From positions 1-64,000 of the forward strand of contig RXJR01000033.1 of NCBI GenBank assembly GCA_003963305.1: a stretch of DNA of 64,000 nucleotides, written 5' to 3'. The position numbers were made by a program, and so were the translations under genes. The notes beneath the pieces are model-generated. The model saw only the letters and a program-made list of their open reading frames with translations. It made no database searches and had not been told where the DNA came from. Source of the stretch: Candidatus Melainabacteria bacterium (lineage in GTDB: Bacteria; Cyanobacteriota; Vampirovibrionia; Obscuribacterales; Obscuribacteraceae). Positions 1 to 64,000 of this stretch are shown here, one piece after another (positions within the stretch are counted from its first letter, which is position 1; every line of letters begins with the position of its first letter).

Positions 1-206
1 ATGCATCCCAGATGCAACAACCACAGACACAGCCTATGGATGCATCCCAGATGCAACAACCACAGACACAGCCTATGGATGCATCCCAGATGCAGCAACC
101 GCAGACACAACCTATGGATGCATCCCAGATGCAACAACCGCAGACACAGCCTATGGATGCATCCCAGATGCAGCAACCGCAGACACAACCTATGGATGCA
201 TCCCAG
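1..206 (+). repeat. 39-bp in-frame tandem repeat (5 full copies plus part of one)
   Basis: Full copies start at 12, 51, 90, 129 and 168, with the last 11 bases of an earlier copy at 1-11. The period of 39 is a multiple of three, so each copy encodes the same 13 residues. Copies differ only at a few bases (for example caacaaccacag versus cagcaaccgcag, which alternate), which points to recent expansion. More copies probably lie left of the window. Confidence 0.9.
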
Positions 207-794
207 TACTCGCAAATGCCATCCGACGCATCCAACACGCAGCCAGTCACTGACAACACCCAACAAGCAGGTGGCAGATACACACTACCTGCACAATTGA
301 CTTCGTCTGGTGATCCAAACATCGAGGCGGGCGTGAAGCAAGCTTTCCAACTAATCCAGTCAGGCGATCAGTTTGATGGCGCAAGAATTTTGATGATGAT
401 CGCAAAGGCAGACCCGTCAATTCTCCAGGATCAGGCATTCATCAAAAATTTGGTCGATCTCGAATCAGCAGTCAAAGCTGGTGGCGTGAACGCAGCTACA
501 GATCAATCAGCGCTTAGCCAGACTGGACAAGCGCAATACGATGCAAACGGCAATCCAATAGACGCAAACGGAAACCCAATTAACCAGCAAGTTGATGCAA
601 GCGGCAATCCGATTTCGCAGCCAGGCACTCAACAAATGGTTGATGCAAGCGGTAATCCAGCTTCGACCGATTCACAGACAATGCCATATTCGCAAAACGG
701 GACGCAAGGCATGACCGGAATGTCAGTTCCGTACGATTCTTCCACTCAAGTTGCCTCCGGCACAGACCCTAGTGTCGGTGCACCAACAGGCTGA
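3..794 (+). CDS. Gln/Pro/Met-rich repeat protein, 5' end outside window
   Basis: The reading frame is open through the left window edge, so the true start is not visible. The visible 264 residues have three parts. First come five copies of a 13-residue unit (MQQPQTQPMDASQ, with tiny variations). Then comes a roughly 80-residue globular-looking part around residues 85-165 (rich in Ala/Leu/Ile, with phrases such as QLIQSGDQFDGARILMMIAK that suggest helical, TPR-like packing). Last is a low-complexity tail with repeated DANGNP/DASGNP hexapeptides. No cysteine, membrane segment or catalytic motif is seen. Repeats of this kind are usual in surface or exported linker proteins. I do not recognise the family and cannot assign a function. 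The stop TGA is at 792-794. Confidence 0.75.
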   Translation, partial: ASQMQQPQTQPMDASQMQQPQTQPMDASQMQQPQTQPMDASQMQQPQTQPMDASQMQQPQTQPMDASQYSQMPSDASNTQPVTDNTQQAGGRYTLPAQLTSSGDPNIEAGVKQAFQLIQSGDQFDGARILMMIAKADPSILQDQAFIKNLVDLESAVKAGGVNAATDQSALSQTGQAQYDANGNPIDANGNPINQQVDASGNPISQPGTQQMVDASGNPASTDSQTMPYSQNGTQGMTGMSVPYDSSTQVASGTDPSVGAPTG

Positions 795-801
795 GCCATA
801 A

Positions 802-914
802 GTTTACGCTGAACGCCCAACGCTGCGGAGCAATTCGCATTTTCACTCCGCAGTAGGTGGTGGTTCCAAGGTTTACGCTGAACGTCGTCCCGCGAGGCCA
901 AATCGGTTTCGCGG
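802..914. repeat. Two direct repeats, each followed by a hairpin
   Basis: The 14-mer GTTTACGCTGAACG occurs at 802-815 and 871-884. Each copy is followed by an inverted repeat: CTGCGGAG/CTCCGCAG (823-830, 846-853) and CCGCGA/TCGCGG (890-895, 909-914). The block fills the space between two convergent genes and may act as a two-way terminator. It could also be a small dispersed repeat. Confidence 0.55.
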
Positions 915-936
915 AGCAGGCGTTTGAGACTCCCGA

Positions 937-1500
937 TCATCGAAGACCGCGAGCCACAATGTAGAACTCCCGACCGGCGAAATCGAATCGGTCAATCACG
1001 TCCATACCCACCTTCTCATGAGCCTTTACGGATCTCGGATTAGAAGTGGCGATAAAGGCAAGCGCGACATCGAAATCAGTAGCGGTTGCATCAAACAGCT
1101 TGTTGTATAGCGCTTCGAATACACCCTGACCGCGATAACTTTTCTCCACGCAAACCGGCCCACTTATAAAACTCGAAACTTCATTCAACCTTCTAGAGCC
1201 AATTTTGATGCGAGGAAATCTCTGCATCATAGCTGCAGGAACGGGCACATTTCGATTAAACTCAGGCGTACTGGCACAGACAAAACCAATAACCTGACCC
1301 GCATCCAGAGCGACAATCAGAGCAACACTTTTCGCCATCTGCTCGAACTGTTCAGCCGTAAAATCAGACGACAAGAAACCGTCGCCCCTTGCGTCTTCCG
1401 GCAATACTGCCAACGAGTTAGCCTTCTGCAGAGTGACAACCTGCTCAAAATCTAGTGCGCCTGCTGTGGTGACCTCGAATTTTGACACTTGCAACTTCAA
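937..1500 (-). CDS. GNAT-family N-acetyltransferase
   Basis: A 187-residue protein with the GNAT fold signature. A hydrophobic strand (IGFVCAS, about 71-77) is followed by the acetyl-CoA pyrophosphate loop SYRGQGVFEA (121-130, R/Q-x-x-G-x-G/A type) and the helix after it, then by AFIATSNPRSVKAHEKVGM, the usual end of the fold where the Asn and the helix line the CoA. The substrate cannot be read from the sequence. The start is TTG at 1500 after an AGGAA-like site. A second TTG six bases further in (two codons later) is equally possible. The gene runs divergently from the aspartic protease gene with only a short gap, so the two may share a regulatory region. Confidence 0.8.
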   Translation of the reverse strand: MKLQVSKFEVTTAGALDFEQVVTLQKANSLAVLPEDARGDGFLSSDFTAEQFEQMAKSVALIVALDAGQVIGFVCASTPEFNRNVPVPAAMMQRFPRIKIGSRRLNEVSSFISGPVCVEKSYRGQGVFEALYNKLFDATATDFDVALAFIATSNPRSVKAHEKVGMDVIDRFDFAGREFYIVARGLR

Positions 1501-1573
1501 CTATTCCTGACGATTTTCATTCTAATTGTCCCAATTTGCGATAATAGCGTCATCTTCAGAAATTGGTGTTTGG

Positions 1574-3895
1574 GTGTCCATAAAGTCGCGCTTTTTATCG
1601 CTTTTTGTAATTTTTAGCACAATCGCTTCGGCTTCGTCGCTTCCTGCCGTAGCGATTGACATCGACCTGGATTCACGAGACTCCAGAGAGGCGCTTGCCA
1701 AGCCGTCTCCGCAGGCTCGCAAATTAGCAGAGAAGATCGTTGAGGCCTACGGCGGAATTGAAAAAATCAAGAATCTGAATGAATTGATGTACAAAGCGAA
1801 AGGTACGATCAAAGAGAGTTCAATGATATCAGGCGCGGAAAACACCTTTGATTGCCTTGTTTTTGCGCGAGGCGACAAGACGAGAGTCGAACTGAACATT
1901 TTGGGACAACCAGTGGTAACAGGTTACAACGGCTCCCAGAGTTGGGTAAAACAGGGCGACAACGTTTTTCCAACCGACGCGACTACAGCAAAACATATTC
2001 AACTGGAAGTCGAACATGGACTGAAATTACTGGAGCGCATCGCCGAACGAAACTCATATCTGGCTCTAGGGGAGCCACAATCTGTCAACGGGAAATTGTG
2101 TCAGACACTTCTGATACGAGCTAGCGACGGCAAGTTCAGCCGCTTTTCCATCGACCCGACAACCAATCTGGTTGTACGAAATGAATACACAGGCATAGAC
2201 CTTGAACAAGGATTGAAAACCGTCAAAGCTAATGATTACCTGGACTATCGCCCGATCTTCGGTACGCAGTTGCCCTACACGACAATCGAATACAACGACG
2301 GTAAAAAAAGCACTGAGACTCTGCTCACCGAAATTGAGCTCGTTCCGAACGGCAACGACACGATTTTTGACATGCCTCTCGAAATTCCGATTGCGCGCCT
2401 GAAACAGGGTCCTATCAAAATGCCTTTCGAGTACAAAGGCAACGAAGTCATGGTCAAATCAAAAATCAACGGCAAACCGGAAGTAGCGCTGATTTTGGAC
2501 ACCGGCGCCACAACAACTGTGTTGAATTCAGCAGATGCCACCAATTACGGTATCGCAAAAACTTCCGATTTTAAAATGACCACCGGATCCGGAACAATTA
2601 AAACGAGCTATATAACTCTTTCAAGCCTCAGTCTCGGTGACCTGACGCTCAACAATGTACCGGTTGCTGTCAGTGATCTGCCGGGCTTCCGCGAACTGCC
2701 GGGCGAAAAACCAGTGGGAATCATCGGCGCAGATATTCTGCGAAGATTTCTTGTTTGTATAGACTACGAAAATCGCGAGGTCAGCTTTTCTGATCCCCGT
2801 GAAGTCAAAGTACCCGAAGATGCCATCGTAGTACCTACGGAACCGGCTCTGGGAGCGGCCGGGTTGGTCGTTCAAGGCAAGCTCGACGGTCAACCGCTGA
2901 CGATGCTTGTCGACACAGGCGCAGCATTCAACAATGTTTCGGAGCACCTGGTAAAGAAACTACTCAAATCGGCGCTCTTGCCGGTTGGGAAAGTAGAGGG
3001 GCTGGACGGGCAAAAGATAAGCATTGGCGCAGTTATGTTCAAAAATCTGAAAATTGGACCACTAACAGTGCCCAATCCAATTTTCTCAGTCGCACCAGAT
3101 ACAATACCGGGTGCACCCAAGGGAATTATCGTTAACGGAGCCCTTGCGATCCTTGGGAACCCTTTCTGGAGCCACTTCAAGCTGACAATCGACTATCGAA
3201 ACCAACGCCTGCTGTTGCAACGGTCTAAGACGCAGGAACAATTTGAAGCCGCCATGGCCGAGATTGATGCGATCGATGAGAAATACTGGCGCTCGCATGA
3301 TGCGGTAGCAGCCGCCTCACAACTCAAAGATCTTTCAAAAAAGCTGGAATCACGCGGTGTTCTTTCCGGAGCTTCTGTTTGCCTGGCTAGATCTGCCCTT
3401 TACTCGGCTATAGATCTGAAGTCATTTGATGCAGCACATGCCTCCGATTTGCCAACCCGGCTCAACTCCATCAACGCAGATTTCAAAAACGCCGAACGGC
3501 TAGCCACGACGTCAAAAGACAAAACCGCTCTGGCTGAGGTTCTAGCAGCCAATGCGACATATTCACTCAAGTACAGCATGCCACCAAATACAGCGGCAGT
3601 GAAAGCTTTACTGAGCACGGCTATGAGTTACTCCCCGACAAATGTATCCGTATCGTTAGCATGTTACTGGCTGGCGAAACAACTAAAATCAAAAACTGCC
3701 AGCCAAATTGTCGACCAGGTGCTGATGACTCAGCCAAACAACTGGGACGCGCTCTGGGAGCGATACAGAGACGCAAAGGCGCAGGCGAACAGTCGTGATC
3801 AGACGCTTATCGTAGAACAACTTAAACGCTACTATTCAGGCTTTCCCGACGTCGAAGCGATTGATACCGAATCCAGTGCGGGCACCAATCCGTAA
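1574..3895 (+). CDS. Exported protein with two retropepsin-like aspartic protease domains
   Basis: Two gag/pepsin-type active-site loops are visible: ILDTGATTTVL with Asp at about residue 309 and MLVDTGAAFNNV with Asp at about 447 (numbered from the GTG at 1574). Each is followed by the hydrophobic GIIGADIL/AILGNPFWSHF flap and IGxD/GNPF elements typical of bacterial clan AA proteases (Asp_protease_2 type). The N-terminal 250 residues resemble the lipoprotein-sorting/outer-membrane-carrier style (AEKIVEAYGGIEKIKNL). The C-terminal 200 residues are helical and TPR-like. GTG 1574 gives a good signal peptide (SRFLSLFVIFSTIASASSLPAVA). The frame stays open to a TTG at 1526, but that start puts a polar extension before it. 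Tandem DTG domains in one chain could pair inside the molecule like pepsin. Probable periplasmic protease; substrate unknown. Confidence 0.75.
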   Translation: MSIKSRFLSLFVIFSTIASASSLPAVAIDIDLDSRDSREALAKPSPQARKLAEKIVEAYGGIEKIKNLNELMYKAKGTIKESSMISGAENTFDCLVFARGDKTRVELNILGQPVVTGYNGSQSWVKQGDNVFPTDATTAKHIQLEVEHGLKLLERIAERNSYLALGEPQSVNGKLCQTLLIRASDGKFSRFSIDPTTNLVVRNEYTGIDLEQGLKTVKANDYLDYRPIFGTQLPYTTIEYNDGKKSTETLLTEIELVPNGNDTIFDMPLEIPIARLKQGPIKMPFEYKGNEVMVKSKINGKPEVALILDTGATTTVLNSADATNYGIAKTSDFKMTTGSGTIKTSYITLSSLSLGDLTLNNVPVAVSDLPGFRELPGEKPVGIIGADILRRFLVCIDYENREVSFSDPREVKVPEDAIVVPTEPALGAAGLVVQGKLDGQPLTMLVDTGAAFNNVSEHLVKKLLKSALLPVGKVEGLDGQKISIGAVMFKNLKIGPLTVPNPIFSVAPDTIPGAPKGIIVNGALAILGNPFWSHFKLTIDYRNQRLLLQRSKTQEQFEAAMAEIDAIDEKYWRSHDAVAAASQLKDLSKKLESRGVLSGASVCLARSALYSAIDLKSFDAAHASDLPTRLNSINADFKNAERLATTSKDKTALAEVLAANATYSLKYSMPPNTAAVKALLSTAMSYSPTNVSVSLACYWLAKQLKSKTASQIVDQVLMTQPNNWDALWERYRDAKAQANSRDQTLIVEQLKRYYSGFPDVEAIDTESSAGTNP

Positions 3896-3959
3896 CCAGG
3901 CTGCAAGACACACGGAAATCAGTCGGCTCAGACAGACAAGCGCCTAAAATGACACGGGA

Positions 3960-4373
3960 TCAGGCTTGCTGGGGTTGCTGCGCAGCCAGTACTACCTGAA
4001 ACGGCAAAGTTCCCACTATTTGACCGTCAACATCAAGCGCGAAACTATAGACGCCTTCGCGATCGAAGGTCAAACCAGTGAAAGCATTGATAATTTTGTG
4101 AGTAATATTCTCATTCGGCAGTGGGTCTACTTGAGCCATTGGTGAGGCTCCGAGCAGGTTGCCATCCGGATCCATGACCTTAAACTGATACTGGAATCCC
4201 ACCTTACCACCAGTCAACTGCGCGAAAGCATAGATGAGAGGAAGCTGAGTAGGGAAGGCTGGGGCGACAACTCCACTGTGAATGTTGACGCAAGAAATAG
4301 CATCTCTTCTCAGCACATCTTGCAGCACTAGTTCGCAAAGAACAATTCCAATCAACTGCGGTCTGTCACTCAT
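3960..4373 (-). CDS. Small DUF6941-like conserved protein
   Basis: A 137-residue soluble protein. The order LCELVLQDVLRRD...SCVNIHSGVVAPAFPTQLPLIYAFAQLTGG, then FQYQFKVMDPDGNLL, then FDREGVYSFALDVDGQIVGTLPFQV matches the layout of the DUF6941 family as I remember it (an N-terminal cue for the gene's presence, then a beta-sandwich that ends in a 'G.y.f.l..dg..i....f.v' strand). Function of that family is unknown. The C-terminal AAQQPQQA is a short low-complexity tail. A Shine-Dalgarno site (GAGGAAG) sits just before ATG 4373. No operon partner is adjacent. Confidence 0.7.
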   Translation of the reverse strand: MSDRPQLIGIVLCELVLQDVLRRDAISCVNIHSGVVAPAFPTQLPLIYAFAQLTGGKVGFQYQFKVMDPDGNLLGASPMAQVDPLPNENITHKIINAFTGLTFDREGVYSFALDVDGQIVGTLPFQVVLAAQQPQQA

Positions 4374-4472
4374 TGCACTTCCTCTTGGTACGCTAGGCCG
4401 CTTATTATATCAGCGCAAAAAAAAATTCCATCGGCCGATCAAACTTGGTTGTTTACTTTCGATGCGCTTATA

Positions 4473-4586
4473 ATGGTTGTCATGATCGATCCAGAAAATT
4501 TCTCATACGTCGAATGGAGTTTCTTTTGCCTCGCGGCAATCTTGATTGTGTTCTTTTTGTGCCGCTGGATTGACATGGTCTACTGA
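4473..4586 (+). CDS. Possible 37-residue membrane microprotein
   Basis: ATG 4473 opens 37 codons with one clear transmembrane helix (FFCLAAILIVFFLC) near the C terminus, followed by the polar end RWIDMVY. An internal ATG at 4482 is an alternative start. There is no strong ribosome-binding site, so this is a suggestion based on the hydrophobic profile only. Confidence 0.3.
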   Translation: MVVMIDPENFSYVEWSFFCLAAILIVFFLCRWIDMVY

Positions 4587-4998
4587 GACAATCAAAAAAT
4601 GTGTCGCGGCTCGCGAGATAACACGAGCCTCCGGCCGCAAAGCGACCTCGCACGGATGACGACTTGCGCCCTTGCGTCATACTGACAACTTCTGTTGAAC
4701 CCCGGTTGTCATTTGGTATCGCAAACTGCGCTATTAACGCCTACTAACAACCAGGATGCAGGGCGTCTACTTATTGAAAACATATAGAGATCTTGGCTAG
4801 TGTAACTTCGTTTTTATCACACTTCTTTTTCCGGATTTAGATCAACCTTTAGCCAATCTCCTCTGAGATAGAAGCTTTCCTGAACACCGCGCGCGTAGCT
4901 ATGTTGCTGCGCCGATTGAAATCGACTGGTCCCAAGCGCGACTGGTCGAACTCTTTCGCACGCTCCTGAGCGTGTTTCCAAAGAACTGGAGATTTATC
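4587..4998. other. Gene-free spacer upstream of the CoaE fusion gene
   Basis: About 410 bases with no convincing ORF. AT-rich tracts around 4780-4850 (several TAGATC/TATAG-like words) may hold the promoter of the next gene, but no single -35/-10 pair stands out. A GGAG site at 4986-4989 serves the ATG at 4999. Confidence 0.5.
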
Positions 4999-6633
4999 AT
5001 GAGCAAGCCTCAAAAGACGTACACGCTTGCGATAACCGCATCCATCGGTTGTGGCAAGTCAACGGTGCGTCGGTGTCTGGAGCAGCTCGGTGTACCGGTT
5101 GTCGACACAGACGACATCGCACACCAGCTTCTCAACTCGCCGAACCCCATCTATCACGCCATCCTGGAACGGTTTGGCCACCATCTGGTGGACGCACCCG
5201 ATGCCCCCATCAATCGCAAGAAGCTCGGCGCCATCATCTTCGCAGACCCCAAGGCTCGCGAAGACCTGAACGCGCTGATGCATCCTGCCATTCGCTTTGT
5301 CTCTCAGCAGCGCATCCAGAACTTCAACAGTGACATCGTCGCCGTCGAAGTGCCGCTGCTTTTCGAATCGGGTCAGCAAGATGAGTATGACGAAGTCTGG
5401 GCGGTGCTCGCAGAGAGCCACGTTCGACTGCAGCGTCTCATGGTGCGTGACTCGATCACAGCGACCCAGGCGCAGATGCGCATCGATGCACAGTGGTCGC
5501 AGGAGAAGAAAGCGGCTCTGGCGCATCGCATCATCGACAACTCGAACAGCATCGAGGAGACTCGCAAGCAGGTGATCGCCTGCCTTGCGAAAGCCCGAGC
5601 CGCTGCGAGAGACTCCGCAACGAGTCGCTCCATCGACGCGACAAGCGCCGAATATCACGACATCCTCAAGCGCTTCGGCTACCTGGGTACCGACCAGGCG
5701 CTGGAGCAGATGGGCGACCTGTCGACGACAGCGCACAAAGAGGCGAACGCCTCGATGACGCTCGTGGTCGACTCGACCAACACGGATGATGGTGACCACA
5801 ATCGACGCGAGCTGCAGGTGGACGTGCACATGTCGGTGAAGCAGACAGCGCCGCCGCCGCCTCCTCCTCCTCCTCCACCGCCGCCACCGCCACCTCCTCC
5901 ACCGCCGCCTCCCCCTCCGCCGCCTTCCGACAAGAAGCGCTGCTGGTGGATGCTCGGTGTTCTCCTGGCGGCGCTTATCGCCTTCTGGGTGATACTTCAA
6001 CGCCCATCAGTGCCTGTGCACCCTGTGACACCGCCACCGCCTATCGTGCAAGTCGATCCCAAGCCACCGCCTGCAGTGCCACCGACTCTGCCACCGCAGA
6101 AGGATCCCGGCAGCCCGACTTGCCCGGCTTCGGTGCAGTACCTGTCATCGCCACCTGATTTCATTCGCCAGAACCTGCACAACCGAGAGTTGTTCAGCGC
6201 CGTGCAATGGAAGGTCGAGTACGTGGCAGGCAATTGCGGCGGTGCAGTAGTGACTGGCACAGACTCCTCCGGACGAGTGGTCAACATCCAGAGCTACGGG
6301 CCAAACCTGCGTTTCCAGCATCAGTGGACTATCTTCTACGGTGCCGGCATTGTGCAGGTCGACCGCTTCGAGCCCTTCAACAACTTTGTCGGGCGCACCA
6401 ATTACATCTTCAACAACAACGTTCTGGTCGACGTTCAGCAACTGGACGGCAATCAGAGGCTGCTCGTAGATGCGCGTTTTAACCGCTTCGATGGGCAGCT
6501 TGTTGTTGCGCTCAAGTTTTACGACGCACCGACTGGCCGTGTGACAAACAGCTACACGGTGGCGTCTGCTGACGTTCATTCCGCTTGCAATCAGCGGTTC
6601 TACCTGTTCGACATGTTCGGACAGAACATCTGA
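4999..6633 (+). CDS. coaE: Dephospho-CoA kinase domain fused to polyproline, membrane helix and C-terminal domain
   Basis: Residues 1-200 are a CoaE domain, which phosphorylates dephospho-CoA in the last step of CoA synthesis. The P-loop GCGKST is at 17-22, VVDTDDIAHQLL follows at 34-45 and VEVPLLFESG lies near 110, with an Arg-rich lid after it. A polar linker leads to 25 uninterrupted prolines (about 285-309), then one transmembrane helix (WWMLGVLLAALIAFWVIL, about 314-335), a second Pro-rich hinge, and about 160 residues of unknown beta-rich fold. Ordinary CoaE is about 200 residues and soluble, so this 544-residue anchored form is unusual. ATG 4999 has a GGAG site; the upstream ATG 4972 does not. 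The domain may phosphorylate another small molecule; the symbol applies to the domain only. PPK2 follows after 13 bases. Confidence 0.75.
   Translation: MSKPQKTYTLAITASIGCGKSTVRRCLEQLGVPVVDTDDIAHQLLNSPNPIYHAILERFGHHLVDAPDAPINRKKLGAIIFADPKAREDLNALMHPAIRFVSQQRIQNFNSDIVAVEVPLLFESGQQDEYDEVWAVLAESHVRLQRLMVRDSITATQAQMRIDAQWSQEKKAALAHRIIDNSNSIEETRKQVIACLAKARAAARDSATSRSIDATSAEYHDILKRFGYLGTDQALEQMGDLSTTAHKEANASMTLVVDSTNTDDGDHNRRELQVDVHMSVKQTAPPPPPPPPPPPPPPPPPPPPPPPPPSDKKRCWWMLGVLLAALIAFWVILQRPSVPVHPVTPPPPIVQVDPKPPPAVPPTLPPQKDPGSPTCPASVQYLSSPPDFIRQNLHNRELFSAVQWKVEYVAGNCGGAVVTGTDSSGRVVNIQSYGPNLRFQHQWTIFYGAGIVQVDRFEPFNNFVGRTNYIFNNNVLVDVQQLDGNQRLLVDARFNRFDGQLVVALKFYDAPTGRVTNSYTVASADVHSACNQRFYLFDMFGQNI
5851..5925 (+). 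repeat. CCN-run encoding 25 consecutive prolines
   Basis: The run uses CCG, CCT, CCA and CCC codons in mixture, so the amino-acid repeat appears to be kept by selection rather than by simple triplet slippage. A run this long would need EF-P to be translated and would form a stiff rod between the kinase and the membrane helix. Confidence 0.9.
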
Positions 6634-6646
6634 AACGGAGCTTTCC

Positions 6647-7495
6647 ATGTCCAAGAAGACAACGAAGAAGCTCGCCGGTTCGAAGAATTTCACACTCCAG
6701 AAGTCGGGTGTGATCAAGATCGCCGGCGAGTTCCCCAACCTCATCGAGCCCTGGTCCAAGACCAAGGTTCCCAACTACCTCGGCGCCGTCGACCACGCCC
6801 TTGCCATCGAAGACAAGGACGAGTACGAGAAGGCGCTGAAGGAAGCCGAGACCGAGTTCAACCTGCTCGTGCGCGAGATGGCAGCGGCCAAGAAGTCGCT
6901 CATCATCGCACTGCAGGGCCGTGACGGCGCCGGTAAGACCGGTGCCACCATGCGCATCACCGAGGCGCTCGGCTACGACTTCAAACTCTTCGCCAGCGTG
7001 CCCGTTGGGCCGCCGACCGAGGAGGAGAAGGCGCACGACTACCTGTGGCGCTTCTACAAGCACGAGCGCATGCCGGCTGCCGGTCAGGTGCGCGTGTTCG
7101 ACCGCAGCTGGCAGGAGCGAGTGCTGGTCGAGAAGGTGATGGGCTTCACGCCCGAAGAGAAGATTCGCGACTCCTACGCGGAGTTGCGCGTCTTCGAGTG
7201 GCAGCTGCAGCGCCAGGGTGTCGTGCTGGTCAAGATCTGGCTCGACATCTCCAAGCGCGAGCAGAAGAAGCGCTTCAAGGCGCGCAAGGAGTCCAAGCCG
7301 TGGAAGGTGAGCGCGTCCGATGACATCGCCCGCTCCCACTGGGACGACTACACCCCTGCTGCCAACGAGCTGTTCCACCGCACCGGCACCGACTTCGCGC
7401 CGCAGTTCATCATCTCGAGCGAGGACAAGCGCTACAGCCGCGTCACCGTTCTGCAGGTGATCAACCAGCAGCTGCGTCAGGCGCTCGGCAAGTAA
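6647..7495 (+). CDS. ppk2: Polyphosphate kinase 2 family protein
   Basis: A 282-residue PPK2, close to the usual one-domain length. Walker A is GRDGAGKTG (91-99), the lid-proximal region is GPPTEEEKAHDYLWRFYKHEP-like (121-141, here ending HERMP), and the Walker B element is FDRSWQERVLVEKVMGF (151-167), where most relatives have FDRSWY. The C-terminal part WKVSASDDIARSHWDDYTPA carries the usual KxWKxSxxD motif. The family moves phosphate between polyphosphate and nucleotides (AMP, ADP or GDP). The subclass cannot be fixed from the motifs by eye. GGAG precedes ATG 6647. It follows the CoaE fusion at 13 bases, so the two are probably co-transcribed. A polyphosphate enzyme suits an energy-storing heterotroph. 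Confidence 0.9.
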   Translation: MSKKTTKKLAGSKNFTLQKSGVIKIAGEFPNLIEPWSKTKVPNYLGAVDHALAIEDKDEYEKALKEAETEFNLLVREMAAAKKSLIIALQGRDGAGKTGATMRITEALGYDFKLFASVPVGPPTEEEKAHDYLWRFYKHERMPAAGQVRVFDRSWQERVLVEKVMGFTPEEKIRDSYAELRVFEWQLQRQGVVLVKIWLDISKREQKKRFKARKESKPWKVSASDDIARSHWDDYTPAANELFHRTGTDFAPQFIISSEDKRYSRVTVLQVINQQLRQALGK

Positions 7496-7507
7496 CCCTC
7501 ACCCTGC

Positions 7508-7537
7508 GAACCGCGGGTTCAATCGAACTCGCGGTTC
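7508..7537 (+). terminator. Hairpin between ppk2 and osmC
   Basis: Arms GAACCGCG (7508-7515) and CGCGGTTC (7530-7537) pair perfectly over a 14-base loop. No T-run follows, so it could be a processing or partial-termination element rather than a full intrinsic terminator. Confidence 0.45.
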
Positions 7538-7559
7538 AACGGGAAAGGAGCAACTCTTC

Positions 7560-7982
7560 ATGAACAAAACAGTCACGGTTTCACTCGTGCCTGGCCAAAC
7601 CTACCAGCAACAGATTGTTGCAGGTAGCCACACAGTGCTCGCCGATGTCGACACCGCATCTGGTGGCGCCAACGGCGGACCCGACCCCAAGGAGCTGGCA
7701 CTCGGCGCACTCGGTGCCTGCACTGCCATGACCTTGATCATGGTCGCCGCGCGACGCAAATGGAACTTGCAGAGCGTGTCGGTCACCGTCACATTGACGG
7801 ACGAAGCCGACCCGAACGACAAGACCAGGCGCATCGCGGTGATTACCGAAGATGTTTCGGTCAAGGGTCAACTCTCCGCGCAAGAGCTCGCCGACATCAA
7901 GGCGACCGCGGCCAAGTGTCCCGTCTACAAGCTCTTCGAAGGTCCGAAACGTTTGGAAACGAACGTCATCTCGGTGCCCTAG
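7560..7982 (+). CDS. OsmC/Ohr-family peroxide-detoxifying protein
   Basis: A 140-residue OsmC-fold protein. Both redox-active cysteine positions are present: Cys54 in LGACTAMTLIM and Cys120 in AAKCPVYKLF. The first lies in the long central helix and the second in the next helix, as in the family. OsmC/Ohr proteins reduce organic hydroperoxides with two cysteines and a dithiol reductant in the cytoplasm. The HTVLADV...GGPDPKELALGALG start is characteristic. GGAG-type site AAAGGAG lies before ATG 7560. Whether it is OsmC or an OsmC-like subfamily member cannot be told here. Confidence 0.85.
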   Translation: MNKTVTVSLVPGQTYQQQIVAGSHTVLADVDTASGGANGGPDPKELALGALGACTAMTLIMVAARRKWNLQSVSVTVTLTDEADPNDKTRRIAVITEDVSVKGQLSAQELADIKATAAKCPVYKLFEGPKRLETNVISVP

Positions 7983-8053
7983 TGCAGTAGCAGTGCTTCG
8001 GAAACGAAGGACGCACTGACTCGATAGCACTTGTGACGAGGCATTTTTCTCCA

Positions 8054-8075
8054 GTGGCACCACTTCCGGTGCCAC
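8054..8075. repeat. CACC-N6-GGTG palindrome, copy 1
   Basis: Arms GTGGCACC and GGTGCCAC (8 bp) around spacer acttcc. It lies 67 bases before the next start codon. This is the longest-armed copy of the dispersed element. Confidence 0.7.
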
Positions 8076-8085
8076 GCAGTCATCA

Positions 8086-8122
8086 GACAAACTTCTGCGT
8101 GCCAGGCACGACGAAGTTTGTC
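8086..8122 (+). promoter_or_regulatory. Long nested hairpin in leader of small membrane protein
   Basis: Outer arms GACAAACTTC (8086-8095) and GAAGTTTGTC (8113-8122) pair perfectly. Inside, CGTGCC and GGCACG pair around a single A (8098-8110). Only the TG/AC steps between the two helices would also pair imperfectly. It ends 20 bases before ATG 8142, so it would sit in the mRNA leader and may control translation. Confidence 0.55.
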
Positions 8123-8141
8123 CTCAAGTAAGGTCAAATCT

Positions 8142-8477
8142 ATGCCATACATCATCAGTGCGATCCTCGTTATCGCAATGGCGTCGGTGGGCGGCTTCTG
8201 GCTGCACGCCGAGCGCACACGGAAGAAGCGCTACCAGGCCGAACTGGCTCGGGTGAAGGCGCTTCCTCTGAACGAGCGGCTCGACGAGCTGCTCAAGGCT
8301 CGTCGTGAACTGGTCGAGGCGCGTCAGCACCTGGCCTCCATCCGGCGCGCTTTCAACAGCAGCTGGGGTTACCGTCGCAACCCCTACTTCTCTCGCCTGA
8401 TCATCGCAGAAGCGTCCTACAACGCCGCACACGACTGGGTGAAGACGGTCGAAGAGCTCTGCAACGAGCCTGCCTGA
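8142..8477 (+). CDS. Small single-helix membrane protein with coiled-coil tail
   Basis: A 111-residue protein starting at ATG 8142 (AAGTAAGG ribosome site eight bases upstream). Residues 2-22 form a hydrophobic anchor (PYIISAILVIAMASVGGFWL), followed by a highly charged region ERTRKKRYQAELARVKALPLNERLDELLKARRELVEAR that should form a coiled coil, then a Tyr/Arg-rich end. No family recognised. Several other GC-rich units in this window also end or begin with such small anchored proteins (27781, 38709, 43842, 44175). Confidence 0.6.
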   Translation: MPYIISAILVIAMASVGGFWLHAERTRKKRYQAELARVKALPLNERLDELLKARRELVEARQHLASIRRAFNSSWGYRRNPYFSRLIIAEASYNAAHDWVKTVEELCNEPA

Positions 8478-8508
8478 GCTGCCTGAAAGCAGTCGCAACA
8501 ACTGAAAG

Positions 8509-8555
8509 AGTCGCCGAGAGCAAGGTCAATCGACCCCAATCTCGGTGACTTTTTC
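8509..8555 (+). terminator. Intrinsic terminator
   Basis: Arms AGTCGCCGAGA (8509-8519) and TCTCGGTGACT (8540-8550) pair with one mismatch, followed at once by TTTTT. It closes the 5-8.5 kb rightward unit. Confidence 0.75.
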
Positions 8556-8849
8556 ACCTTTTTGCACCTTTTTTGCAATTTTCCGGCCGTTTTCAGTCAC
8601 TTTTCGACCTTTTTTGTACGGCTTCTATTCATTTTGCTTTCAAGAAGTGAAAGCTCGCTTCACAACATTTACTCTTTGGCACTTGCCAACAAGACCACCC
8701 TCAAATTCAGTCTGAATCAGGCTTTACGAGAATAGAAGCGATGCTTGGCAAATTCTAAAATTGGCAAGATGAACCGGCAATAGTGACCTTGCCGAGAACA
8801 TAAGTTATTCTAGTTCGCCGCAAGCGCGAAAGGTAACCGGTCACCAACT
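8556..8849. other. T-run-rich spacer
   Basis: The first 80 bases carry five more T-runs (CCTTTTTG, CCTTTTTTG, GACCTTTTTTG and similar) in a pyrimidine-rich strand, as if back-up termination sites were stacked. No gene seen. The last 40 bases lead into the lipoprotein start, with an AGGTAACCGG stretch as a weak ribosome site. Confidence 0.4.
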
Positions 8850-9443
8850 ATGATGCTCAAACTAAAATCGAATTTTATCCCGTTACTGTCCATGGTGTTA
8901 TTTCTCGTTTCAATCAGTCTGGCTTCCTGTGCCAGCAAAGAACAGCAACTGAAAGAACGCCAGGAGACACTTGAAAAATTCGTCGTCTCACTGACAAAAA
9001 ATGTTTTCGACAGAAACCCGGTTACCATCAAAGAATCAATGGGACAGTTGATGCGTCTGCAACTGAGTGAAGGGGCGCGCAACAAGCTTCAGGCCGAAGG
9101 AAAAATTCCCGACACCGAACTTGATGTTCTCAAAATCATCGACGATAACCAGAACGCACATATCACTAACAAAGTGGATGTTGACTCAGTGCACCCGACT
9201 GGACCTGTCGACCAAAACTTGATTCCCTTCAAAGTCGTCGCCAAAACAACCACTCTACAGAACGGACAACCCACTGACAGCAAGGTCTTCAACCTGACAG
9301 TGGTTTGCCAGTTAACACCGGAGATGGGCGGATATCCTCGCTGCACCGAAATCGATGGTTTGCCGGGTGGAAAGGAACCTGCTAAAGCGACCGGAAAAAG
9401 CTCGAGCAATACGCCGATTTCTAAGCGAAAACGTCGCCACTAG
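8850..9443 (+). CDS. Putative lipoprotein of unknown function
   Basis: A 197-residue protein with a type II signal peptide: positive start (MMLKLKSN), hydrophobic core (FIPLLSMVLFLVSISL) and lipobox LASC with the Cys at about residue 27. The mature part is helical at first (charged KEQQLKERQETLEKFVVSLTK) and then beta-like. The tail KSSSNTPISKRKRRH is basic and disordered. The mature N-terminal helix before a small beta domain resembles a cystatin-like or DUF4878-type layout, but no signature was found. Two ATG codons (8850 and 8853) are tandem. Confidence 0.7.
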   Translation: MMLKLKSNFIPLLSMVLFLVSISLASCASKEQQLKERQETLEKFVVSLTKNVFDRNPVTIKESMGQLMRLQLSEGARNKLQAEGKIPDTELDVLKIIDDNQNAHITNKVDVDSVHPTGPVDQNLIPFKVVAKTTTLQNGQPTDSKVFNLTVVCQLTPEMGGYPRCTEIDGLPGGKEPAKATGKSSSNTPISKRKRRH

Positions 9444-9546
9444 ACAATAGTTCTTTTAGCAAACAACTGACCCCGATGCTTACCCCAAAATCACAGTAAT
9501 GCTATAGATTATAGTAAAACAGTTGAAAAAAACAGTTCAGGAAGGC

Positions 9547-9564
9547 GGCGGGCTTGCGCCCGCC
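9547..9564 (-). terminator. Terminator for the PLD-like gene
   Basis: GGCGGGC/GCCCGCC with a 4-base loop. Read on the minus strand, it is followed by a T-rich stretch (the A-run at 9523-9529). Confidence 0.65.
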
Positions 9565-9584
9565 ACCTCCCCGACTGCCTGCTG

Positions 9585-11615
9585 CTACTTGACCGGCACC
9601 GTGGGAACAGCCACGTTGACGGCTCGGGTCGGCACCGGGGTGGTCTCCGGAGTGACGACCGCCGAAGCGTCCGTCGTATCCGCAGTCCCCGCTGCACCCT
9701 TCCCACTGGAGTCAGCAGCGACATCAGCGGGCTTGGCATCGTCGGGCTTGACGACACCGGAAGTTGCGTTCGAATCGCCCGTACCATCCGCAGGAGCGCT
9801 TCCACCACCGGGGTTGACCGGGGGCTTCGGCTTGCGGCGCGGCGGCGGCACGACCAGAACGGGCTGCTGATTGGGGTCGTCCACGAGCGTCGAGGGGTCC
9901 CACTTGCCGGTGGCAAGCAGTTGCGCCTCGAGCTGCTTGTAGCCGTCCAGCCAGCCGGTCTGCCACGCATCCGTCGTCGCCAGCTTGCCCGTCCAGCCAA
10001 CAGTCTTCTTCACCCACTTGCTCGCACGGGCGGCAGCGCGGCTCTGGAAGTGCTTGTTGATGTCGAACATGTTGACGAACACGAACTGCGCCAGCTTCTT
10101 GTTGCCGATGACGATGACGCCGTTCTCGTCATTGCCGTAGCTCGCCTTGGCGCCGAGGTTGTCGGAACCGAAGATGACCACCGGCTTGTCGCCCCACGGG
10201 TCGATGACGATGATCTTGCCGTGCGTGATGGCGTGCGCGTCCGGGAGCTTGAGCAGCTCCTTGACGAAGTCGGCGAAGTCCTGCTCGCGACCGGTTGCGA
10301 GCGTGAACAGCGGCTGCCGGCCCTTGCGACGCTTGGTCTTGACACCGATAAGCGCGTCGTACGAGCTGACGGTGAGGAACTGGTACAGCTTGGCGTTGCT
10401 GTTCCAGATGTCCGCCATCCACTGCACCACCGACGGATTGCCGGGGTAGAACACCTCGCCGACCAGCACCTCCTTGGCGCCCTCCATCAGCGACTTGACT
10501 CGCGTCAGGAAAGGCGACAGCGGCACCGTCGGGCCCTTCGGCTTGACGTTGCTGTCCATGGACGGCTGGAAGTAGGTCTCGATCACCGTCCCATCGCTCA
10601 ACGTGACAGGCGCGTAGCCCTGAGCGTTGCGGCGACGGAAGGCGAGCGACTGCTGCCCGTTGTCAGCGAGCAGACGGTTCCAGTAGTCCATGAAGTTCGC
10701 CGCCACCTGGGCGTTGAAGATACGCGCCACCATGTTGGACTGGCAGCCCATACCCGTGTTCGTCCAGTTGGTGCTGCCAGTGGTCACGTCGGTCGGCACC
10801 TTGTTCTTGTCGACCTTGATCTGGAACTTGTTGTGGGCAATGCCCCAGTCCCCGACGAACCGGTCGTGGATGTCGGCGCCGTCGGCGTGCAGCTGCTGAC
10901 GTGCCGGCGCGTTGGTGATGTCGTCCTTGCCCGTGTTGCCCAGGATGAGCGAGAAGTACTGGAGGTGCTTCCGGAGGAAGTCGACCAGCTGATTCGCACT
11001 CAGCTCGTAGAGCGCCTGGTAGACGTGTCCGCCATCGCTGACGCACTCGTTGATGGGCGCCATGAGCATCTCGGGCACCAGCGCCATCAGCTCCTTGCGG
11101 ATGACGTTGTTGGGGTTGGCGTAGTCCTCCAGAGCGTCGATGATCTTCTGGAAGTCGGGCAGACCGTCAGCACCGAGACCGATCCGATGGGCGAGCCACT
11201 GGGTCGACAGAATGCCGCGGGTGAACGCCACGCTGAAGGTCTCGTCGACCTTGGTGGTAAGGGTGACCGGGTTCGTCTTGACGAGCAAGCCCACGATCGG
11301 CGCCAGGCTGCCGGGGGTACCGGACATGGCCTGGATCTCGTAGGTGTACGTCTCACCCGGGGTGCCGGTGAAGTCGATCCAGAACTTGCGCTGAATCGGC
11401 CAGACATCGCTGGGCTGACTGAGCCAGCCCTGGTTGTCCTGTCCTTCGAAGGGCAGCTTGGTGGTGATCACCTCGCGCTGGCCCTTGCTGTTGATGCGGG
11501 TCAGGCAGAAACCGAGGCAGCCGTCGATCTTGACGCCTCGATTCCAGTCCCAACCGATGAGGGTCACCGTGTCATTGCTATGAGCAGCGGCGACCAGGTT
11601 GATGGTCTTCGTCAT
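9585..11615 (-). CDS. Phospholipase D (HKD)-superfamily protein
   Basis: A 676-residue protein with two HKD-type halves. The first has HNKFQIKVD with His near residue 258, followed by GSTNWT. The second has HGKIIVIDPWG with His near 464, followed by GSDNLG and NDENG. Both halves therefore keep His, Lys and the downstream Ser/Asn-Glu elements. The first 150 residues form an unrelated beta-rich domain and the last 110 are Pro/Thr/Ala-rich and disordered. No signal peptide is seen. Members cleave phosphodiester bonds in lipids or nucleic acids; the substrate is open. The start ATG 11615 has GAAAGGA upstream; a longer frame to 11672 lacks one. It is strongly GC-rich next to AT-rich flanks. Confidence 0.75.
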   Translation of the reverse strand: MTKTINLVAAAHSNDTVTLIGWDWNRGVKIDGCLGFCLTRINSKGQREVITTKLPFEGQDNQGWLSQPSDVWPIQRKFWIDFTGTPGETYTYEIQAMSGTPGSLAPIVGLLVKTNPVTLTTKVDETFSVAFTRGILSTQWLAHRIGLGADGLPDFQKIIDALEDYANPNNVIRKELMALVPEMLMAPINECVSDGGHVYQALYELSANQLVDFLRKHLQYFSLILGNTGKDDITNAPARQQLHADGADIHDRFVGDWGIAHNKFQIKVDKNKVPTDVTTGSTNWTNTGMGCQSNMVARIFNAQVAANFMDYWNRLLADNGQQSLAFRRRNAQGYAPVTLSDGTVIETYFQPSMDSNVKPKGPTVPLSPFLTRVKSLMEGAKEVLVGEVFYPGNPSVVQWMADIWNSNAKLYQFLTVSSYDALIGVKTKRRKGRQPLFTLATGREQDFADFVKELLKLPDAHAITHGKIIVIDPWGDKPVVIFGSDNLGAKASYGNDENGVIVIGNKKLAQFVFVNMFDINKHFQSRAAARASKWVKKTVGWTGKLATTDAWQTGWLDGYKQLEAQLLATGKWDPSTLVDDPNQQPVLVVPPPRRKPKPPVNPGGGSAPADGTGDSNATSGVVKPDDAKPADVAADSSGKGAAGTADTTDASAVVTPETTPVPTRAVNVAVPTVPVK

Positions 11616-12146
11616 GGTATGGTCCTTTCGTGCCGTTATTCGGCAGTTGGTGAAAGAAAAACCACAACGCACAGCCCGACAGGGTTGCGTGATGTGGTGT
11701 GGAATGGTTCGTGTTATTGCTTTAGGGGTGCGTAATTATTCGGTGCTGAAAAAGAGAAGTAGTACCCGACCGTCGCGCAAACGCATATATAAAAGCAAGA
11801 GGACTCATTTCTCTTAAAAGAGCCTCGGTATAAGCTTTAAAGCTCAGTCTAGAAAAGCTTTTTAGAGAGCTATAAGAAATTAGTGCGAGCTCCCGCGACT
11901 TCCACAAAATGCTGCTTTTTACTTCTTGACTACTCGCCTACCTAGCGCAATGCCCAGAAAAATTTGCGCCAACTTGTGCTAGCTGTCATGTCGCCACTGC
12001 ATCTGATACCGAAATGAGATCAGTTAATCGAGATCCGCAACTCCATTGAACCTGCGCCGCTGCCAGGTATCGCTCAGCTGCGCTAGTAATCGCACCTGCC
12101 TGATACCAACTTTTGTTTGCGCTAGGATATAGATGAGGTGGCAAAC
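11616..12146. other. Divergent spacer with AT-rich block
   Basis: No gene seen. On the minus strand, toward the PLD gene, a TATATATG box (complement of CATATATAAAAGC, 11784-11796) lies near an interrupted CTCTT/AAGAG repeat (11811-11822). Further right is GGTATC (12066-12071) with a matching GATACC (12102-12107). The rightward gene has an AGGTGG site at 12135-12140. Confidence 0.45.
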
Positions 12147-13412
12147 ATGATTAACTTCTGTCCACGGCGCCTTACTACTTTGCTGACTTTCGCACTCCTG
12201 CTGACACTATCAGCAAACTCTCAATCGGACTCTGCTGACAAAAAGGGCTCCGGCGACAAAAAAAGCCCCACCGAAAAAAAGAACCCTGCAGAAAAAATGG
12301 GGTCTGCCGAAATCAACAAGGGGCTGAACTACTTCCACCAGAGCAATTACGAGAAAGCACTCGACTCCTTTACACAAGTGATCGCGAAAGATCCGAAAAA
12401 TGAAAGAGCCTGGTATCAGCGCGGCGAATGCTACATCAAACTGAAAAAATACGATCGCGCTATAGCCGACAGTTCACGAGCTATCGAACTCAATGCAGCA
12501 GACCCAAACGCATACAGATTGCGCGCCTATGCGTATCTGCAGTTACAGCAGTATGTGCCAGGCATTGCAGACTACACACGAGTGCTTGCTTTACGCCCAA
12601 ATGACAAAGAAGCGCTGCAGAATCGGCGCATCGCCTGCAAGTTGATCGGCAAACCGGAACCGCCTGTGACTCCGACGAAAAGTGGATACGATCCCACTGA
12701 GCTCGTTTTGATAGCCCAACACGAAGCTGATCATGGGCACTTCACCAGCGCACTGAAAAAATTCCACGACGCCCTCGTCTATGACGACAAAAGGGCCGAC
12801 ACATACTATCGCAGGGCTGAGACTTATTTTGCTATGGAACGCTTCCAGGATGCCATCAACGATCTCAACGTTGCAGTTAAATTGAACCCCAAAGATGTCG
12901 GCTATTACTACAGTCTCGGCAAAAATTACACGTCGCTGAATCAGTACGACAAAGCCATCGAGAGCTTTAATCAGGTGGTTAAACTAATGCCGAACAACAA
13001 AGGCGTTCACATGCGCCTGGGCGGCTGTTATTTAGCTATCGGAGACAAGAAAAAAGCGATCGAAGAATGGGCGCTGCACTTAAAAGTACAGCCCCATGAC
13101 GATAAAGTACTTTATCAAAAAGCAGGTTTATATCGCGAACTAAAAATGTATCCACAAGCACTGAAGGACTACAACTTACTTGTAGACAGGAACCCGAAGG
13201 ACGAAGACTGGCACAGATTGCGGGGTGAGTTCTTTATGGAAACGCACCAGTACAACAAAGCCATCGAAGATTTCACGCAAACAATCGACCTCGACAAAGA
13301 AAATGCCGGTTCCGTATACAAGCTCAGAGCCAAAGCCTATCAGGCAGTCGGCAAGCCGGACCTGGCTGCCAGAGATCTGAAAGCAGCAAAAGAATTCGAT
13401 GAACGAATCTAA
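12147..13412 (+). CDS. Exported tetratricopeptide-repeat protein
   Basis: A 421-residue protein with signal peptide (MINFCPRRLTTLLTFALLLTLSANS), a Lys/Ser/Gly-rich linker of about 40 residues, and then about nine TPR units. Repeats such as AWYQRGECYIKLKKYDRAI, PNAYRLRAYAYLQLQQY, DTYYRRAETYFAMERFQDAI and GYYYSLGKNYTSLNQYDKAI show the W-L-G-Y-A-F-A-P pattern, so it is a protein-binding superhelix in the periplasm. ATG 12147 is preferred over GTG 12138 because AGGTGG is spaced correctly for the ATG. The partner is unknown. Confidence 0.85.
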   Translation: MINFCPRRLTTLLTFALLLTLSANSQSDSADKKGSGDKKSPTEKKNPAEKMGSAEINKGLNYFHQSNYEKALDSFTQVIAKDPKNERAWYQRGECYIKLKKYDRAIADSSRAIELNAADPNAYRLRAYAYLQLQQYVPGIADYTRVLALRPNDKEALQNRRIACKLIGKPEPPVTPTKSGYDPTELVLIAQHEADHGHFTSALKKFHDALVYDDKRADTYYRRAETYFAMERFQDAINDLNVAVKLNPKDVGYYYSLGKNYTSLNQYDKAIESFNQVVKLMPNNKGVHMRLGGCYLAIGDKKKAIEEWALHLKVQPHDDKVLYQKAGLYRELKMYPQALKDYNLLVDRNPKDEDWHRLRGEFFMETHQYNKAIEDFTQTIDLDKENAGSVYKLRAKAYQAVGKPDLAARDLKAAKEFDERI

Positions 13413-13493
13413 AGTCGCACCACATCTGAAGTCGCAACATGTCTGAGCGTCTGCCCGAACACAAAGCTCGATCTCAAATCTCTTCCGAATCTC

Positions 13494-13664
13494 TTATTGA
13501 TCCGCTAAATAGGCTGATTTCAATGCCTTGTAGGCAATCGTCCCATACAACAAACAGAGCAGCACGATCCCAACAATCGGAAACTTCATGATGATCTTCA
13601 AGAACGGTCGCAAAATATAGTCGAGCACAAGTATGCCTGTTGAGGCACTAGCTCCCCAGCCCAT
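13494..13664 (-). CDS. 56-residue membrane protein
   Basis: A clear small gene. ATG 13664 is preceded by CTGGAGAG (good ribosome site). The product begins MGWGASASTGILVLDYIL, contains a hydrophobic helix around residues 28-44 (FPIVGIVLLCLLYGTIA) with an earlier amphipathic segment (LRPFLKIIMK), and ends YKALKSAYLADQ. It is likely to sit in the inner membrane with one or two passes. No family recognised. It is convergent with the TPR gene. Confidence 0.6.
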   Translation of the reverse strand: MGWGASASTGILVLDYILRPFLKIIMKFPIVGIVLLCLLYGTIAYKALKSAYLADQ

Positions 13665-13853
13665 ATAACTCTCCAGTTTTTAGTAATGACTAGAGTGTGG
13701 CAGCAATCGGTTAAGGCTGGGTTAAAACCACATTCTCCATAACTCACCAATCATACTAATGACAATAGTAGTAAAAGTCAAAAAGTGTAAGCCCTGGAAT
13801 GAACCAGGGCCTACACAAAGAAACCAACACAGCCGACAATTTGCTCACCATCG

Positions 13854-15407
13854 CTACTTGGTGATGACCAGCTTCTCCAGCACCTCACCTTCCAGCGAGA
13901 TCTGGCGCAGGATCAAGGTCTCACCGTTCACATCGCAAACAGTGAAGCTGTGCAAGTCGCCGGCGTGTCGAGCCGTCGACTCGAGCCAACCACTCTCAGA
14001 AGCCGGCAGATGCTGCTCCTGCAACTTCGCGCCACCAGCACCGGTGACAATGTAGATGACACCATCCGGCTTGGTGAAGGTAACTCCATCGAACTTCCGG
14101 TCGAGCTGCCACGTCCCATCCACAGAACCATCCGCACCAATCAAGCTGCCGTCTGCCTTGGGCGTGACGGTGAACTTGAGCGGATACGAACGCTCGTACA
14201 AGTGGGCATGCCCGTTGAAGACGATGTTCACACCGCACTCCTGGAGGATGCCCGTGAGGAGCCGCATGCGTTGCTCCTTGCCGTGCTTGTTGTGCGAAGT
14301 GAAAGGAGGCTGGTGGAACATGACGATCTTCCACGTGGCAGTGCTCGTGGAAAGATCCTTACGAACCCACTCCAGAAGCTCCTCATTGGTCCAGTCGACG
14401 TTGGAGTTGCCATCCAGGATGAGCCAGTGCGAGTTGCCATAGTCGTAAGAGAAGTTCGCCATGCGCGGATAACGACCTTGAGCAGCCTTCAGGAATCGCT
14501 CCTGATGAGACTTGTCTCCAATCAGCTTCTGGCTGATCTGGTCGGCGAGCGCATCGTCAGGGCCGTTCATCGGCTGCGACCAGAAGATGAAGTAGCCGAA
14601 CAAGTCGGAGAAATCATCGAGGTCGGGCACGTCGATCAGGTCGGGTCGACCATAATCGTGGTTGCCCAGGCAGGCGAACGAAGGAATGCTGCGCAGAAGC
14701 GATGCCCCCAGAAGAGGCGAGGAGCGCTCTGCGTTGAAGAACGGAAAATACTTGAGCAGATACTCCGAAACCCGTCCGCGCTTGTAGGCGATGTCGCCGG
14801 GCATAGCGAGGAAATCGGGAGAGACCCGGGAGATCTGATAGGCGATCTTGGCCTGCTCCGGCTTGGCCTCGCCCATATCACCTACGGTGACAAAGCGATA
14901 GGGCTGAGACGCCGACTTGCGAGCCGTCGTGTAGGAAGAAAACACGAGCCCGCCGTTCTTGATGATATCGTACTCAATCTGCTCGCCAGGAAGCAGGTCT
15001 TGCACGACGCAATGAAACTGCGTCTGCTCGACGAGCGGAGCCTGGTCATGCTCGAGAAAAGAGACCGCGTTTTGATGCGGCTCGAGGAAGAACCGCTTGA
15101 AGTAGCCGCGCAGAGTCTTTGAGAGCCGAATCTCCACGGTCCACCGGTCGCCAGGCAGGCTTTCCGCGAACCACCGGATTTCCAGACTCTCATCACCGCG
15201 CTCACCAGGGGCGGTGCCAAGCTGAATGTAAGGCTTGACGAAAAATTCTGGCTTACAGCCAGGAGAAACGCTGCTGCCTGTGCCCGACTTGCTTTCAGCC
15301 TGGTCCGCGCAGGAAGTCACCTTGCGGCGACATCGAGTGCGAAGGACGTAGATTGCCAAGCAAATGTCGAACAAAAACAGCAGCACCAGTGCTGCGTTGT
15401 AGTACAT
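13854..15407 (-). CDS. Membrane-anchored metallophosphoesterase (purple-acid-phosphatase-like)
   Basis: A 517-residue protein. It starts with one membrane segment (MYYNAALVLLFLFDICLAIYVL) after the good site AAGGAGAG, so ATG 15407 is the start. Next comes a fibronectin-like N-terminal domain (about 50-170), then the calcineurin-type catalytic domain: GDMG (about 176), GDIAY, GNHDYG (about 249), HQPPF and GHAHLYER (about 400). The order and the domain before it match purple acid phosphatases, which hydrolyse phosphate mono- or diesters with a two-metal centre. The catalytic part should face the periplasm. The proline iminopeptidase gene lies 164 bases upstream on the same strand and may be co-transcribed. 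Confidence 0.85.
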   Translation of the reverse strand: MYYNAALVLLFLFDICLAIYVLRTRCRRKVTSCADQAESKSGTGSSVSPGCKPEFFVKPYIQLGTAPGERGDESLEIRWFAESLPGDRWTVEIRLSKTLRGYFKRFFLEPHQNAVSFLEHDQAPLVEQTQFHCVVQDLLPGEQIEYDIIKNGGLVFSSYTTARKSASQPYRFVTVGDMGEAKPEQAKIAYQISRVSPDFLAMPGDIAYKRGRVSEYLLKYFPFFNAERSSPLLGASLLRSIPSFACLGNHDYGRPDLIDVPDLDDFSDLFGYFIFWSQPMNGPDDALADQISQKLIGDKSHQERFLKAAQGRYPRMANFSYDYGNSHWLILDGNSNVDWTNEELLEWVRKDLSTSTATWKIVMFHQPPFTSHNKHGKEQRMRLLTGILQECGVNIVFNGHAHLYERSYPLKFTVTPKADGSLIGADGSVDGTWQLDRKFDGVTFTKPDGVIYIVTGAGGAKLQEQHLPASESGWLESTARHAGDLHSFTVCDVNGETLILRQISLEGEVLEKLVITK

Positions 15408-15571
15408 ATGCTCTCCTTGAGAGTTAGGAGCCCGAAACAGATTCTCCGGGCTCATCTTCACGCGCTGCCAGGCAGCGCCTTTTGACACCACGCACAGTGC
15501 GTGGACGCACGGGCGGAACAACATCGTTCCGCCCGGCGCAAATTAAACTCTGAGAACGACTTGGAATCGGC

Positions 15572-16570
15572 TCAGACAGCGGCGAACTTGTCGGCAGCCT
15601 CGACGAGAGCGCGAGTGATGCCGGGCTCGGACATCGAGTGACCGGCATCGGGCACGACGACGAACTCCGCCTCGGGCCAGGCCTTGTGCAGCTCGTAGGC
15701 GGTGGCGATCGGGCAGACCATGTCGTAGCGACCCTGCACGATCACACAGGGAATGTGCCTGATACGGGCCACATCATCGAGCAGCTGCGCATCGGACTTG
15801 AGGAAGCAGCCGTTGATGAAGTAGTGGCACTCGATGCGCGCGATGGCGACAGCGAATTCCGGATTGCCGAAACGCGCACGCAGCCCCTCGTCGACATGCA
15901 ACTTGCTTGTCGAACCTTCCCAGAGGCTCCACGCCTGCGCCGCTTCGATGCGCACATTCTCGTCATCGCTGGTCAGCCTGGAGTAGTAGGCCTTGACCAT
16001 GTCGACACGCTCATCAGCCGGGATCGGCTTGAGGTAGTCGCGCCAGAACTCGGGGAAGACAGTGGATGCACCCGACTGATAGAGCCAGTCGAGTTCCTGC
16101 TTGCGACCGAGGAAGATGCCGCGCAAGACGAGCTCGCTGACGCGGTCGGGATGCGTCTCGGCGTAGGCGATGGCGAGCGTGCTGCCCCACGAGCCGCCGA
16201 AGAGCATCCACTTCTCGATGCCGAAGTGCTGACGGATCGCTTCCATGTCGGCGACCAGATCCCACGTCGTGTTGTGGTCGAGCGAAGCGTAGGGCAAGCT
16301 CTTGCCGCAACCACGCTGATCGAAGAGGATGATGCGATAGACATCCGGGTCGAAGAAACGGCGATACTTCGCGTCCGTTCCACCGCCGGGTCCACCGTGG
16401 ACGAAGAGCACAGGCTTGCCGTTGGGGTTGCCCGACTCTTCGAAATAAATCTTGTGTCCGTCCGAAACGCTCAGCATCCCTGTGCAGAATGGAGCGATTT
16501 CCGGATATAGTTCGCCTGCCTGCCGCTCACCAGTACTGGTGTCACGGGCGGGAGCTGTATCGGTACTCAT
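15572..16570 (-). CDS. pip: Proline iminopeptidase (alpha/beta hydrolase, S33)
   Basis: A 332-residue protein that releases N-terminal proline from peptides. The oxyanion-hole motif HGGPGGG is at about residues 58-64, the nucleophile elbow GGSWGS at about 123-128 with Ser126 as catalytic residue, and the C-terminal DAGHSM supplies the catalytic His. FDQRGCGKS and LVLRGIF are family hallmarks. It is cytosolic (no signal peptide). The ATG 16570 has GTGGAGG upstream; the frame extends to 16594 without a better site. Together with the M1 aminopeptidases (33-41.7 kb) and protealysin-like protease, it points to a strong peptide-degrading lifestyle. Confidence 0.9.
   Translation of the reverse strand: MSTDTAPARDTSTGERQAGELYPEIAPFCTGMLSVSDGHKIYFEESGNPNGKPVLFVHGGPGGGTDAKYRRFFDPDVYRIILFDQRGCGKSLPYASLDHNTTWDLVADMEAIRQHFGIEKWMLFGGSWGSTLAIAYAETHPDRVSELVLRGIFLGRKQELDWLYQSGASTVFPEFWRDYLKPIPADERVDMVKAYYSRLTSDDENVRIEAAQAWSLWEGSTSKLHVDEGLRARFGNPEFAVAIARIECHYFINGCFLKSDAQLLDDVARIRHIPCVIVQGRYDMVCPIATAYELHKAWPEAEFVVVPDAGHSMSEPGITRALVEAADKFAAV
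16528..16541. repeat. CACC-N6-GGTG palindrome inside pip 5' end
   Basis: Perfect palindrome with spacer agtact, located about 10 codons into the proline iminopeptidase frame. It is coding, so chance is more likely here than at the intergenic copies. Confidence 0.4.
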
Positions 16571-17000
16571 GTGAGACCTCCACTTTCTGGGCACTGAAGA
16601 TGGTGTCGTATGAACCTCAGTTCATCACGCTACCAGAAGCAGGTTCCATGTTCCCACTCGGCCCCATGCATACGCAAACGCGCGGAGCTGAAGATGAGCA
16701 AGAGATGGAGATGTGCCGGGTCTGACCTGCTATAGAACTAAAAGAAGTAAAGAACGAAATTTAACAGCTAAAACTAGTGCAGATCTAATTTCTTGATCAA
16801 GAGCATTTTAAGATCAATTAGCTAAGCTTCTCTATTTTAGGCTTTACAACGGCAAAAGCGTGGCTATGACAACTAGCAAACCTTGGCAACCACAGTTGAG
16901 CAATCAGGCTTAAGCGATGCCCGGAAGGTAACGAGCCGCTCCGAATGACAACCTCCGTTTCGTCTCTTCTGGCGCTTTCCTGAAGTCGAGATAGCAAAAC
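16571..17000. other. Gene-poor spacer
   Basis: No supportable ORF. AT-rich DNA at 16735-16850 could hold the pip promoter. The right part is the 3' side of the DUF4388 gene; no clear hairpin was found. Confidence 0.4.
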
Positions 17001-18563
17001 TCATCCGGCGTTAAGAACAATTCGTCGCTCAGGAGTAGCAGCCAATCGCAGCTTACAGGCACGATTCATAACCGTCTCAAAGTCAGCCCCATCGCGTGGC
17101 ACTTCACACAAGCCGACAGACATTCTCAAAGCGCTGCCGTGAATGCCATTTCCCAGCTGCGTGTTTTGAAGATTATGCAAAAACTGCTTGAGAGTCGCCG
17201 CCGCAGTTGTGCCCGAACAGTGAGGAAACAGGGCCAGGAAGCGCACTCCCGTAGCCGCAGAGATTGTATCGAGTGCCTGCCCTGCACTCTCGAAACACTC
17301 CTGCACCTTGCCGATACTCTCGTAACTGAGTACGCCTTGAGACTCCAGGCCAATGGCAGCGATACAAAATGGTGTCCTGCTCATTTCAAAACGAGCAAAC
17401 TCGGTGCGGGCAAGCATCAAGAACATACCGTACTTAAGCATGCCGGAAGGCTCAATCAAATTGTCGAATGTCTCTGCGATCAGGTCATCAGCATTGGAAA
17501 AATCGTCGGGATTGACTTTGATTTTCGCCGCCAGAGGAATGGGCGGAGCGGCACTACCAGGCAATTTTGGCGGAGTTGCCGGTTGAGCCGGCGCAGCTGC
17601 AGGAGCGGCGGCAACAGGTGCAGCGGAAACTTTTCCTGCCAACAAATCTTCGAGCGATGAGTTGACCGTGCGCGTCGCTGCCGGATAGCCATTCTGAAAT
17701 TTGAAATCACCAGAGGTCCAGGTCAAAAGGTCTACGACTACGCTATCGCCGGTCATGTCACGGTCTTTGTAAATCGAATGCACAGACTTAGCATGCACAG
17801 GCGAGCCGTCGGTAAAAAACACCTCTGATTCGACAGTGCCCTGATTGATGAGAAGACGCCCTGTCGCCTTGCTTGACGCCAAACGCTGCACTAAGTTGCG
17901 AATCGGTATTTCTCGCAAGTTTCCTGATTCGAGCGAGCCCGCACCACCTGCGGTGCCGGACTGAGCCGCACCACCATAGCCAGCCGCAGCACCACCGTAA
18001 CTTCCGGCAGAAGCACCCCCATAGGTGCTCTCAGAACCGCTTGAAGCTCCACCATAAGCGGGAGCTCCTCCATACTCGCTTTGAGCTCCGCCATAGGAGG
18101 GCGGTCCACCGGCACTGTCTCGTGACTCCGGCGAAGCACTCTGGTTCGCCCACTGTTCGTCAAGCGGTGCAGACGCTGCCGCATCACCAGCCTGGCCGTC
18201 GACCAGTATTTCATCAATTACCGACAGCACCATATAAGAGTCGCTCGTCTGCATATTAAAAAGCTGCTGGCGCCGACCTTCGATGTCTGCTTGCAACGTC
18301 CAATCAGCGGCACTGACTGCAGCATTATCGTGGGCGCTGACGGCCCAACCTTTACGCTGGTCTGCCTTACCATGCGTGACGACGTTCAGATAGTACATCT
18401 TAGTCTGATCGGGCGAATGCCACTTGTACTGAAAGGTTCGATCCGGAGACTTCTGGGACAGACCCAGAATCTGTGTCAGATCTGCATTTGTCGGCGGTTG
18501 TTTCTTGGCTGCTTCCTCCTGAGGCTTTTTGCTTTTTCCCAGACCGAAACCGCTGCTTCTCAT
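17001..18563 (-). CDS. DUF4388 (PatA-like) signalling protein with low-complexity linker
   Basis: A 520-residue protein. Residues about 1-130 form an N-terminal domain with WAVSAHDNAAVSAADWTLQADIEGRRQQLF; about 165-205 is a Tyr/Gly/Ala/Ser linker (repeated YGGA/YGGAS). A DUF4388 domain follows at about 210-310 (IPIRNLVQRLASSKATGRLLINQG...VFFTDGSPVHAKS), the domain found in PatA-type two-component proteins. The last 150 residues have the beta-alpha spacing of a GGDEF-like fold (FEMSRTPFCIAAIGL...LRMSVGLCEVPRDGADFETVMNRACKL) without a GGDEF motif, so it is unlikely to make cyclic-di-GMP. GGGAG precedes ATG 18563. Role unknown, probably regulatory and cytosolic. Confidence 0.7.
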   Translation of the reverse strand: MRSSGFGLGKSKKPQEEAAKKQPPTNADLTQILGLSQKSPDRTFQYKWHSPDQTKMYYLNVVTHGKADQRKGWAVSAHDNAAVSAADWTLQADIEGRRQQLFNMQTSDSYMVLSVIDEILVDGQAGDAAASAPLDEQWANQSASPESRDSAGGPPSYGGAQSEYGGAPAYGGASSGSESTYGGASAGSYGGAAAGYGGAAQSGTAGGAGSLESGNLREIPIRNLVQRLASSKATGRLLINQGTVESEVFFTDGSPVHAKSVHSIYKDRDMTGDSVVVDLLTWTSGDFKFQNGYPAATRTVNSSLEDLLAGKVSAAPVAAAPAAAPAQPATPPKLPGSAAPPIPLAAKIKVNPDDFSNADDLIAETFDNLIEPSGMLKYGMFLMLARTEFARFEMSRTPFCIAAIGLESQGVLSYESIGKVQECFESAGQALDTISAATGVRFLALFPHCSGTTAAATLKQFLHNLQNTQLGNGIHGSALRMSVGLCEVPRDGADFETVMNRACKLRLAATPERRIVLNAG

Positions 18564-18641
18564 TACAATTTCTCCCAGACGCTAACTCAACTTGCCCCAG
18601 CGAACCTACCTTGTAACACCCAGGCGCTATACTTGCAAACG

Positions 18642-19595
18642 ATGATTGCGCCTCTGTTTTACTCACCAAAATACAAGACCGACCTTGGCCGGTTCGGCAT
18701 TGACAAGCCCTTCGCTCTGGATCGGGGCGAGCTCGTCTTGAAACGCTTAAACGAGGAAGCAGCTGCCCGTGGCGCTGAAAAAATCCAGTATCGTCTGCCC
18801 GAACCCATATCTGACGCGGACGTTCGACTGGTTCACACGGCCGAGTATCTGGAAACTCTGAATGACGCCGCCACTTGGCTTGATATTTTCGAATTCAAGG
18901 GTAACGAGTACATTCCTGAAAAAGCTATCGAGCCACTGCCAAATTTAATCGAAGATTTGAGACTAAAAAGTGGTGGCACCCTTGCAGCCGCAATGCTCAG
19001 CCTGGAAACAGGGCTAGCCGCCAGTCTGGGCGGAGGCTACCACCATGCCTTTGCCGATCGCGGCAGAGGCTACTGCGTGATCAACGACGTAGCCATCGCC
19101 ATTCGTTCGATGCAGAAAAGCAAGCTGGTCAAAAATGTGCTGATTGTCGACCTGGATTTTCACCAAGGTGACGGCACAGCCAGAATCTTTCAAAACGACG
19201 ATTCAGTTTTCACATTTTCAGTACATTCACACGAAGGATGGCCCGACGAAAAACAAACCAGCGATCTTGACGTGCCCGTGAAAGAGTCAGAAACAGGGTG
19301 TTATCAAGAGCTGATGGAAGCCGGTGTGAAAGAGTCCCTGCGCCGCTTTGCACCGGATATGGTGCTGTTTGTAGCGGGCAGCGATCCTTACGAGAAGGAC
19401 GTTTTGCCGGGCACCAAATTCATCAGACTCTCACTTGAGGCTATGAAAGAAAGAGATTTCTATGTTATAGATACATTTGCGGGCAAAGGTATTCCTCTTG
19501 CCATGGTCTTTGCCGGCGGGTACGGGCCAGATGTCTGGGAAGTGCATTACTGGGCGACACGCCGACTACTGGAAAGAGCGGGAATAATTGTTTGA
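18642..19595 (+). CDS. Histone-deacetylase-superfamily amidohydrolase
   Basis: A 317-residue zinc hydrolase of the AcuC/HDAC group. Visible catalytic parts: GGGYHHAF (about residue 128-135, the tandem His charge relay), GYCVINDVAIAI, IVDLDFHQGDGT with the Asp and His zinc ligands, and AGSDPYEKD with the second zinc Asp. The bacterial enzymes deacetylate lysines or acetylated polyamines; the target is not determined. The ATG at 18642 fits the family's N-terminal start (FYSPKYKTDLG). The long upstream frame to 18291 overlaps the antisense DUF4388 gene and is not used. Its TGA is one base before the Dam start, so the two form an operon. Confidence 0.85.
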   Translation: MIAPLFYSPKYKTDLGRFGIDKPFALDRGELVLKRLNEEAAARGAEKIQYRLPEPISDADVRLVHTAEYLETLNDAATWLDIFEFKGNEYIPEKAIEPLPNLIEDLRLKSGGTLAAAMLSLETGLAASLGGGYHHAFADRGRGYCVINDVAIAIRSMQKSKLVKNVLIVDLDFHQGDGTARIFQNDDSVFTFSVHSHEGWPDEKQTSDLDVPVKESETGCYQELMEAGVKESLRRFAPDMVLFVAGSDPYEKDVLPGTKFIRLSLEAMKERDFYVIDTFAGKGIPLAMVFAGGYGPDVWEVHYWATRRLLERAGIIV

Positions 19596-19596
19596 G

Positions 19597-20460
19597 ATGC
19601 AGCCTGCTCGACGAGCAAAGGGCACAAATGTGCGTCACCTCGTAACAGCAAAAGCAACTCCGTTTCTTAAATGGGCAGGCGGCAAATCGCAACTGCTTGC
19701 GACCTTCGACAAATTCTATCCAAAGAATTTCAACCGCTATTTCGAACCGTTTCTGGGCGGCGGGGCGGTGTTTTTCAGCCTGGCAGCCCGCTATGAAGGG
19801 CTGAGAGCAACAATCTCAGATTGCAATGATGAATTGATCAACTGCTACACGATGATACGCGATCAGCCCGATGAAGTTCTCGAAGAATTGCGTGAACACC
19901 GCAACGACATTCATCACTTCTACAAGATCAGAGCCCAGAACGCCGATCAACTGGACGACGCCGAACGCGCTGCCCGCATGATTTTCCTCAACAAAACTTG
20001 CTTCAACGGACTCTATCGAGTCAATCGAAAGGGACAGTTCAACGTACCTTTCGGTCGCTACAAAAATCCCAAACTGGTTGATAGTCAGAACATTTATGCC
20101 GTCAGTCGCGTACTGGCCAACACCCAGATTATCTGTCAACCATTCGAAAAAGCAGTAGCCAAAGCCAGACAGAACGATTTTGTTTATTTCGATCCGCCTT
20201 ATCATCCACTCAACAGCACTTCCAACTTCACAAGTTACACGAAAGGTTCGTTCAACTACGCCGATCAAGAGCGTCTGGCTCAAGTGTTCAAATCGTTGAG
20301 CCAGAAAGGTTGCTACGTCATGCAAAGTAATTCGGACATCCCTGTGATTCGCGAATTGTATTCAGGCTTTCGCATCGAAACAGTGCAGGCAAACCGCGCT
20401 ATCAACTGCAACGGTGACAAACGCGGTCGCATCAACGAACTAATTATTCTCAACTACTGA
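19597..20460 (+). CDS. dam: Dam-type adenine-N6 DNA methyltransferase
   Basis: A 287-residue class alpha methyltransferase. The SAM motif is FLKWAGGKSQLL (about 24-35), followed by YFEPFLGGGAVFF (about 48-60). The catalytic motif DPPY lies in VYFDPPYHPL (about 196-205). FLNKTCFNGLYRVNRKGQFNVPFG is the typical D12 target-recognition start. Such proteins usually methylate GATC, but the site should be tested. No restriction endonuclease gene is adjacent, so it looks like an orphan methylase. It is coupled to the HDAC-like gene: ATG 19597 starts one base after that stop. Confidence 0.9.
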   Translation: MQPARRAKGTNVRHLVTAKATPFLKWAGGKSQLLATFDKFYPKNFNRYFEPFLGGGAVFFSLAARYEGLRATISDCNDELINCYTMIRDQPDEVLEELREHRNDIHHFYKIRAQNADQLDDAERAARMIFLNKTCFNGLYRVNRKGQFNVPFGRYKNPKLVDSQNIYAVSRVLANTQIICQPFEKAVAKARQNDFVYFDPPYHPLNSTSNFTSYTKGSFNYADQERLAQVFKSLSQKGCYVMQSNSDIPVIRELYSGFRIETVQANRAINCNGDKRGRINELIILNY

Positions 20461-20463
20461 TCG

Positions 20464-20895
20464 TCAAAGCACCGTCAAGTGCACACCACTAGTGGTGGCA
20501 TAGGCAGAGCGGGCGGGATGTGTTGCCGTGCCATGCTTGAGCGTGTGTTGCACTGCACGGCGAGCGACAGGGTGGCTGGTCGAGCGCTGTACGGGCACGA
20601 AAACAGTCTCAAAAGAGGCGGTTTGATAGGCGCGCCGCGTTCCACGTGCGCCTGCTCCCATGTTATAAACACTGCTCGACTCACGCTTCAAATCCTTCTC
20701 TTTGAGCGCTTTCCAGACGTAATAGCGATTCCATAAGGCCGCCATCTCACGTTTGCTCACCTTGTAGTCTGCAGTATGGTAAGCATGACGAGCGGAAGAC
20801 GCCGCTCTCGAGGCTGCCGAAGTCACATCCTGATGTGGTATATCCAAGACACTCACCTGCTCGATAGCTTCCCGTAACACGCGGGCTGGACCCAA
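20464..20895 (-). CDS. Basic hypothetical protein or gene remnant
   Basis: A 143-codon frame whose only start candidate is TTG 20895, without a ribosome site. The frame stays open further upstream to a TAG near 20933 and still reads like protein (GEYRIFPARYDILGPARVLREAIEQV), which hints at a lost 5' end. The product is basic and Ala/Thr/His-rich, with SAASRAASSARHAYHTADYK and a central WNRYYVWKALKEKDLKR. It is convergent with dam, only 3 bases apart. The C-terminal codons overlap a CACC-N6-GGTG palindrome. I do not recognise it; pseudogene is as likely as gene. Confidence 0.35.
   Translation of the reverse strand: MGPARVLREAIEQVSVLDIPHQDVTSAASRAASSARHAYHTADYKVSKREMAALWNRYYVWKALKEKDLKRESSSVYNMGAGARGTRRAYQTASFETVFVPVQRSTSHPVARRAVQHTLKHGTATHPARSAYATTSGVHLTVL
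20484..20497. repeat. CACC-N6-GGTG palindrome, copy 2
   Basis: Perfect 14-bp palindrome with spacer actagt, just past the dam stop codon and inside the end of the doubtful minus-strand frame. Confidence 0.65.
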
Positions 20896-21000
20896 GATAT
20901 CATAACGTGCTGGAAAGATCCTGTACTCACCCTATTCTTATGTTCAACTACGGTCAGACTTAATGTTTAGGTTGAGTTCGCTGCTGGTGGAAATCTTTCA

Positions 21001-22470
21001 TCAATCACTGTGAGTAACAATTGCACTCAGCCGTCGAATGCCCTCTCGAATCTCCTCGGGAGAAAGGTTGCCGTAACCGAAGACAAACTCGCCGCGGCGC
21101 GGATTCTCGAGATAGCAGTTCGTGGTTGAAACCAGACCGACGCCGACTCTGGCACAGCGCGCAATCAGTATTTGATCCGGGACAAGCGATTTGATTCTAG
21201 CCATGACATGCAGTCCGGCATTGTCACCAAATATGGTGACTCGATGGCCCAGATGCTGCTTGAGGCTGTGTATCAAAGCCGAACGCCTTTCCTCATAAAT
21301 TGGCTTCATATGCTTGATATGCCGCTTTAGATGCCCTTCTTCGATGAAGTCGGCCAATGCCTCCTGCATCTGCGCAGGCAACGGGTCAGCGGCCAGCCGG
21401 CGCATATTCTCGAATAGTTCAACAAGATTTTCAGGCACGACCATATAGCCTATGCCAAAAGAGGTGTAGAGAATCTTGCTGAAACTGCCCACATAGACGA
21501 CCAGACTGTTTCTGTCCAGACCAGCTAGAGCGGGTATGGGCTGCCCTTCGTATCGAAACTCGCTGTCGTAATCGTCCTCTAAAATCACAGTATTGGCTTT
21601 GCGGGACCAATCAAGAAGTTCCATGCGCCTCGACATAGAAAGAATCGTACCTGTAGGAAATTGATGTGAAGGCGTCAAACAGAGCAATTTGATGTCATTT
21701 CTGGTGCGTGCGGCCAGTTGCTCGACAATCAAGCCTGATTCATCTACATCGATGGGCACAAGTTCGGCACCGTAAGCCTCGATGGCCGCACGCGTGTCCA
21801 TGAAGCAGGGATTTTCCATAGCCACCAGATCGCCTCTGGCGATGAACAAGCGACTGATCATATCCATCGCTTGCTGATATCCAAGTGTTGTAATCACCTG
21901 GGCAGGCGAACAATCGATGCCGCGCGTCTGCCTGACGAGATCGGCAATTGCCTGACGCAACCTCATCGAACCGGCTCGTGGTCCCCAATCGAGCAAACTG
22001 CTCTGAGCGACACGACTGCGTTTCCACAAATTTTTCGTCCACTGCTCAAGTGGCAATTCTTCGAGCGCATTGCGCCAGAAATAAAAGGGAATCTCCAGGT
22101 CCTCGCCCACAGGTGATTCGATCACCTCAGTCTTGCTCAGTCTCTTGCCCAATTCTGTCAATTTGTTGGTGACGCGAGCAGGCACCGGGCCGCTCTGAGA
22201 AGCAGGCAATTCCAGACATACGAAGGTATTGGACTTGGCTTTTGCGTCCAGATATCCCTCAGCAATCAGCTGTTTGTACGCATCGACAACTGTAGAGCGG
22301 GAAATTTTCAGCGTCTCTGATAATTCGCGCGTCGATAAAACCCGCATTCCAGGCTTCATCTCGCCCGACAGGATGGCGGCGCGGATGTGGTTGTACAACT
22401 GGCGATCGAGTGTTACGTCACTGTTTCGATCTAGCTGGATATTAAGGGTGATCATCATCGCGATGATCAT
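21001..22470 (-). CDS. MocR/PdxR-type transcription regulator
   Basis: A 489-residue fusion of a GntR-type winged helix-turn-helix (about 20-90: LDRQLYNHIRAAILSGEMKPGMRVLSTRELSETLKISRSTVVDAYKQL) to an aminotransferase-fold sensor (about 130-480). The latter has TLGYQQAMDMISRLF, ILEDDYDSEFRYEGQPI and YVGSFSKILYTSFGIGYMV, where SFSK holds the PLP lysine. These regulators sense PLP or aminated compounds and often control vitamin B6, GABA or taurine genes. A 14-bp palindrome (ATCATCGCGATGAT, 22454-22467) overlaps the start codons and could be an autoregulatory operator. No divergent target gene is adjacent. Confidence 0.9.
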   Translation of the reverse strand: MIIAMMITLNIQLDRNSDVTLDRQLYNHIRAAILSGEMKPGMRVLSTRELSETLKISRSTVVDAYKQLIAEGYLDAKAKSNTFVCLELPASQSGPVPARVTNKLTELGKRLSKTEVIESPVGEDLEIPFYFWRNALEELPLEQWTKNLWKRSRVAQSSLLDWGPRAGSMRLRQAIADLVRQTRGIDCSPAQVITTLGYQQAMDMISRLFIARGDLVAMENPCFMDTRAAIEAYGAELVPIDVDESGLIVEQLAARTRNDIKLLCLTPSHQFPTGTILSMSRRMELLDWSRKANTVILEDDYDSEFRYEGQPIPALAGLDRNSLVVYVGSFSKILYTSFGIGYMVVPENLVELFENMRRLAADPLPAQMQEALADFIEEGHLKRHIKHMKPIYEERRSALIHSLKQHLGHRVTIFGDNAGLHVMARIKSLVPDQILIARCARVGVGLVSTTNCYLENPRRGEFVFGYGNLSPEEIREGIRRLSAIVTHSD

Positions 22471-22530
22471 ACGATAAATGCAAACCAGTGCGTCTTGCCA
22501 ACGCTACTATATTGATGACTAGAAGGGATA

Positions 22531-22577
22531 AAAAAAAGAGCTACGTGGAGGGCCGGAAAGCCTCATCCACGTAGCTC
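22531..22577 (-). terminator. Strong intrinsic terminator
   Basis: Arms GAGCTACGTGGA (22538-22549) and TCCACGTAGCTC (22566-22577) are perfect over 12 bp. On the minus strand the hairpin is followed by a run of seven to eight T (A-run 22530-22537). It ends the 22616 gene. Confidence 0.85.
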
Positions 22578-22615
22578 ATAACCATCATCTGGTTTTTGTG
22601 CCAGACAGGCGCGTT

Positions 22616-23827
22616 TCAGTACTCGCCGTACATCGAGTAGGGATTGTACGGATAGATGCCGGTCGGTCCAGGCGGGCGGTCGAAGCGCTCCAGTTCCATG
22701 AGCTTGGCCGGCAGCGTCTCACGCAGGTTTTCAGACGGTGTGTGCGGCGTCGATGCGATCTTCTTGCCGTCCTTGTCGTAGACCTCCACCTTGGCCAGAG
22801 TGCCGTCGGGGGCAAACGTCTTCTCGATGCGTGCGGAGCCTGGAGGCTGATGGTAGATCGTCACCGTTTTCGGTGTCATTCCATCATCAGCGGTATAGAC
22901 TGCCAGCAACGTGTTGTCTTTCGTATCGGTCTGAGCCGCATACGTCAGACGGTAACGCTTGATCGAGCCGCCATCGGGGGTTTGCAGGTTGTCCACCGTG
23001 AAGGTCTGCTTGTAAGACGGCTCGCCCTTCTCGGTGTAATAAGCAACCGTCATGCTGCCGGCGTTGATTTCACGCTTGACGATCTTGGTGCCGTCGAAAC
23101 GCAAAAGCGTCAGGGTGACGGTGTTCGGACCCTGCTCGAGCCGCTTGTAAACGTTCACACCATCGGGGTAGTAGAACTCGGTCGTGATCGTCGACCCCCG
23201 AGAATCTGCCTTGGCCACCGAGGTCTTGACGCCTTTGTCGGTGAAGGTGGTGATCACGGTGCTGCCGTCGGTTTGCAACAAGAGCGACGAAATCACAGCG
23301 CCGTTGGCAGCATATGACTCATCGAAGTTGGCCACCCACTTGTCTTTCTTGACGAAGCGCTGATGGCGAGCCACGGTTTTACCGTCGGCGGCAAAGCTGT
23401 ACGATTCGAAAATCGTGCTGCCACCGAAGTTGGTGCCCTGACGTTGCAGCTTGCCGTCCGGATAGTAGTCGACGACCGAGACGTAAGTCTTGCCGTCGGC
23501 TTCATAGACTGCCTGCCGCTGAAGCTGGCGCACCGTACTGCCTTCAGGCGCCGGATACCAGATCTTCACTTCAGCCAGAGTTTTGTCGGCACGGTGCGTA
23601 GCCACAGCCGTGCGATTGTCCGAATACTCGATCCGTTCGTCAAAACCGCCGCCGGGCCTGCTCGTGACGAAGCGCACTTGCTCGGCACCGCCCGGTTTGA
23701 GAATGACGCTGTTGGTCGTCGACTTCGGAAGAGACAGTTCGCTTTTCTGTCGGCTGCCGATCGTCGCCAGACCGGCAACGATCACAAGCAGCAGAGCGAG
23801 AAGCGCAAGATACTTTCGCGAATTCAT
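22616..23827 (-). CDS. Anchored protein with MORN_2/YD-like repeats
   Basis: A 403-residue protein with an N-terminal membrane anchor (YLALLALLLVIVAGLATIG). The rest is built from short beta-hairpin repeats with the theme Y-(Y/F)-P-D-G-K or (A/T)-x-D-G-(T/K)-x-(V/I), for example YYPDGKLQRQGTNFGGS, FAADGKTVARHQ, FYYPDGVNVYKR and FAPDGTLAKVEVYDKDGKK. This pattern resembles antitoxin-like MORN_2 or YD repeats, which form extended sheets. It likely faces the periplasm. AAGGAGA precedes ATG 23827. Function unknown; no enzymatic motif seen. Confidence 0.7.
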   Translation of the reverse strand: MNSRKYLALLALLLVIVAGLATIGSRQKSELSLPKSTTNSVILKPGGAEQVRFVTSRPGGGFDERIEYSDNRTAVATHRADKTLAEVKIWYPAPEGSTVRQLQRQAVYEADGKTYVSVVDYYPDGKLQRQGTNFGGSTIFESYSFAADGKTVARHQRFVKKDKWVANFDESYAANGAVISSLLLQTDGSTVITTFTDKGVKTSVAKADSRGSTITTEFYYPDGVNVYKRLEQGPNTVTLTLLRFDGTKIVKREINAGSMTVAYYTEKGEPSYKQTFTVDNLQTPDGGSIKRYRLTYAAQTDTKDNTLLAVYTADDGMTPKTVTIYHQPPGSARIEKTFAPDGTLAKVEVYDKDGKKIASTPHTPSENLRETLPAKLMELERFDRPPGPTGIYPYNPYSMYGEY

Positions 23828-23916
23828 GTTGAGATCTCCTTGAACGGGAAGAAGCCGGAGTGCTCTTCACCCGCTCAGAGAAACCAGCGTTGGGCTGGTC
23901 TGTGGAAAACAATTTT

Positions 23917-23932
23917 GCACCGTAAGTGGTGC
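23917..23932. repeat. CACC-N6-GGTG palindrome, copy 3
   Basis: GCACC and GGTGC around spacer gtaagt, 90 bases upstream of the 22616-23827 gene start. Confidence 0.7.
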
Positions 23933-23958
23933 GAAACTATTAGCAAGCGGCACGCCGA

Positions 23959-24015
23959 GCGGGTCTTCGACCGAAGTCAAAGACCCGCCCTTTGTGCAGG
24001 GGAGAACGCCTCCCC
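23959..24015 (-). terminator. Two adjacent hairpins after the HExxH gene
   Basis: GCGGGTCTT (23959-23967) pairs with AAGACCCGC (23980-23988). GGGGAG (23999-24004) pairs with CTCCCC (24010-24015). They follow the stop of the 24098-26134 gene on the minus strand; no long T-run is present. Confidence 0.5.
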
Positions 24016-24097
24016 GGTCGCAAATAAATCGCTTCCGAGCGGCGCCCGAGGGACTGCGAGGTGCCCTCGAACGCCACTTCAGAAGCTGACCACCCGG

Positions 24098-26134
24098 TTA
24101 CTGGGTCGTGCACGGGTCCTTCGGAATCTCCGAACCCGGCGCGCCAGGCACCTCGGGCACGAGGTTGCTGTGGTCCTTGCCGCAGCCGCAGATGGCCTTG
24201 GAAGCACCGGGCACCAGCTCCGAGGCCTCCAGGCGCTCGCGCACCGTGTCGAGCATGCGCAGAGCGTTCTTCTCGACCATGGCGATCGAGCTGCCGACGC
24301 GCCGACCGCCCTCGGTCAGACCCCAGTAAGCCATGGTGGCAGCCGCTGCCACGTAGGTGGCATACATGCCGCCCATGTCCTCGGGAACCGCCGAGCTGCC
24401 GGCCATGAGGTTCTGCGCCAGCGCATCGACCTTGGCCTGACGAGCACGATTCCAGTTGACCAGGTCGGACGTCGACACACCGCCGAGCGACTCGAGCGGC
24501 TTGCGAATCAGAACCCGCGCCACAACAGGAGCCACCTGCTTGAGGTCGGACATGGCGATCTTGACCACCGACTTGCTCTTGCCCTCGGTGTCCTCCCAGG
24601 TGATGTAGCGGGGAAGCGGGCTGCCGACCGCCTGGTCAGCGAGAGCACGGCACTGCTCGGCCTCCTCGGGGAAGCCGATCTCGTCGAGCGCGGCCGCCAC
24701 GATGTAGGCGCGAATGTAGTCGGGCGGGTGCGGCAGGAAGGTGTGCCGGCCGTCCTTGCCCAGCTCGTAGTACGAGCTCGAGCGCAGCAGCTGGTCGCTG
24801 TCCCTGGCCGCGAAGACGCTGCGTCCCTGCGAGTTGAAGGCGCAGAAGGTCATCACCATGTTGTAGAGGAAGGCCGGTCCGACCGAGAGCACCCCGCCCG
24901 AGATGTCGGCATCGACCTCGCCGATGGTGTCGGCGAAGAGCTGCGCAATAAGCTCGATGGGCTCGTAGGAGAACTTGCCCACCTTCTGCTTCTCGGTGAC
25001 GAAGTTGAAACCCTTCTCCTGCCAGACCTTGACGATCTCAGCCACCACCGACTGGGTGAGCTCGGAAGCCAGCCCGTTGATGTCGGCGAAGATGTCGTGA
25101 CGGAACTCGTGCGTGTAGAGCACGAGCATGAGCGAGATCATGTCACGCTCGTCGTGAGGCACCTCGATGGCGTGAGCCTTGATCGGACCCTTGCTGCCGG
25201 GCAGCGTCGACGGTCCTTGCGGGCTGAAGCGAGCCACGAAGACCGAACCCACCTGGAAGATGTTGCTCTCCAGCTTGGCGCGGCACGGACCCGTCTTGCC
25301 ATCGGCGCAGTGGTCGTCCAGGGCGCCCGTCTCGAACAGCTTGAAAGCCTGCTCGACGACGAAGGTGACAGCCTGGAGCTGCTTGTACATGCCGTCACGC
25401 AGCTGGCCGAAAGCATCCGTCCAGATGCGCAGCACAGTCAGGATCTCGGCCAGCTCTTCGTCGAGCGAGCCGACAGCAGCCTCGAGCAGCTGATGAGCAG
25501 GGGCCTTGGGGTTCTGTCCTGCGAGCACGGAGAGCACGCGCGGCAGAGCCTCACGGTAGAGAGCACGGAGCTGACCGAGCTGACCACCCAGGCTCATGAT
25601 GGCCGGGCGGTACTTCGGCTCCATGTTCTGGCCTGCCCAGTTGACGGCGCCCGCGAGCGGGTCGAAGCGGTCGGCGATGATGGCGTCGAAGCGTCCGTTG
25701 TGGAGCACCTGACGCACACCCTCAGCCGCCACCCAGAGAGTGGGTCCGAGACCCTTGCCGGCCTGCTTCTCCTCGGGCAACTGCGGCACGAGGGGAACGG
25801 GCACACCGGCGCCGGCCGGCAAGAGGGGGAAGGCCTCGCTCATCTCGACGCGGATGGGCGGCAGGCCGAACTCGCGCCGGGTGGAAGACTCGGCACGGTC
25901 ATCGGCTGCCTCTCCGACCACGCTGGACGAGTCGTTCGCCAGCCGCGTCAGTGAGTTGATGACGAGAGTTTCCACCTCGGGAAAGTTGAAAGACTGCTTG
26001 CCATAGCCGGGCAGAACCACGATGTGGTTGCACCCGCCATGCTTGGTGTGGGTGGCGGCAGGCTTCTTGCCGGCGCCGACGATGATGTTGTTGAGCTTCG
26101 CCAGAGTGGCGGTCTTTTTCTTGGTCGTAGCCAT
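24098..26134 (-). CDS. Putative zinc metalloprotein with HEFRH motif
   Basis: A 678-residue protein I cannot assign to a named family. Near residue 340 (LVLYTHEFRHDIFADIN) it has a canonical HExxH, with a hydrophobic strand before it. Some 45 residues later comes YEPIELIAQLFADTIGEVDADIS, whose Glu-x-x-Ala pattern is what a third zinc ligand of gluzincins would look like. It could be an intracellular metallopeptidase. The N terminus is basic (MATTKKKTATLAKLNN) and the C terminus carries CGCGKDHSN. GTAAGGAGAG before ATG 26134 fixes the start. The PLP-enzyme gene lies about 150 bases upstream on the same strand. Confidence 0.6.
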   Translation of the reverse strand: MATTKKKTATLAKLNNIIVGAGKKPAATHTKHGGCNHIVVLPGYGKQSFNFPEVETLVINSLTRLANDSSSVVGEAADDRAESSTRREFGLPPIRVEMSEAFPLLPAGAGVPVPLVPQLPEEKQAGKGLGPTLWVAAEGVRQVLHNGRFDAIIADRFDPLAGAVNWAGQNMEPKYRPAIMSLGGQLGQLRALYREALPRVLSVLAGQNPKAPAHQLLEAAVGSLDEELAEILTVLRIWTDAFGQLRDGMYKQLQAVTFVVEQAFKLFETGALDDHCADGKTGPCRAKLESNIFQVGSVFVARFSPQGPSTLPGSKGPIKAHAIEVPHDERDMISLMLVLYTHEFRHDIFADINGLASELTQSVVAEIVKVWQEKGFNFVTEKQKVGKFSYEPIELIAQLFADTIGEVDADISGGVLSVGPAFLYNMVMTFCAFNSQGRSVFAARDSDQLLRSSSYYELGKDGRHTFLPHPPDYIRAYIVAAALDEIGFPEEAEQCRALADQAVGSPLPRYITWEDTEGKSKSVVKIAMSDLKQVAPVVARVLIRKPLESLGGVSTSDLVNWNRARQAKVDALAQNLMAGSSAVPEDMGGMYATYVAAAATMAYWGLTEGGRRVGSSIAMVEKNALRMLDTVRERLEASELVPGASKAICGCGKDHSNLVPEVPGAPGSEIPKDPCTTQ

Positions 26135-26285
26135 AGTGTGTAGGCTCTCCTTACTTTGATCGCCGTTGAGCAACCGCCCGAAAAGGCAGCTGCTCGCAGG
26201 CGCTGGAAAAAGATGGGTGCCCGAAGACACCCAGGAAATCGCAACCAGAGCCGCGATTAGTCATTTGAAGACAGAACGGGCAGCG

Positions 26286-27674
26286 TTACGACCGGCTGGC
26301 CAGAACGCTGCGAATGGTCTTAACGAGCACGTCGACAGAAGGCATCGAGCGATACTCGGGAATTTCGAGCCGCACGTAACGACCGATGCATGCACTGGGC
26401 GTGACGATGGGCTGGCTCTCCTGAAGGGCCTGCTTGAAGGCGTTGGGCGACCAGGGCTCGGGCACCTTGAAGCAGATGATTGAAGGAACGAGGGGTCGCT
26501 CCGGTGTGCTCTCGAGCACCTCGATGCCGTCTACGGCGGAGAGGGCTTCCACCACCTGGCGACGCAGCCTGGTCACAAGTGCAAGCTGATGCTGCCTGCG
26601 CTCGCTGTAGGTCTCGCCCACGCCTCGCCAGAAGTGACAGCGCACAGCCTCACGCATCGCCACCACCTCGGGAATCGAGACGGCGCCTTGCTTAAGGAGG
26701 TGCGGGGGAAAGCGATCTTCGTACTGAGGCTCGAACTGGAAGTGCGAGACCCAGGGCGGTGCCTCCTTCATGCTGCCGGTTTCGATGCGCTTGAGGAAAG
26801 CTTCGAGCAACTCCCGCTTGAGCACGAGCGTCGAGGCAATCAGCAAGCCGCCGAGCGCCTTGGACGAACCGAAGACGTAGGCATCGCAGAACGAGACCGG
26901 GTTGGCGATAGATTCAGCGTCGGTGCGACCGATGCCCTGAATGTCGTCGACGATAAAAGAGAGCTGAATACCGTCGGCTTTCAGTTCCTCGACAGCGCGC
27001 GAGACTGCCCTGACAGGCAGAATGCGCCCCGTTTTGGTGACGTGAGGCAGAACCAGGCAGCCTGTGATGCGACCGCCCTCAGAAAGGCTGTAGGCAGCCT
27101 CTTTGATCGACTGGACGAGCTCGTCGTTGGTGAGCCGCCCGATACCGATCACCTTCGAGGTCGGCGTCACATCAGGCGGATACGGCAGAACCGGCTCCGC
27201 TTGATAGAAAAGAGCGCTCGTCGGCTGAAACATCGCCGACTCCATCTGATTGGGATTGCGCCCCATCAGAGCAGCTGGAACGAGCGACCCGCCTTCGTCG
27301 GTGGTGATGGTGAAGAAACGCCCGCCGACCGCGCTGACGTGAGCGCAGAGGCGCGACGCAAGCAAGAGCGAGGCAGTACCGCTGGCATCGAAGACAACCG
27401 GCGTCTCGACGGTAAGCTGCAAGAGCTGACGAATCAGAAAGCGGCTGTAATCCATGTCTTGCAGGTAGTAGCGTGTCAGCGCGGCCGGGTCATCGAGGAA
27501 CCGACGCACAGCGTTCACCGCCTGCTTGGCTGGTCCTGACACTTCCATCGTGGGCGACGCAATCGTGGCACCGCCCCACCAGTTAGAAAACTTGTGCTTC
27601 CAGTCGACTCCATGCCTGGGCACGGGAGAAGTGCCGGCAGGAACAGACCCGAAGTGCTGTTTGGGGTTGAACAT
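26286..27674 (-). CDS. PLP-dependent fold-type I enzyme, aminotransferase-like
   Basis: A 462-residue protein. VVFDASGTASLLLASRL (about residues 93-109) is the phosphate-binding region, FIVDDIQGIGRTDAES carries the Asp-x-x-Gln that holds the pyridine nitrogen, and YVFGSSKALGGLL has the Ser-Ser-Lys with the Schiff-base lysine. The tail IVTPSACIGRYVRLEIPEY contains the Arg that binds the substrate carboxylate. This resembles class II/V enzymes (kynureninase, cysteine-desulfurase or AONS-like), but the exact reaction is unclear. The gene starts at ATG 27674 with a good AAGGAGGCG site. It is part of the leftward GC-rich group. Confidence 0.7.
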   Translation of the reverse strand: MFNPKQHFGSVPAGTSPVPRHGVDWKHKFSNWWGGATIASPTMEVSGPAKQAVNAVRRFLDDPAALTRYYLQDMDYSRFLIRQLLQLTVETPVVFDASGTASLLLASRLCAHVSAVGGRFFTITTDEGGSLVPAALMGRNPNQMESAMFQPTSALFYQAEPVLPYPPDVTPTSKVIGIGRLTNDELVQSIKEAAYSLSEGGRITGCLVLPHVTKTGRILPVRAVSRAVEELKADGIQLSFIVDDIQGIGRTDAESIANPVSFCDAYVFGSSKALGGLLIASTLVLKRELLEAFLKRIETGSMKEAPPWVSHFQFEPQYEDRFPPHLLKQGAVSIPEVVAMREAVRCHFWRGVGETYSERRQHQLALVTRLRRQVVEALSAVDGIEVLESTPERPLVPSIICFKVPEPWSPNAFKQALQESQPIVTPSACIGRYVRLEIPEYRSMPSVDVLVKTIRSVLASRS

Positions 27675-27699
27675 AAAAGTTGTCGCCTCCTTCCACTAA

Positions 27700-27752
27700 G
27701 CAAGCTCTCGCTTGCCGCAAGACAGCAGCAGGCAGCCGACATGACCGCCTGC
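27700..27752 (-). terminator. Two hairpins between small membrane protein and PLP enzyme genes
   Basis: GCAAGC/GCTTGC (27700-27715, 4-base loop) and GCAGGC/GCCTGC (27728-27733, 27747-27752). They separate two genes read leftwards. Confidence 0.4.
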
Positions 27753-27780
27753 ACCTGTCGGAAAAGAAAGATTGAACCCG

Positions 27781-28137
27781 CTACTGCGCAGCCTGAGCCG
27801 GGTAGGGGTTGTACTTGACGCCCGTGCGCACGTCGAAGACGCAGGCACGACCATCGACCGCCTCGGCGCCGGCGTCGAAACGCTGGCAGTCGGCAGCCGC
27901 CTCATCGAAGGTCATGAAAGGACCGTCGGGCAGATCGGTGCTGCCGTCCTTGAAGTGGAACCCGGCACCGTGCGTGCTGTAGAGCACGAGGAAGTCGCGT
28001 CGCGGCGCCGCCAGAACGCGGTTGGGCTGACTGGCGGAGCGGCGCGGAGAGGTGAGCGCCTTGAAGGCGAACAGACCGAGCACACCGAGAGCGCCTATGG
28101 CGAGCAGGTCTACACCGTTGCGATTGCTGTTTCTCAT
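27781..28137 (-). CDS. Small anchored protein of unknown function
   Basis: A 118-residue protein that starts at ATG 28137 (AAGGAA site). Residues 10-27 are hydrophobic (LLAIGALGVLGLFAFKAL), then follow a short basic hinge (TSPRRSASQPNRVL) and a folded-looking region with FLVLYSTHGAGFHFKDGSTDLPDGPFMTFDEAAADCQRF, ending in CVFDVRTGVKYNPYPAQAAQ. The pattern of a helix plus small alpha/beta module suggests a cytosol- or periplasm-facing accessory protein. The longer frame up to 28299 has no start site and overlaps a hairpin, so it is dropped. Confidence 0.6.
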   Translation of the reverse strand: MRNSNRNGVDLLAIGALGVLGLFAFKALTSPRRSASQPNRVLAAPRRDFLVLYSTHGAGFHFKDGSTDLPDGPFMTFDEAAADCQRFDAGAEAVDGRACVFDVRTGVKYNPYPAQAAQ

Positions 28138-28191
28138 ATGGGAGTTCCTTGAATTTTGGTCGATAGGCATCGACGGGTCCATGGAAAGCAA

Positions 28192-28225
28192 CTCGGGGCG
28201 AATGCAAGAGCGCACTCGCCCCGAG
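28192..28225 (-). terminator. Hairpin upstream of the small anchored protein
   Basis: CTCGGGGCGA (28192-28201) and TCGCCCCGAG (28216-28225), a perfect 10-bp stem. It lies directly after the acyl-CoA dehydrogenase gene on the minus strand. Confidence 0.55.
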
Positions 28226-28321
28226 CGCATGATGAAACGGAATAGCAAGTGGTGAAGGATCTGCCGATTGCGAAAATCGGACCAAACTCCAGCCAACACT
28301 TGCGTTTCACGCTTCTACGAC

Positions 28322-30313
28322 CTACTTCTGGTCGTACTGGCGCAGGATGGTAGCCTGCGGAACACCGGCAAGCTGCGTGAACTTGCCGTCAGAGACAAGC
28401 CGAGCCAGCTTCGTGCAGGCGCGGAAGTAGCCGTCATCGGGCAAACCACCGACGAGCTGCATGGTCAGGTCACGGCAGAGCACATCGGCCGCCGCGATCG
28501 TCGCCTCGTCACCACGCTCGGTGGCATACTGCACCACCGCCAGCATCGTCACAGTGCGCTGCACAGCCATGGACATCTGCACCATCTGGAGCTGACGGTC
28601 AGCCAGCGCCACCTGGTACTTGAGCATGGCGCGCTCGATGCGCTTGGCCAGACGTGTGAAGTTCTTGAGGGCGAACTTGGCGTGGCGGCGCAGCTTCGGG
28701 TTGACCTCAGAGACGCTCTGGAAGTCGCCGAAGCGGCTCTCGGTGCGGAAGATCCAGCCCGCCATGGGCAGAGACGCGCGCACCAGACGCAGGAAGTTGG
28801 CAGGCTTGAGGAGCTTGCCCACCTGAGCCAGCGTCTTGCCGCCCCGCCACTTGAGCAGGTACTTCATCTCCACGCCGGAGGCTGCCATGGCAGCCATGAC
28901 CGGCCCCATGTAGCTGTTGCCCGGGTCCTTGATCAGACCCTTGAAGAAGGCCATGGCCAGGACCTCGCCCTCACCCTCGTAGATCATGGGCGCGAGCAGG
29001 TCGTGGATGTTGTCGCCGACGATGCTGCCCTTGAGCAGCGAACGTCCGCCCAGCGTCTTGAGCGCGTCTTCGATAGCCACTTCCTTGAGCGACTCCGAGC
29101 CGAACACCTTGGCGATGATGCACTCGAGCTCGCCGCGGTAACCCTGGTCGAGCAGCGAGGAACACCAGGCCACGAGCGCGTCGGCACCGACGATGCGAGA
29201 AGCGGCGTGGGCGATGCGGCGCTGCACCAGCTCACGGCTGGCGATCTTGTCGCCGTAGGTAACGCGGTAGTCGGCCCACGGCAACATCGCCGCAAGCAGC
29301 GTACGCATCACACCCGAGGCGTTCGCGCACAGAGCGATACGCCCACGGTTGAGGCCGTGATAGGCGACGGTGAGACCGTCTCCGACCGGCGGCACGAGCA
29401 GGTTGGCCTTGGGAACGCGCAGGTCCTTGAAGACGATGCCGTAGTTGTAGATGTGGCGTACGGCGTGGATCTCGTACTTGTCGAGCTGGAAGTGCTCGTT
29501 CTCCTCGGCCGGCAGGTCCACGATCAACACGGCATGCTTGCCGTCGATCATGGCCACGAGACCGATGGTGCGACCGGGTCGGATGTTGGAGATGAAGAGC
29601 TTGCGCCCGTTCACCACGTAGTCGTCGCCGTCGAGCACAGCCGTGGTGCGCAGCTGCGTCAGGTCGGAACCGGCATTGGGCTCGGTCAGAGCAAATGCCG
29701 AGAGCGCCCCGCCCGAAGCCAGCTTGGGCAGGAAACGAGCCTTCTGCTCGTCGGAGCCGAAGCCAATAAGCGGGTCGACAGCACCGATACAGCCGTGGAT
29801 GGAAGCCAACCCGGCCGTCGTCGCGTCACCCTTGGCCGCCATCTCGGTCAGAAATGGCATGAAGTCAGACAACAGAGCACCTTCTCCACCGAACTCCGGG
29901 TCAATGAGCAGACCGAAGTAGCCAGCTTCGGACAGATCACGGATGCAAACGTCGGAGATCTTTTCTTTCTCGTCGAAAAGCGTGCCCGCCTCGTTATGCG
30001 CAGCGACAATGTCGATGCACGCGGCCATGACCTGAAGGTACGCGGGTTTCTCAGCGAACCCAGCCGGGCGGGCATGGGGCGCGAAGAGCCGCAGGGGGGA
30101 ATTGCCGAAAACGCCCTTGGCTACCGGGCTTTCGGAAGTGCGGAAACGGGCCTCGAGAGTCTTCTCGAAGACTTCATCGGCACGGTCGATCGTGCCGACA
30201 GCCTCGACCTCAGCCGATCCCTTGCCACTCTGGCGCAGGACCTCTTCCGCGAGATTCGTGTCGTCGGAAGCCGTAACACCTGGCTTCCCAATCTTTTTGT
30301 TAGCGGGGTTCAT
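28322..30313 (-). CDS. Acyl-CoA dehydrogenase
   Basis: A 663-residue flavoenzyme that makes the alpha,beta double bond of acyl-CoA in beta-oxidation. Seen: AFALTEPNAGSDLTQLRTTAVLDGDDYVVNGRKLFISN, the FAD/substrate core of the middle beta domain (about 200-240), RIALCANASGVMRTLL and a MIYEGEGEVLAM near 420 that carries the probable catalytic base (YEG-type). The C-terminal 200 residues exceed the standard 380-residue form, matching the longer FadE/ACAD9-like type with an extra helical domain. ATG 30313 has AAGGAG. The electron acceptor (ETF) genes are not in view. Chain-length preference is not readable. Confidence 0.85.
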   Translation of the reverse strand: MNPANKKIGKPGVTASDDTNLAEEVLRQSGKGSAEVEAVGTIDRADEVFEKTLEARFRTSESPVAKGVFGNSPLRLFAPHARPAGFAEKPAYLQVMAACIDIVAAHNEAGTLFDEKEKISDVCIRDLSEAGYFGLLIDPEFGGEGALLSDFMPFLTEMAAKGDATTAGLASIHGCIGAVDPLIGFGSDEQKARFLPKLASGGALSAFALTEPNAGSDLTQLRTTAVLDGDDYVVNGRKLFISNIRPGRTIGLVAMIDGKHAVLIVDLPAEENEHFQLDKYEIHAVRHIYNYGIVFKDLRVPKANLLVPPVGDGLTVAYHGLNRGRIALCANASGVMRTLLAAMLPWADYRVTYGDKIASRELVQRRIAHAASRIVGADALVAWCSSLLDQGYRGELECIIAKVFGSESLKEVAIEDALKTLGGRSLLKGSIVGDNIHDLLAPMIYEGEGEVLAMAFFKGLIKDPGNSYMGPVMAAMAASGVEMKYLLKWRGGKTLAQVGKLLKPANFLRLVRASLPMAGWIFRTESRFGDFQSVSEVNPKLRRHAKFALKNFTRLAKRIERAMLKYQVALADRQLQMVQMSMAVQRTVTMLAVVQYATERGDEATIAAADVLCRDLTMQLVGGLPDDGYFRACTKLARLVSDGKFTQLAGVPQATILRQYDQK

Positions 30314-30478
30314 ATAGCGAACTCCTTCTTCGACTAACTAACTAAATAACTAGCGTCGTCAGCCGTCTAGATGTCCTTAGATGCACAGCGTTGTGCCGCA
30401 CATCCTGCGATCATTCGTCACCGACAGAGGCTCCAAACCTTTGCCGGCTTCACAAGCGTTGAGCTTCCGATGCGCCAC

Positions 30479-30492
30479 CACCCATAGTGGTA
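30479..30492. repeat. CACC-N6-GGTA palindrome, copy 4
   Basis: Spacer catagt; one arm base differs (GGTA). It lies inside a larger hairpin GCGCCAC/GTGGCGC (30472-30499), 166 bases upstream of the dehydrogenase start. Confidence 0.55.
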
Positions 30493-30524
30493 GTGGCGCC
30501 CGGAAAGAAAACCGAAAAGGGCCA

Positions 30525-30542
30525 GCCGGATATTACTCCGGC
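30525..30542 (-). terminator. Terminator of the protealysin-like gene
   Basis: GCCGGA/TCCGGC with loop tattac, followed on the minus strand by a T-rich stretch (complement of AAAGAAAACCGAAAAGG). Confidence 0.65.
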
Positions 30543-30570
30543 CAGCCCGATTCAGTGAATTGCATGCAGA

Positions 30571-31581
30571 TCAGGCGACCTTGATGCCGACCTTGTCCCA
30601 GGCGGCGACGAGCTTGTCGACGATCTCCGGGAACATCTTGCGGCAGGTGGTGACCGTCGCGTTGGCGAAGCCCTGGAAGTCGGTGTCGCTCTTCACGAGC
30701 CCGGAGACGCAGGCGGTGTTGAACCACACCGGCAGCGCCTTCTCCCAGGAGTAGCCGCCGACGGCGATGGCGAACTCGGCGAAGGCCTTGTTCGTGATGC
30801 CGCTGTTGGTGTGGACGCCGCCGTTGTCGGACGACGTGTTGACGAAGTCCTTCATGTGCGCCGGCTGGCGGTCGCGACCGATCTTGGGGTCGTTGTAGGC
30901 GGTGCCGGGGTTGCGCATGTCGCGCAGGGCGCGGCCCTTGATGCCCTTGGCGAAGATGCCCGGGCCGATCAGCCAGGAGTCCTGGTCGACGGTGAGCTTG
31001 CCGACCCACTGACGCAGGCCGACACCGAAGACGTCGGAGAGGCTCTCGTTGAGCGCACCGGACTGGCCGTAGTACTCCAGGCCGCAGGTGTGCTCGGTGA
31101 CGCCGTGGAACATCTCGTGACCGATCACATCGAGCAGGACGAACGTGGCGAAGATGACGCCGTCACCGTCGCCGTACGTCATCTGGCGGGAGTTCCAGAA
31201 GGCGTTGTTGTAGCCCGAGCCGTAGTGCACGGTGCCGATCAGGTCCATGCCCTGACCGTCGATGCTGTCGCGGCCGAAGACGACCTTGAGGAAGTCGCGC
31301 ATCATGCCGTGGAAGTCGTAGGCGTCGTTGACGATCTTGTCGCCGGTGGCCGGGTCGTTCTCGGCGCGCACCTTGGTGCCGGGCAGGCGCTGGCTGTTCT
31401 TCGCATCGTAGATGATGCGCTGGGCGTTCTTGAGCGCCTTCTTGTAGGTGACCTTCTTCTGACCCTTGGCCCAGAGCGTCTGGGTCTGGATCAGGGTGTT
31501 CAGGTAAGCACTGTGGCCGGTGGCATTGGCCAAGTGGAGAAGCATGTCGGGCGGGATGATTCCCTGAGTCGTGCGGTTCAT
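30571..31581 (-). CDS. Protealysin-like M4 metalloprotease
   Basis: A 336-residue neutral protease. The zinc site is HEMFHGVTEHTCGLEYYGQSGALNESLSDVFG: HEMFH with the third ligand Glu in NESLSD. The C-terminal VHTNSGITNKAFAEFA supplies the stabilising His. Instead of a long thermolysin propeptide it has a very short N terminus with IIPPDMLLHLA, the conserved PPxxL element of protealysin-type precursors. No signal peptide is seen, which is also usual for protealysins. Such enzymes act on cytosolic or exported proteins and are often controlled by an inhibitor (emfourin), but no emfourin gene was found next to it. ATG 31581 has AAAGGAAA. Confidence 0.9.
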   Translation of the reverse strand: MNRTTQGIIPPDMLLHLANATGHSAYLNTLIQTQTLWAKGQKKVTYKKALKNAQRIIYDAKNSQRLPGTKVRAENDPATGDKIVNDAYDFHGMMRDFLKVVFGRDSIDGQGMDLIGTVHYGSGYNNAFWNSRQMTYGDGDGVIFATFVLLDVIGHEMFHGVTEHTCGLEYYGQSGALNESLSDVFGVGLRQWVGKLTVDQDSWLIGPGIFAKGIKGRALRDMRNPGTAYNDPKIGRDRQPAHMKDFVNTSSDNGGVHTNSGITNKAFAEFAIAVGGYSWEKALPVWFNTACVSGLVKSDTDFQGFANATVTTCRKMFPEIVDKLVAAWDKVGIKVA

Positions 31582-32946
31582 GACAGTTTCCTTTCGGACG
31601 TGTCACAAACTGCCGTCTCACTTTCGTATAGACGAGTCTGAACGCGCTCATCGCTAAGTGCGATCGAACGTTCAACTCGAAGCGTTCCTTGCGAAACGCC
31701 GGCTACATATCACGCTTGAAATTGACGTGTACCGCCGAAGTCGCAAACGCGAAATCGGTCTATTTTGAAAGCGAACGGACAGCTTGCACAGTCCAGTACG
31801 TTGCGCTCACCAGATGTGGTGGCGCGGTTGATGAAGATGGTGAGCGACCATCGCTAACCATCAAGGGGCACTCTTGCCTGAGAAACCAGGTGCTTCACTA
31901 CCCTCGTCGTCACTGCTTCTCCCCGACATGCACAAAGTGCACGAGTCGTTGTTGAAATGGGAATGCGCAGATGAGTCGATGCTGCGGGTGATGAAGTGCC
32001 TGAGAGCTAAGGAAAGAGTACGTAGACCCTAACTAGAAAGAGAAAGTCAAAGCAACGAAAGTAAGACCAGGTATAGAGCGCGGAGGTATATATAAACGCT
32101 CTTTTAAAAAGCAGGGTCAAAGAAAATAGCTCTCTCACTTATTTATGCAATGCAGGCAGGCAGCAACTTCCATTGAGATGACAAGAGGGCTTGCGATTAT
32201 GAAGCGCTTCTCCTTTTAAGACTTTGCGGGGCACCCGATAGCCTGTCGATCGGCACCGCCAGCCAATTTCAGATCAATAGCGGAAAGATATATCGCCGCC
32301 ACCACTTTGCAGGTAGCACAGCTTGTAAACATTGCCCCGAGCGGCTTGTCAAGCGCATTCCGAAGTGACTTGCAAAGTGCTCACGTCAACCGCGCCAGAG
32401 ACTGAAATAAAGCAGAGCTTTTTGCCGACTCCATAGGCGGTGGCACTCAGTTGACAACTAGTGCACCTGAACACAGCATGATGTCAAGACTTCGTCGCAG
32501 TCCATCGTAGCCTCTCATGGAGCGCAGCCGTCCCGGCTGCCTTGACAATATGTACTCAAAACAAGTTGCCAAGCGGAATGCAACGTCGCGGACCGTAAAG
32601 GCCACCATGAAGCGCAGCCGTCCCATCTGCCCTGACTATGCATACTCAAACCGGGTTGCCAAGCGGAATGCGCTTAAGTACATATGATTTGATCTCAATA
32701 TACGTCGGGCTATATGGTCCAGATGTCGTTTACTTTTTCTTCTTACGCTTCAGGAACCTTTTCCTCCTCTAAGCACTAGATTTCAGTGGGTCCGAGCCTC
32801 GTGCACTGTGTGTCGCAGTGGCGGGTAAGACTGACTAGATCTTTGTGAACGGAGTATCATGTTCCTGGCGTTAGGAGCGCTTCATCTTGTCCATCGAAAC
32901 CTCGTTGAGGCTTCGACACACCTTAACGAATCTGGAGTCAAAAAAC
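31582..32946. other. 1.36-kb gene-poor divergent region
   Basis: No ORF here has codon or family support. The content is: a TATATATAAACGC box at 32087-32099 (pointing to the protease), an imperfect inverted repeat at 32439-32467 around TTGACA, and a duplicated 66-base segment (32516-32671). The M1 gene start is preceded by GGAG at 32934-32937. The size is large compared with other gaps. Confidence 0.5.
32516..32671 (+). repeat. Two 66-base imperfect direct repeats
   Basis: Copy 1 spans 32516-32581 and copy 2 spans 32606-32671, period 90. Both run from catg(g/a)agcgcagccgtccc to gttgccaagcggaatgc, with single-base differences. They lie between the divergent protease and aminopeptidase genes. 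Confidence 0.85.
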
Positions 32947-35706
32947 ATGTGTAACAAGCACGCAAATCCGCAGGCTGACTCGGATGTGCCGAGCTACAAG
33001 CTCCCCACTTCCGTGATTCCCAGCCACTATCGGGTTCGGCAGATGCCGAACTTCGGCACGTTCACCTTCACGGGCGAAGTCGAGATCGACGTCGACGTCC
33101 TCCGTCCGACCTGCAGCCTGACGCTCAACACGAAGGACCTGAAGATCACGAGCGCCTACGTCGTGCACGAGAACGGCACTCGCCTCGACGCTCTCAAGAC
33201 GCGCGCCACGGTGCGCTTCGCTGACGCCGAGACGAGCAAGTACGCCGACATCGAGCACGAGAGCGCCGGCACCTACGACGCCGAGGCCGAGCGCACGACG
33301 TTCAACTTCGCCGGCACGCTCGGTGCGGGCAAGTGGAAGTTCTTCGCGGAGTACGAGGGCAGCCTCGTGCAGCCGAGCCTGGAGGGCTTCTACCGCTCCA
33401 AGTGGACCGACGACAAGGGCGAGGTGCACTGGATCGGCACCACCCAGTTCGAGGCCACGCACGCCCGCCGCGCCTTCCCCTGCTTCGACGAGCCGGCCCT
33501 CAAGGCCACGTTCGACATCGAGCTCATCGTCGACGACCGGCTGACGGCGCTCTCCAACGGGCGCATCAAGTCGGAAGAGCCGTACGATGACGGCATCCGC
33601 TACGTGACGGCGGGCCCGACCTACAAGCTCGTCAAGTTCCACACCACGCCGAAGCAGTCGACCTACCTGGTCGCCTACTGCATCGGTGAGTTCGAGAGCT
33701 CCGAGCCGGTCTTCGCCAACAACAAGGAGATCCGCATCTGGTCGATTCCCGGCCAGAACCACCTCAAGAGCCTGGCGCTGCGCACCGCGGCTTTCGGCGT
33801 CAAGTGGTTCGAGGAGTTCTTCAACCGTCCCTACTTCGGTGGTGACAAGATCGACATGATCGCCATTCCCGACTTCCGGTCGGGCGCCATGGAGAACACC
33901 GGTCTGATCACCTACCGCGCCACCGCCCTGCTCGCCGACGAGACCAAGGCGACGAGCCAGGAGATCAAGCGCGTCGTCGAGGTGGTGCTGCACGAGCTCG
34001 ACCACCAGTGGAACGGCAACGAGGTGACCATGGCCTGGTGGGACGGCCTCGGTCTGAACGAGTCGTTCGCCACCTTCATGGCGTACCTGGCCATGAACCA
34101 CTTCGCTCCAGAGTGGAACATCTGGAACGACTTCGGCATCAAGCGCGCCGGCGCCTTCGCGCTCGACTCGCTCAAGCGCACCCACCCTGTCTTCGGCAAG
34201 GTCGGCCACCCCGACGAGGTCGAGCAGATCTTCGACATGATCACCTACGAGAAGGGCGGTTCGCTGCTCTTCCAGATCCTGCAGTACATCGGCGAGGACA
34301 CCTTCCGCACCGGCATGCGCATCTACATGGAGCGCCATGCCCTGGGCAACACCGAGGTCACCGACCTCTGGGACGCTCTCGAGGAGGGCTGCAAGCTCCA
34401 CAACAACAACACCCCGGTGCGCCACATCATGGACACCTGGATGCTCACTTCCGGTCACCCTGTGCTGACCGTGTCGGAGTCTGACAAGCCGGGCTTCGTC
34501 AAGTTCAGCCAGGAGCAGTTCCAGTTCCTGCCGGAAGGCGAGAACACGCAGCTGTGGCCTATCCCCGTCCACATCCGCTATGCCACCAAGGATGGTGTGG
34601 TGAAGGAGGAGAAGTTCATCGTCTCCGAGCGCGAGCAGACGGTGTACATCGACAAGGACTTCCAGTACATCATCGCCAACGCCGGCGGCTCGGGCTTCTA
34701 CCGCGTGCGCTACTCGGACGGGCTCCTGGCTCGCCTGACGGCCGACCCGCTCGCCACCATGCAGGTGATCGAGCGCTTCAACCTGGTCAACGACACCTGG
34801 GGCGGTGTTCGCGCCAACAAGACCAGCTCCGAGACCTACCTGGGGCTGATCGGGAACTTCGGCGCCGAGACCAACCCGAACGTCTGGAGCATCATCAGCA
34901 GCTCTCTGGGCCACCTCTACACCCTCACCCAGGGTGCGGAGCGTCAGTCCATGAAGCAGTTCATCCGTGACCTGGTCAAGCCCGTCTTCACGGGTCTGGG
35001 CTGGGCTCCGAAGGCCGACGAGTCGCCGGCTACCCGCGAGCTGCGTGGTTCGCTGGCAGGGCTCCTGGGCACGGTCGGTAGCGACGCCGATGTGCGTGCC
35101 AAGGCCACCGAGCTGTACGACGCCTGGAAGAAGGACGCCACGTCCATCGACCCCAACGTCGTGCCGGCCGTGATCTCGATCATGGCGCACACCGGCGACA
35201 AGGCTCGTTTCGACGAGTTCGTGGGCTTCGCCAAGTCGGCCAAGACCGACCAGGAGAAGCTCCGCTTCCTCACGGCGCTGGGCAAGTTCCGTGAGCCGGC
35301 TCTCTACACCGCTGCCATGCAGATGATGCTGGCTGAGGTGAAGACCGACGACGCCCCCTACATCCTGGCCGCCTACCTGGGTACCGAGCACGCCGGCGAG
35401 GCGACCTGGGACTTCATGCGGGCGAACTGGGAGAAGATCAACCAGAAGTTCCCCACGCGCGGCGTTGTGCGCATGGTGGAGAACTGCTCGGGTCTCGACA
35501 CGCCTGAGCTGCAGGCCGAGATCGTCGACTTCTTCGAGAAGAACGAGGTCAAGCAGGGCGACGTCGCCCTCGGGCAGATGCTGGAGCGGCTGGCGGTGAA
35601 CGTCCGTCTGCGCCAGAACGAGACGCCCAAGCTCACGGCGAAGCTCACCAGCCTCGTCGCCGCCACCAAGGACGGTGCGGAGAAGGAGCCGGTGACGACC
35701 AAGTAG
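32947..35706 (+). CDS. M1-family aminopeptidase (tandem copy 1)
   Basis: A 919-residue M1 zinc aminopeptidase that trims N-terminal residues of peptides. GAMEN is at 313-317, the zinc motif HELDHQWNGNEV at 349-360 (HExxH with the third ligand Glu 19 residues later in LNESFATF), and the conserved Tyr is in ITYEKGGS. The N-terminal beta domain (YKLPTSVIPSHYRV) and C-terminal helical repeats give the ERAP/puromycin-sensitive-like layout. No signal peptide, so it is cytosolic. The HELDH/NGNE spelling differs from the usual HELAHQWFGN, which may affect substrate binding. ATG 32947 is preceded by GGAG; the upstream frame to 32887 is dropped. A strong terminator follows. Confidence 0.9.
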   Translation: MCNKHANPQADSDVPSYKLPTSVIPSHYRVRQMPNFGTFTFTGEVEIDVDVLRPTCSLTLNTKDLKITSAYVVHENGTRLDALKTRATVRFADAETSKYADIEHESAGTYDAEAERTTFNFAGTLGAGKWKFFAEYEGSLVQPSLEGFYRSKWTDDKGEVHWIGTTQFEATHARRAFPCFDEPALKATFDIELIVDDRLTALSNGRIKSEEPYDDGIRYVTAGPTYKLVKFHTTPKQSTYLVAYCIGEFESSEPVFANNKEIRIWSIPGQNHLKSLALRTAAFGVKWFEEFFNRPYFGGDKIDMIAIPDFRSGAMENTGLITYRATALLADETKATSQEIKRVVEVVLHELDHQWNGNEVTMAWWDGLGLNESFATFMAYLAMNHFAPEWNIWNDFGIKRAGAFALDSLKRTHPVFGKVGHPDEVEQIFDMITYEKGGSLLFQILQYIGEDTFRTGMRIYMERHALGNTEVTDLWDALEEGCKLHNNNTPVRHIMDTWMLTSGHPVLTVSESDKPGFVKFSQEQFQFLPEGENTQLWPIPVHIRYATKDGVVKEEKFIVSEREQTVYIDKDFQYIIANAGGSGFYRVRYSDGLLARLTADPLATMQVIERFNLVNDTWGGVRANKTSSETYLGLIGNFGAETNPNVWSIISSSLGHLYTLTQGAERQSMKQFIRDLVKPVFTGLGWAPKADESPATRELRGSLAGLLGTVGSDADVRAKATELYDAWKKDATSIDPNVVPAVISIMAHTGDKARFDEFVGFAKSAKTDQEKLRFLTALGKFREPALYTAAMQMMLAEVKTDDAPYILAAYLGTEHAGEATWDFMRANWEKINQKFPTRGVVRMVENCSGLDTPELQAEIVDFFEKNEVKQGDVALGQMLERLAVNVRLRQNETPKLTAKLTSLVAATKDGAEKEPVTTK

Positions 35707-35741
35707 TGCGAGTCTGAACCCGGCTCGAGCTCTTACATCAG

Positions 35742-35785
35742 CGAGAGGGTGCATCGACGACCTGTCGGTGCCCCTCTCGTTTTTT
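35742..35785 (+). terminator. Intrinsic terminator after M1 copy 1
   Basis: CGAGAGGG (35742-35749) and CCCTCTCG (35772-35779), followed by TTTTTT. Confidence 0.8.
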
Positions 35786-35795
35786 CGGCGGATGC

Positions 35796-35809
35796 CACCG
35801 CAAGTGGTA
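35796..35809. repeat. CACC-N6-GGTA palindrome, copy 5
   Basis: Spacer gcaagt. It lies between M1 copies 1 and 2, about 150 bases before copy 2. Confidence 0.55.
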
Positions 35810-35952
35810 TCGCCGTCACTTCCACCGCCGTACCCGACAATCAGGCTGAAATGCTTGTCCGTCAGGCTCGGCCAACACATCGCCGAAGGCGCTGCTGCAA
35901 GGCAACGCTTTCGGTATTATGTTTCGATACCGAAAGGTAAGGAGTCTATACC

Positions 35953-38577
35953 ATGTGTAAGTTTCACAACACCGAAAACGGCATCGGCGCGCACGTCGCT
36001 CTCGACAGCTTCCGGCTGCCGAAGACCGTCGTTCCGACCGACTATGTGATCAAGCTTTTCCCGAACCCCACGGGCAAGAGCGGTCGTTTCCGCGGTGAGG
36101 AGACGATCGCCGTTACCGTCAAGGAAGCGACCGACGTCGTTTCCCTGAACGTCTGCGACATCAGCATCCAGAAGGTCCGCATCACGCGCGGTGGCAAGTC
36201 CATCGTCGGCAAGGTGTCGATCAACAAGGAGACCGAGGTCGCCACCATCACCTTCCCGCGGCAGATCGCGGCAGGCGACTGGAAGCTGCACCTGAGCTTC
36301 ACCGGGTCGCACAACCAGGGTCTGCGCGGCTTCTACAAGTCGACCTGGGAGGACGAGGCGGGCAAGACCCACACCATCGTCACCACTCAGCACGAGGCGA
36401 CGGAAGCTCGCAAGACCTTCCCCTGCTTCGATGAGCCCAACTTCAAGGCCACCTTCAAGGTCAGCCTGGTCGTCGACAAGCATCTGGTGGCGCTCTCCAA
36501 CGGGCGTCGTCTCAAGGAGACCCCGGTCTCGCGCCGGCGCAAGCTGGTCGAGTTCGCCCGCACTCCCAAGATGTCGACCTACCTCACCTGCTTCATCGTC
36601 GGTGAGTTCGAGAGCTCCGAGCCCGCTTTCGTGAACGGCAAGGAGATCCGCATCTGGTGCGTGCCGGGCAAGAAGCACATGACCTCGTGGGCGCTCAAGT
36701 GCGCTGTGCGTGGCATCGAGTGGTTCGAGGAATACTTCGGTGTTCCCTACTTCGGCGGCGACAAGATCGACCACGTGGCGATTCCCGACTTCGAAGCCGG
36801 CGCCATGGAGAACACGGGCTGCGTCACCTACCGCGAGGAGGCGCTGCTCTGCGACGAGGCCACGGCTGCCCACGACGAACTCGAGGGCATCGCCGTGACG
36901 GTGCTGCACGAGACGTCGCACTTCTGGTTCGGTGACCTGGTCACCATGGACTGGTGGAACGGGCTGTGGCTGAACGAGTCGTTCGCCACGTTCATGGAGA
37001 ACCTCTGCCTGGCCATGTGGAAGCCCGAGTGGAAGATCTGGGACGGGTTCGGTGGCACGCGCGCTGCGGCTCTCCGCATCGACGGGCTGAAGAGCACGCA
37101 CCCGATCGAGATGCCGGTCAACCACCCGGACGAGGTCGACGAGCTGTTCGACGCCATCTCCTACAACAAGGGTGGCTCGGTGCTGGACATGATTCACCAG
37201 TACATCGGCTTCGAGACCTTCCGCGAGGGCATCCGCATCTACCTGAAGCGCCACGGCCTGAGCAACACCCAGACGGGCGACCTCTGGGATGCGCTCGAGG
37301 AGGCCTGCCGCCTCAGTGGCTCGAACGTGCCCGTGCGTCGCATCATGGACGCCTGGGTGTTCACGCCGGGTCACCCGGTGGTGTCGGTGGAGCGCGGCGA
37401 GAAGCCGGGCACCATCAAGGTGACGCAGCAGCAGTTCCAGTTCCTGAACGAGGAGCCGTCCACTGCGCTGTGGCCCATCCCGCTCATCATCAAGACCAGG
37501 ACGGCGAGCGGCGACATCGTCAAGCAGACGGTGCTGTTCGACACCGCCGACGCCACCATCGACGTGGGCGAGGGGTTCCAGTGGGTCAAGCTCAACGCCG
37601 GTGGTTCGGGTGTGCACCGCGTGCGCTACTCGAGCGAGCTGGCGCTGGCGCTCACTGCCAACGTGCAGGAGAACCTCTCGGTGATCGAGCGGTTCAACCT
37701 CGTCAACGACGCCTGGGCCGGTGTTCGCGCCGGTCTGAGCACGAGCATCGACTTCCTCGAACTCGTGCCTCGCTTCGCGGGTGAGACCGACCCGACGGTG
37801 TTCGGCATCATCCTCGGCGGTCTCGGTGCCATGCACCGGTTGCTGCCCGAGGAGAAGCGCCAGCCCCTGAAGGACATCATCCGTGCCTTCGCGCGCCCGA
37901 CGTTCGACCAGCTCGGTTGGACGCCTGTGGCGGGTGAGTCGGTGCAGACGACCCAGCTGCGCGCTTCGCTCTTCTCGACGCTCGGCACCACCTGTGAAGA
38001 CCCCGAGGTGCGCGCGCGTGCCGAGGAGCTCTTCGCGGCGTGGCAGAAGGACCGGGCTTCGGTCGATCCGAACCTGGTTTCGGTCTTCGTCGGCATCCTC
38101 GCTTACTTCGGTGACCAGGCGCGTTACGAGGAGTTCAAGCAGCTCTTCAAGACCGCACGCACGCCGAGTGACAGCAACACCTTCCTCTTCTCGCTGTACG
38201 GCTTCCGTTCGCTCGAGCTGCTGAAGCTGACGCTGGACTTCAGCTTCAGCGACGAAGTGAGCGTGCAGAACTCGCCGTACCTGTTCGCCGGCCTGCTCGG
38301 CAACAAGTACTCCCAGGAGTTCGCCTGGAACTACCTGCGCGACAACTGGGAGAAGGTGAAGAGCGCCTTCCCGACCAACATGGTGCCGGCCATTGCTCGC
38401 GCCTGCGGGTCGCTCGATACGCCTGACCGGGCAGCCGAAGTGCGTCAGTTCTTCAGCACGCACGAGGTCAAGGCCGGCGCCATGGCAGTGGCTCAGATGC
38501 TCGAGCAGCTGTCCATCGCCGTGCGTCTGCGCGAGAACGAGACCAACCGTCTCCTCGACTACCTGGCGAAGCGCTAG
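35953..38577 (+). CDS. M1-family aminopeptidase (tandem copy 2)
   Basis: An 874-residue M1 enzyme. GAMEN (283-287) and HETSHFWFGDLVT (319-331) with the Glu in LWLNESFATF are complete, as is the Tyr in ISYNKGGS. Its closest relative is clearly copy 1 (blocks such as NKEIRIWSIPGQ / GKEIRIWCVPGK and FNLVNDxWxGVRA), so the set arose by duplication. The start ATG 35953 has TAAGGAGT upstream. No signal peptide. Differences near the S1 site (HETSH instead of HELDH) suggest a different amino-acid preference. Confidence 0.9.
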   Translation: MCKFHNTENGIGAHVALDSFRLPKTVVPTDYVIKLFPNPTGKSGRFRGEETIAVTVKEATDVVSLNVCDISIQKVRITRGGKSIVGKVSINKETEVATITFPRQIAAGDWKLHLSFTGSHNQGLRGFYKSTWEDEAGKTHTIVTTQHEATEARKTFPCFDEPNFKATFKVSLVVDKHLVALSNGRRLKETPVSRRRKLVEFARTPKMSTYLTCFIVGEFESSEPAFVNGKEIRIWCVPGKKHMTSWALKCAVRGIEWFEEYFGVPYFGGDKIDHVAIPDFEAGAMENTGCVTYREEALLCDEATAAHDELEGIAVTVLHETSHFWFGDLVTMDWWNGLWLNESFATFMENLCLAMWKPEWKIWDGFGGTRAAALRIDGLKSTHPIEMPVNHPDEVDELFDAISYNKGGSVLDMIHQYIGFETFREGIRIYLKRHGLSNTQTGDLWDALEEACRLSGSNVPVRRIMDAWVFTPGHPVVSVERGEKPGTIKVTQQQFQFLNEEPSTALWPIPLIIKTRTASGDIVKQTVLFDTADATIDVGEGFQWVKLNAGGSGVHRVRYSSELALALTANVQENLSVIERFNLVNDAWAGVRAGLSTSIDFLELVPRFAGETDPTVFGIILGGLGAMHRLLPEEKRQPLKDIIRAFARPTFDQLGWTPVAGESVQTTQLRASLFSTLGTTCEDPEVRARAEELFAAWQKDRASVDPNLVSVFVGILAYFGDQARYEEFKQLFKTARTPSDSNTFLFSLYGFRSLELLKLTLDFSFSDEVSVQNSPYLFAGLLGNKYSQEFAWNYLRDNWEKVKSAFPTNMVPAIARACGSLDTPDRAAEVRQFFSTHEVKAGAMAVAQMLEQLSIAVRLRENETNRLLDYLAKR

Positions 38578-38614
38578 CAAGAGCCAGGACGGCTCGCAAC
38601 CGACCGCGATATGG

Positions 38615-38644
38615 CAGGAGGGGTAGGTCAACCTATCCCTCCTG
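38615..38644 (+). terminator. Very stable hairpin after M1 copy 2
   Basis: Arms CAGGAGGGgTAGGT and ACCTAtCCCTCCTG pair over about 14 bp around a 2-base loop (one G-U). There is no T-run, so it may protect the mRNA 3' end or act as a processing site. Confidence 0.6.
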
Positions 38645-38708
38645 TCTGTCGTGCTTACCCGTGTCCTCAAGACACACACCTGCAACCAAGGAGGCTCAAG
38701 TACTCCCT

Positions 38709-38996
38709 ATGCTCAAGAAATTCCGCGACAACGCTCTCTTCAGACTCTGGGACAGGATTCCCTACATCCGTCGCAGCGGCAACGCCAGCCTCGGCGACCT
38801 GGCCAAGGCGCTCTCGATCACGCTCCTGCTCATCTTCATCGCCAACGCGCCCACCTACATCGCGCATCCGGCCTATCTGCTCCTCTCGCTGGCGGTGATC
38901 GTGCCTCTGGTCGGGCTGATTCTGATCGCCCATCCGTTCCTCAGCCACCGCGCCACTCTGGCCGAATCGTTCGGCTTCAAGAAGCGGCGCCGCTAG
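38709..38996 (+). CDS. Small two-helix membrane protein
   Basis: A 95-residue protein starting at ATG 38709, 14 bases after AAGGAGG. Two hydrophobic segments (SITLLLIFIANAPTYI and LLLSLAVIVPLVGLILIA) are joined by a short HPAY turn. The N terminus is amphipathic (FRDNALFRLWDRIPYIRR) and the C terminus is basic (FGFKKRRR). The layout resembles a membrane adaptor or anchor. It sits between M1 copies 2 and 3 on the same strand. No known family recognised. Confidence 0.65.
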   Translation: MLKKFRDNALFRLWDRIPYIRRSGNASLGDLAKALSITLLLIFIANAPTYIAHPAYLLLSLAVIVPLVGLILIAHPFLSHRATLAESFGFKKRRR

Positions 38997-39010
38997 CACC
39001 ACAAGCGGTG
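38997..39010. repeat. CACC-N6-GGTG palindrome, copy 6
   Basis: Spacer acaagc, beginning one base after the stop codon of the small membrane protein. Confidence 0.6.
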
Positions 39011-39075
39011 TCATAACGGCAGTCGAGTTTTCATCCGGGAGGGACTGCTTAGAGCGGCCCCTCTCATTGCGCTTG

Positions 39076-39089
39076 CACCACTTCTGGTG
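39076..39089. repeat. CACC-N6-GGTG palindrome, copy 7
   Basis: Spacer acttct, about 40 bases upstream of the third M1 gene start. Copies 6 and 7 are only 79 bases apart. Confidence 0.6.
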
Positions 39090-39129
39090 ACAGCGTTTTC
39101 GATCTGATTTCGTGCGGAGACACTCTGAT

Positions 39130-41727
39130 ATGACGAAAACAACAACATGTGCACATTGCGCGCTCAAGTACGGTAAAACGGAACAGCGCAGCAAGTATCG
39201 CCTGCCCCGCAACGTCGTGCCGATTCGGTACGACCTGACCATCACAGCCGACCCCGGTTCACCTGGTTTTTCGGGCAACGTCGCCATCGACGTGGATGTG
39301 CTCGAAGCCAGCCGCGTCGTCACTCTCAACGCCAAAGAGCTGAGCGTGAGCTCTGCTCTGGCACGCCATGCCAACGGCACGACGCTGCTTGGCACAGTCT
39401 CGCTGTGCGCCGAAACCGAAATGGCGCACATCACCTTCGACGGTATGCTCGGCGCCTCGCAGTGGACAATCGAACTGTCCTTCGTTGGCAAGCACGGCAC
39501 CGCCAGTGCCGGCTTCTTCAGCGCCGTCTGGAAAGATGGCGAAGTCGAGAAGACCGTGTTGTGCACGCAGTTCGAATCTGCCGATGCACGCGCTGCATTC
39601 CCCTGCTTCGACGAACCGGACTTGAAGGCCACCTTCAAAGTGCGCCTGGACGTGCCTGCCGGCATGACTGCGCTCTCCAACGGCGACATCGTCTCCGTCA
39701 CCGCATCTGGTGAGGGGCGCAAGCTGGTTGAGTTCGAAGAGACGCGCAAGATGAGCACCTATGTCGTCTGCTTCACGGTGGGCGAATTCGTCGGCATGGA
39801 GCCGTTCTACGTCAACGGCAAGCGCCTGCAGGTGTGGTGCGTTCCCGGCAAGGAGAACCAGACTGCATACGCCGCCAAGGTGGCTGCATTCGGGCTGCGC
39901 TTCTTCGAGAAGTACTTCGACATTCCCTACCCCTTCGGCAACAAGATCGACCTCATCGCCATGCCTGGCTTCGCCTGGGGCGGCATGGAGAATGTCGGGC
40001 TGATCATCTTCCAGGAAAATGCCCTCCTGGCCAGACCCGAGGCTGAAGCCTGGGCACGCAGTCAGGCCGTGATCATCTTTCACGAACTGGCGCACCAGTG
40101 GTTCGGAAACCTGGTGACAATGCGCTGGTGGAACGGCTTGTGGCTGAACGAAAGTTTCGCCACCTTCATGAGCTACGTCGCCGCCGACGCCTGGGAGCCG
40201 CTCTGGCAGACCTGGGACTACTTCAGTGAGAGCCGCGACAAGGCCTATCAGGTCGACTCGCTGAGGCGCTCGCATCCGATCGAAGAGACGGTCCTCAAAC
40301 CCGGCGATGCTACATTCCTGGTTGACCCGATCTCCTACGAGAAGGGCTGCTCCGTCATGTACCAGACGGAACAGTTCATCGGGCCGACTGTCTTCCGGGA
40401 CGGCATCAGACTCTATCTCAAGGAGCACGAGTTCGGTAACACCGAATCTGGTGACTTGTGGGAGAGCCTGGAGGAAGCCTGCCTCGTCAACAACGTGGCA
40501 TTGCCGATTCGCGAAATCATGAAGGCGTGGGTCTTCCAGGTCGGTCACCCGGAGGTGATCGTCAGCGAAAGCGCAGACGGCTTCATCAATCTGCGCCAGC
40601 GCCGCTTCCTCTTCCTCAAACAGGGACGAGGCACACGCAAACTCTGGCCCGTGCCTGTCACCATGCAGGTGAAGAACGCCGACGGCTCGGTGACAAGCAG
40701 CAAGTTCATCTTCTCTCAGCGCAACCAGCGCATCGAGGTGGGCAAGGGCTATCAGTGGGTGAAGCTGAACGCGGGTGGCACCGGTTTCTACCGGGTTCGC
40801 TACACGCCGACTCTGCTCGCCAGACTGACCGAAAACCTGCTCGATCTGAGCGACATCGAGCAGATCAACTTGCTCAATGACGCTCGCGCTTTTGTCACCG
40901 CCTGTTTGCTCACGCCTTCCGACTACATGCATCTGCTCTTCCGGTTCGCTCAAGTAAACGACGCGGGCAGCTGGGTGGAGATCGGAAAAGGCATGGCGCT
41001 TCTGACCAGGCTGGTTTCAGAAGCACAGTGGCCGCAACTGCGCAGCACCGTCGCCGAATGGCTCAGGCAGACCGGCGAAAAGCTCGGTTGGAAGCCCGAC
41101 AGCGACGAGGTCTTGCCTTTCGTGCAGGGCTGGAAGCCCTATCACCTCAACTTGAATCCGTTCGTGCAGCGCTTGAGCCGCAAGCTTCAGAAAGACTGGC
41201 GCTCTGACAAGCTCTCGGTGCGCGCTGAACAAGCGGCTCAGGCAGCCATGGTGCTTCACTTCGGCGGTGCTCGCATGTCCAAGACATTCCGAGACCTGCA
41301 GAAAGACGCACGCCACCAGACCGCTCTGCAGATTCAGCGCTACCTCGTCGAACTGGCTCGCCGCAACTCCACCCCGGAGAAGCCCGTCGACATCTACGAA
41401 ATTCTCGCTGATGTGCTGCTCGAACGCACCGCCTCCAGCGAAACGCTGGTGACGCGCCTGGTCGGTGAGTGGCCGCAGTTGATCGCCAGCGCACCCAAGA
41501 TCAGCCTCATGTACAGGGTGCGTTTCGGTCTCGACAAAGTCGATGAGTCTGCGCAAGAAGCGCGTCTGCTCGAGCTCTTCAGGCAGCATCCGCATGCCGG
41601 TGCACGGGCGGAATACATGCGCGCCATGGAACGTGTGCGCGCCAACGTGATCATGCAAGAGACTCAGTCGCATGCTCTCGATGCTTACCTCGCCGGGCAG
41701 AGCCAGCGCAAAACTGCGGCTGCCTGA
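39130..41727 (+). CDS. M1-family aminopeptidase (tandem copy 3)
   Basis: An 865-residue M1 enzyme. The zinc motif HELAHQWFGNLVT (318-330) with LWLNESFATF is the standard spelling, but the exopeptidase loop reads GGMEN (about 284-288) instead of GAMEN. The Tyr is in ISYEKGCS. The N terminus (TCAHCALKYGK) has a CxxC pair that the other two copies lack, and copy 2 and copy 3 share most blocks. ATG 39130 has CGGAGA upstream. It is slightly less GC-rich than copies 1 and 2. Probably cytosolic, acting on peptides. Confidence 0.9.
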   Translation: MTKTTTCAHCALKYGKTEQRSKYRLPRNVVPIRYDLTITADPGSPGFSGNVAIDVDVLEASRVVTLNAKELSVSSALARHANGTTLLGTVSLCAETEMAHITFDGMLGASQWTIELSFVGKHGTASAGFFSAVWKDGEVEKTVLCTQFESADARAAFPCFDEPDLKATFKVRLDVPAGMTALSNGDIVSVTASGEGRKLVEFEETRKMSTYVVCFTVGEFVGMEPFYVNGKRLQVWCVPGKENQTAYAAKVAAFGLRFFEKYFDIPYPFGNKIDLIAMPGFAWGGMENVGLIIFQENALLARPEAEAWARSQAVIIFHELAHQWFGNLVTMRWWNGLWLNESFATFMSYVAADAWEPLWQTWDYFSESRDKAYQVDSLRRSHPIEETVLKPGDATFLVDPISYEKGCSVMYQTEQFIGPTVFRDGIRLYLKEHEFGNTESGDLWESLEEACLVNNVALPIREIMKAWVFQVGHPEVIVSESADGFINLRQRRFLFLKQGRGTRKLWPVPVTMQVKNADGSVTSSKFIFSQRNQRIEVGKGYQWVKLNAGGTGFYRVRYTPTLLARLTENLLDLSDIEQINLLNDARAFVTACLLTPSDYMHLLFRFAQVNDAGSWVEIGKGMALLTRLVSEAQWPQLRSTVAEWLRQTGEKLGWKPDSDEVLPFVQGWKPYHLNLNPFVQRLSRKLQKDWRSDKLSVRAEQAAQAAMVLHFGGARMSKTFRDLQKDARHQTALQIQRYLVELARRNSTPEKPVDIYEILADVLLERTASSETLVTRLVGEWPQLIASAPKISLMYRVRFGLDKVDESAQEARLLELFRQHPHAGARAEYMRAMERVRANVIMQETQSHALDAYLAGQSQRKTAAA

Positions 41728-41738
41728 CCGGTCGCCTG

Positions 41739-41758
41739 CCGCACCACACGCGGTGCGG
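41739..41758. repeat. CACC-N6-GGTG palindrome, copy 8
   Basis: Arms CCGCACC and GGTGCGG around spacer acacgc, just after M1 copy 3. A looser pair, CACCAC (41877-41882) and GTGGTG (41895-41900), lies 25 bases before the next start. Confidence 0.7.
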
Positions 41759-41766
41759 GCTATCAG

Positions 41767-41800
41767 CAAGACCCGGGTGCTCAACTGTGCTCGGGTCTTG
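41767..41800 (+). terminator. Hairpin after M1 copy 3
   Basis: CAAGACCCG (41767-41775) and CGGGTCTTG (41792-41800), 9 bp, without a clean T-run. Confidence 0.5.
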
Positions 41801-41924
41801 AATCTTGCTTGAGATAACCAGTGCAGCTTGCTGCCTGACTATCTTCGGATAATTCTCAAAGCCGTCTCCTGGCCGGCACCACTTCTTCAACGAGGTGGTG
41901 TTTGCCTGGAAAGGAGTCACTACC

Positions 41925-43763
41925 ATGTTCAAAATCTATCTAGCCGCGGCCGCCATCACGGCGTTTGTCGGGGCTGTCATCGCTCGCATCTTCTCAGTGG
42001 AAGTGGCGGTGCTGTTCATTGGCCTGCCCTGTCTGCTGACTGTGCTTTACGATCTTTTCCAGCGCAAGCACTCGCTCGGACGCGCATTCCCTGCGCTCTG
42101 GCGAGGACGGCTGATAGCGGAAGAGATGCGTCCCGAGTTCCAGCAGTACTTCATCGAGACCAACACCTCGGGTAAGCCTGCTTCCCGCAACGACCGCTCC
42201 TGGTCTTACGCTTCCTCCAAGGGTGAGCCGACCGACATCAGCTTCGGCACCGAAAAGGAATATCACCAGCCCGGTCAAATTCACATTCGTCACAAGGGCA
42301 TGCCTCTGCCCGACCGCGTCAAGATCGACCTCAAGCCAATCGTCCTGGGACCGACCCGCAGGCAGCCCGCCTACCTGCACGGTCGCTTCGGTGTGAGCGA
42401 CATGAGCTTCGGCTCGATCTTCGAGCGCGCCAAGCAAGCCATCACATCTGGTGCGGCAGAAGCCGGCGCCGTGGTCTGCCTGGGAGAAGGTGGTCCGACG
42501 CCGTACGACTTCAGCGGCGTCTACGTTCAGCATGGGCTGAAGGACCTGTGGAGCTGGCGCGTGCGCCACTACCTCTTCGGCTGGGCGAACAAGAATTGGC
42601 GCCAAGAGCCCAAGGCCGTTTCACGCTACATCGGCGGCGCTCAGCTCATTCCTGAGATCGGCACGGGCAAGTTCGGTTTCAAGAACGCCGACGGCAGCTT
42701 CGACTGGGAGCGCTACAAGGCGTTCATGGCCGACCCCAGCTGCGTGGCCAGCAAGTTCAAGCTCCATCAGGGCGCCAAGCCCGGTGGCGGTGGACACCTG
42801 CCCGGCTACAAGGTGAACAAGCTGATCAGCAACATTCGTCGCATTCCAGAGGGCAGGGATTGCATCTCGCCCAACTGCTTCGACGAGTGGGACAGCGTGC
42901 CCGGCATGATGGAGTTCATCACGCGTGCCCAGGAAGAAACCGGCAAGCCCGTCGGCATCAAGATCGCCATCGGCGACGACTCCTTCATCGAAGAGATCGC
43001 CCAGTGGATGAGCGACAACCCCGGCATGGGTCCCGATTTCATCCATCTCGACGGCGGCGAAGGCGGCACAGGTTCCGCACCGCTCATGCTGGCTGACTAC
43101 GTCGGCATGTCGATTCTGCATGCGATTCCGCTTGTGGACAACGTGCTGCGCAAGCACGGCGTTCGCAACCGGGTTGTGCTGATGTCGTCGGGCAAGGTCT
43201 TCAACCCGGCCCAGCTGTTCATTCAGCTGGCGCTTGGCTCGGACTACGTGCTCGGCGCTCGTGGCGTGATGTTCTCGCTTGGCTGCATCCAGGCGAAGAA
43301 GTGCGGCACCAACCAGTGCCCGAGCGGCGTCGCCACCAACCACTGGTGGCTCAAGCGCGCTCTCGTGCCGGTCGAGAAGTACACCCGCACCGGCAACTAC
43401 ATCAAGGCCATGAACCGCTACCTCGTGACACTACTGAGAGTGGCGGGCAAGACCGACACTTACTACCTGACGCGCAACGACATCATGCAGGTGACGACGT
43501 CAGGTGAGGTGCCGATGGATCAGATCGTGCCGTACCCGGCCGGATGCGATGGTCTCCGCCTCGCTCCAGTCGCCGAGAGCTACGGTCTGACGGCACCTGA
43601 CGGAGCTCCCGGACCGCGCCCGATGAGCGATGCCATTCGCGCGCTGTTCGGCGAATTCTTCGATGAGCACGGGCGGCTGATCAACGGTGGCGAGGGCATG
43701 TTCGACGTCAAAGAACAGGCTCCTGCCGCGCAGCTGGTGCAGCTTTCCGTGCGCAAGAAGTAG
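41925..43763 (+). CDS. FMN-binding glutamate-synthase-like protein with membrane anchor
   Basis: A 612-residue protein that matches the stand-alone synthase domain of glutamate synthase (GltB2-like). It starts with one or two hydrophobic segments (IYLAAAAITAFVGAVIA, AVLFIGLPCLLTVLY), then carries SFGSIFERAKQAITSGAAEAG, LHQGAKPGGGGHLPGYKV, DGGEGGTGSAPLMLADYVGM and the cluster ligands GCIQAKKCGTNQCPSG (about 453-468), spaced for a 3Fe-4S centre. The glutaminase domain of full GltB is absent. Such short proteins reduce an unknown substrate, not necessarily 2-oxoglutarate. ATG 41925 has AAAGGAG. It heads a possible operon with two small membrane proteins. Confidence 0.85.
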   Translation: MFKIYLAAAAITAFVGAVIARIFSVEVAVLFIGLPCLLTVLYDLFQRKHSLGRAFPALWRGRLIAEEMRPEFQQYFIETNTSGKPASRNDRSWSYASSKGEPTDISFGTEKEYHQPGQIHIRHKGMPLPDRVKIDLKPIVLGPTRRQPAYLHGRFGVSDMSFGSIFERAKQAITSGAAEAGAVVCLGEGGPTPYDFSGVYVQHGLKDLWSWRVRHYLFGWANKNWRQEPKAVSRYIGGAQLIPEIGTGKFGFKNADGSFDWERYKAFMADPSCVASKFKLHQGAKPGGGGHLPGYKVNKLISNIRRIPEGRDCISPNCFDEWDSVPGMMEFITRAQEETGKPVGIKIAIGDDSFIEEIAQWMSDNPGMGPDFIHLDGGEGGTGSAPLMLADYVGMSILHAIPLVDNVLRKHGVRNRVVLMSSGKVFNPAQLFIQLALGSDYVLGARGVMFSLGCIQAKKCGTNQCPSGVATNHWWLKRALVPVEKYTRTGNYIKAMNRYLVTLLRVAGKTDTYYLTRNDIMQVTTSGEVPMDQIVPYPAGCDGLRLAPVAESYGLTAPDGAPGPRPMSDAIRALFGEFFDEHGRLINGGEGMFDVKEQAPAAQLVQLSVRKK

Positions 43764-43775
43764 CAGCGTTTTTTC

Positions 43776-43805
43776 AGGTCGGTCGATCACGTGGTCGGCC
43801 GACCT
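43776..43805 (+). terminator. Hairpin after the glutamate-synthase-like gene
   Basis: AGGTCGG (43776-43782) and CCGACCT (43799-43805). A T-run (43769-43774) precedes rather than follows it, so its role in termination is unsure. Confidence 0.4.
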
Positions 43806-43806
43806 C

Positions 43807-43822
43807 GCACCACTTTTGGTGC
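43807..43822. repeat. CACC-N6-GGTG palindrome, copy 9
   Basis: GCACC and GGTGC with spacer acttttt-like acttTT (six bases), 20 bases before the next start codon. Confidence 0.7.
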
Positions 43823-43841
43823 ACAGTCAGGAGAACTCCAA

Positions 43842-44138
43842 ATGCATCTCATCGTTCCGGCAATCTGCGTTGCACTCCTGTTGCTGTGGTTCTTCGTGGA
43901 CCCGGTCATCTACAGGGGCCCTGCTTCGGTGATCGCCAACAACATGAAGCATTACAGCACGACGCACAAGACCGTCATGGTCCTGCGTCACAACGCCCCC
44001 GACACCAAAAGCGACATCCTCGTCGCCACGGTGACCAACGCCAAGGCGCGCGAAATCGCTGCCTCGGCAATCTCGACGCGCCAGGTTACGGTGCGTCAGC
44101 GACTCTTCGGAAAGCCTCGGGTGACCAGTATCTCCTGA
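43842..44138 (+). CDS. Small single-pass membrane protein
   Basis: A 98-residue protein. The N-terminal segment LIVPAICVALLLLWFFV is a membrane helix. The soluble part has a beta-like HKTVMVLRHNAPDTKSDILVATVTNAKAREIAASAI and a basic end VTVRQRLFGKPRV. CAGGAGA precedes ATG 43842. No family recognised. Its place directly behind the FMN protein and before another anchored protein suggests co-expression. Confidence 0.6.
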   Translation: MHLIVPAICVALLLLWFFVDPVIYRGPASVIANNMKHYSTTHKTVMVLRHNAPDTKSDILVATVTNAKAREIAASAISTRQVTVRQRLFGKPRVTSIS

Positions 44139-44174
44139 GGTAGTCCGAATCAACCTCATTCAGAGAACAACACT

Positions 44175-44684
44175 ATGGACAATCTCGTATTTCTCATTCC
44201 CGTTGTCTTCGCCTTCGTCATCTACAAGGCGAACACCTGGAACTCCAACCCTTCCTTGTTCGCTGCCCAGAAGCGCGAACGTGCCCGTGCCGCCTCGTTC
44301 ACCGATGTGCTGACGCGCTACTTCGACGCCCTCGACACGGACAAGACGGGTCTGCTCACCCAGCATCATCTGCTCGCGGTGGACGGACTCGACTGCAACG
44401 AAGCCGACAAGGCTTTGCTGCGTGCTGCTCTCTGTCACACCGGTGCCGTGGTTTTCGTGGCTGAAAACCCGTGGTTCCTGGCTCCGCTCGCCGAGTACGA
44501 ATTCACCCCGATTGGGCATGTGACCGGCCGGCGCAAGGAAACGAGCGTCGCCATCACCGGTCATCCGTACGGTGGTGTCGCCGTGCCCTTCGACGTCTGG
44601 GTCGACGACTACGCCATCAGCCGCGCCGACCTGGCCACCTACGTGGACCGCGTCAACGCACGCCAGACGCTGCCCAGCTTCTGA
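44175..44684 (+). CDS. Anchored protein with one EF-hand-like loop
   Basis: A 169-residue protein. Residues 4-18 (LVFLIPVVFAFVIYK) anchor it. Residues about 49-62 (FDALDTDKTGLLTQHHL) show Asp-x-Asp-x-Thr-Gly-x-Leu spacing like a Ca-binding loop, though only one is present. The rest has a compact alpha/beta look with VVFVAENPWFLAPLAEYEF and PFDVWVDDYAISRADLATYVDRV. No known function; calcium binding is a guess. It ends the rightward unit that began at 41925, before a long hairpin at 44707. Confidence 0.55.
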   Translation: MDNLVFLIPVVFAFVIYKANTWNSNPSLFAAQKRERARAASFTDVLTRYFDALDTDKTGLLTQHHLLAVDGLDCNEADKALLRAALCHTGAVVFVAENPWFLAPLAEYEFTPIGHVTGRRKETSVAITGHPYGGVAVPFDVWVDDYAISRADLATYVDRVNARQTLPSF

Positions 44685-44706
44685 GCACTGTCTGTCGATT
44701 GACTGA

Positions 44707-44760
44707 GTAATGTGCAGCAGGAGCGTGAGCTAACAAGCCATGTTCCTGCTGTTGCATTAC
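44707..44760 (+). terminator. Long hairpin closing the peptidase block
   Basis: Outer pair GTAATG/CATTAC (44707-44712, 44755-44760) and inner pair CAGCAGGA/TCCTGCTG (44715-44722, 44744-44751). No T-run follows. Confidence 0.5.
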
Positions 44761-44851
44761 CGGACTAACTGGAAAAAGCGAGACTACGTCAGGTTCTGAC
44801 CATCTTGCTTTTTCCTTTGATCATATCTACGAGCAGAAGTAGTAGAATTTT

Positions 44852-45262
44852 TCAAGGCTCCACTTCTCGCAAAGCTCCTAGAACTGCCTCAATACGCGCC
44901 TGCTGATCCTTTCTGTCGACCGCTCTTATTGCTTCCTCACTAACATCTTTTATGCGAGGCAGAAGTTCCTTCTCAACAATCTCAACCGCACTATCCGAAC
45001 CATAACGAACTACCAGAAAGCTTCGAAATTCTGTTTCACAGTCTCGCGGATCCGCAGAACCCAACAGCAAAACGATTGAATCATCCAGGTTCAAGATGCC
45101 GCTGATAATCTTTAGAAGCCTGTCACCACTCGGCGCATGGTTTAACACAACATATGAACTATTCCGACACTTGTATTTGTCTACAATCAAAAAACGCGTT
45201 CCAGATGAAACGATGCCGCCACCTGCGATTTCTGCAATATCCAGACAGACTGTTATGTCCAT
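44852..45262 (-). CDS. Hypothetical protein
   Basis: A 136-residue, soluble, alpha/beta-like protein with no motif I can name. It opens MDITVCLDIAEIAGGGIVSSGTRFLIVDK and ends in a charged helix (EEAIRAVDRKDQQARIEAVLGAL). GCTCGGAGGACCC before ATG 45262 is a good start site. Codon use is that of the AT-richer gene class. It stands alone between the peptidase block and the next spacer. Confidence 0.6.
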   Translation of the reverse strand: MDITVCLDIAEIAGGGIVSSGTRFLIVDKYKCRNSSYVVLNHAPSGDRLLKIISGILNLDDSIVLLLGSADPRDCETEFRSFLVVRYGSDSAVEIVEKELLPRIKDVSEEAIRAVDRKDQQARIEAVLGALREVEP

Positions 45263-45852
45263 CGGGTCCTCCGAGCATCACGAATACAGTGTTACAAGAG
45301 ACATTCTACCCGGACATTCCCGAGCCCTCCGGACAAGACCCACCAGGCGCATCAAATGCCGACTATCTCGGTCGAGCAATAGATATAGACGGCCTTGATA
45401 CCAGATCCAATAATTTAGTAATAGAGAAAACAACCTTAATTCAGAGTACAGTTTGACTAGCAATTTCGCTGAATCACTGATTCAACGCACAGTATCAGAC
45501 ACCTGAGAAAAATTCTCTGATGAGAAAAACTAGCGCACCATAAGGCCGATGCAAAATCGAAGCGAATCCGTGGTAACTACAAAGCTTGGAGAGCTATTTT
45601 AATCAACAAGAGGCAATACTTTCTGCATTGCTGAGCCTAGTTTGCTAGAAAAAAGGCATCACAATTCAATCCATTTGGCAAGCCACCAAACCTCGCTGTA
45701 AAAGCTATTCCGCTATCGCAAAAGTTTTCGCCACAGTTAATGACTGTGCGTTACACACCGTTCAACGAATGGGAGGAACTCAACCCCGTTATCGACCGTT
45801 TCGTAGCGCCAACATCCGCCAGTTTCGCGACCTTACATCATGGAGCGATAGT
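45263..45852. other. Gene-poor spacer
   Basis: About 590 bases. A plus frame ending at 45456 reads protein-like at its end (YPDIPEPSG...LVIEKTTLIQSTV), but lacks a start with a ribosome site. Otherwise AT-rich, with no hairpin that I would defend. Confidence 0.35.
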
Positions 45853-46104
45853 ATGTTGAAGATCACCCCCACCGAACATCCGCGAGTCGTCAGGGTCAGC
45901 ACTGAGTGCGCGAGCTATCTTTGCTATATCGGCGTCTTCGGCTCGACTGACGACGAAACCCTTATTGCCGATGCCACTGCGCCGCGCGTCTCTTCTCGCC
46001 GACTCGAGAATAAGCGCCGTCGCCGCCTGGGACAAGAAGCCGCTGAGCAGGGTTTCCTCGATTATCTGCGCCAGCGTGGCGAATTGACCTTCGGCGACGT
46101 CTGA
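45853..46104 (+). CDS. Small hypothetical protein
   Basis: An 83-residue protein, preferred start ATG 45853 with TGGAG about eight bases upstream; a longer frame to 45769 has none. The first half looks beta-like (EHPRVVRVSTECASYLCYIGVFG) and the second half is a basic helix (SRRLENKRRRRLGQEAAEQGFLDYLRQRG). No known family. The minus-strand frame across the same DNA has no start site. Confidence 0.5.
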   Translation: MLKITPTEHPRVVRVSTECASYLCYIGVFGSTDDETLIADATAPRVSSRRLENKRRRRLGQEAAEQGFLDYLRQRGELTFGDV

Positions 46105-46207
46105 TCGAAACTGGCGCAAAAACCACGGGGCTGGTTGCTTAAGCAGCCAGCCTTGGTACCGACGCTATTCACGGGCAAGTCGTATTGAAAAAAATTTGAT
46201 GATTTTT

Positions 46208-46223
46208 GCACCATATACGGTGT
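46208..46223. repeat. CACC-N6-GGTG palindrome, copy 10
   Basis: GCACC and GGTGT around spacer atatac, between two convergent small genes. Confidence 0.55.
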
Positions 46224-46352
46224 CTTCCTAATTCGCAGCTTATCAGTTTTCCAACGTATCTGTTCTAAAGCCAAAAAGCCGCGTGTTAAACACGTCCCTG
46301 GTTCTCCCAAAATTGAAATGAATAAACATATTTGCCGAAGCACACATCTAAA

Positions 46353-46922
46353 CTAGATGAGCATACCCAAAATCTCGGCTATGTGACAGTGTGCTTCGTG
46401 TGCTTTCTTGGCGGCTGCACTCATCTCCGCTGCCTCTGCATGACCTAGACAAGCTTCCGTATCCCTGATGGCCTTCTCCAACAACTCTTGCAGCGCGGCG
46501 GGACACTCTCTATTTGAAAGGCACTCATCAAGCAACGAACACCGCACTTCGCACAATATTTTTAAAGTTCGATCGAGTCTTCTTTTGGTGGCATGGTCTT
46601 CTCCCGAAAAAATATTCCGCATAGCCGACAACAATTCCCTCGCGGCTACCGAAATATTTACGCCTTCTCTATAAAACTCATTGACCAGATACGTGCTGCC
46701 ATTCGCAGCCTTGCTGCATTCCACTACACCAGCATCTACTGGTTTACTGATCAATGCATGATCGGACGACTGGCTTTCTGCCAATTTTTCCAGTGGCGGT
46801 TCTGCGCTGAAAATATTGAGTTTAGAGAGATCCGATGCAGGACTGATCAAAGGCGGGCCCTGATTCAAACCTTTCCCTCGATAAATTCCCCTGGTGGACG
46901 AGGTCAAAAAATAGTCTGACAT
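46353..46922 (-). CDS. Hypothetical helical protein with conserved-looking cysteines
   Basis: A 189-residue protein, start ATG 46922 with GGGAGG. The first 80 residues look disordered; the rest is helical with Cys-rich pieces (LKILCEVRCSLLDECLSNRECPAALQELLEK and TEACLGHAEAAEMSAAAKKAHEAHCHIAEIL). The four to seven Cys and His residues could bind a metal, which would be notable so close to the zinc region, but the spacing does not match a known motif. Confidence 0.5.
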   Translation of the reverse strand: MSDYFLTSSTRGIYRGKGLNQGPPLISPASDLSKLNIFSAEPPLEKLAESQSSDHALISKPVDAGVVECSKAANGSTYLVNEFYREGVNISVAARELLSAMRNIFSGEDHATKRRLDRTLKILCEVRCSLLDECLSNRECPAALQELLEKAIRDTEACLGHAEAAEMSAAAKKAHEAHCHIAEILGMLI

Positions 46923-47098
46923 GAAACCTCCCAAACATTCACAAAGCAGCTGAGCGGAATATTTGGAGTCTACGTCCACAACGTTTAATCAACGTTTACT
47001 TGGTATCACGGTCGAGCCATTGTCACAACGGGTCTTGAGACCCGATCAATCAGTGACACGTGAGTAACGATATTTCGGGGTCAAGGTTAACTGGCAAA

Positions 47099-48073
47099 TT
47101 ACGCAGAGTCACTGATTAACGGACATGAAATAACTGAATCATCAAATAAGCTCGTCTCGTCCGCTAACACAATCTTCACGCAGCAGCGCGAAAAACAGGC
47201 TACCCGCTTCGCCACAGAGCCTGTTGATGCATCAACTTGCTTTTGCTGGCTGTGCGCACCGATCACAATGAGATCAGCTGAAAAGTCTTCTGCCAGTTCG
47301 AGAATAAGATCGGCCGCATACCCGTAAAGGACCTGACCGACTACGGGATTTCCAGGCAATATCAACCTCAACCGCTCTACGTGCCAATCGAGTTCGTCTT
47401 GCCGGGCAGCCATAGCCGCATTCTTCAACTGCGTGGCTTTTCTTTGATGGAACATTTGCAGGCAGCCAATTTTATCATCGTCGACTTCATCAAGAACGCT
47501 TACAATGGCAAACTCCTGATGGGCAGACCATGTGCTGTGAGCAACCCAATCAATCGCGGCGCGCGAATTATCGGAACCGTCAAAACAAATGAGAATGCGA
47601 CGCTGATCCTGCCAGGATTTTCCGGTCCGATTGAAAACTCTTATAATCTCCAGCGAGCAAGGAATCTTTTCAATAACTTGCGATGTAACGCTGCCGAAAG
47701 CGTACAGCTGTACATTACGACGCCCATGAGACCCCATGACAATCAGCTGCGCACCCCAGCTGATTGCTGTATCGATAATTTCTTCAGCTGGATGTCCATA
47801 ACCGACTGCAAAAGTTACTGTCACCTCAGGCAATGCTCTACGCAGTTCAGCGCATCTGGTGAGCAGCTTGAAAATCGCTTCTCGTTCCTGCTCCTCTTCA
47901 AGGAAGCGCAACTTCTGCGTACTGGCGGCAGAGAGAAGCATACCGAGCTTGTCGTAATCGGGGACCACTGAGTAAAGAAGGAATTTCGTATCAGCAGGCC
48001 ATTGCCTGGCAGCGATAGAAGCAACTGCCGCATCTGAATAGCTCGAATCGTCAATTGCTACCAACACGTTCAT
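47099..48073 (-). CDS. Tandem universal stress protein (copy A)
   Basis: A 324-residue protein with two UspA domains. Domain 1 (about 1-145) has VAIDDSSYS at the start and the ATP-binding G-S-H-G-R-R-x(9)-G-S-V loop (GSHGRRNVQLYAFGSVTSQVI). Domain 2 (about 155-310) starts LICFDGSDNSRAA and ends with GAHSQQKQVDASTGSVAKRVA, where the GxHG part is altered, so nucleotide binding there may be weak. Usps help survival under stress. ATG 48073 is the family-like start (MNVLVAIDD). The neighbour at 48330 is its close duplicate. Confidence 0.85.
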   Translation of the reverse strand: MNVLVAIDDSSYSDAAVASIAARQWPADTKFLLYSVVPDYDKLGMLLSAASTQKLRFLEEEQEREAIFKLLTRCAELRRALPEVTVTFAVGYGHPAEEIIDTAISWGAQLIVMGSHGRRNVQLYAFGSVTSQVIEKIPCSLEIIRVFNRTGKSWQDQRRILICFDGSDNSRAAIDWVAHSTWSAHQEFAIVSVLDEVDDDKIGCLQMFHQRKATQLKNAAMAARQDELDWHVERLRLILPGNPVVGQVLYGYAADLILELAEDFSADLIVIGAHSQQKQVDASTGSVAKRVACFSRCCVKIVLADETSLFDDSVISCPLISDSA

Positions 48074-48249
48074 CAATAACGTTCCCTGGCTATCGAGAGG
48101 TCTCAATCTTCCGGACTAATACAATCCTGTTCTCAGTATTCGAATTGATATTATCCTTCAGTCGCAACTGGCTGTTGTGAAATCAGCTTGGCACACCTGG
48201 CGCCCTGCGGAATCGACCACGAGGATAATCGCAAGTACCGATGAAGGTT

Positions 48250-48267
48250 ATCACCCATCAAGGTGAT
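48250..48267. promoter_or_regulatory. Palindrome upstream of Usp copy A
   Basis: ATCACC and GGTGAT around spacer catcaa. A degenerate copy (ATCACC ... GTTGAT) lies at 49453-49469 upstream of Usp copy B, so the element was duplicated with the genes. Both fit the CACC-N6-GGTG format. Confidence 0.55.
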
Positions 48268-48329
48268 CCCAGTAAACGGAGCTATCAAGCATCGTCAAAG
48301 CTGAACCTACGAGATTATCGGATGAACCA

Positions 48330-49262
48330 TCAACGAAATCTGCTCATCTCGTGCGCCCTCACAACCTTCACGCAGCAGCGCGAAAAACAGGCAATCCGTT
48401 TCGCCACCGAGCCGATTGCGCTGTCTATGTGCAGTTGTTCGCTGTGAGCGCCAATGACGATGAGATCAGCTAGAAAATCTTCCGCAAGCTCAAGAATAGA
48501 CTCGGCGGCATAACCCTCCAGGACGTGCCCAATTATGGCGTTGTTGGGCATCATCTCTCTCAAACGCTCAACATGGCTGTCGAGAGCGCCTTGCGCCGCA
48601 GCTATAGCCTGTGCCTTTAACTCATTGGCTTTCTTTTGATGGAATATTTGCAATGCGCCAATCTTGTCTTCAATAGTGTTGAGGACGCTCACCAGAGCAA
48701 ACTCCTGATGAGGAGCCCAGGCACTATGCGCAACCCAATCGAGTGCCGCCCGCGAGTGATCTGAACCGTCATAACAGACGATAATTCGACGCTGATCGTG
48801 CCACGCTTTCCCGGACCGATTCAGTAATCGTATTACTTCCATGGAACACGGAGTTTTTTCAATGACCTGCGCAGTAACGCTGCCGAGCGCATAAAGCTGT
48901 ACATTGCGCCGTCCATGCGAACCCATGATGATTAGCTGCGCACCCCAGCGATGTGCTGTTTCAACAATTTGCGTGGCTGGATGTCCGTAACCGACAGCAG
49001 AACTTACAGTCACTTCGGGCAGAGAACGACGCAATCCATCGCATTTGCGCTGGAGCATGCAAATCACTTCTCGTTCCTGTTCCTCTTTCAACCGGCGTAA
49101 CTTTTGCTCATCAGGCACAGCTAGAACCTTTCCGAGCTTGTCGTAATCATTGACTACCGAGTACAGCAGAATCTCAGTGCGCGCCGGCCAATGCCTCGCA
49201 CCAACAGATATAAGAGCCGCCTCTGAATAACTTGAATCGTCGAGTGGTACCAAAACCTTCAT
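48330..49262 (-). CDS. Tandem universal stress protein (copy B)
   Basis: A 310-residue protein almost parallel to copy A: VPLDDSSYSEAALISVGARHW versus VAIDDSSYSDAAVASIAARQW, the loop GSHGRRNVQLYALGSVTAQVI, and domain 2 with VCYDGSDHSRAA and GAHSEQLHIDSAIGSVAKRIA. Copies A and B came from a whole-gene duplication that included the leader, because 48208-48227 and 49404-49423 share CGGAATCGACCACGAGGATA. ATG 49262 is preceded by a GGAAGC-type site. Confidence 0.85.
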   Translation of the reverse strand: MKVLVPLDDSSYSEAALISVGARHWPARTEILLYSVVNDYDKLGKVLAVPDEQKLRRLKEEQEREVICMLQRKCDGLRRSLPEVTVSSAVGYGHPATQIVETAHRWGAQLIIMGSHGRRNVQLYALGSVTAQVIEKTPCSMEVIRLLNRSGKAWHDQRRIIVCYDGSDHSRAALDWVAHSAWAPHQEFALVSVLNTIEDKIGALQIFHQKKANELKAQAIAAAQGALDSHVERLREMMPNNAIIGHVLEGYAAESILELAEDFLADLIVIGAHSEQLHIDSAIGSVAKRIACFSRCCVKVVRAHEMSRFR

Positions 49263-49726
49263 GACGCCTGCTTCCCTGCTTCCTGGTTACCGTGTGATTT
49301 CTATCTTTCGAACGACTTCACTTCTGTTCTCATGAGTAGAAATGCAATCATTGAACCGACTCATTGGTTAGTGTGATTCCAGCTTGTCACAACAGGTGCT
49401 GCTCGGAATCGACCACGAGGATAGTTGGAGACCTATATAGTGACGCCCGGTATCACCCAACAGGTTGATTTGCGGTCAAAGCAAGTTTTCATTCATCAGC
49501 CGAAAGAATGATGCGCGGTCAAACCGCATCATTCGCGTTGGATTCGCTTGCATTGAATCCAAAACAAAACATATTTCTTAACCAAGAGGCAAAAGGTTCG
49601 CCTTGCCTTTGAACTTCCACAATCCTTCTAAATGATAATGGATTCTCCATATCGTTAACAGATATCAACATCACAGTTTTGCCCACTGAAGCTGTCTTTC
49701 AGCGAAGAATGAGAAATGGTTAAACG
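49263..49726. other. Spacer between Usp copy B and the zinc operon
   Basis: No gene. The left part is the Usp promoter/leader. Around 49631-49657 a looser box (TGATAATGGA ... TCCATATCG) resembles the metal-regulator box downstream and may be a second, weaker site. The core box at 49727-49749 is listed separately. Confidence 0.45.
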
Positions 49727-49749
49727 ATAATGAAAACGGTTTTCATTAT
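49727..49749. promoter_or_regulatory. Zur/Fur-type operator A of the zinc operon
   Basis: A perfect inverted repeat: ATAATGAAAAC (49727-49737), one base, GTTTTCATTAT (49739-49749). It overlaps a TATAAT -10 box (49748-49753), so a bound repressor would block RNA polymerase. The next start codon (ATG 49784) is 35 bases away. The operon it controls also encodes a Fur-family regulator (57418). Confidence 0.75.
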
Positions 49750-49783
49750 ATAATTGACAACGTATTCCAGCCAGGTTTACCGG

Positions 49784-51082
49784 ATGTCTTCTTTCCTCAC
49801 CGCTCATATAGGGCGGGTAGTTTCACCGCAAAAAATTTGCAGCACCTCATCTGCGTCCTGCCAGCCAGTTGCCTTAGATGACATGAGGCGAACATCTACC
49901 GAGTGGATCTGGAGTGCCATCTACGAACCACGCATAGCAAGTCTTGAGGGCTACCTGAAGCGACCTGCCCCCTGCTTGTTCCCCGGTCAATGGCCGGCAC
50001 TTTTGCCTACTGGAACAAACAACCATTTCGCACTTGATCGAGCACGAGCACTGGCAGGCGATCAGTTTTTTGCAGACAGAGAACCTTTCAAAGGTGTCGT
50101 TACAAACACTGACATAAATTCATGGAACTGGCAGTTTCTCAAAAGGCAGCAATTCAAAGAAGTGTCTTGTCAATCAGAGTCAGTGAATGTTGCGGAGTCC
50201 AAAATTTTGCACCTGGTGCAGAAAGTGCAAGACGTGTCTTCACTGCAAAGTCTTTTTAATTTGATTCATTCGTGCTGGTCAAGCGTAGAGTTTGTCAACT
50301 ATCCAAATTCAGCTCTGCAGATAGCCCTAACTACACTCAGCCAAAGTTCCAGGCGAACACTCCAGGTTGCATTCGAGCTCGAGGAGTTTGCCAGTTATTG
50401 TGCATTGCGTTCGAATTACTTGCCAATGCAGTCCACGCTTTTTGAAGGAAAGTGGGTCGATATCGGATATCAAGACCCTGCCGAAATTCGAGCATCCGAA
50501 AGATGCATAGCAAAGAAAGTTTTGTCCGAACTCGAAAATTTGCCTCTTGGGAAAACGGCACCGCTGCTGGTGAATGAATTCGACTACATAGCAGATGGCA
50601 ATCACAGGCTCACCGCGTCCCGGGTTTGGAACGCTCTGCACGCAGCAAACGATGAACTCTGGGAGCCGGGCAACGTCCATTTTGAAGAAAAACTGTTTCG
50701 TTTCTTCAACAAAAACGCATCAGTTAAAAGCGATTTGACCGCATCAAATGCACTTGAGAGTCTATCCGAGATTCTGAATGAAGAGGAGAGCAAGCAGAGA
50801 ATCAACAACCTGAAAAGAATGATTGGCTCGCATGTAATTCGTAGAATACCCATTCTGCCGGTGCTGTCGTATAGCGGAGTGGCGATCGATAGGCGACTCT
50901 ATGAAAACGGCGGCGTCGCGTGCCGTTTCAATCCTTCTCATTATCAAATCCTGAAAGAGGATCCCTCGACCTGTTTAGCGGCAAAAGCTTGTTACCACAG
51001 GACAGACACTCTGCCGCTGCCATTGTTTTATGTGCTCGAGGCGCGACAAAAAGATTTCAGCGATAAGTGGGAGGACAAATGA
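49784..51082 (+). CDS. ParB/Srx-motif protein, possible SbnI-like serine kinase
   Basis: A 432-residue protein (from ATG 49784; a TTG at 49754 is also open but overlaps the -10 box). The most telling part is WVDIGYQDPAEIRASE...LVNEFDYIADGNHRLTASRVWNAL, near residues 235-285. A D-G-(N/H)-H-R loop with this framing is the signature of ParB/Srx folds, including SbnI and SerK, which make O-phosphoserine from serine. The N-terminal 200 residues are unknown. Being first in an operon that also has an SbnA-like enzyme, an O-phosphoserine supplier would make sense; this is inference. The stop overlaps the next gene's ATG (ATGA). Confidence 0.55.
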   Translation: MSSFLTAHIGRVVSPQKICSTSSASCQPVALDDMRRTSTEWIWSAIYEPRIASLEGYLKRPAPCLFPGQWPALLPTGTNNHFALDRARALAGDQFFADREPFKGVVTNTDINSWNWQFLKRQQFKEVSCQSESVNVAESKILHLVQKVQDVSSLQSLFNLIHSCWSSVEFVNYPNSALQIALTTLSQSSRRTLQVAFELEEFASYCALRSNYLPMQSTLFEGKWVDIGYQDPAEIRASERCIAKKVLSELENLPLGKTAPLLVNEFDYIADGNHRLTASRVWNALHAANDELWEPGNVHFEEKLFRFFNKNASVKSDLTASNALESLSEILNEEESKQRINNLKRMIGSHVIRRIPILPVLSYSGVAIDRRLYENGGVACRFNPSHYQILKEDPSTCLAAKACYHRTDTLPLPLFYVLEARQKDFSDKWEDK

Positions 51083-52080
51083 GATTTGCATTTTTAGGTA
51101 AAGGTGGCTCAGGCAAAACCACTGTCACAGCCAGCTTTATTAGACATCTTTTGAGCAAAGACTATGACGTTTTGGCGATAGACGCAGATGTAAACGTACA
51201 CCTGGCCGAGGCACTGAATGTCGAGTTGGCAGGAGCCTGCCCGTTTTTGTCCGAGTCGGTGAATGATCTTATAGAGCATTTGATAGGAACGCGGTCGGAC
51301 CTGAACGGACGACCTCTATTAGGGTCGACTCCTCCAGCTAGAGGCTCACGCCTGATTCAGGCAAACAAAAATGAGCCGGTCCTGAGGCGATTCGCGTTGC
51401 AGAGAGATGGTTTGAGTCTAATTCGTGTGGGTAACTACAACGAAGCTGACGTGGGCGATTCTTGTTATCACAGCAAGCTATCCAGTTTGGCGGTATTTCT
51501 GCATCACCTGGTAGATAGTGATGAAGAATTCGTGGTCGCCGACACGACAGCCGGCACTGATAACGTTGCCACTTCTCTAGCCTTTGCTTACGACGTAAAT
51601 ATCTTTGTTGTAGAACCGACTGCAAAGTCGCTCAGTGTCTACCAGGACTTTATGCGAATTGCACCAGAGTCGATTAAAGAGCACACGTATGTGGTCGGCA
51701 ACAAAATCGAGCACCACGATGATGAGCTCTTTATTCAGAAAACTACCGGTAAGTCTTACCTTGGCGCCCTCCCCTACTCTCGAGCGCTGAAACAATTCGA
51801 GCAGGGTAACAGCGAAAAATTGATCGAATTTCAAGCTCAACTTGAGGAGACTTTATCGAATGTCTTCCAGGTTGCCAGTCGACACAAACGAAACTGGTCC
51901 ACATATCTCTCCAGGCTGAAAGCAGTGCATAAACAGGTGGCGTCAGATTGGGCTAACGCAATGTACGGATGTGATCTGGTTTCTGGACTTGACGATCACT
52001 TTAGTTATGAAGCTGCCTTGAGCGAAATGACTGCAGTAGCATTGCCAACGCCAGCTCTTTCCAGCACCACAGGTAACTGA
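51079..52080 (+). CDS. CooC/MinD-family P-loop ATPase
   Basis: A 333-residue protein, start ATG 51079 after GGGAGG, overlapping the previous stop by four bases. It has the deviant Walker A FLGKGGSGKTTV (about 4-15), LAIDADVNVHLAEAL with the switch-I Asp, VVADTTAGTDNVATS as Walker B region, and FVVEPTAKSLSVYQD. The order resembles CooC, HypB-adjacent and MinD ATPases, which dimerise on ATP and load metals or move on membranes. CooC-type members insert nickel into carbon monoxide dehydrogenase. In a zinc operon, a role in metal insertion or in activating an enzyme of the pathway is possible. The product is cytosolic. Confidence 0.75.
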   Translation: MRFAFLGKGGSGKTTVTASFIRHLLSKDYDVLAIDADVNVHLAEALNVELAGACPFLSESVNDLIEHLIGTRSDLNGRPLLGSTPPARGSRLIQANKNEPVLRRFALQRDGLSLIRVGNYNEADVGDSCYHSKLSSLAVFLHHLVDSDEEFVVADTTAGTDNVATSLAFAYDVNIFVVEPTAKSLSVYQDFMRIAPESIKEHTYVVGNKIEHHDDELFIQKTTGKSYLGALPYSRALKQFEQGNSEKLIEFQAQLEETLSNVFQVASRHKRNWSTYLSRLKAVHKQVASDWANAMYGCDLVSGLDDHFSYEAALSEMTAVALPTPALSSTTGN

Positions 52081-52082
52081 AG

Positions 52083-53573
52083 ATGCCTGTAGAAACTAGC
52101 GCGAAAATCGCCAAAGAAAGCAGTCTCAAGTTGACGGCTCGCTTGCACGACGAAATCGCTTCGTTCTTATCTACGAAGAAAATTTTTGAACTTGTAAATG
52201 CGCTGGGAAGTCCGCTTAACGTGCTGTTTCCAACGCTGTTAGACGAAAACGTCGCTTCTTTCAGAAAGATCTTCGAAAAGCATGGTCTTTCTGGCCGAAT
52301 CTATTTCGCCCACAAGGCGAATAGATCGGATGCAATTCCCCGGCAACTGGCAACAACAGCAAGTTACATAGATGTGTCTTCCGTAAATGAACTGAGACAT
52401 GCATTAGGTAGCGGATTTGAAGCGTCACGTATTCAAGCGACCGGACCAAAAAACTCAGAATTCATGCATCTGTGCCTTCAGCACAACATCGTCATCGCAG
52501 TAGATAGCTTGCAAGAATTGGACACATTGATCGACCTGGCTTACAGAGCAGGTACGACGAAGAAGACTCGCGTTTTACTTCGTGTAAGCGGCTTTAAAAA
52601 TAGACAGGCAAAGCATCAAGGCAAAGCAAGTCGTTTCGGTATCAGGTTTGATCGCGTAGATGAGGCGCTCACTACTCTCTCGGCCCATGGTGATAAGTTC
52701 AGTTTATTAGGATTCTCATTTCATCTCGATACGGTGAGCGCACTGGAGAAAGCAGTGGCTCTGGAAAGCTGTCTGCAGCTTGTCGAGAACGCAATCGAAT
52801 TCGATTTCAATCCGAGCGTAATCAACATCGGTGGCGGCTTCAAGGTGAATTACATCGAGAACGGCAATGATTGGAGCGAGTACACATCTGCCATGAGAGA
52901 AGCGGCGCTCGGATCGCGGCCGCCTTTCACCTGGCAGGGAAGCACCTTTGGACTTTATCCCGATAAAGGTGTGTTGCGTGGAAGCTTCAACACTTACAGT
53001 TTTTATGACTCGTCTGCTGGTCCTGCGTTTATGGATGAAATTCTTTGCCATCAATGTGAAAGTACTGGTACATCAATTGCTAATTTCTTGCGAGAGAATG
53101 GTATTGAGCTCTGGATCGAGCCTGGCAGAGCACTTTTGGACCAGGTCGGAATTACAATAGCAAAGGTCAACTCACTGAAAGAATCTTCAACTGGCGACGT
53201 ACTTGTCTGCTTGAACATGAAGCGTCAGGATATTTGCTTTATCGATCAGGAAATTTTTCTCGACCCGATTGTCGTCTATCAAGAGGATCGTTTTTCTGTA
53301 GAAGACGAGATCGGCGTCTATTTCGCCGGCAATCTCTGTTTAGAAAGCGACCTGGTTACGAGACACGAAACTAAGCTTTCATCGCTGCCTGAACCCGGCG
53401 ACCTGGTGGTGTTCGTGAACACAGCGGGTTATTTTATGGATTTCAGCGCCAGTGAAGCGATCATGCACCCAATCGCGAAAAAAATTGCCGTCGAAAGAAA
53501 CGGCGATTGTTTTAGTTGGTGCCTGGATGAAAATTATTATCCAAGACTCGAAAGGAAGAGCGTATCGAAATGA
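52083..53573 (+). CDS. Y4yA-type PLP-dependent decarboxylase
   Basis: A 496-residue fold-type III enzyme of the DapDC/LysA-ornithine decarboxylase group. The PLP lysine is Lys78 in YFAHKANRS. LLGFSFHLDT (about 210), INIGGGFKV (about 248) and LWIEPGRAL (about 343) hold the cofactor phosphate and diols, and the end has NTAGYFMDF. The sequence shape is nearest to what databases call the Y4yA family. Its reaction is unknown but decarboxylation of a diamino acid or a related amino acid is expected. Members I recall sit with SbnA-like genes in siderophore-type clusters of rhizobia. It starts 2 bases after the ATPase stop and overlaps the next gene by 4 bases. Confidence 0.75.
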   Translation: MPVETSAKIAKESSLKLTARLHDEIASFLSTKKIFELVNALGSPLNVLFPTLLDENVASFRKIFEKHGLSGRIYFAHKANRSDAIPRQLATTASYIDVSSVNELRHALGSGFEASRIQATGPKNSEFMHLCLQHNIVIAVDSLQELDTLIDLAYRAGTTKKTRVLLRVSGFKNRQAKHQGKASRFGIRFDRVDEALTTLSAHGDKFSLLGFSFHLDTVSALEKAVALESCLQLVENAIEFDFNPSVINIGGGFKVNYIENGNDWSEYTSAMREAALGSRPPFTWQGSTFGLYPDKGVLRGSFNTYSFYDSSAGPAFMDEILCHQCESTGTSIANFLRENGIELWIEPGRALLDQVGITIAKVNSLKESSTGDVLVCLNMKRQDICFIDQEIFLDPIVVYQEDRFSVEDEIGVYFAGNLCLESDLVTRHETKLSSLPEPGDLVVFVNTAGYFMDFSASEAIMHPIAKKIAVERNGDCFSWCLDENYYPRLERKSVSK

Positions 53574-54919
53574 TTGTCAAACGAATTACAGAGCTGATTG
53601 GGAACACACCACTGCTGGAAATAGATCCGTCGATTCACGGTCTGAAAAACATAAACTTGTTCGCCAAGTTGGAGTTGTTCAATCCATTTGGTTCGGTCAA
53701 AGATAAGACCGCATGGAACATGCTGCGATACGACCTGGATGAGATAAAGGCCAAAGGTCAGATAGTCATCGAGTCATCGAGTGGTAACACAGCCAAAGCA
53801 GTTCAGATGATCTGTGGAGTTGAAAATATCCCCTTTAAAATCGTAACCAATCGCGTGCGAGTGAAGGAAGTCAAACAGATTCTGCAGTTGCTCGGAACTG
53901 AAATCGAGGAGCTGCCAGGTCAATCGCAATGCCTCGATCCATCAGATCCCAACGACCCTCTGTTTGTCGTGGAAAAAATTATGAACAGCGAGCCCGGACG
54001 CTATTTCCATACCACGCAGTACACCAACGAATTGAACACGAAGGCACACGCCGAAATGACGGGAGCCGAGATCGCTCAGGACCTGGAAAGGGTAGATTTT
54101 TTCATTGGCGGGCTGGGTACGACTGGCTCCACCCGTGGTGCAGGAGAAACGCTAAAGCAATACAATCCCGCCATGTCCAACATCGGAGTCGTATCGAGTA
54201 AAAACGGCTTTATACCAGGCATTCGCAATTCCGATGAGATGTTTGAAGTTGGCTTGTTCGATCGAAATTTCTATCAAGATGTAATTGAAATATCAATTGA
54301 CGAAGCATTGGATGGCATGATGATGTTAATTCGTCGTTGTGGTGTTCTTTCCGGACCAACCGGTGGCGCCAGTTTAGCGGGCGCTCTGAAGTATCTCAAA
54401 ACGATAGACTCTCAGCTACCTGAAAGACAGAATGCTGTTTTTCTCGTCTGCGATCGGGTCGAGTGGTATCTCTCATTTTTGCAAAAGCTGCGTCCAGAAT
54501 GGTTTGGTTTGAGCACAAGAGAGAGTGGTCTTAAGAAATTGACGCAGGAACACATATCTTCTGCAAAAGAAATAACTGCTGATGAGCTGGAGTTGATGGT
54601 CTCGAAGAATGAGCCTATAACTCTTGTGGATCTCAGGGGCGGACTGGCATTCAAAGGCTCACACATTGACACATCAGTAAACATGCCGGCTGAAACGCTG
54701 GAGGAACTCTTGCAATGGAGTATTCCGTTCTCGCAGAGCAAACCTGTCGTGTTGATTTGTCCCGTAGGCGATCAGTCTAAACGTTTTGCAGCTTATCTGA
54801 CCGAAGCGGGCTTTGAAAGTATGAGCCTGGAAGGGGGATTCGCCGCCTGGCGTGACAAGGAAAAGCCGGTGGTCAAAGCACGTAAGCGAAAAGAATCCAA
54901 AGCCATTTTATCAGTGTGA
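53570..54919 (+). CDS. SbnA-like cysteine-synthase-fold enzyme fused to a rhodanese domain
   Basis: A 449-residue fusion. Residues 1-325 are a fold-type II PLP enzyme: GNTPLLEI, the Schiff-base Lys44 in FGSVKDKTA, ESSSGNTAKA (68-77), GGLGTTGSTRG and GPTGGASLAG for the cofactor phosphate. The VSSKNGFIPGI style is nearest SbnA/CysK enzymes that use O-phosphoserine or O-acetylserine. Residues about 335-435 are a rhodanese domain (ITADELELMVS...LVDLRGGLAFKGSHI) with its catalytic Cys397 in VLICPVGDQSK. A persulfide on Cys397 could feed sulfur straight to the synthase. The frame is intact across the join. ATG 53570 overlaps the previous stop by four bases. Confidence 0.85.
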   Translation: MIVKRITELIGNTPLLEIDPSIHGLKNINLFAKLELFNPFGSVKDKTAWNMLRYDLDEIKAKGQIVIESSSGNTAKAVQMICGVENIPFKIVTNRVRVKEVKQILQLLGTEIEELPGQSQCLDPSDPNDPLFVVEKIMNSEPGRYFHTTQYTNELNTKAHAEMTGAEIAQDLERVDFFIGGLGTTGSTRGAGETLKQYNPAMSNIGVVSSKNGFIPGIRNSDEMFEVGLFDRNFYQDVIEISIDEALDGMMMLIRRCGVLSGPTGGASLAGALKYLKTIDSQLPERQNAVFLVCDRVEWYLSFLQKLRPEWFGLSTRESGLKKLTQEHISSAKEITADELELMVSKNEPITLVDLRGGLAFKGSHIDTSVNMPAETLEELLQWSIPFSQSKPVVLICPVGDQSKRFAAYLTEAGFESMSLEGGFAAWRDKEKPVVKARKRKESKAILSV

Positions 54920-54926
54920 GGTGCGT

Positions 54927-56210
54927 ATGGTTGTCTCATCCATGCAAATGTTGACGTCGCCGCAGTGTGTTCTGCCAGAGCCTGGCAGATTCACGAGGCT
55001 TGTCTCGTTCAGATCCGATTTTCCTATCTTGAACGACAATCCGAGCACACTTTTTTTCGACAATGCCGCCACGACTCAAAAACCCTTATCGGTCTTAGCG
55101 AAAATCGAAGAATTCAATCGACAGATATGTGCAAACGCCGGACGAGGAGCTTACTCATGGTCTACGCGACTGAGTCGTGATGTTGAGGATGTGCGCTCAC
55201 GCGTGGCCAACTTTTTGAACAGTACGACCGATCTGGTTGCTTTTACGAATGGGGCGACCGACAGCTTAAACATGGTAGCGACCATGTGGGGGCTGCATAA
55301 TCTCACAGATGGCGATGAAGTGATGCTGTGCGAAGAGGACCACGCCTCAAGTGTGTTGCCCTGGTTTAACGTGCAAGAGATGCTCAGCCGGCGCGGCATA
55401 CACATCAAAATCGTGCCTTTCCATATGCATCACACCGGTACTTACGATCGCAAGAGTCTGCAAGAGGGGTTTAGCGATCGAACGAGAATCGTCTGTTTAA
55501 GTCAAATTCACCACCTCTACGGAATGGAGATGGACATCGCGGAATTGAAAGCTCTTATCCCGCAAGATGTTTATGTATCGCTGGATGCAAGCCAGAGCGC
55601 AGGACACATCAAGATCGACAGTGAATCGCTGCAGGTTGACTTCATCTCCTTTTCCGGTCATAAAATGTTCGCCGCAAACGGAATCGGCATTCTGTGGACA
55701 AGTGCACGCGCCCTTTCGCAGATGTGGCCAATACGAGTGGGCGCCAAAACCCAGCTATTAAAAACAGGTAGATTCGACGTCGACAGACTTAAATTGAGCA
55801 ACATCGTTGAATGCGGAACTTTGAATCTGCCCGCTGTGTTATCACTGGGAGCAGCAATAGAGTTTATTGAACGCAACAACATATCGGTGATGGCCGACTA
55901 CGTTTCGAGCCTCACCATCAGTCTGCTAAAAAAACTTAGAGCGTTCGAGGGCATCGAATTTGCTCCGGGCATCGGTGTTTGCGACTGCACGAGAGGATTC
56001 GGGATTATCTCTTTTAAGTTTTCAGACGTGAGTTCAGCCGATGTAGGCGCATATCTCGATAGCGAAGAAATATTGGTCAAGACTGGAGATCAGTGTCAGG
56101 GTCGCCGCAACTCATCGGACGATCTGATTCGAGTCAGTCTACAAATCTACAATACTGTCGATGAAATCGATAGATTTGCGGAGGTGCTGAATGACGCAGT
56201 TAGCAACTAA
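54927..56210 (+). CDS. SufS-like cysteine-desulfurase-family enzyme
   Basis: A 427-residue class V aminotransferase-fold protein. LFFDNAATTQKPLSVL opens the domain, FTNGATDSLNMV binds the phosphate, LDASQSAGHIKID holds the pyridine Asp, and SFSGHKMFAANGIGIL has the Schiff-base Lys246. The C-terminal loop KTGDQCQGRR keeps Cys390 at the place of the catalytic Cys of group II (SufS) desulfurases. So it may make a persulfide that goes to the rhodanese domain encoded before it. Two differences from true SufS: IHHLYGMEMDI instead of SHVLG, and TGDQC instead of TGHHC. ATG 54927 with GAGGTG is chosen; GTG 54921 is possible. Confidence 0.8.
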   Translation: MVVSSMQMLTSPQCVLPEPGRFTRLVSFRSDFPILNDNPSTLFFDNAATTQKPLSVLAKIEEFNRQICANAGRGAYSWSTRLSRDVEDVRSRVANFLNSTTDLVAFTNGATDSLNMVATMWGLHNLTDGDEVMLCEEDHASSVLPWFNVQEMLSRRGIHIKIVPFHMHHTGTYDRKSLQEGFSDRTRIVCLSQIHHLYGMEMDIAELKALIPQDVYVSLDASQSAGHIKIDSESLQVDFISFSGHKMFAANGIGILWTSARALSQMWPIRVGAKTQLLKTGRFDVDRLKLSNIVECGTLNLPAVLSLGAAIEFIERNNISVMADYVSSLTISLLKKLRAFEGIEFAPGIGVCDCTRGFGIISFKFSDVSSADVGAYLDSEEILVKTGDQCQGRRNSSDDLIRVSLQIYNTVDEIDRFAEVLNDAVSN

Positions 56211-57414
56211 TACGTCCGTGCCCGAGAAGTCAGAGTTAGTTTTTAGAGAAGCCAGAGCGGAAGATTCTCAAAACATTGTTGCTTGCTATGAAAGTGTTTT
56301 TGGCAAAGATGGCATTAGAGCTCCGGGCCATGCTCCCTATCCAGCTCCCGAGGTTTTTTTCGAACAGGGTGTTAACCAGATAATAAGCGATTCCCTGCGT
56401 CAATTCATGGTGGTTGAGACGGCAGAAGAGATCGCCGGCGGCATGATCATCAGTCACAACAGCAAATTCCACCGCGAATTCGGTTGCGTAGCCGTATCGA
56501 CGCGGTTTCAAGGGCAAGGTATCAGTTCCTTTATGCTCAAGCAAGCTAAAGAACTGGAACGTCAACAGACTCTGTCTATTAATATCACAGAGATTGTCAC
56601 TCACAGCATGCTAAGCCAATCAGCTCATGCCTATGCGGGATACAACCAAATTACAGGTTTTGGTTTTTGCCAATATCCAAGAGTTTTCTTCAAAGATCAC
56701 CCGGAATCGTGCTTGTGGGTGACTTCATTCGAGGGTAACATAATCGAAGCTTTGCGTCGTTCACGTCCCAAATGGCACGCCGCTCAGAAGTCGCACACAA
56801 CTGGTTATGAAGATCATTTCGGGAGCTTTGAGGAGAGGCTTCTGACAAACCTCGAGCAATGCCGCGCAGTTTTTATACCACAACATTACTTGAAAATCGT
56901 TTCCAGGATTGCGTCTCAATTCGAAGAAACATTTTCTTTCCGAATTCATGGCGAGAGCGATAATCTTTCAGAGACGACAAATGGGATCACTGACTGGCAG
57001 CTGGACCCCTGCGATGACTATCCTTACGCCTACCTGAACTTGCCCTCGAGAACAATAGGCGAAGAAGAGTTGTTGCAGAAAATTCAATCACTTCCAGCCG
57101 GCAAAAGGTACATACAAGCACGAGTCTCCACAAGCAGTGCCGTTGCCATTCGGAACATCGAACTTCTTCGCACCCATGGCTTTGTGTTTCTTGGATGGGT
57201 GCCGCTTTTTCGGTACGCGGGAGACAAAGCGCCAGTTTTTGATGACGTGTTGCTCATGCAACGGTTACATCCAGATTTAGTTGCGACTAATGCCTTACCG
57301 GGTGAAACGAATGCAGTCGTGAAGTTGCACGGCTACCCTCTCAATCTGACTGGCGATCTAATCGCGACCATCCGCATGGATCTCAGAAGTTCAAAGAAAC
57401 GATGGGATGAGTAG
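56191..57414 (+). CDS. GNAT-type acyltransferase, two-domain
   Basis: A 407-residue protein starting inside the end of the previous gene (20-base overlap), which implies coupled translation. The N-terminal half is a GNAT domain: FREARAEDSQNIVACY (about 18-33), then FGCVAVSTRFQGQGISSFMLKQA (about 93-115) with the acetyl-CoA loop Q-G-Q-G-I. The C-terminal half resembles a second, degenerate GNAT repeat (YIQARVSTSSAVAIRNIELLRTHGFVFLGWVPLF). It would attach an acyl or acetyl group to an amine, presumably of the pathway's product. The substrate is not known. Confidence 0.7.
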   Translation: MTQLATNTSVPEKSELVFREARAEDSQNIVACYESVFGKDGIRAPGHAPYPAPEVFFEQGVNQIISDSLRQFMVVETAEEIAGGMIISHNSKFHREFGCVAVSTRFQGQGISSFMLKQAKELERQQTLSINITEIVTHSMLSQSAHAYAGYNQITGFGFCQYPRVFFKDHPESCLWVTSFEGNIIEALRRSRPKWHAAQKSHTTGYEDHFGSFEERLLTNLEQCRAVFIPQHYLKIVSRIASQFEETFSFRIHGESDNLSETTNGITDWQLDPCDDYPYAYLNLPSRTIGEEELLQKIQSLPAGKRYIQARVSTSSAVAIRNIELLRTHGFVFLGWVPLFRYAGDKAPVFDDVLLMQRLHPDLVATNALPGETNAVVKLHGYPLNLTGDLIATIRMDLRSSKKRWDE

Positions 57415-57417
57415 CAA

Positions 57418-57894
57418 TTGCAGCTGTGCAAGGGATCACTTTTGGCCGGGACAAGAACCGACGCGGAGCTATTGAAATTGAAAGCAGTAAGACTTAGCCG
57501 CAGCTGCCATCAAGTACTTCGATATTTGCGAGAAAAGAAAGGGCTTCATTCTGCAAACGACATCTATATGGCATTGAAGAGTGAGTTCTCCGAGGATGCA
57601 CCTGGTCTAACAACCATTTATCGATGTCTTGAGACGCTCGTACAAACCGAACGAGTGCAATCGGTAGTGCTGGGAGACAGCGAAAAAATCTTCGAGTACA
57701 TTGAAGACGGCCAACACCATCACCATCTCATCTGCACCTCGTGCAGGACGAGCGTTCATTTACACAAATGCTTTATCGAACAATGGGAAGAAAAAATAAA
57801 AACGGTACATGGATTTGAGGTACGTTCGCACATTCTCGAATTGTTTGGGCTATGTCCAGAGTGCCAGACGAGCGCAACCGCGCCCTTGAACTAG
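57418..57894 (+). CDS. zur: Fur-family regulator, Zur-like
   Basis: A 158-residue Fur-type repressor. The winged helix is at about 22-95 (LSRSCHQVLRYLREKKGLHSANDIYMALKS, GLTTIYRCLETLVQ). The sensing part has HHHHLICTSC (Cys106, Cys109) and LFGLCPECQ (Cys146, Cys149), the structural zinc site of Fur/Zur proteins, plus HGFEVRSHILELFG with regulatory His. The Zur rather than Fur label follows from the surrounding zinc-sparing genes. The annotated TTG 57418 is four bases after the previous stop; a TTG at 57475 or 57481 behind GGAG would also fit, since family members start close to LKAVRLS. The protein likely represses its own operon at site A. Confidence 0.75.
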   Translation: MQLCKGSLLAGTRTDAELLKLKAVRLSRSCHQVLRYLREKKGLHSANDIYMALKSEFSEDAPGLTTIYRCLETLVQTERVQSVVLGDSEKIFEYIEDGQHHHHLICTSCRTSVHLHKCFIEQWEEKIKTVHGFEVRSHILELFGLCPECQTSATAPLN

Positions 57895-57895
57895 C

Positions 57896-59347
57896 ATGGG
57901 CACTGCCATATCCGACAACACAAAAAATGATACTTCCAAACTACAACCGGGGTTTACCACAATCGGAGCCTGGGCTCTCGGAGTAGGCGCTTTAATTGGC
58001 TCGATGGCGTGGCTTATTCACGCTCCCATGATTGCAACTGCAGGGAACCTGGGCGCAACCCTGGCTTGGCTCATTGCCGGTGTTCTCTCTATTCCGCTGG
58101 CGCTTATTCTCATGGAATTATCGTCCATGTTTCCCACTGCGGGCGGACCATATTTCTATAAATACTATGCGCTGAAACGCCTGATTCCAGGCTATGGTGA
58201 TTTGCTTGGCTTTCTCACAGGTTGGCTCTTTTGGATCGCCCTAACCGTAGGACTGGCAATGATGTCGATTGGTTTGGTCAACCTTCTCGTCAGAACGCTT
58301 ACACCTGGCTGTCCTTTGGTCCAACACTGGCTTTTCGGTCCGTTCGTCATCGTCACACTATTTCTTTCAACAGCAGTGCTTAATTTGCACCCGGCCAGGA
58401 CATCTTCAAAAGTATCGATTGGATTTTGTTTGCTCAAGATTTTTATGGCTGCAGGCTTCGTATTGCTTGTGATCAGCTCGAACAAATGGTCGATGCATGA
58501 GGCGCTGAAAATTGTAAACCCGGGCGGTAGCAGCAATTTGCATGAAAGTATCGCTTCTGTTCTGATGCTCGCATTGACAGGTTTCACCTTCTTAGAAATT
58601 ACTGGTTGTACGTCAGCTGAGACATACAACGCCGAGAAAGCCGTTCCGAAAGCAATGATGCTGACGCTTCTGACGGGTGCCTTAGTATTCGGAACGATAA
58701 GTTTTTGCTCTGCCGGCATAATACCGCTTGCCTGCGACAACAAGCTGAAAACAATGGTCATCAGTGGTACAGCACTGGAGGCAACATGTCCAGGAATCGT
58801 CACATACGTTGCCGGCACAAGCGCGGGTGAGCTATTCTTTGGTTGTGTCATCGCGTCCATTGTTGGTGGCACATTTGGTGCACTACTGGCGCTTGCCCGA
58901 GTCGGTTATTCCATGTCTGCTAGCGGACTGTTCCCGCTGCAGTTTGCGAATACTAATCGAGACGGTGTGCCCGTCTACGCACTGTGGTTCCAGTGCTTCT
59001 GCGTCATTATCATTGCCTTGAGCACGTTGTTTTTATCCCGCCTGGGGTGGTTTCCTAACGCTTATGTCTTTCTGGGCGAGACCTTTGGATTCATGTACTC
59101 GCTGATTGGAGTGCTCTATGCAATATGTTTTCTCAGCTTGCGATACACAGATCCGGAGAGGGAACGCCCTTTCCAGGTCGGAAGCATGAAAGCCGCATGG
59201 TCTGTCAGTATCATCACAATCATAATATGGAGCTATGCGGCGATTGGTTGTGTGCAGCCAATCCATCAGCTGACAGGCTTATTTATCATGTTCAGTGGTG
59301 TGCCGGTCTATTATTTCTATAAAAATCGCAGTCTCACCAAAATTTAA
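57896..59347 (+). CDS. APC-superfamily amino-acid/polyamine permease
   Basis: A 483-residue integral membrane protein with about 12 hydrophobic segments. WALGVGALIGSMAW (about 26-39) is the TM1 G-(x)-G-x-x-x-G signature, and ELSSMFPTAGGPYFYKYYAL the conserved TM2-TM3 loop. FLEITGCTSAETYNAEKAVPKAM is the TM6-TM7 region. It imports or exchanges an amino acid or amine across the inner membrane; as the last gene of the operon it may import a precursor or export the product. It begins one base after the regulator stop (TAGC-ATG). Confidence 0.85.
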   Translation: MGTAISDNTKNDTSKLQPGFTTIGAWALGVGALIGSMAWLIHAPMIATAGNLGATLAWLIAGVLSIPLALILMELSSMFPTAGGPYFYKYYALKRLIPGYGDLLGFLTGWLFWIALTVGLAMMSIGLVNLLVRTLTPGCPLVQHWLFGPFVIVTLFLSTAVLNLHPARTSSKVSIGFCLLKIFMAAGFVLLVISSNKWSMHEALKIVNPGGSSNLHESIASVLMLALTGFTFLEITGCTSAETYNAEKAVPKAMMLTLLTGALVFGTISFCSAGIIPLACDNKLKTMVISGTALEATCPGIVTYVAGTSAGELFFGCVIASIVGGTFGALLALARVGYSMSASGLFPLQFANTNRDGVPVYALWFQCFCVIIIALSTLFLSRLGWFPNAYVFLGETFGFMYSLIGVLYAICFLSLRYTDPERERPFQVGSMKAAWSVSIITIIIWSYAAIGCVQPIHQLTGLFIMFSGVPVYYFYKNRSLTKI

Positions 59348-59402
59348 AAACTCTCCTACGAGACAACGATCCAAATCCGCTTAAGAATTGCATTTTTAAA
59401 AG

Positions 59403-59442
59403 TTGACTTTAACGCTAACGATAATCTATTATCATTAACGTT
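59403..59442 (+). promoter_or_regulatory. Promoter and Zur-type operator B of the S4 paralogue gene
   Basis: A -35 TTGACT (59403-59408) and -10 TATTAT (59427-59432), 18 bases apart. The operator is a 32-bp imperfect inverted repeat at 59411-59442: left half AACGCTAACGATAATC, right half TATTATCATTAACGTT, 13 of 16 positions paired. The core is GATAA-N4-TTATC. The operator covers the -10 box, so it should repress. Confidence 0.75.
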
Positions 59443-59555
59443 TGGGATCATAATCGCCAGAAGATTCGATGATTACTTCAATCAAAGGGCTTGAACTGTG
59501 CTCGCGAATCGAAGCGAACACGTACAACTGACTTCCGATCAAAGTAAAGGAAATA

Positions 59556-60158
59556 ATGCGATATTTAGACTCGAAAGCAAAGCGCTGCCGCGCCGTTGGA
59601 GTGAATCTTTACGGCAATGCAAAATTTGACCGATTGTTAGCACGAGGGGCAAATCCGCCCGGAGAGCACGGTAATAAGAAACACAAATTATCCGATTATG
59701 GCGAGCATCTAAAAGAGAAGCAAAAGATACGTTGGACTTATGGTGCCTCGGAAAAACAATTTGTTCGTGCTTACGAGGAAGCGAGCCGGGCGAAGGCGGC
59801 GACAGGCACAGTTTTGCTGCAACTTCTGGAACGGAGACTCGATAACGTAGTGTATCGTTCCGGACTCTTTGCAAGCCGAGACCAGGCCCGACAGATCGTC
59901 AGTCACGGGCACGTCCTTGTGAATGGAACGAGGTTGAATGTAGCTTCAGCTCGTTTAAATCCAGGGGACGAGATCACCTTTAAAGAAAAGAGTCACTCCT
60001 TGATCAAATCATTCAGCGAATCGAACCAATCAATCGTTCCGCAATGGCTTGAAGTCAACAAAACTCCTTTACGCATAAAATTTTTAGCCGTGCCGGAACG
60101 AGAAGATCTCGACCAGACTTTTCGAGAAAATCTGGTTGTCGAATACTATTCGCGCTAA
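59556..60158 (+). CDS. rpsD: Zinc-independent (C-) ribosomal protein S4 paralogue
   Basis: A 200-residue S4. The S4 RNA-binding domain is clear: LLQLLERRLDNVVYRSGLFASRDQARQIVSHGHVLVNGTRLNVASARLNPGDEITFKE. Zinc-binding S4 forms have four cysteines near the N terminus. Here only Cys11 (KAKRCRAVG) remains, and the equivalent segment is NLYGNAKFDRLLARGANPPGEHG. It is therefore the zinc-free type and is likely to replace the zinc form in starvation. AAAGGAAAT precedes ATG 59556. Its promoter carries operator B, so it belongs to the same regulon as the upstream operon. Confidence 0.85.
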   Translation: MRYLDSKAKRCRAVGVNLYGNAKFDRLLARGANPPGEHGNKKHKLSDYGEHLKEKQKIRWTYGASEKQFVRAYEEASRAKAATGTVLLQLLERRLDNVVYRSGLFASRDQARQIVSHGHVLVNGTRLNVASARLNPGDEITFKEKSHSLIKSFSESNQSIVPQWLEVNKTPLRIKFLAVPEREDLDQTFRENLVVEYYSR

Positions 60159-60194
60159 ATATTACTGGTCTCTGTCGTCCAACAACGTTGATGC

Positions 60195-60208
60195 CACCGT
60201 ATTTGGTG
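60195..60208. repeat. CACC-N6-GGTG palindrome, copy 11
   Basis: Spacer gtattt; arms extend to GCCACC/GGTGCC at 60193-60210 with one mismatch. It lies behind the S4 gene. Confidence 0.55.
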
Positions 60209-60258
60209 CCCAACAAGTCAAATTTTTTTTGCGCGCCCTGAACTAGTTGCGCACAGGA

Positions 60259-60288
60259 GGTGTGTTAGCTCTTTTGAGCTAACACACC
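60259..60288. terminator. Perfect 13-bp hairpin between S4 and VanX-type genes
   Basis: GGTGTGTTAGCTC (60259-60271), loop TTTT, GAGCTAACACACC (60276-60288). It sits between two convergent genes and could stop transcription from both sides. Confidence 0.65.
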
Positions 60289-60406
60289 ACTGCAATTGAG
60301 AGCATCCTTTCAGAGGCCTGAACGATGATGTGCGCCAGATAAACCGTATCTTTCCTCTCCAGTCCTCTCAGGCTGATGCCAGCGAGGTATACGCTCGTGG
60401 CGAGAT

Positions 60407-61213
60407 TTACAGTTCGGGAGAGAGCCCCTTGTTTGCCAATCCGTAGCGTGCCTTCAGACCACGGGGCATGCCCTGGTTCATGACCGAGGCCTGCGTCAGA
60501 TAGTCGAAGTGCCACCACTCGAATGGGTAGTTGACGAAACCTACTTCCGTCATCGCCCAAAAGAGAAGGCGCCGGTTGCGAAGCGCTTCTTTGTGGCTGG
60601 CGGAGTCGGAATTCGCCAGTTCCTCGTAGTAGCGCGTGCTGCTGACACTCGATGAATCAAGATAGATGCCGCCCATGTAGGCAGCCTTGCCCGTCGCCAC
60701 CTCCTCGAGCGTAAGGTCCACGGCGCCACCGGTGGCGTGAGTGGGCCAGGTTGTTGGGTCATCGACGTTGAAGGTGCTGGGGTCGGTTGCGTAGCGGAGT
60801 GCAAAAGCAGTCCACTCGGCTTCGCTGGCATGAGGCAGAAGCTGGCGCGCCTGCTCAAGCATCCAGCCCCAGAGATCGCGCTGGACGGCAATTGGGCGAA
60901 AGCCATCCAGAACGACCACTCGCATGCCGTAGGAGCGAAGGAGCTCGTCGACCTCCTTGAGCTTGCGAGCGACGCTCTTTCGGGCGTACACGCGGATAAG
61001 CCCGGATTTGAACGCACGACCGACGGGTTGATTCAGTCCGTCGGTTCGACTGTAGAACGCATCCGTTCGAATATCGTAGTCAGCCAGGTCGACCAACGGT
61101 TCTCCATATTCGGGGGCCGTTTGATCGATCTGCACGTTCTTGTACTCGTCGGTGTCGTTCTGAGAAGCGCTAGGCGGAAGCTTCCGATCGCGAAAATCAG
61201 ATAGTGTTCTCAT
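60407..61213 (-). CDS. VanX-type D-alanyl-D-alanine dipeptidase (M15D)
   Basis: A 268-residue enzyme that splits D-Ala-D-Ala dipeptides. The zinc ligands are His and Asp in THATGGAVDLTL (about residue 158-166) and His in EWWHFDY (about 231-237), whose Glu is the catalytic base. DGFRPIAVQRDLW is also typical. No signal peptide is clear, so it is probably cytosolic, where VanX-like enzymes recycle murein dipeptide; resistance is not implied, as no VanA or VanH is near. It is GC-rich between AT-rich zinc genes. ATG 61213 overlaps the stop of a short upstream frame (ATGA). Confidence 0.85.
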   Translation of the reverse strand: MRTLSDFRDRKLPPSASQNDTDEYKNVQIDQTAPEYGEPLVDLADYDIRTDAFYSRTDGLNQPVGRAFKSGLIRVYARKSVARKLKEVDELLRSYGMRVVVLDGFRPIAVQRDLWGWMLEQARQLLPHASEAEWTAFALRYATDPSTFNVDDPTTWPTHATGGAVDLTLEEVATGKAAYMGGIYLDSSSVSSTRYYEELANSDSASHKEALRNRRLLFWAMTEVGFVNYPFEWWHFDYLTQASVMNQGMPRGLKARYGLANKGLSPEL

Positions 61214-61377
61214 ATCGTCCTTTCTTGGTTAAGGCGTCTCGGCGCACGAGTCCAGAGAACCCGTGCAACGAAGAGGCGACAAGTGTTGTTGCGAAATCCG
61301 TAACCTAACTCCGCTGTGAGCAGATTGGAGAGATAGGAGCCGTGAATGCCACCACCAATGATGATGCAGTCGAGCAT
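61210..61377 (-). pseudogene. Truncated FAD/NAD-binding oxidoreductase remnant
   Basis: A 55-codon frame beginning with ATG 61377 behind AAGGAGG. Its start LDCIIIGGGIHGSYLSNLL is the Rossmann dinucleotide-binding beta-alpha unit with G-x-G-x-x-G, but the frame stops after 55 residues and its second half (FVARVLWTRAPRRLNQERTI) is not oxidoreductase-like. A full enzyme needs 350 or more residues. It is probably the N-terminal stub of a flavoprotein truncated by the arrival of the VanX-type gene. Confidence 0.5.
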
Positions 61378-62054
61378 AAATGCCTCCTTGACAAACCAGA
61401 ATGGCAGCGATGTTCATGACCGAAGCCTTGTGCTTGAGCCATGACCACAAGTTTGCAACGCTGGCAAAGACGAGCATCCAGCGACTGCGCAGTTTGAATT
61501 CCGCGCCTATTGTCGCGAACATGTAAAGCGAGTAGCGGAGATAGATGGACAAGAACAGAAGGGTAACTCCGCTCAGCCGGGTGCGGAGCTAGCGTGAACT
61601 AAGTTACACCCAGACGACAGCGAAGCCCAAAAGCCATGGTGACCACTAACGCGGCTTTGCGGGACCTTCAATCGACTGGGACTTTTCTGCAACTGCATTC
61701 ATAATTTGTCCCTTTCTCGTCGAGATTTGAAAGCACGATCACATTCAGCAAGACAGCTTGGTCTTTTAGAGGCTGAAACGTGAATTTGGATTAGCTTTTA
61801 GGCGATTTGCTTCCCAGTGGAACAGTGCATTGTTGATGATGCCTTGAGAATACAAAAGGCAGTTGATATGAGGCAACGTCTATCACGTTAGAAAAGCCCT
61901 ATTTCAGTTAGTTTCATCCGCCTTGGCTGGTGATTTTCGGGGTACCTGACAGCTTGTAAATAGTCCCATCTGCGCAGAAATGATAACCATTTCCATTTGG
62001 CGCGGCAGATGCGAATGGCGCTACTTAAATCCAGGTGCGCTAGCCACGCTAGCT

Positions 62055-62074
62055 AATGATAATGCGTTATCATT
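62055..62074. promoter_or_regulatory. Zur-type operator C
   Basis: AATGATAA (62055-62062), TGCG, TTATCATT (62067-62074). The core GATAA-N4-TTATC is identical in layout to operator B. Just right of it (62080-62088) is TAATGAAAA, the half-site of operator A. No intact gene starts close by; the nearest readable start on the minus strand is 700 bases away. Confidence 0.65.
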
Positions 62075-62172
62075 CCTGCTAATGAAAATCTGCATCAACC
62101 ACCCACAAATGTAAACAAGCTTAGCGTTTCAAGCGCTAACGACCGCAAAAACAACTGGCAGTCAAAACACAG

Positions 62173-62201
62173 AACGGACCTCTTTTGATCAGAAGTCCGT
62201 T
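62173..62201 (-). terminator. Terminator of the S18 operon
   Basis: AACGGAC/GTCCGTT arms over a 15-base loop, 35 bases past the S18 stop on the minus strand, followed by a T-containing stretch (TCTGTGTTTTGAC). Confidence 0.6.
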
Positions 62202-62235
62202 GACAGAGGCAGGAATTAGAGCAAGTGCAGCGTAG

Positions 62236-62487
62236 TCAATGAACACTTTCCGTAAATGGTAAGAGTCCGATTGCGCGAGCGCGCTTGATGGCCTTTGCAA
62301 TCATTCGTTGACTGGTCCTACCGCAGCCAGTTATTCGTGCAGGCAGAATCTTGCCTGACTCCGAGATGAACTTGCGGAGGAAGTTCACGTCTTTGTAATC
62401 AACAAACGTAATTTTGTTGGCAACCAGCGGATCAATTTTCTTGGGACGCGAAGAGATGAATGGCTCTCGGCGAGACGAATTTTTCAA
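62236..62487 (-). CDS. rpsR: Zinc-independent (C-) ribosomal protein S18 paralogue
   Basis: An 83-residue S18 (RPKKIDPLVANKITFVDYKDVNFLRKFISESGKILPARITGCGRTSQRMIAKAIKRARAIGLLPF is the family core, given here in part). The CxxC zinc ligands of the zinc form are absent; the only Cys is in TGCGRT. The start is TTG 62487, eight bases after AGGAGG, rather than the longer frame to 62553. TTG overlaps the Sel1 gene's TGA (TTGA), so translation is coupled. Together with the zinc chaperone gene upstream it forms a leftward operon. Confidence 0.85.
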   Translation of the reverse strand: MKNSSRREPFISSRPKKIDPLVANKITFVDYKDVNFLRKFISESGKILPARITGCGRTSQRMIAKAIKRARAIGLLPFTESVH

Positions 62488-63461
62488 AATTGATTTCCTC
62501 CTGATTCTTGGGTGTGAACTTGCGTCTGCACAAAATCGTGCTCCTGTATCCATGCGAGGGCTTGTTGTTCAGCGTTCATCAACTCGGTGGCGTTCGCTGA
62601 TGACAACAAAATTCCGAGTGACTGTGTCGATGAACGAGGAAACATGCAATTGACGTTAGTGTCTGTGTGCTGAAGGACAAAACACCAGAAAAGTGCTCTT
62701 GCTTTATTTTGAAGCGCCAGTGGTCCACGACTGAGGAGCCAGACCAGAAATGCCTGCGCCTCAGTGACTCCGGCGTTAGCGGCCTGCTCAAATCTATATA
62801 GCGCCTGACTGTAATTCGCGAGCGAAAATGCCCTCGTAGCAAGATACATTTGAGCACCAGTGTGTCCGTTATCAGCCGCCAACTCATAAAGTTTTTGACT
62901 GCGTTCGTGGTCGATTTCGCAAGCGATTCCGTGTTCCAACATAGCGGCTAGTGAGCACTGCGCCTTAACACTGCCAAGTTCAACGGCGCGACTAAAAAAA
63001 TGAAAGGCTTCGCCCGGTTGTTCGTTCACGCCGTAGGCATTCAGATACATATAACCGAGATAGTAATTCGCTTCCGCATGGCACGCCCGAGCGCTTGCGA
63101 GAAGCCATAGACGTGCTTTCCGAATCGATTTACGAACCCCATAAGCACCGAACAAATATCTCACTCCCAGTGAGAAACACGCTTCGATGTGTCCAGCCTG
63201 TGCAGCCTGCTCGAGCCAATACCAGGAAGCTCGTAAATGTATTTTGTCAAATCCTCTTCCAGACTCGAGCATTTTGGAAAGACGATATTGTGACTGCCGA
63301 TTCCCAGCTCGAGCCGCCTGTTCACACCAAATGGCAGAGGCAACCAGGTCTTGCTGACCATATCGAGCTTCTTCATAGACTATCGATAGATAATATTGCG
63401 CCGTCACATCGCCGGAGCAAGCTCTATTTTCAAGCTGATGTAGAAGATCGGTTTCGTTCAC
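62484..63461 (-). CDS. Sel1-like repeat protein
   Basis: A 325-residue soluble protein made of about eight Sel1-like repeats, each about 36 residues long: AQYYLSIVYEEARYG, SQYRLSKMLESGRGF, ACFSLGVRYLFGAYGVRKS, ANYYLGYMYLNAYGVNEQ, AQCSLAAMLEHGIACEID. These alpha-alpha repeats bind other proteins. No signal peptide. Its position between a zinc chaperone and zinc-free S18, with GTG/TGA and TTG/TGA overlaps on both sides, suggests a part in zinc delivery or ribosome remodelling. The GTG start at 63461 overlaps the cobW-type stop. Confidence 0.8.
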   Translation of the reverse strand: MNETDLLHQLENRACSGDVTAQYYLSIVYEEARYGQQDLVASAIWCEQAARAGNRQSQYRLSKMLESGRGFDKIHLRASWYWLEQAAQAGHIEACFSLGVRYLFGAYGVRKSIRKARLWLLASARACHAEANYYLGYMYLNAYGVNEQPGEAFHFFSRAVELGSVKAQCSLAAMLEHGIACEIDHERSQKLYELAADNGHTGAQMYLATRAFSLANYSQALYRFEQAANAGVTEAQAFLVWLLSRGPLALQNKARALFWCFVLQHTDTNVNCMFPRSSTQSLGILLSSANATELMNAEQQALAWIQEHDFVQTQVHTQESGGNQF

Positions 63462-64000
63462 TTCGTTGCGACCGCTGTGTGCAGAGGGCTGTGCGCAAAA
63501 TCACTCAATAGCTGGATATTCCATTGCGGAAACGGATCACAAAAGTCCTCCGAACCGGCCTCGGCAAGCAGAATCTCAGATTCTCTAATTAAGCAACTGT
63601 CAAGTCGGGAAATCATCCACTCCTTGTCCATGTGCATGCCGATGAAGACGAGCTCTTGACGCCTGTCTCCGTAGGGTTCGCACCAGGATTTATCTATGTC
63701 ATGTAAAAGCAGCGAATCTTGTGGCCACTTCTCTTTCGGCATGGCAGCCCACCACATCGCACCCGGTTCTATACGACATGAACCACCCGCTTGCGACCAG
63801 GCAATTGAATAGTCCATGCGCGTATAAAGCCAGAGAAAGCCTTTCGAGCGGATAACGCCAGGCCACTCTTCAGCGAGAAAGTTGCGAATTCTTTCAGGAT
63901 GAAAGGGGCGGCGAGCGCGGTACACAAAACTGGTAATTCCGTACTCAATCGACTCCGGGATATGCGTTCCCCGCATTTCTTTCATCCAACCTGGCGACTC
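63458..64000 (-). CDS. COG0523 zinc chaperone, CobW C-terminal domain (5' end outside window)
   Basis: The frame is open through the right edge, so the GTPase domain is missing here. The visible 180 residues match the CobW C-terminal domain in ZigA/YciC-type proteins: PGWMKEMRGTHIPESIEYGI, FVYRARRPFHPERI, GVIRSKGFLWLYTR, SQAGG, DRRQELVFIG and DPFPQW. Proteins of this group are GTPases that deliver zinc, and many are under Zur control. Its promoter must lie right of the window. It is first in the operon with the Sel1 protein and S18. Confidence 0.85.
   Translation of the reverse strand, partial: ESPGWMKEMRGTHIPESIEYGITSFVYRARRPFHPERIRNFLAEEWPGVIRSKGFLWLYTRMDYSIAWSQAGGSCRIEPGAMWWAAMPKEKWPQDSLLLHDIDKSWCEPYGDRRQELVFIGMHMDKEWMISRLDSCLIRESEILLAEAGSEDFCDPFPQWNIQLLSDFAHSPLHTAVATK

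Follow-up and report, generated by a model that had tools for sequence, protein, structure and literature searches.

Computational analysis of a 64,000-nucleotide stretch of DNA, referred to here as the window, revealed an operon of eight genes behind a perfect Zur box, a zinc regulon with boxes of this type in two phyla, and a conserved trio of enzyme genes with invariant catalytic residues. We propose, with confidence balanced about evenly for and against, that the operon is repressed by Zur, is induced by zinc starvation and directs the formation of a small zinc ligand; this would most likely be a zincophore that is secreted and then recovered by a TonB-driven receptor.

Operon and operator

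The eight genes are co-directional and tightly packed, with intergenic distances of −20 to +7 bp according to ORF analysis, and they lie 3′ of a perfect 23-bp palindrome, as the preliminary description of this DNA had claimed. The features are:

49631..49650, no strand: degenerate even-centre box AATGATAATGGATTCTCCAT, 3 mismatches, 5′ of the operon
49727..49749, no strand: operator, perfect 23-bp palindrome ATAATGAAAACGGTTTTCATTAT, with the 21-bp core 49728-49748 corresponding to the published Zur box
49784-59347, plus strand: operon of eight genes (ORFs)
49784..51082, plus strand: gene 1, ParB/Srx-like with DGNHR motif, from motif and fold a probable free-serine kinase (O-phosphoserine supply)
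51079..52080, plus strand: gene 2, CooC/ParA-type P-loop ATPase (KGGSGKTT), CbiA-type domain
52083..53573, plus strand: gene 3, fold-III PLP decarboxylase (DapDC/Y4yA type), K78 and C419 invariant
53570..54919, plus strand: gene 4, CysM/SbnA-type beta-replacement enzyme (K44) with rhodanese domain (C397); PALP and rhodanese domains
54927..56210, plus strand: gene 5, SufS-like group II cysteine desulfurase (class-V aminotransferase/SufS), PLP K246, persulfide C390
56191..57414, plus strand: gene 6, GNAT acyltransferase, N-terminal GNAT fold and C-terminal extension
57418..57894, plus strand: gene 7, Zur-like FUR-family regulator; FUR domain, HHHHLIC..C, HxLEIFGTC-type tail in the clade
57896..59347, plus strand: gene 8, APC-superfamily amino-acid-type permease, APC domain

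The palindrome is unique in the 7.48-Mb genome when up to 3 mismatches are allowed; this and the other motif statistics across the whole genome are pattern searches. Its core agrees with the actinobacterial Zur box taaTGaNAANNNTTNtCANta, taken from PMC5472717, with 0 mismatches. When the 21-bp pattern was searched with at most 2 mismatches, the operator was the sole match in the window, compared with 0 in 100 shuffles. Six even-centre boxes occur in the genome, all of them within positions 49631-70220 of the contig (C33). A sigma-70 scan yielded no scored promoter 5′ of gene 1. The ORF of this gene can be opened from the listed TTG at 49754, but the ATG at 49784 is the more likely start, because the TTG falls inside a TATAAT-like element abutting the operator.

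Domain matches agree with the proposed CooC-like ATPase, Y4yA-type decarboxylase, SufS-like protein, acyltransferase, Fur-type regulator and permease. Homologues of gene 2 (42-50% identical) are found next to the trio in relatives and in one Micromonospora, and a homologue of gene 8 also lies near the cluster in locus L110. SufS structures in the PDB match gene 5 down to 3e-55, and its K246 and C390 are invariant in every copy scored, which places it in SufS group II. The ParB/Srx assignment of gene 1 draws no support from sequence searches against Pfam and the PDB, which gave nothing usable; its basis is the DGNHR motif, invariant among the homologues compared, and a Foldseek match to SerK over 63 residues (probability 0.96; SbnI 0.57; E-values not significant). 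Motif and fold match together point to a putative free-serine kinase. Likewise, the rhodanese fusion claimed for gene 4 is present, while the label “SbnA-like” has to give way, as cysteine synthase and CysM score above SbnA. C397 in the rhodanese loop CP(V/T)G(D/E)xS is invariant in 80 of 80 copies. For the rhodanese-fused PDB match 8H4H, no paper was found under that code in PMC. Fusions of the gene 4 type are also contained in plasmid records carrying no annotation.

Zinc genes and Zur boxes

The operon is part of a zinc island (C33:49.6-71 kb), one end of which is covered by the window:

59416..59437, no strand: even-centre box TAACGATAATCTATTATCATTA, overlapping a promoter-like TTGACT-18-TATTAT 5′ of S4
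59556..60158, plus strand: ribosomal protein S4 paralogue without zinc-ligand cysteines (C-minus)
61979..61997, no strand: odd-centre box AATGATAACCATTTCCATT, 1 mismatch, between VanX-like and S18 genes
62055..62074, no strand: even-centre box AATGATAATGCGTTATCATT, before S18
62236..62553, minus strand: ribosomal protein S18 paralogue (ORF extent; the true start may be internal)
63458..64000, minus strand: COG0523 (CobW-domain) zinc GTPase, running on to C33:64702

Boxes of the island adjoin genes for S4, S18, FUR, WD40 and MerC proteins. A regulator is encoded at C33:66272. Both ribosomal paralogues are devoid of zinc ligands, as had been stated before, the S18 protein lacking the CxxC motif which is retained in the C+ paralogue on contig C5. 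The nearby COG0523 chaperone is present as well and is followed, past the window end, by a second copy. Paralogue replacement is a theme of this island. In the same genome, a box also precedes a TonB-FUR pair (3 mismatches) and a receptor-like protein (1 mismatch), whose Plug match (E=0.034) is below the Pfam cut-off.

In 15 of 17 Obscuribacterales loci, a box is located 11-124 bp 5′ of the gene that opens the cluster, and in 8 relatives near-perfect boxes front genes for ZIP transporter, COG0523, His-rich, MerC, TonB and receptor-like proteins as well as the operon itself. Six actinobacterial genomes contain 2-9 boxes each (0 in the control), mostly at ZnuA, ZnuB/C, L28/L31/L32/L33, COG0523, an NRPS locus and the cluster. 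The few further copies in the relatives and these six genomes reside mostly at zinc genes, including those of zinc-free ribosomal proteins. Around the actinobacterial clusters, 56 boxes in 48 kb of cluster promoters compare with 32 in 1,119 kb elsewhere (52 of 60 loci). The position of the box in most Streptomyces, between sufS and a methyltransferase gene, means that it may not drive the trio there. Instead of scattered homologues unlinked to Zur, which the preliminary description had set as one refutation, we found clustered genes with boxes and zinc genes alongside in two phyla, and these sequence comparisons strongly support control of the operon by zinc and Zur.

An iron-regulated (Fur) siderophore operon is hardly tenable. 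The palindromes bound by Fur and Zur resemble each other, and Fur/PerR models score highest for gene 7 in NCBIfam, all far below cut-off; however, in relatives and actinobacteria the box is shared by zinc genes, and the best alignment of gene 7 beyond its own clade is to an actinobacterial FUR/Zur-type gene (weak tree support, long branches) in locus L117, which also contains a COG0523 gene. Iron control was dropped after inspection of the genes that share the box.

The conserved trio

Conservation as a unit does not extend to all eight genes but concerns the trio of fold-III PLP decarboxylase, CysM-like/rhodanese fusion and SufS-like enzyme. These genes are adjacent and kept in order in 79 of 79 loci from two phyla, and their protein sequences co-evolve (r=0.85-0.97). 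The CooC protein, ParB-like kinase, GNAT and permease were added in particular lineages. Every copy checked, across both phyla, retains the PLP lysines as well as the cysteines of decarboxylase, rhodanese and SufS without change. At E<=1e-60, no trio was detected in 243 other genomes of the phylum sampled. A limitation of the trio to cyanobacterial relatives is ruled out, since actinobacteria carry it. The cassette is common to Obscuribacterales and many soil actinobacteria, including culturable Streptomyces such as S. lincolnensis and S. noursei.

A zinc-sparing supply of cysteine or persulfide, conceived as a backup route without a zinc enzyme and parallel to the zinc-free ribosomal proteins, would fit the replacement theme of the island, and Mycobacterium CysM indeed takes O-phosphoserine and a rhodanese-fed sulfur carrier (PMC3227635). 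Such a role, however, leaves the invariant decarboxylase, the GNAT, the methyltransferases and the dioxygenase unexplained, and the occurrence of the cassette, in just 4 of the 297 species of actinobacteria that were sampled, is typical of specialised metabolism. Because of the decarboxylase, the GNAT and the patchy distribution, we consider it highly improbable.

The clusters of relatives also hold FAD, GNAT and MFS genes, the MFS gene lying divergently by the cluster in most of them, and one actinobacterial variant carries MFS and ATP-grasp ligase genes. No homologue of the relatives' FAD enzyme was detected in this genome, and the window operon contains neither a peptide-forming ligase nor a clear exporter. 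This genome contains another copy of the trio, which lacks a box and adjoins a copper-type P-type ATPase, so that the product may be used with metals besides zinc or may remain intracellular; in genome G021 a second copy likewise adjoins a P-type ATPase. These neighbours, the invariant sulfur-relay cysteines and the missing exporter would suit an intracellular low-molecular-weight thiol or metal buffer of bacillithiol-like role, made by zinc-starved cells and employed with copper too, instead of being secreted. The MFS genes at the clusters of most relatives and of the ATP-grasp variant, and the TonB and receptor-like genes carrying the same box, argue against this buffer, which we rate as clearly unlikely.

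Proposed pathway and related systems

For the favoured zincophore we infer metal-ligand function, secretion, sulfur in the product and the order of every reaction as follows. Zinc starvation would lift Zur repression and turn the operon on. Gene 1 might phosphorylate serine to O-phosphoserine, which the CysM-type domain of gene 4 would convert to a PLP-bound aminoacrylate. The gene 5 protein would transfer sulfur from cysteine, as a persulfide, to the rhodanese domain of gene 4, which would supply it as nucleophile; a second round could produce a lanthionine-like thioether. Gene 3 might then decarboxylate an X-CH2-CH(NH2)-COOH arm to an aminoethyl arm to be acylated by gene 6, and gene 8 would transport the product or a precursor. 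The secreted zincophore would be regained via a TonB-driven outer-membrane receptor.

A pathway that combines an O-phosphoserine unit with sulfur and acylation, as suggested in the preliminary description, is a reasonable inference. It is favoured by the cysteines of SufS and rhodanese, which are the same in all copies checked, and sulfur in the product appears likely. It is not proven, as EDDS is sulfur-free and the fungal rhodanese-fused homologue Fda4 forms a C-N bond from O-phosphoserine (PMC12751119), so that a rhodanese fusion need not mean sulfur incorporation. Our more specific proposal is tentative, the odds being about two to one against it: a new class of sulfur-containing zinc ligands, for example a decarboxylated lanthionine- or cysteine-derived diamine, made in Obscuribacterales and Actinomycetota by one Zur-controlled PLP cassette with SufS-to-rhodanese persulfide transfer and without NRPS, NIS or opine enzymes. 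In a literature search of limited reach we found no description of the cassette and could not match it to a described pathway.

Absence of NRPS, IucA/C and opine dehydrogenase enzymes had been taken to exclude every known zincophore, which overlooked EDDS. [S,S]-EDDS, encoded by the aes genes of Amycolatopsis japonicum, is by description alike, being a Zur-controlled small zinc ligand made without NRPS or NIS enzymes (PMC4993170, PMC6103462), but it differs in its sulfur-free structure, and Amycolatopsis is not among the hosts of the 79 trio loci. Staphyloferrin B biosynthesis by SbnI-SbnA-SbnH shares the classes of an O-phosphoserine beta-replacement enzyme and a fold-III decarboxylase and, if gene 1 is the putative kinase, of a ParB/Srx-like serine kinase. 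In contrast to that system, no IucA/C synthetase or SbnB Pfam domain was found among the eight genes or the cluster neighbours scanned, gene 4 has a better match than SbnA, and the Sbn set has no counterpart of the rhodanese fusion and its SufS-like partner. The closest characterised architecture found, cysteine-synthase-like plus rhodanese and acting on O-phosphoserine, is Fda4 of the Fusarium fusadapamide genes fda3-fda5, with which aspergillomarasmine (AMA) synthase is grouped as a near known system. With its FAD, GNAT and MFS companions it is reminiscent of the clusters of the relatives, but fusadapamide is fungal and NRPS-linked, and a SufS-like partner, decarboxylase or zinc control is not reported in the accessible part of the source (PMC12751119). 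Mycobacterial CysM-CysO-MoeZR also combines O-phosphoserine with sulfane sulfur from a rhodanese domain (PMC3227635), but uses separate proteins and a CysO carrier, yields cysteine and includes no decarboxylase. The coelibactin, pseudopaline and staphylopine clusters share the logic of Zur box and TonB-type uptake and differ in their NRPS or opine enzymes; NRPS modules, nicotianamine-like synthase and opine dehydrogenase are absent from the Pfam results of the operon.

These systems also outline a sulfur-free aminopolycarboxylate zincophore. Gene 4 would join O-phosphoserine to the amine of another amino acid, a type of reaction known from SbnA, AMA synthase and Fda4, the decarboxylase would generate an EDDS-like ethylenediamine core, and the rhodanese and SufS-like proteins would be otherwise employed. 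EDDS provides the precedent for Zur control, the relatives' FAD, GNAT and MFS genes constitute the companion set of fda, and Fda4 condenses O-phosphoserine with alanine while AMA synthase uses O-phosphoserine and Asp (PMC12751119). Persulfide and rhodanese cysteines invariant in all copies of two phyla are, however, hard to explain without sulfur transfer, and no homologue of the FAD enzyme was detected here. We judge a sulfur-free product unlikely, though the likeliest of the alternatives.

Significance

Zur-controlled zincophores known so far are based on NRPS, opine-type or EDDS-type chemistry. The product of the cassette could interest metal-chelation chemistry, because the related aspergillomarasmine family comprises metal chelators, and the cassette is directly testable in laboratory Streptomyces carrying it. 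If the proposal is true, a three-enzyme cassette with an apparent sulfur relay under Zur-type boxes in two phyla would represent a new route to metal ligands, and it would account for the survival of zinc shortage by a soil and sludge lineage without a cultured model.

Operon layout and operator

The tightly packed operon behind a perfect inverted repeat, as proposed in the preliminary description, was confirmed:

49727-49749: 23-bp palindrome, perfect
49784-59347, plus strand: eight genes with intergenic gaps of -20 to +7 bp, encoding a ParB/Srx-like protein (gene 1), a CooC-like ATPase, a decarboxylase, a CysM/rhodanese fusion, a SufS-like enzyme, a GNAT protein, a FUR regulator and an APC permease (gene 8)

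The ATG at 49784 is the likelier start of gene 1, because at the alternative start, TTG 49754, a TATAAT-like element (49749-49755) abuts the palindrome; a formal scan found no scoring promoter before gene 1. The 21-bp core of the palindrome exactly fits the published actinobacterial Zur box taaTGaNAANNNTTNtCANta (PMC5472717), a pattern occurring once in the window and never in shuffled sequences, and the 7.48-Mb genome contains no further copy of the 23-bp palindrome when up to 3 mismatches are allowed. Directly before the operon lies a tandem pair of genes for double-domain universal stress proteins (47099-49262, minus strand), and three tandem paralogous M1-type aminopeptidase genes of ca. 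870-940 amino acids each are located at 32887-41727.

Zinc island and box types

The operator of the operon is of an odd-centre type. A second, even-centre type, AATGATAATNNATTATCATT, has six sites genome-wide (up to 3 mismatches), all on the same contig (C33) from 49631 to 70220, a clustering with a chance probability of ca. 1e-12 if uniform placement is assumed. The genes at these sites or close to them encode S4, S18, a small FUR protein (66272), a WD40 protein, MerC and a His-rich/CsoR-type pair; two COG0523 genes stand in between. The S18 paralogue of the window indeed lacks the CxxC motif, which is present in its paralogue on contig C5.

C33:63458-71177 (L089:3458-11177), partly past the window end: compact zinc island
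66215, 69265, 70201: even-centre boxes within it

Besides both COG0523 genes and the small Zur-like FUR gene, this segment contains genes for a FAD monooxygenase-like enzyme, the WD40 protein, MerC, a His-rich protein, a CsoR/RcnR-type regulator and an L33 paralogue that retains its cysteines. A VanX-type D-Ala-D-Ala dipeptidase-like gene (60407-61213) also lies inside the island, with an odd-centre box ca. 770 bp upstream.

Two further good odd-centre sites lie inside the island (61979 and 70352). On C17 such a site precedes a receptor-like protein, on C31 a His-rich MerC protein and on C20, where it has 3 mismatches, a TonB-FUR pair. The C17 protein (C17:110351-113188, L178; 945 residues, carboxypeptidase-regulatory domain) is encoded 53 bp after a near-perfect box, and homologues of it are encoded behind the same box in G048 and G034; the assignment of the C17 protein as a receptor is weak (TonB plug match, E = 0.034). 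Zur-like regulators are gene 7 with its C20 paralogue and, separately, the 66272 gene. Taken together with the two related box types, this suggests two zinc regulators in this genome.

Distribution of the decarboxylase-fusion-SufS trio

Scanning 84,980 genomes with a decarboxylase alignment yielded 79 loci, which belong to Obscuribacterales MAGs (some labelled otherwise) and to 60 actinobacteria at 39-45% identity, including Streptomyces, Nocardia, Micromonospora, Actinoplanes and Kitasatospora. Decarboxylase, fusion and SufS-like genes are adjacent, in this order and on one strand in 79/79 loci; their distance matrices correlate at 0.85-0.97, exceeding all 500 permutations. Invariant residues are K78 and C419 of the decarboxylase, K44 and C397 of the fusion, and K246 and C390 of the SufS-like enzyme (80 copies scored; 81 for K246). 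The fusion is common within the order Obscuribacterales, occurs in 4 of 297 evenly sampled actinobacterial species and, at E<=1e-60, only in the window's genome among 244 sampled from its phylum.

The full Obscuribacterales cluster comprises MFS | dioxygenase, gene 1, CooC, the trio, a CrtO/amine-oxidase-like FAD enzyme, GNAT, FUR, CooC2 and two methyltransferases; the window operon represents a shorter subtype, as in G021. Some actinobacterial clusters carry an extra ATP-grasp ligase and MFS gene. The window's genome contains another copy:

C10:106204-113422 (L177), minus strand: second trio, beside a copper-type P-type ATPase and small membrane proteins

The 20 kb examined there contained no Zur box, and this setting implies that the ligand may not be zinc-specific. 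G021 has a similar ATPase-trio arrangement (L025:2-5522).

Zur-type boxes in other carriers

In 15 of the 17 Obscuribacterales loci with the promoter present, the first cluster gene is preceded at a distance of 11-124 bp by a box (up to 3 mismatches), which in one case falls inside an over-long first ORF. When eight relatives were searched genome-wide, allowing up to 1 mismatch, each had 2-11 sites versus 0-4 in the reversed control. The sites examined neighbour genes for a ZIP transporter, COG0523, His-rich, MerC and TonB C-terminal proteins and receptor-like proteins of the carboxypeptidase-regulatory type, as well as the operon.

Six actinobacterial genomes contained 2-9 sites each versus none in the control, mostly at classical targets of Zur (PMC6103462), identified here by eye from sequence: ZnuA, ZnuB/C, L28, L31, L32, L33, COG0523, the start of a coelibactin-like NRPS and the methyltransferase of the cluster. 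A matrix derived from twelve of these sites, none located at the cluster, detected 56 boxes in 48 kb of cluster promoters versus 32 in 1,119 kb elsewhere, and a box in 52 of the 60 actinobacterial loci. Since in most Streptomyces the box sits between sufS and the methyltransferase, it can clearly be assigned to direct control of the trio only in Obscuribacterales and in about a dozen actinobacterial loci. A class I methyltransferase follows the trio behind such a box in ca. 40 actinobacterial loci (L139 and other Streptomyces, in the sufS-methyltransferase gap); in Nocardia a different methyltransferase family is encoded on the opposite strand with its own box.

Enzyme assignments and proposed pathway

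Gene 4 scores highest against cysteine synthase B/CysM; a PDB "Rhodanese domain-containing protein" (8h4h/8h4q) is a close match, and SbnA scores lower. Gene 3 is similar to diaminopimelate decarboxylase and its fold-III relatives, gene 5 belongs to the group II desulfurases and the N-terminal half of gene 6 adopts a GNAT fold. No PDB entry is related to gene 1 in sequence; the AlphaFold model of gene 1 (pLDDT 73.6) matches the free serine kinase SerK with a probability of 0.96 (63 residues, 1.8 Å) and SbnI with 0.57 and 0.51, all with non-significant E-values.

In the simplest scheme employing all parts, gene 1 would convert serine to O-phosphoserine, from which gene 4 would generate aminoacrylate; gene 5 would take sulfur from cysteine and pass it on via the rhodanese persulfide. 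The new aminopropionate arm might then be decarboxylated by gene 3, as SbnH decarboxylates the diaminopropionate arm of staphyloferrin B, and the product acylated by gene 6. The mycobacterial CysM pathway, combining O-phosphoserine with rhodanese-derived sulfur, provides a precedent (PMC3227635). Two systems make this scheme less certain: in a fungus, the rhodanese-fused enzyme Fda4 couples O-phosphoserine with alanine via nitrogen (PMC12751119), and EDDS is a sulfur-free, Zur-controlled ligand made outside NRPS and NIS chemistry (PMC4993170). A description of the cassette was not found in the open PMC literature, so that novelty here means "not found" rather than proven. Because of the N-linkage by Fda4 and the sulfur-free EDDS, we grade our predictions: sulfur in the product has an even chance, and its secretion is equally balanced, while the operon probably serves the biosynthesis of a metal ligand and is very likely under zinc control.
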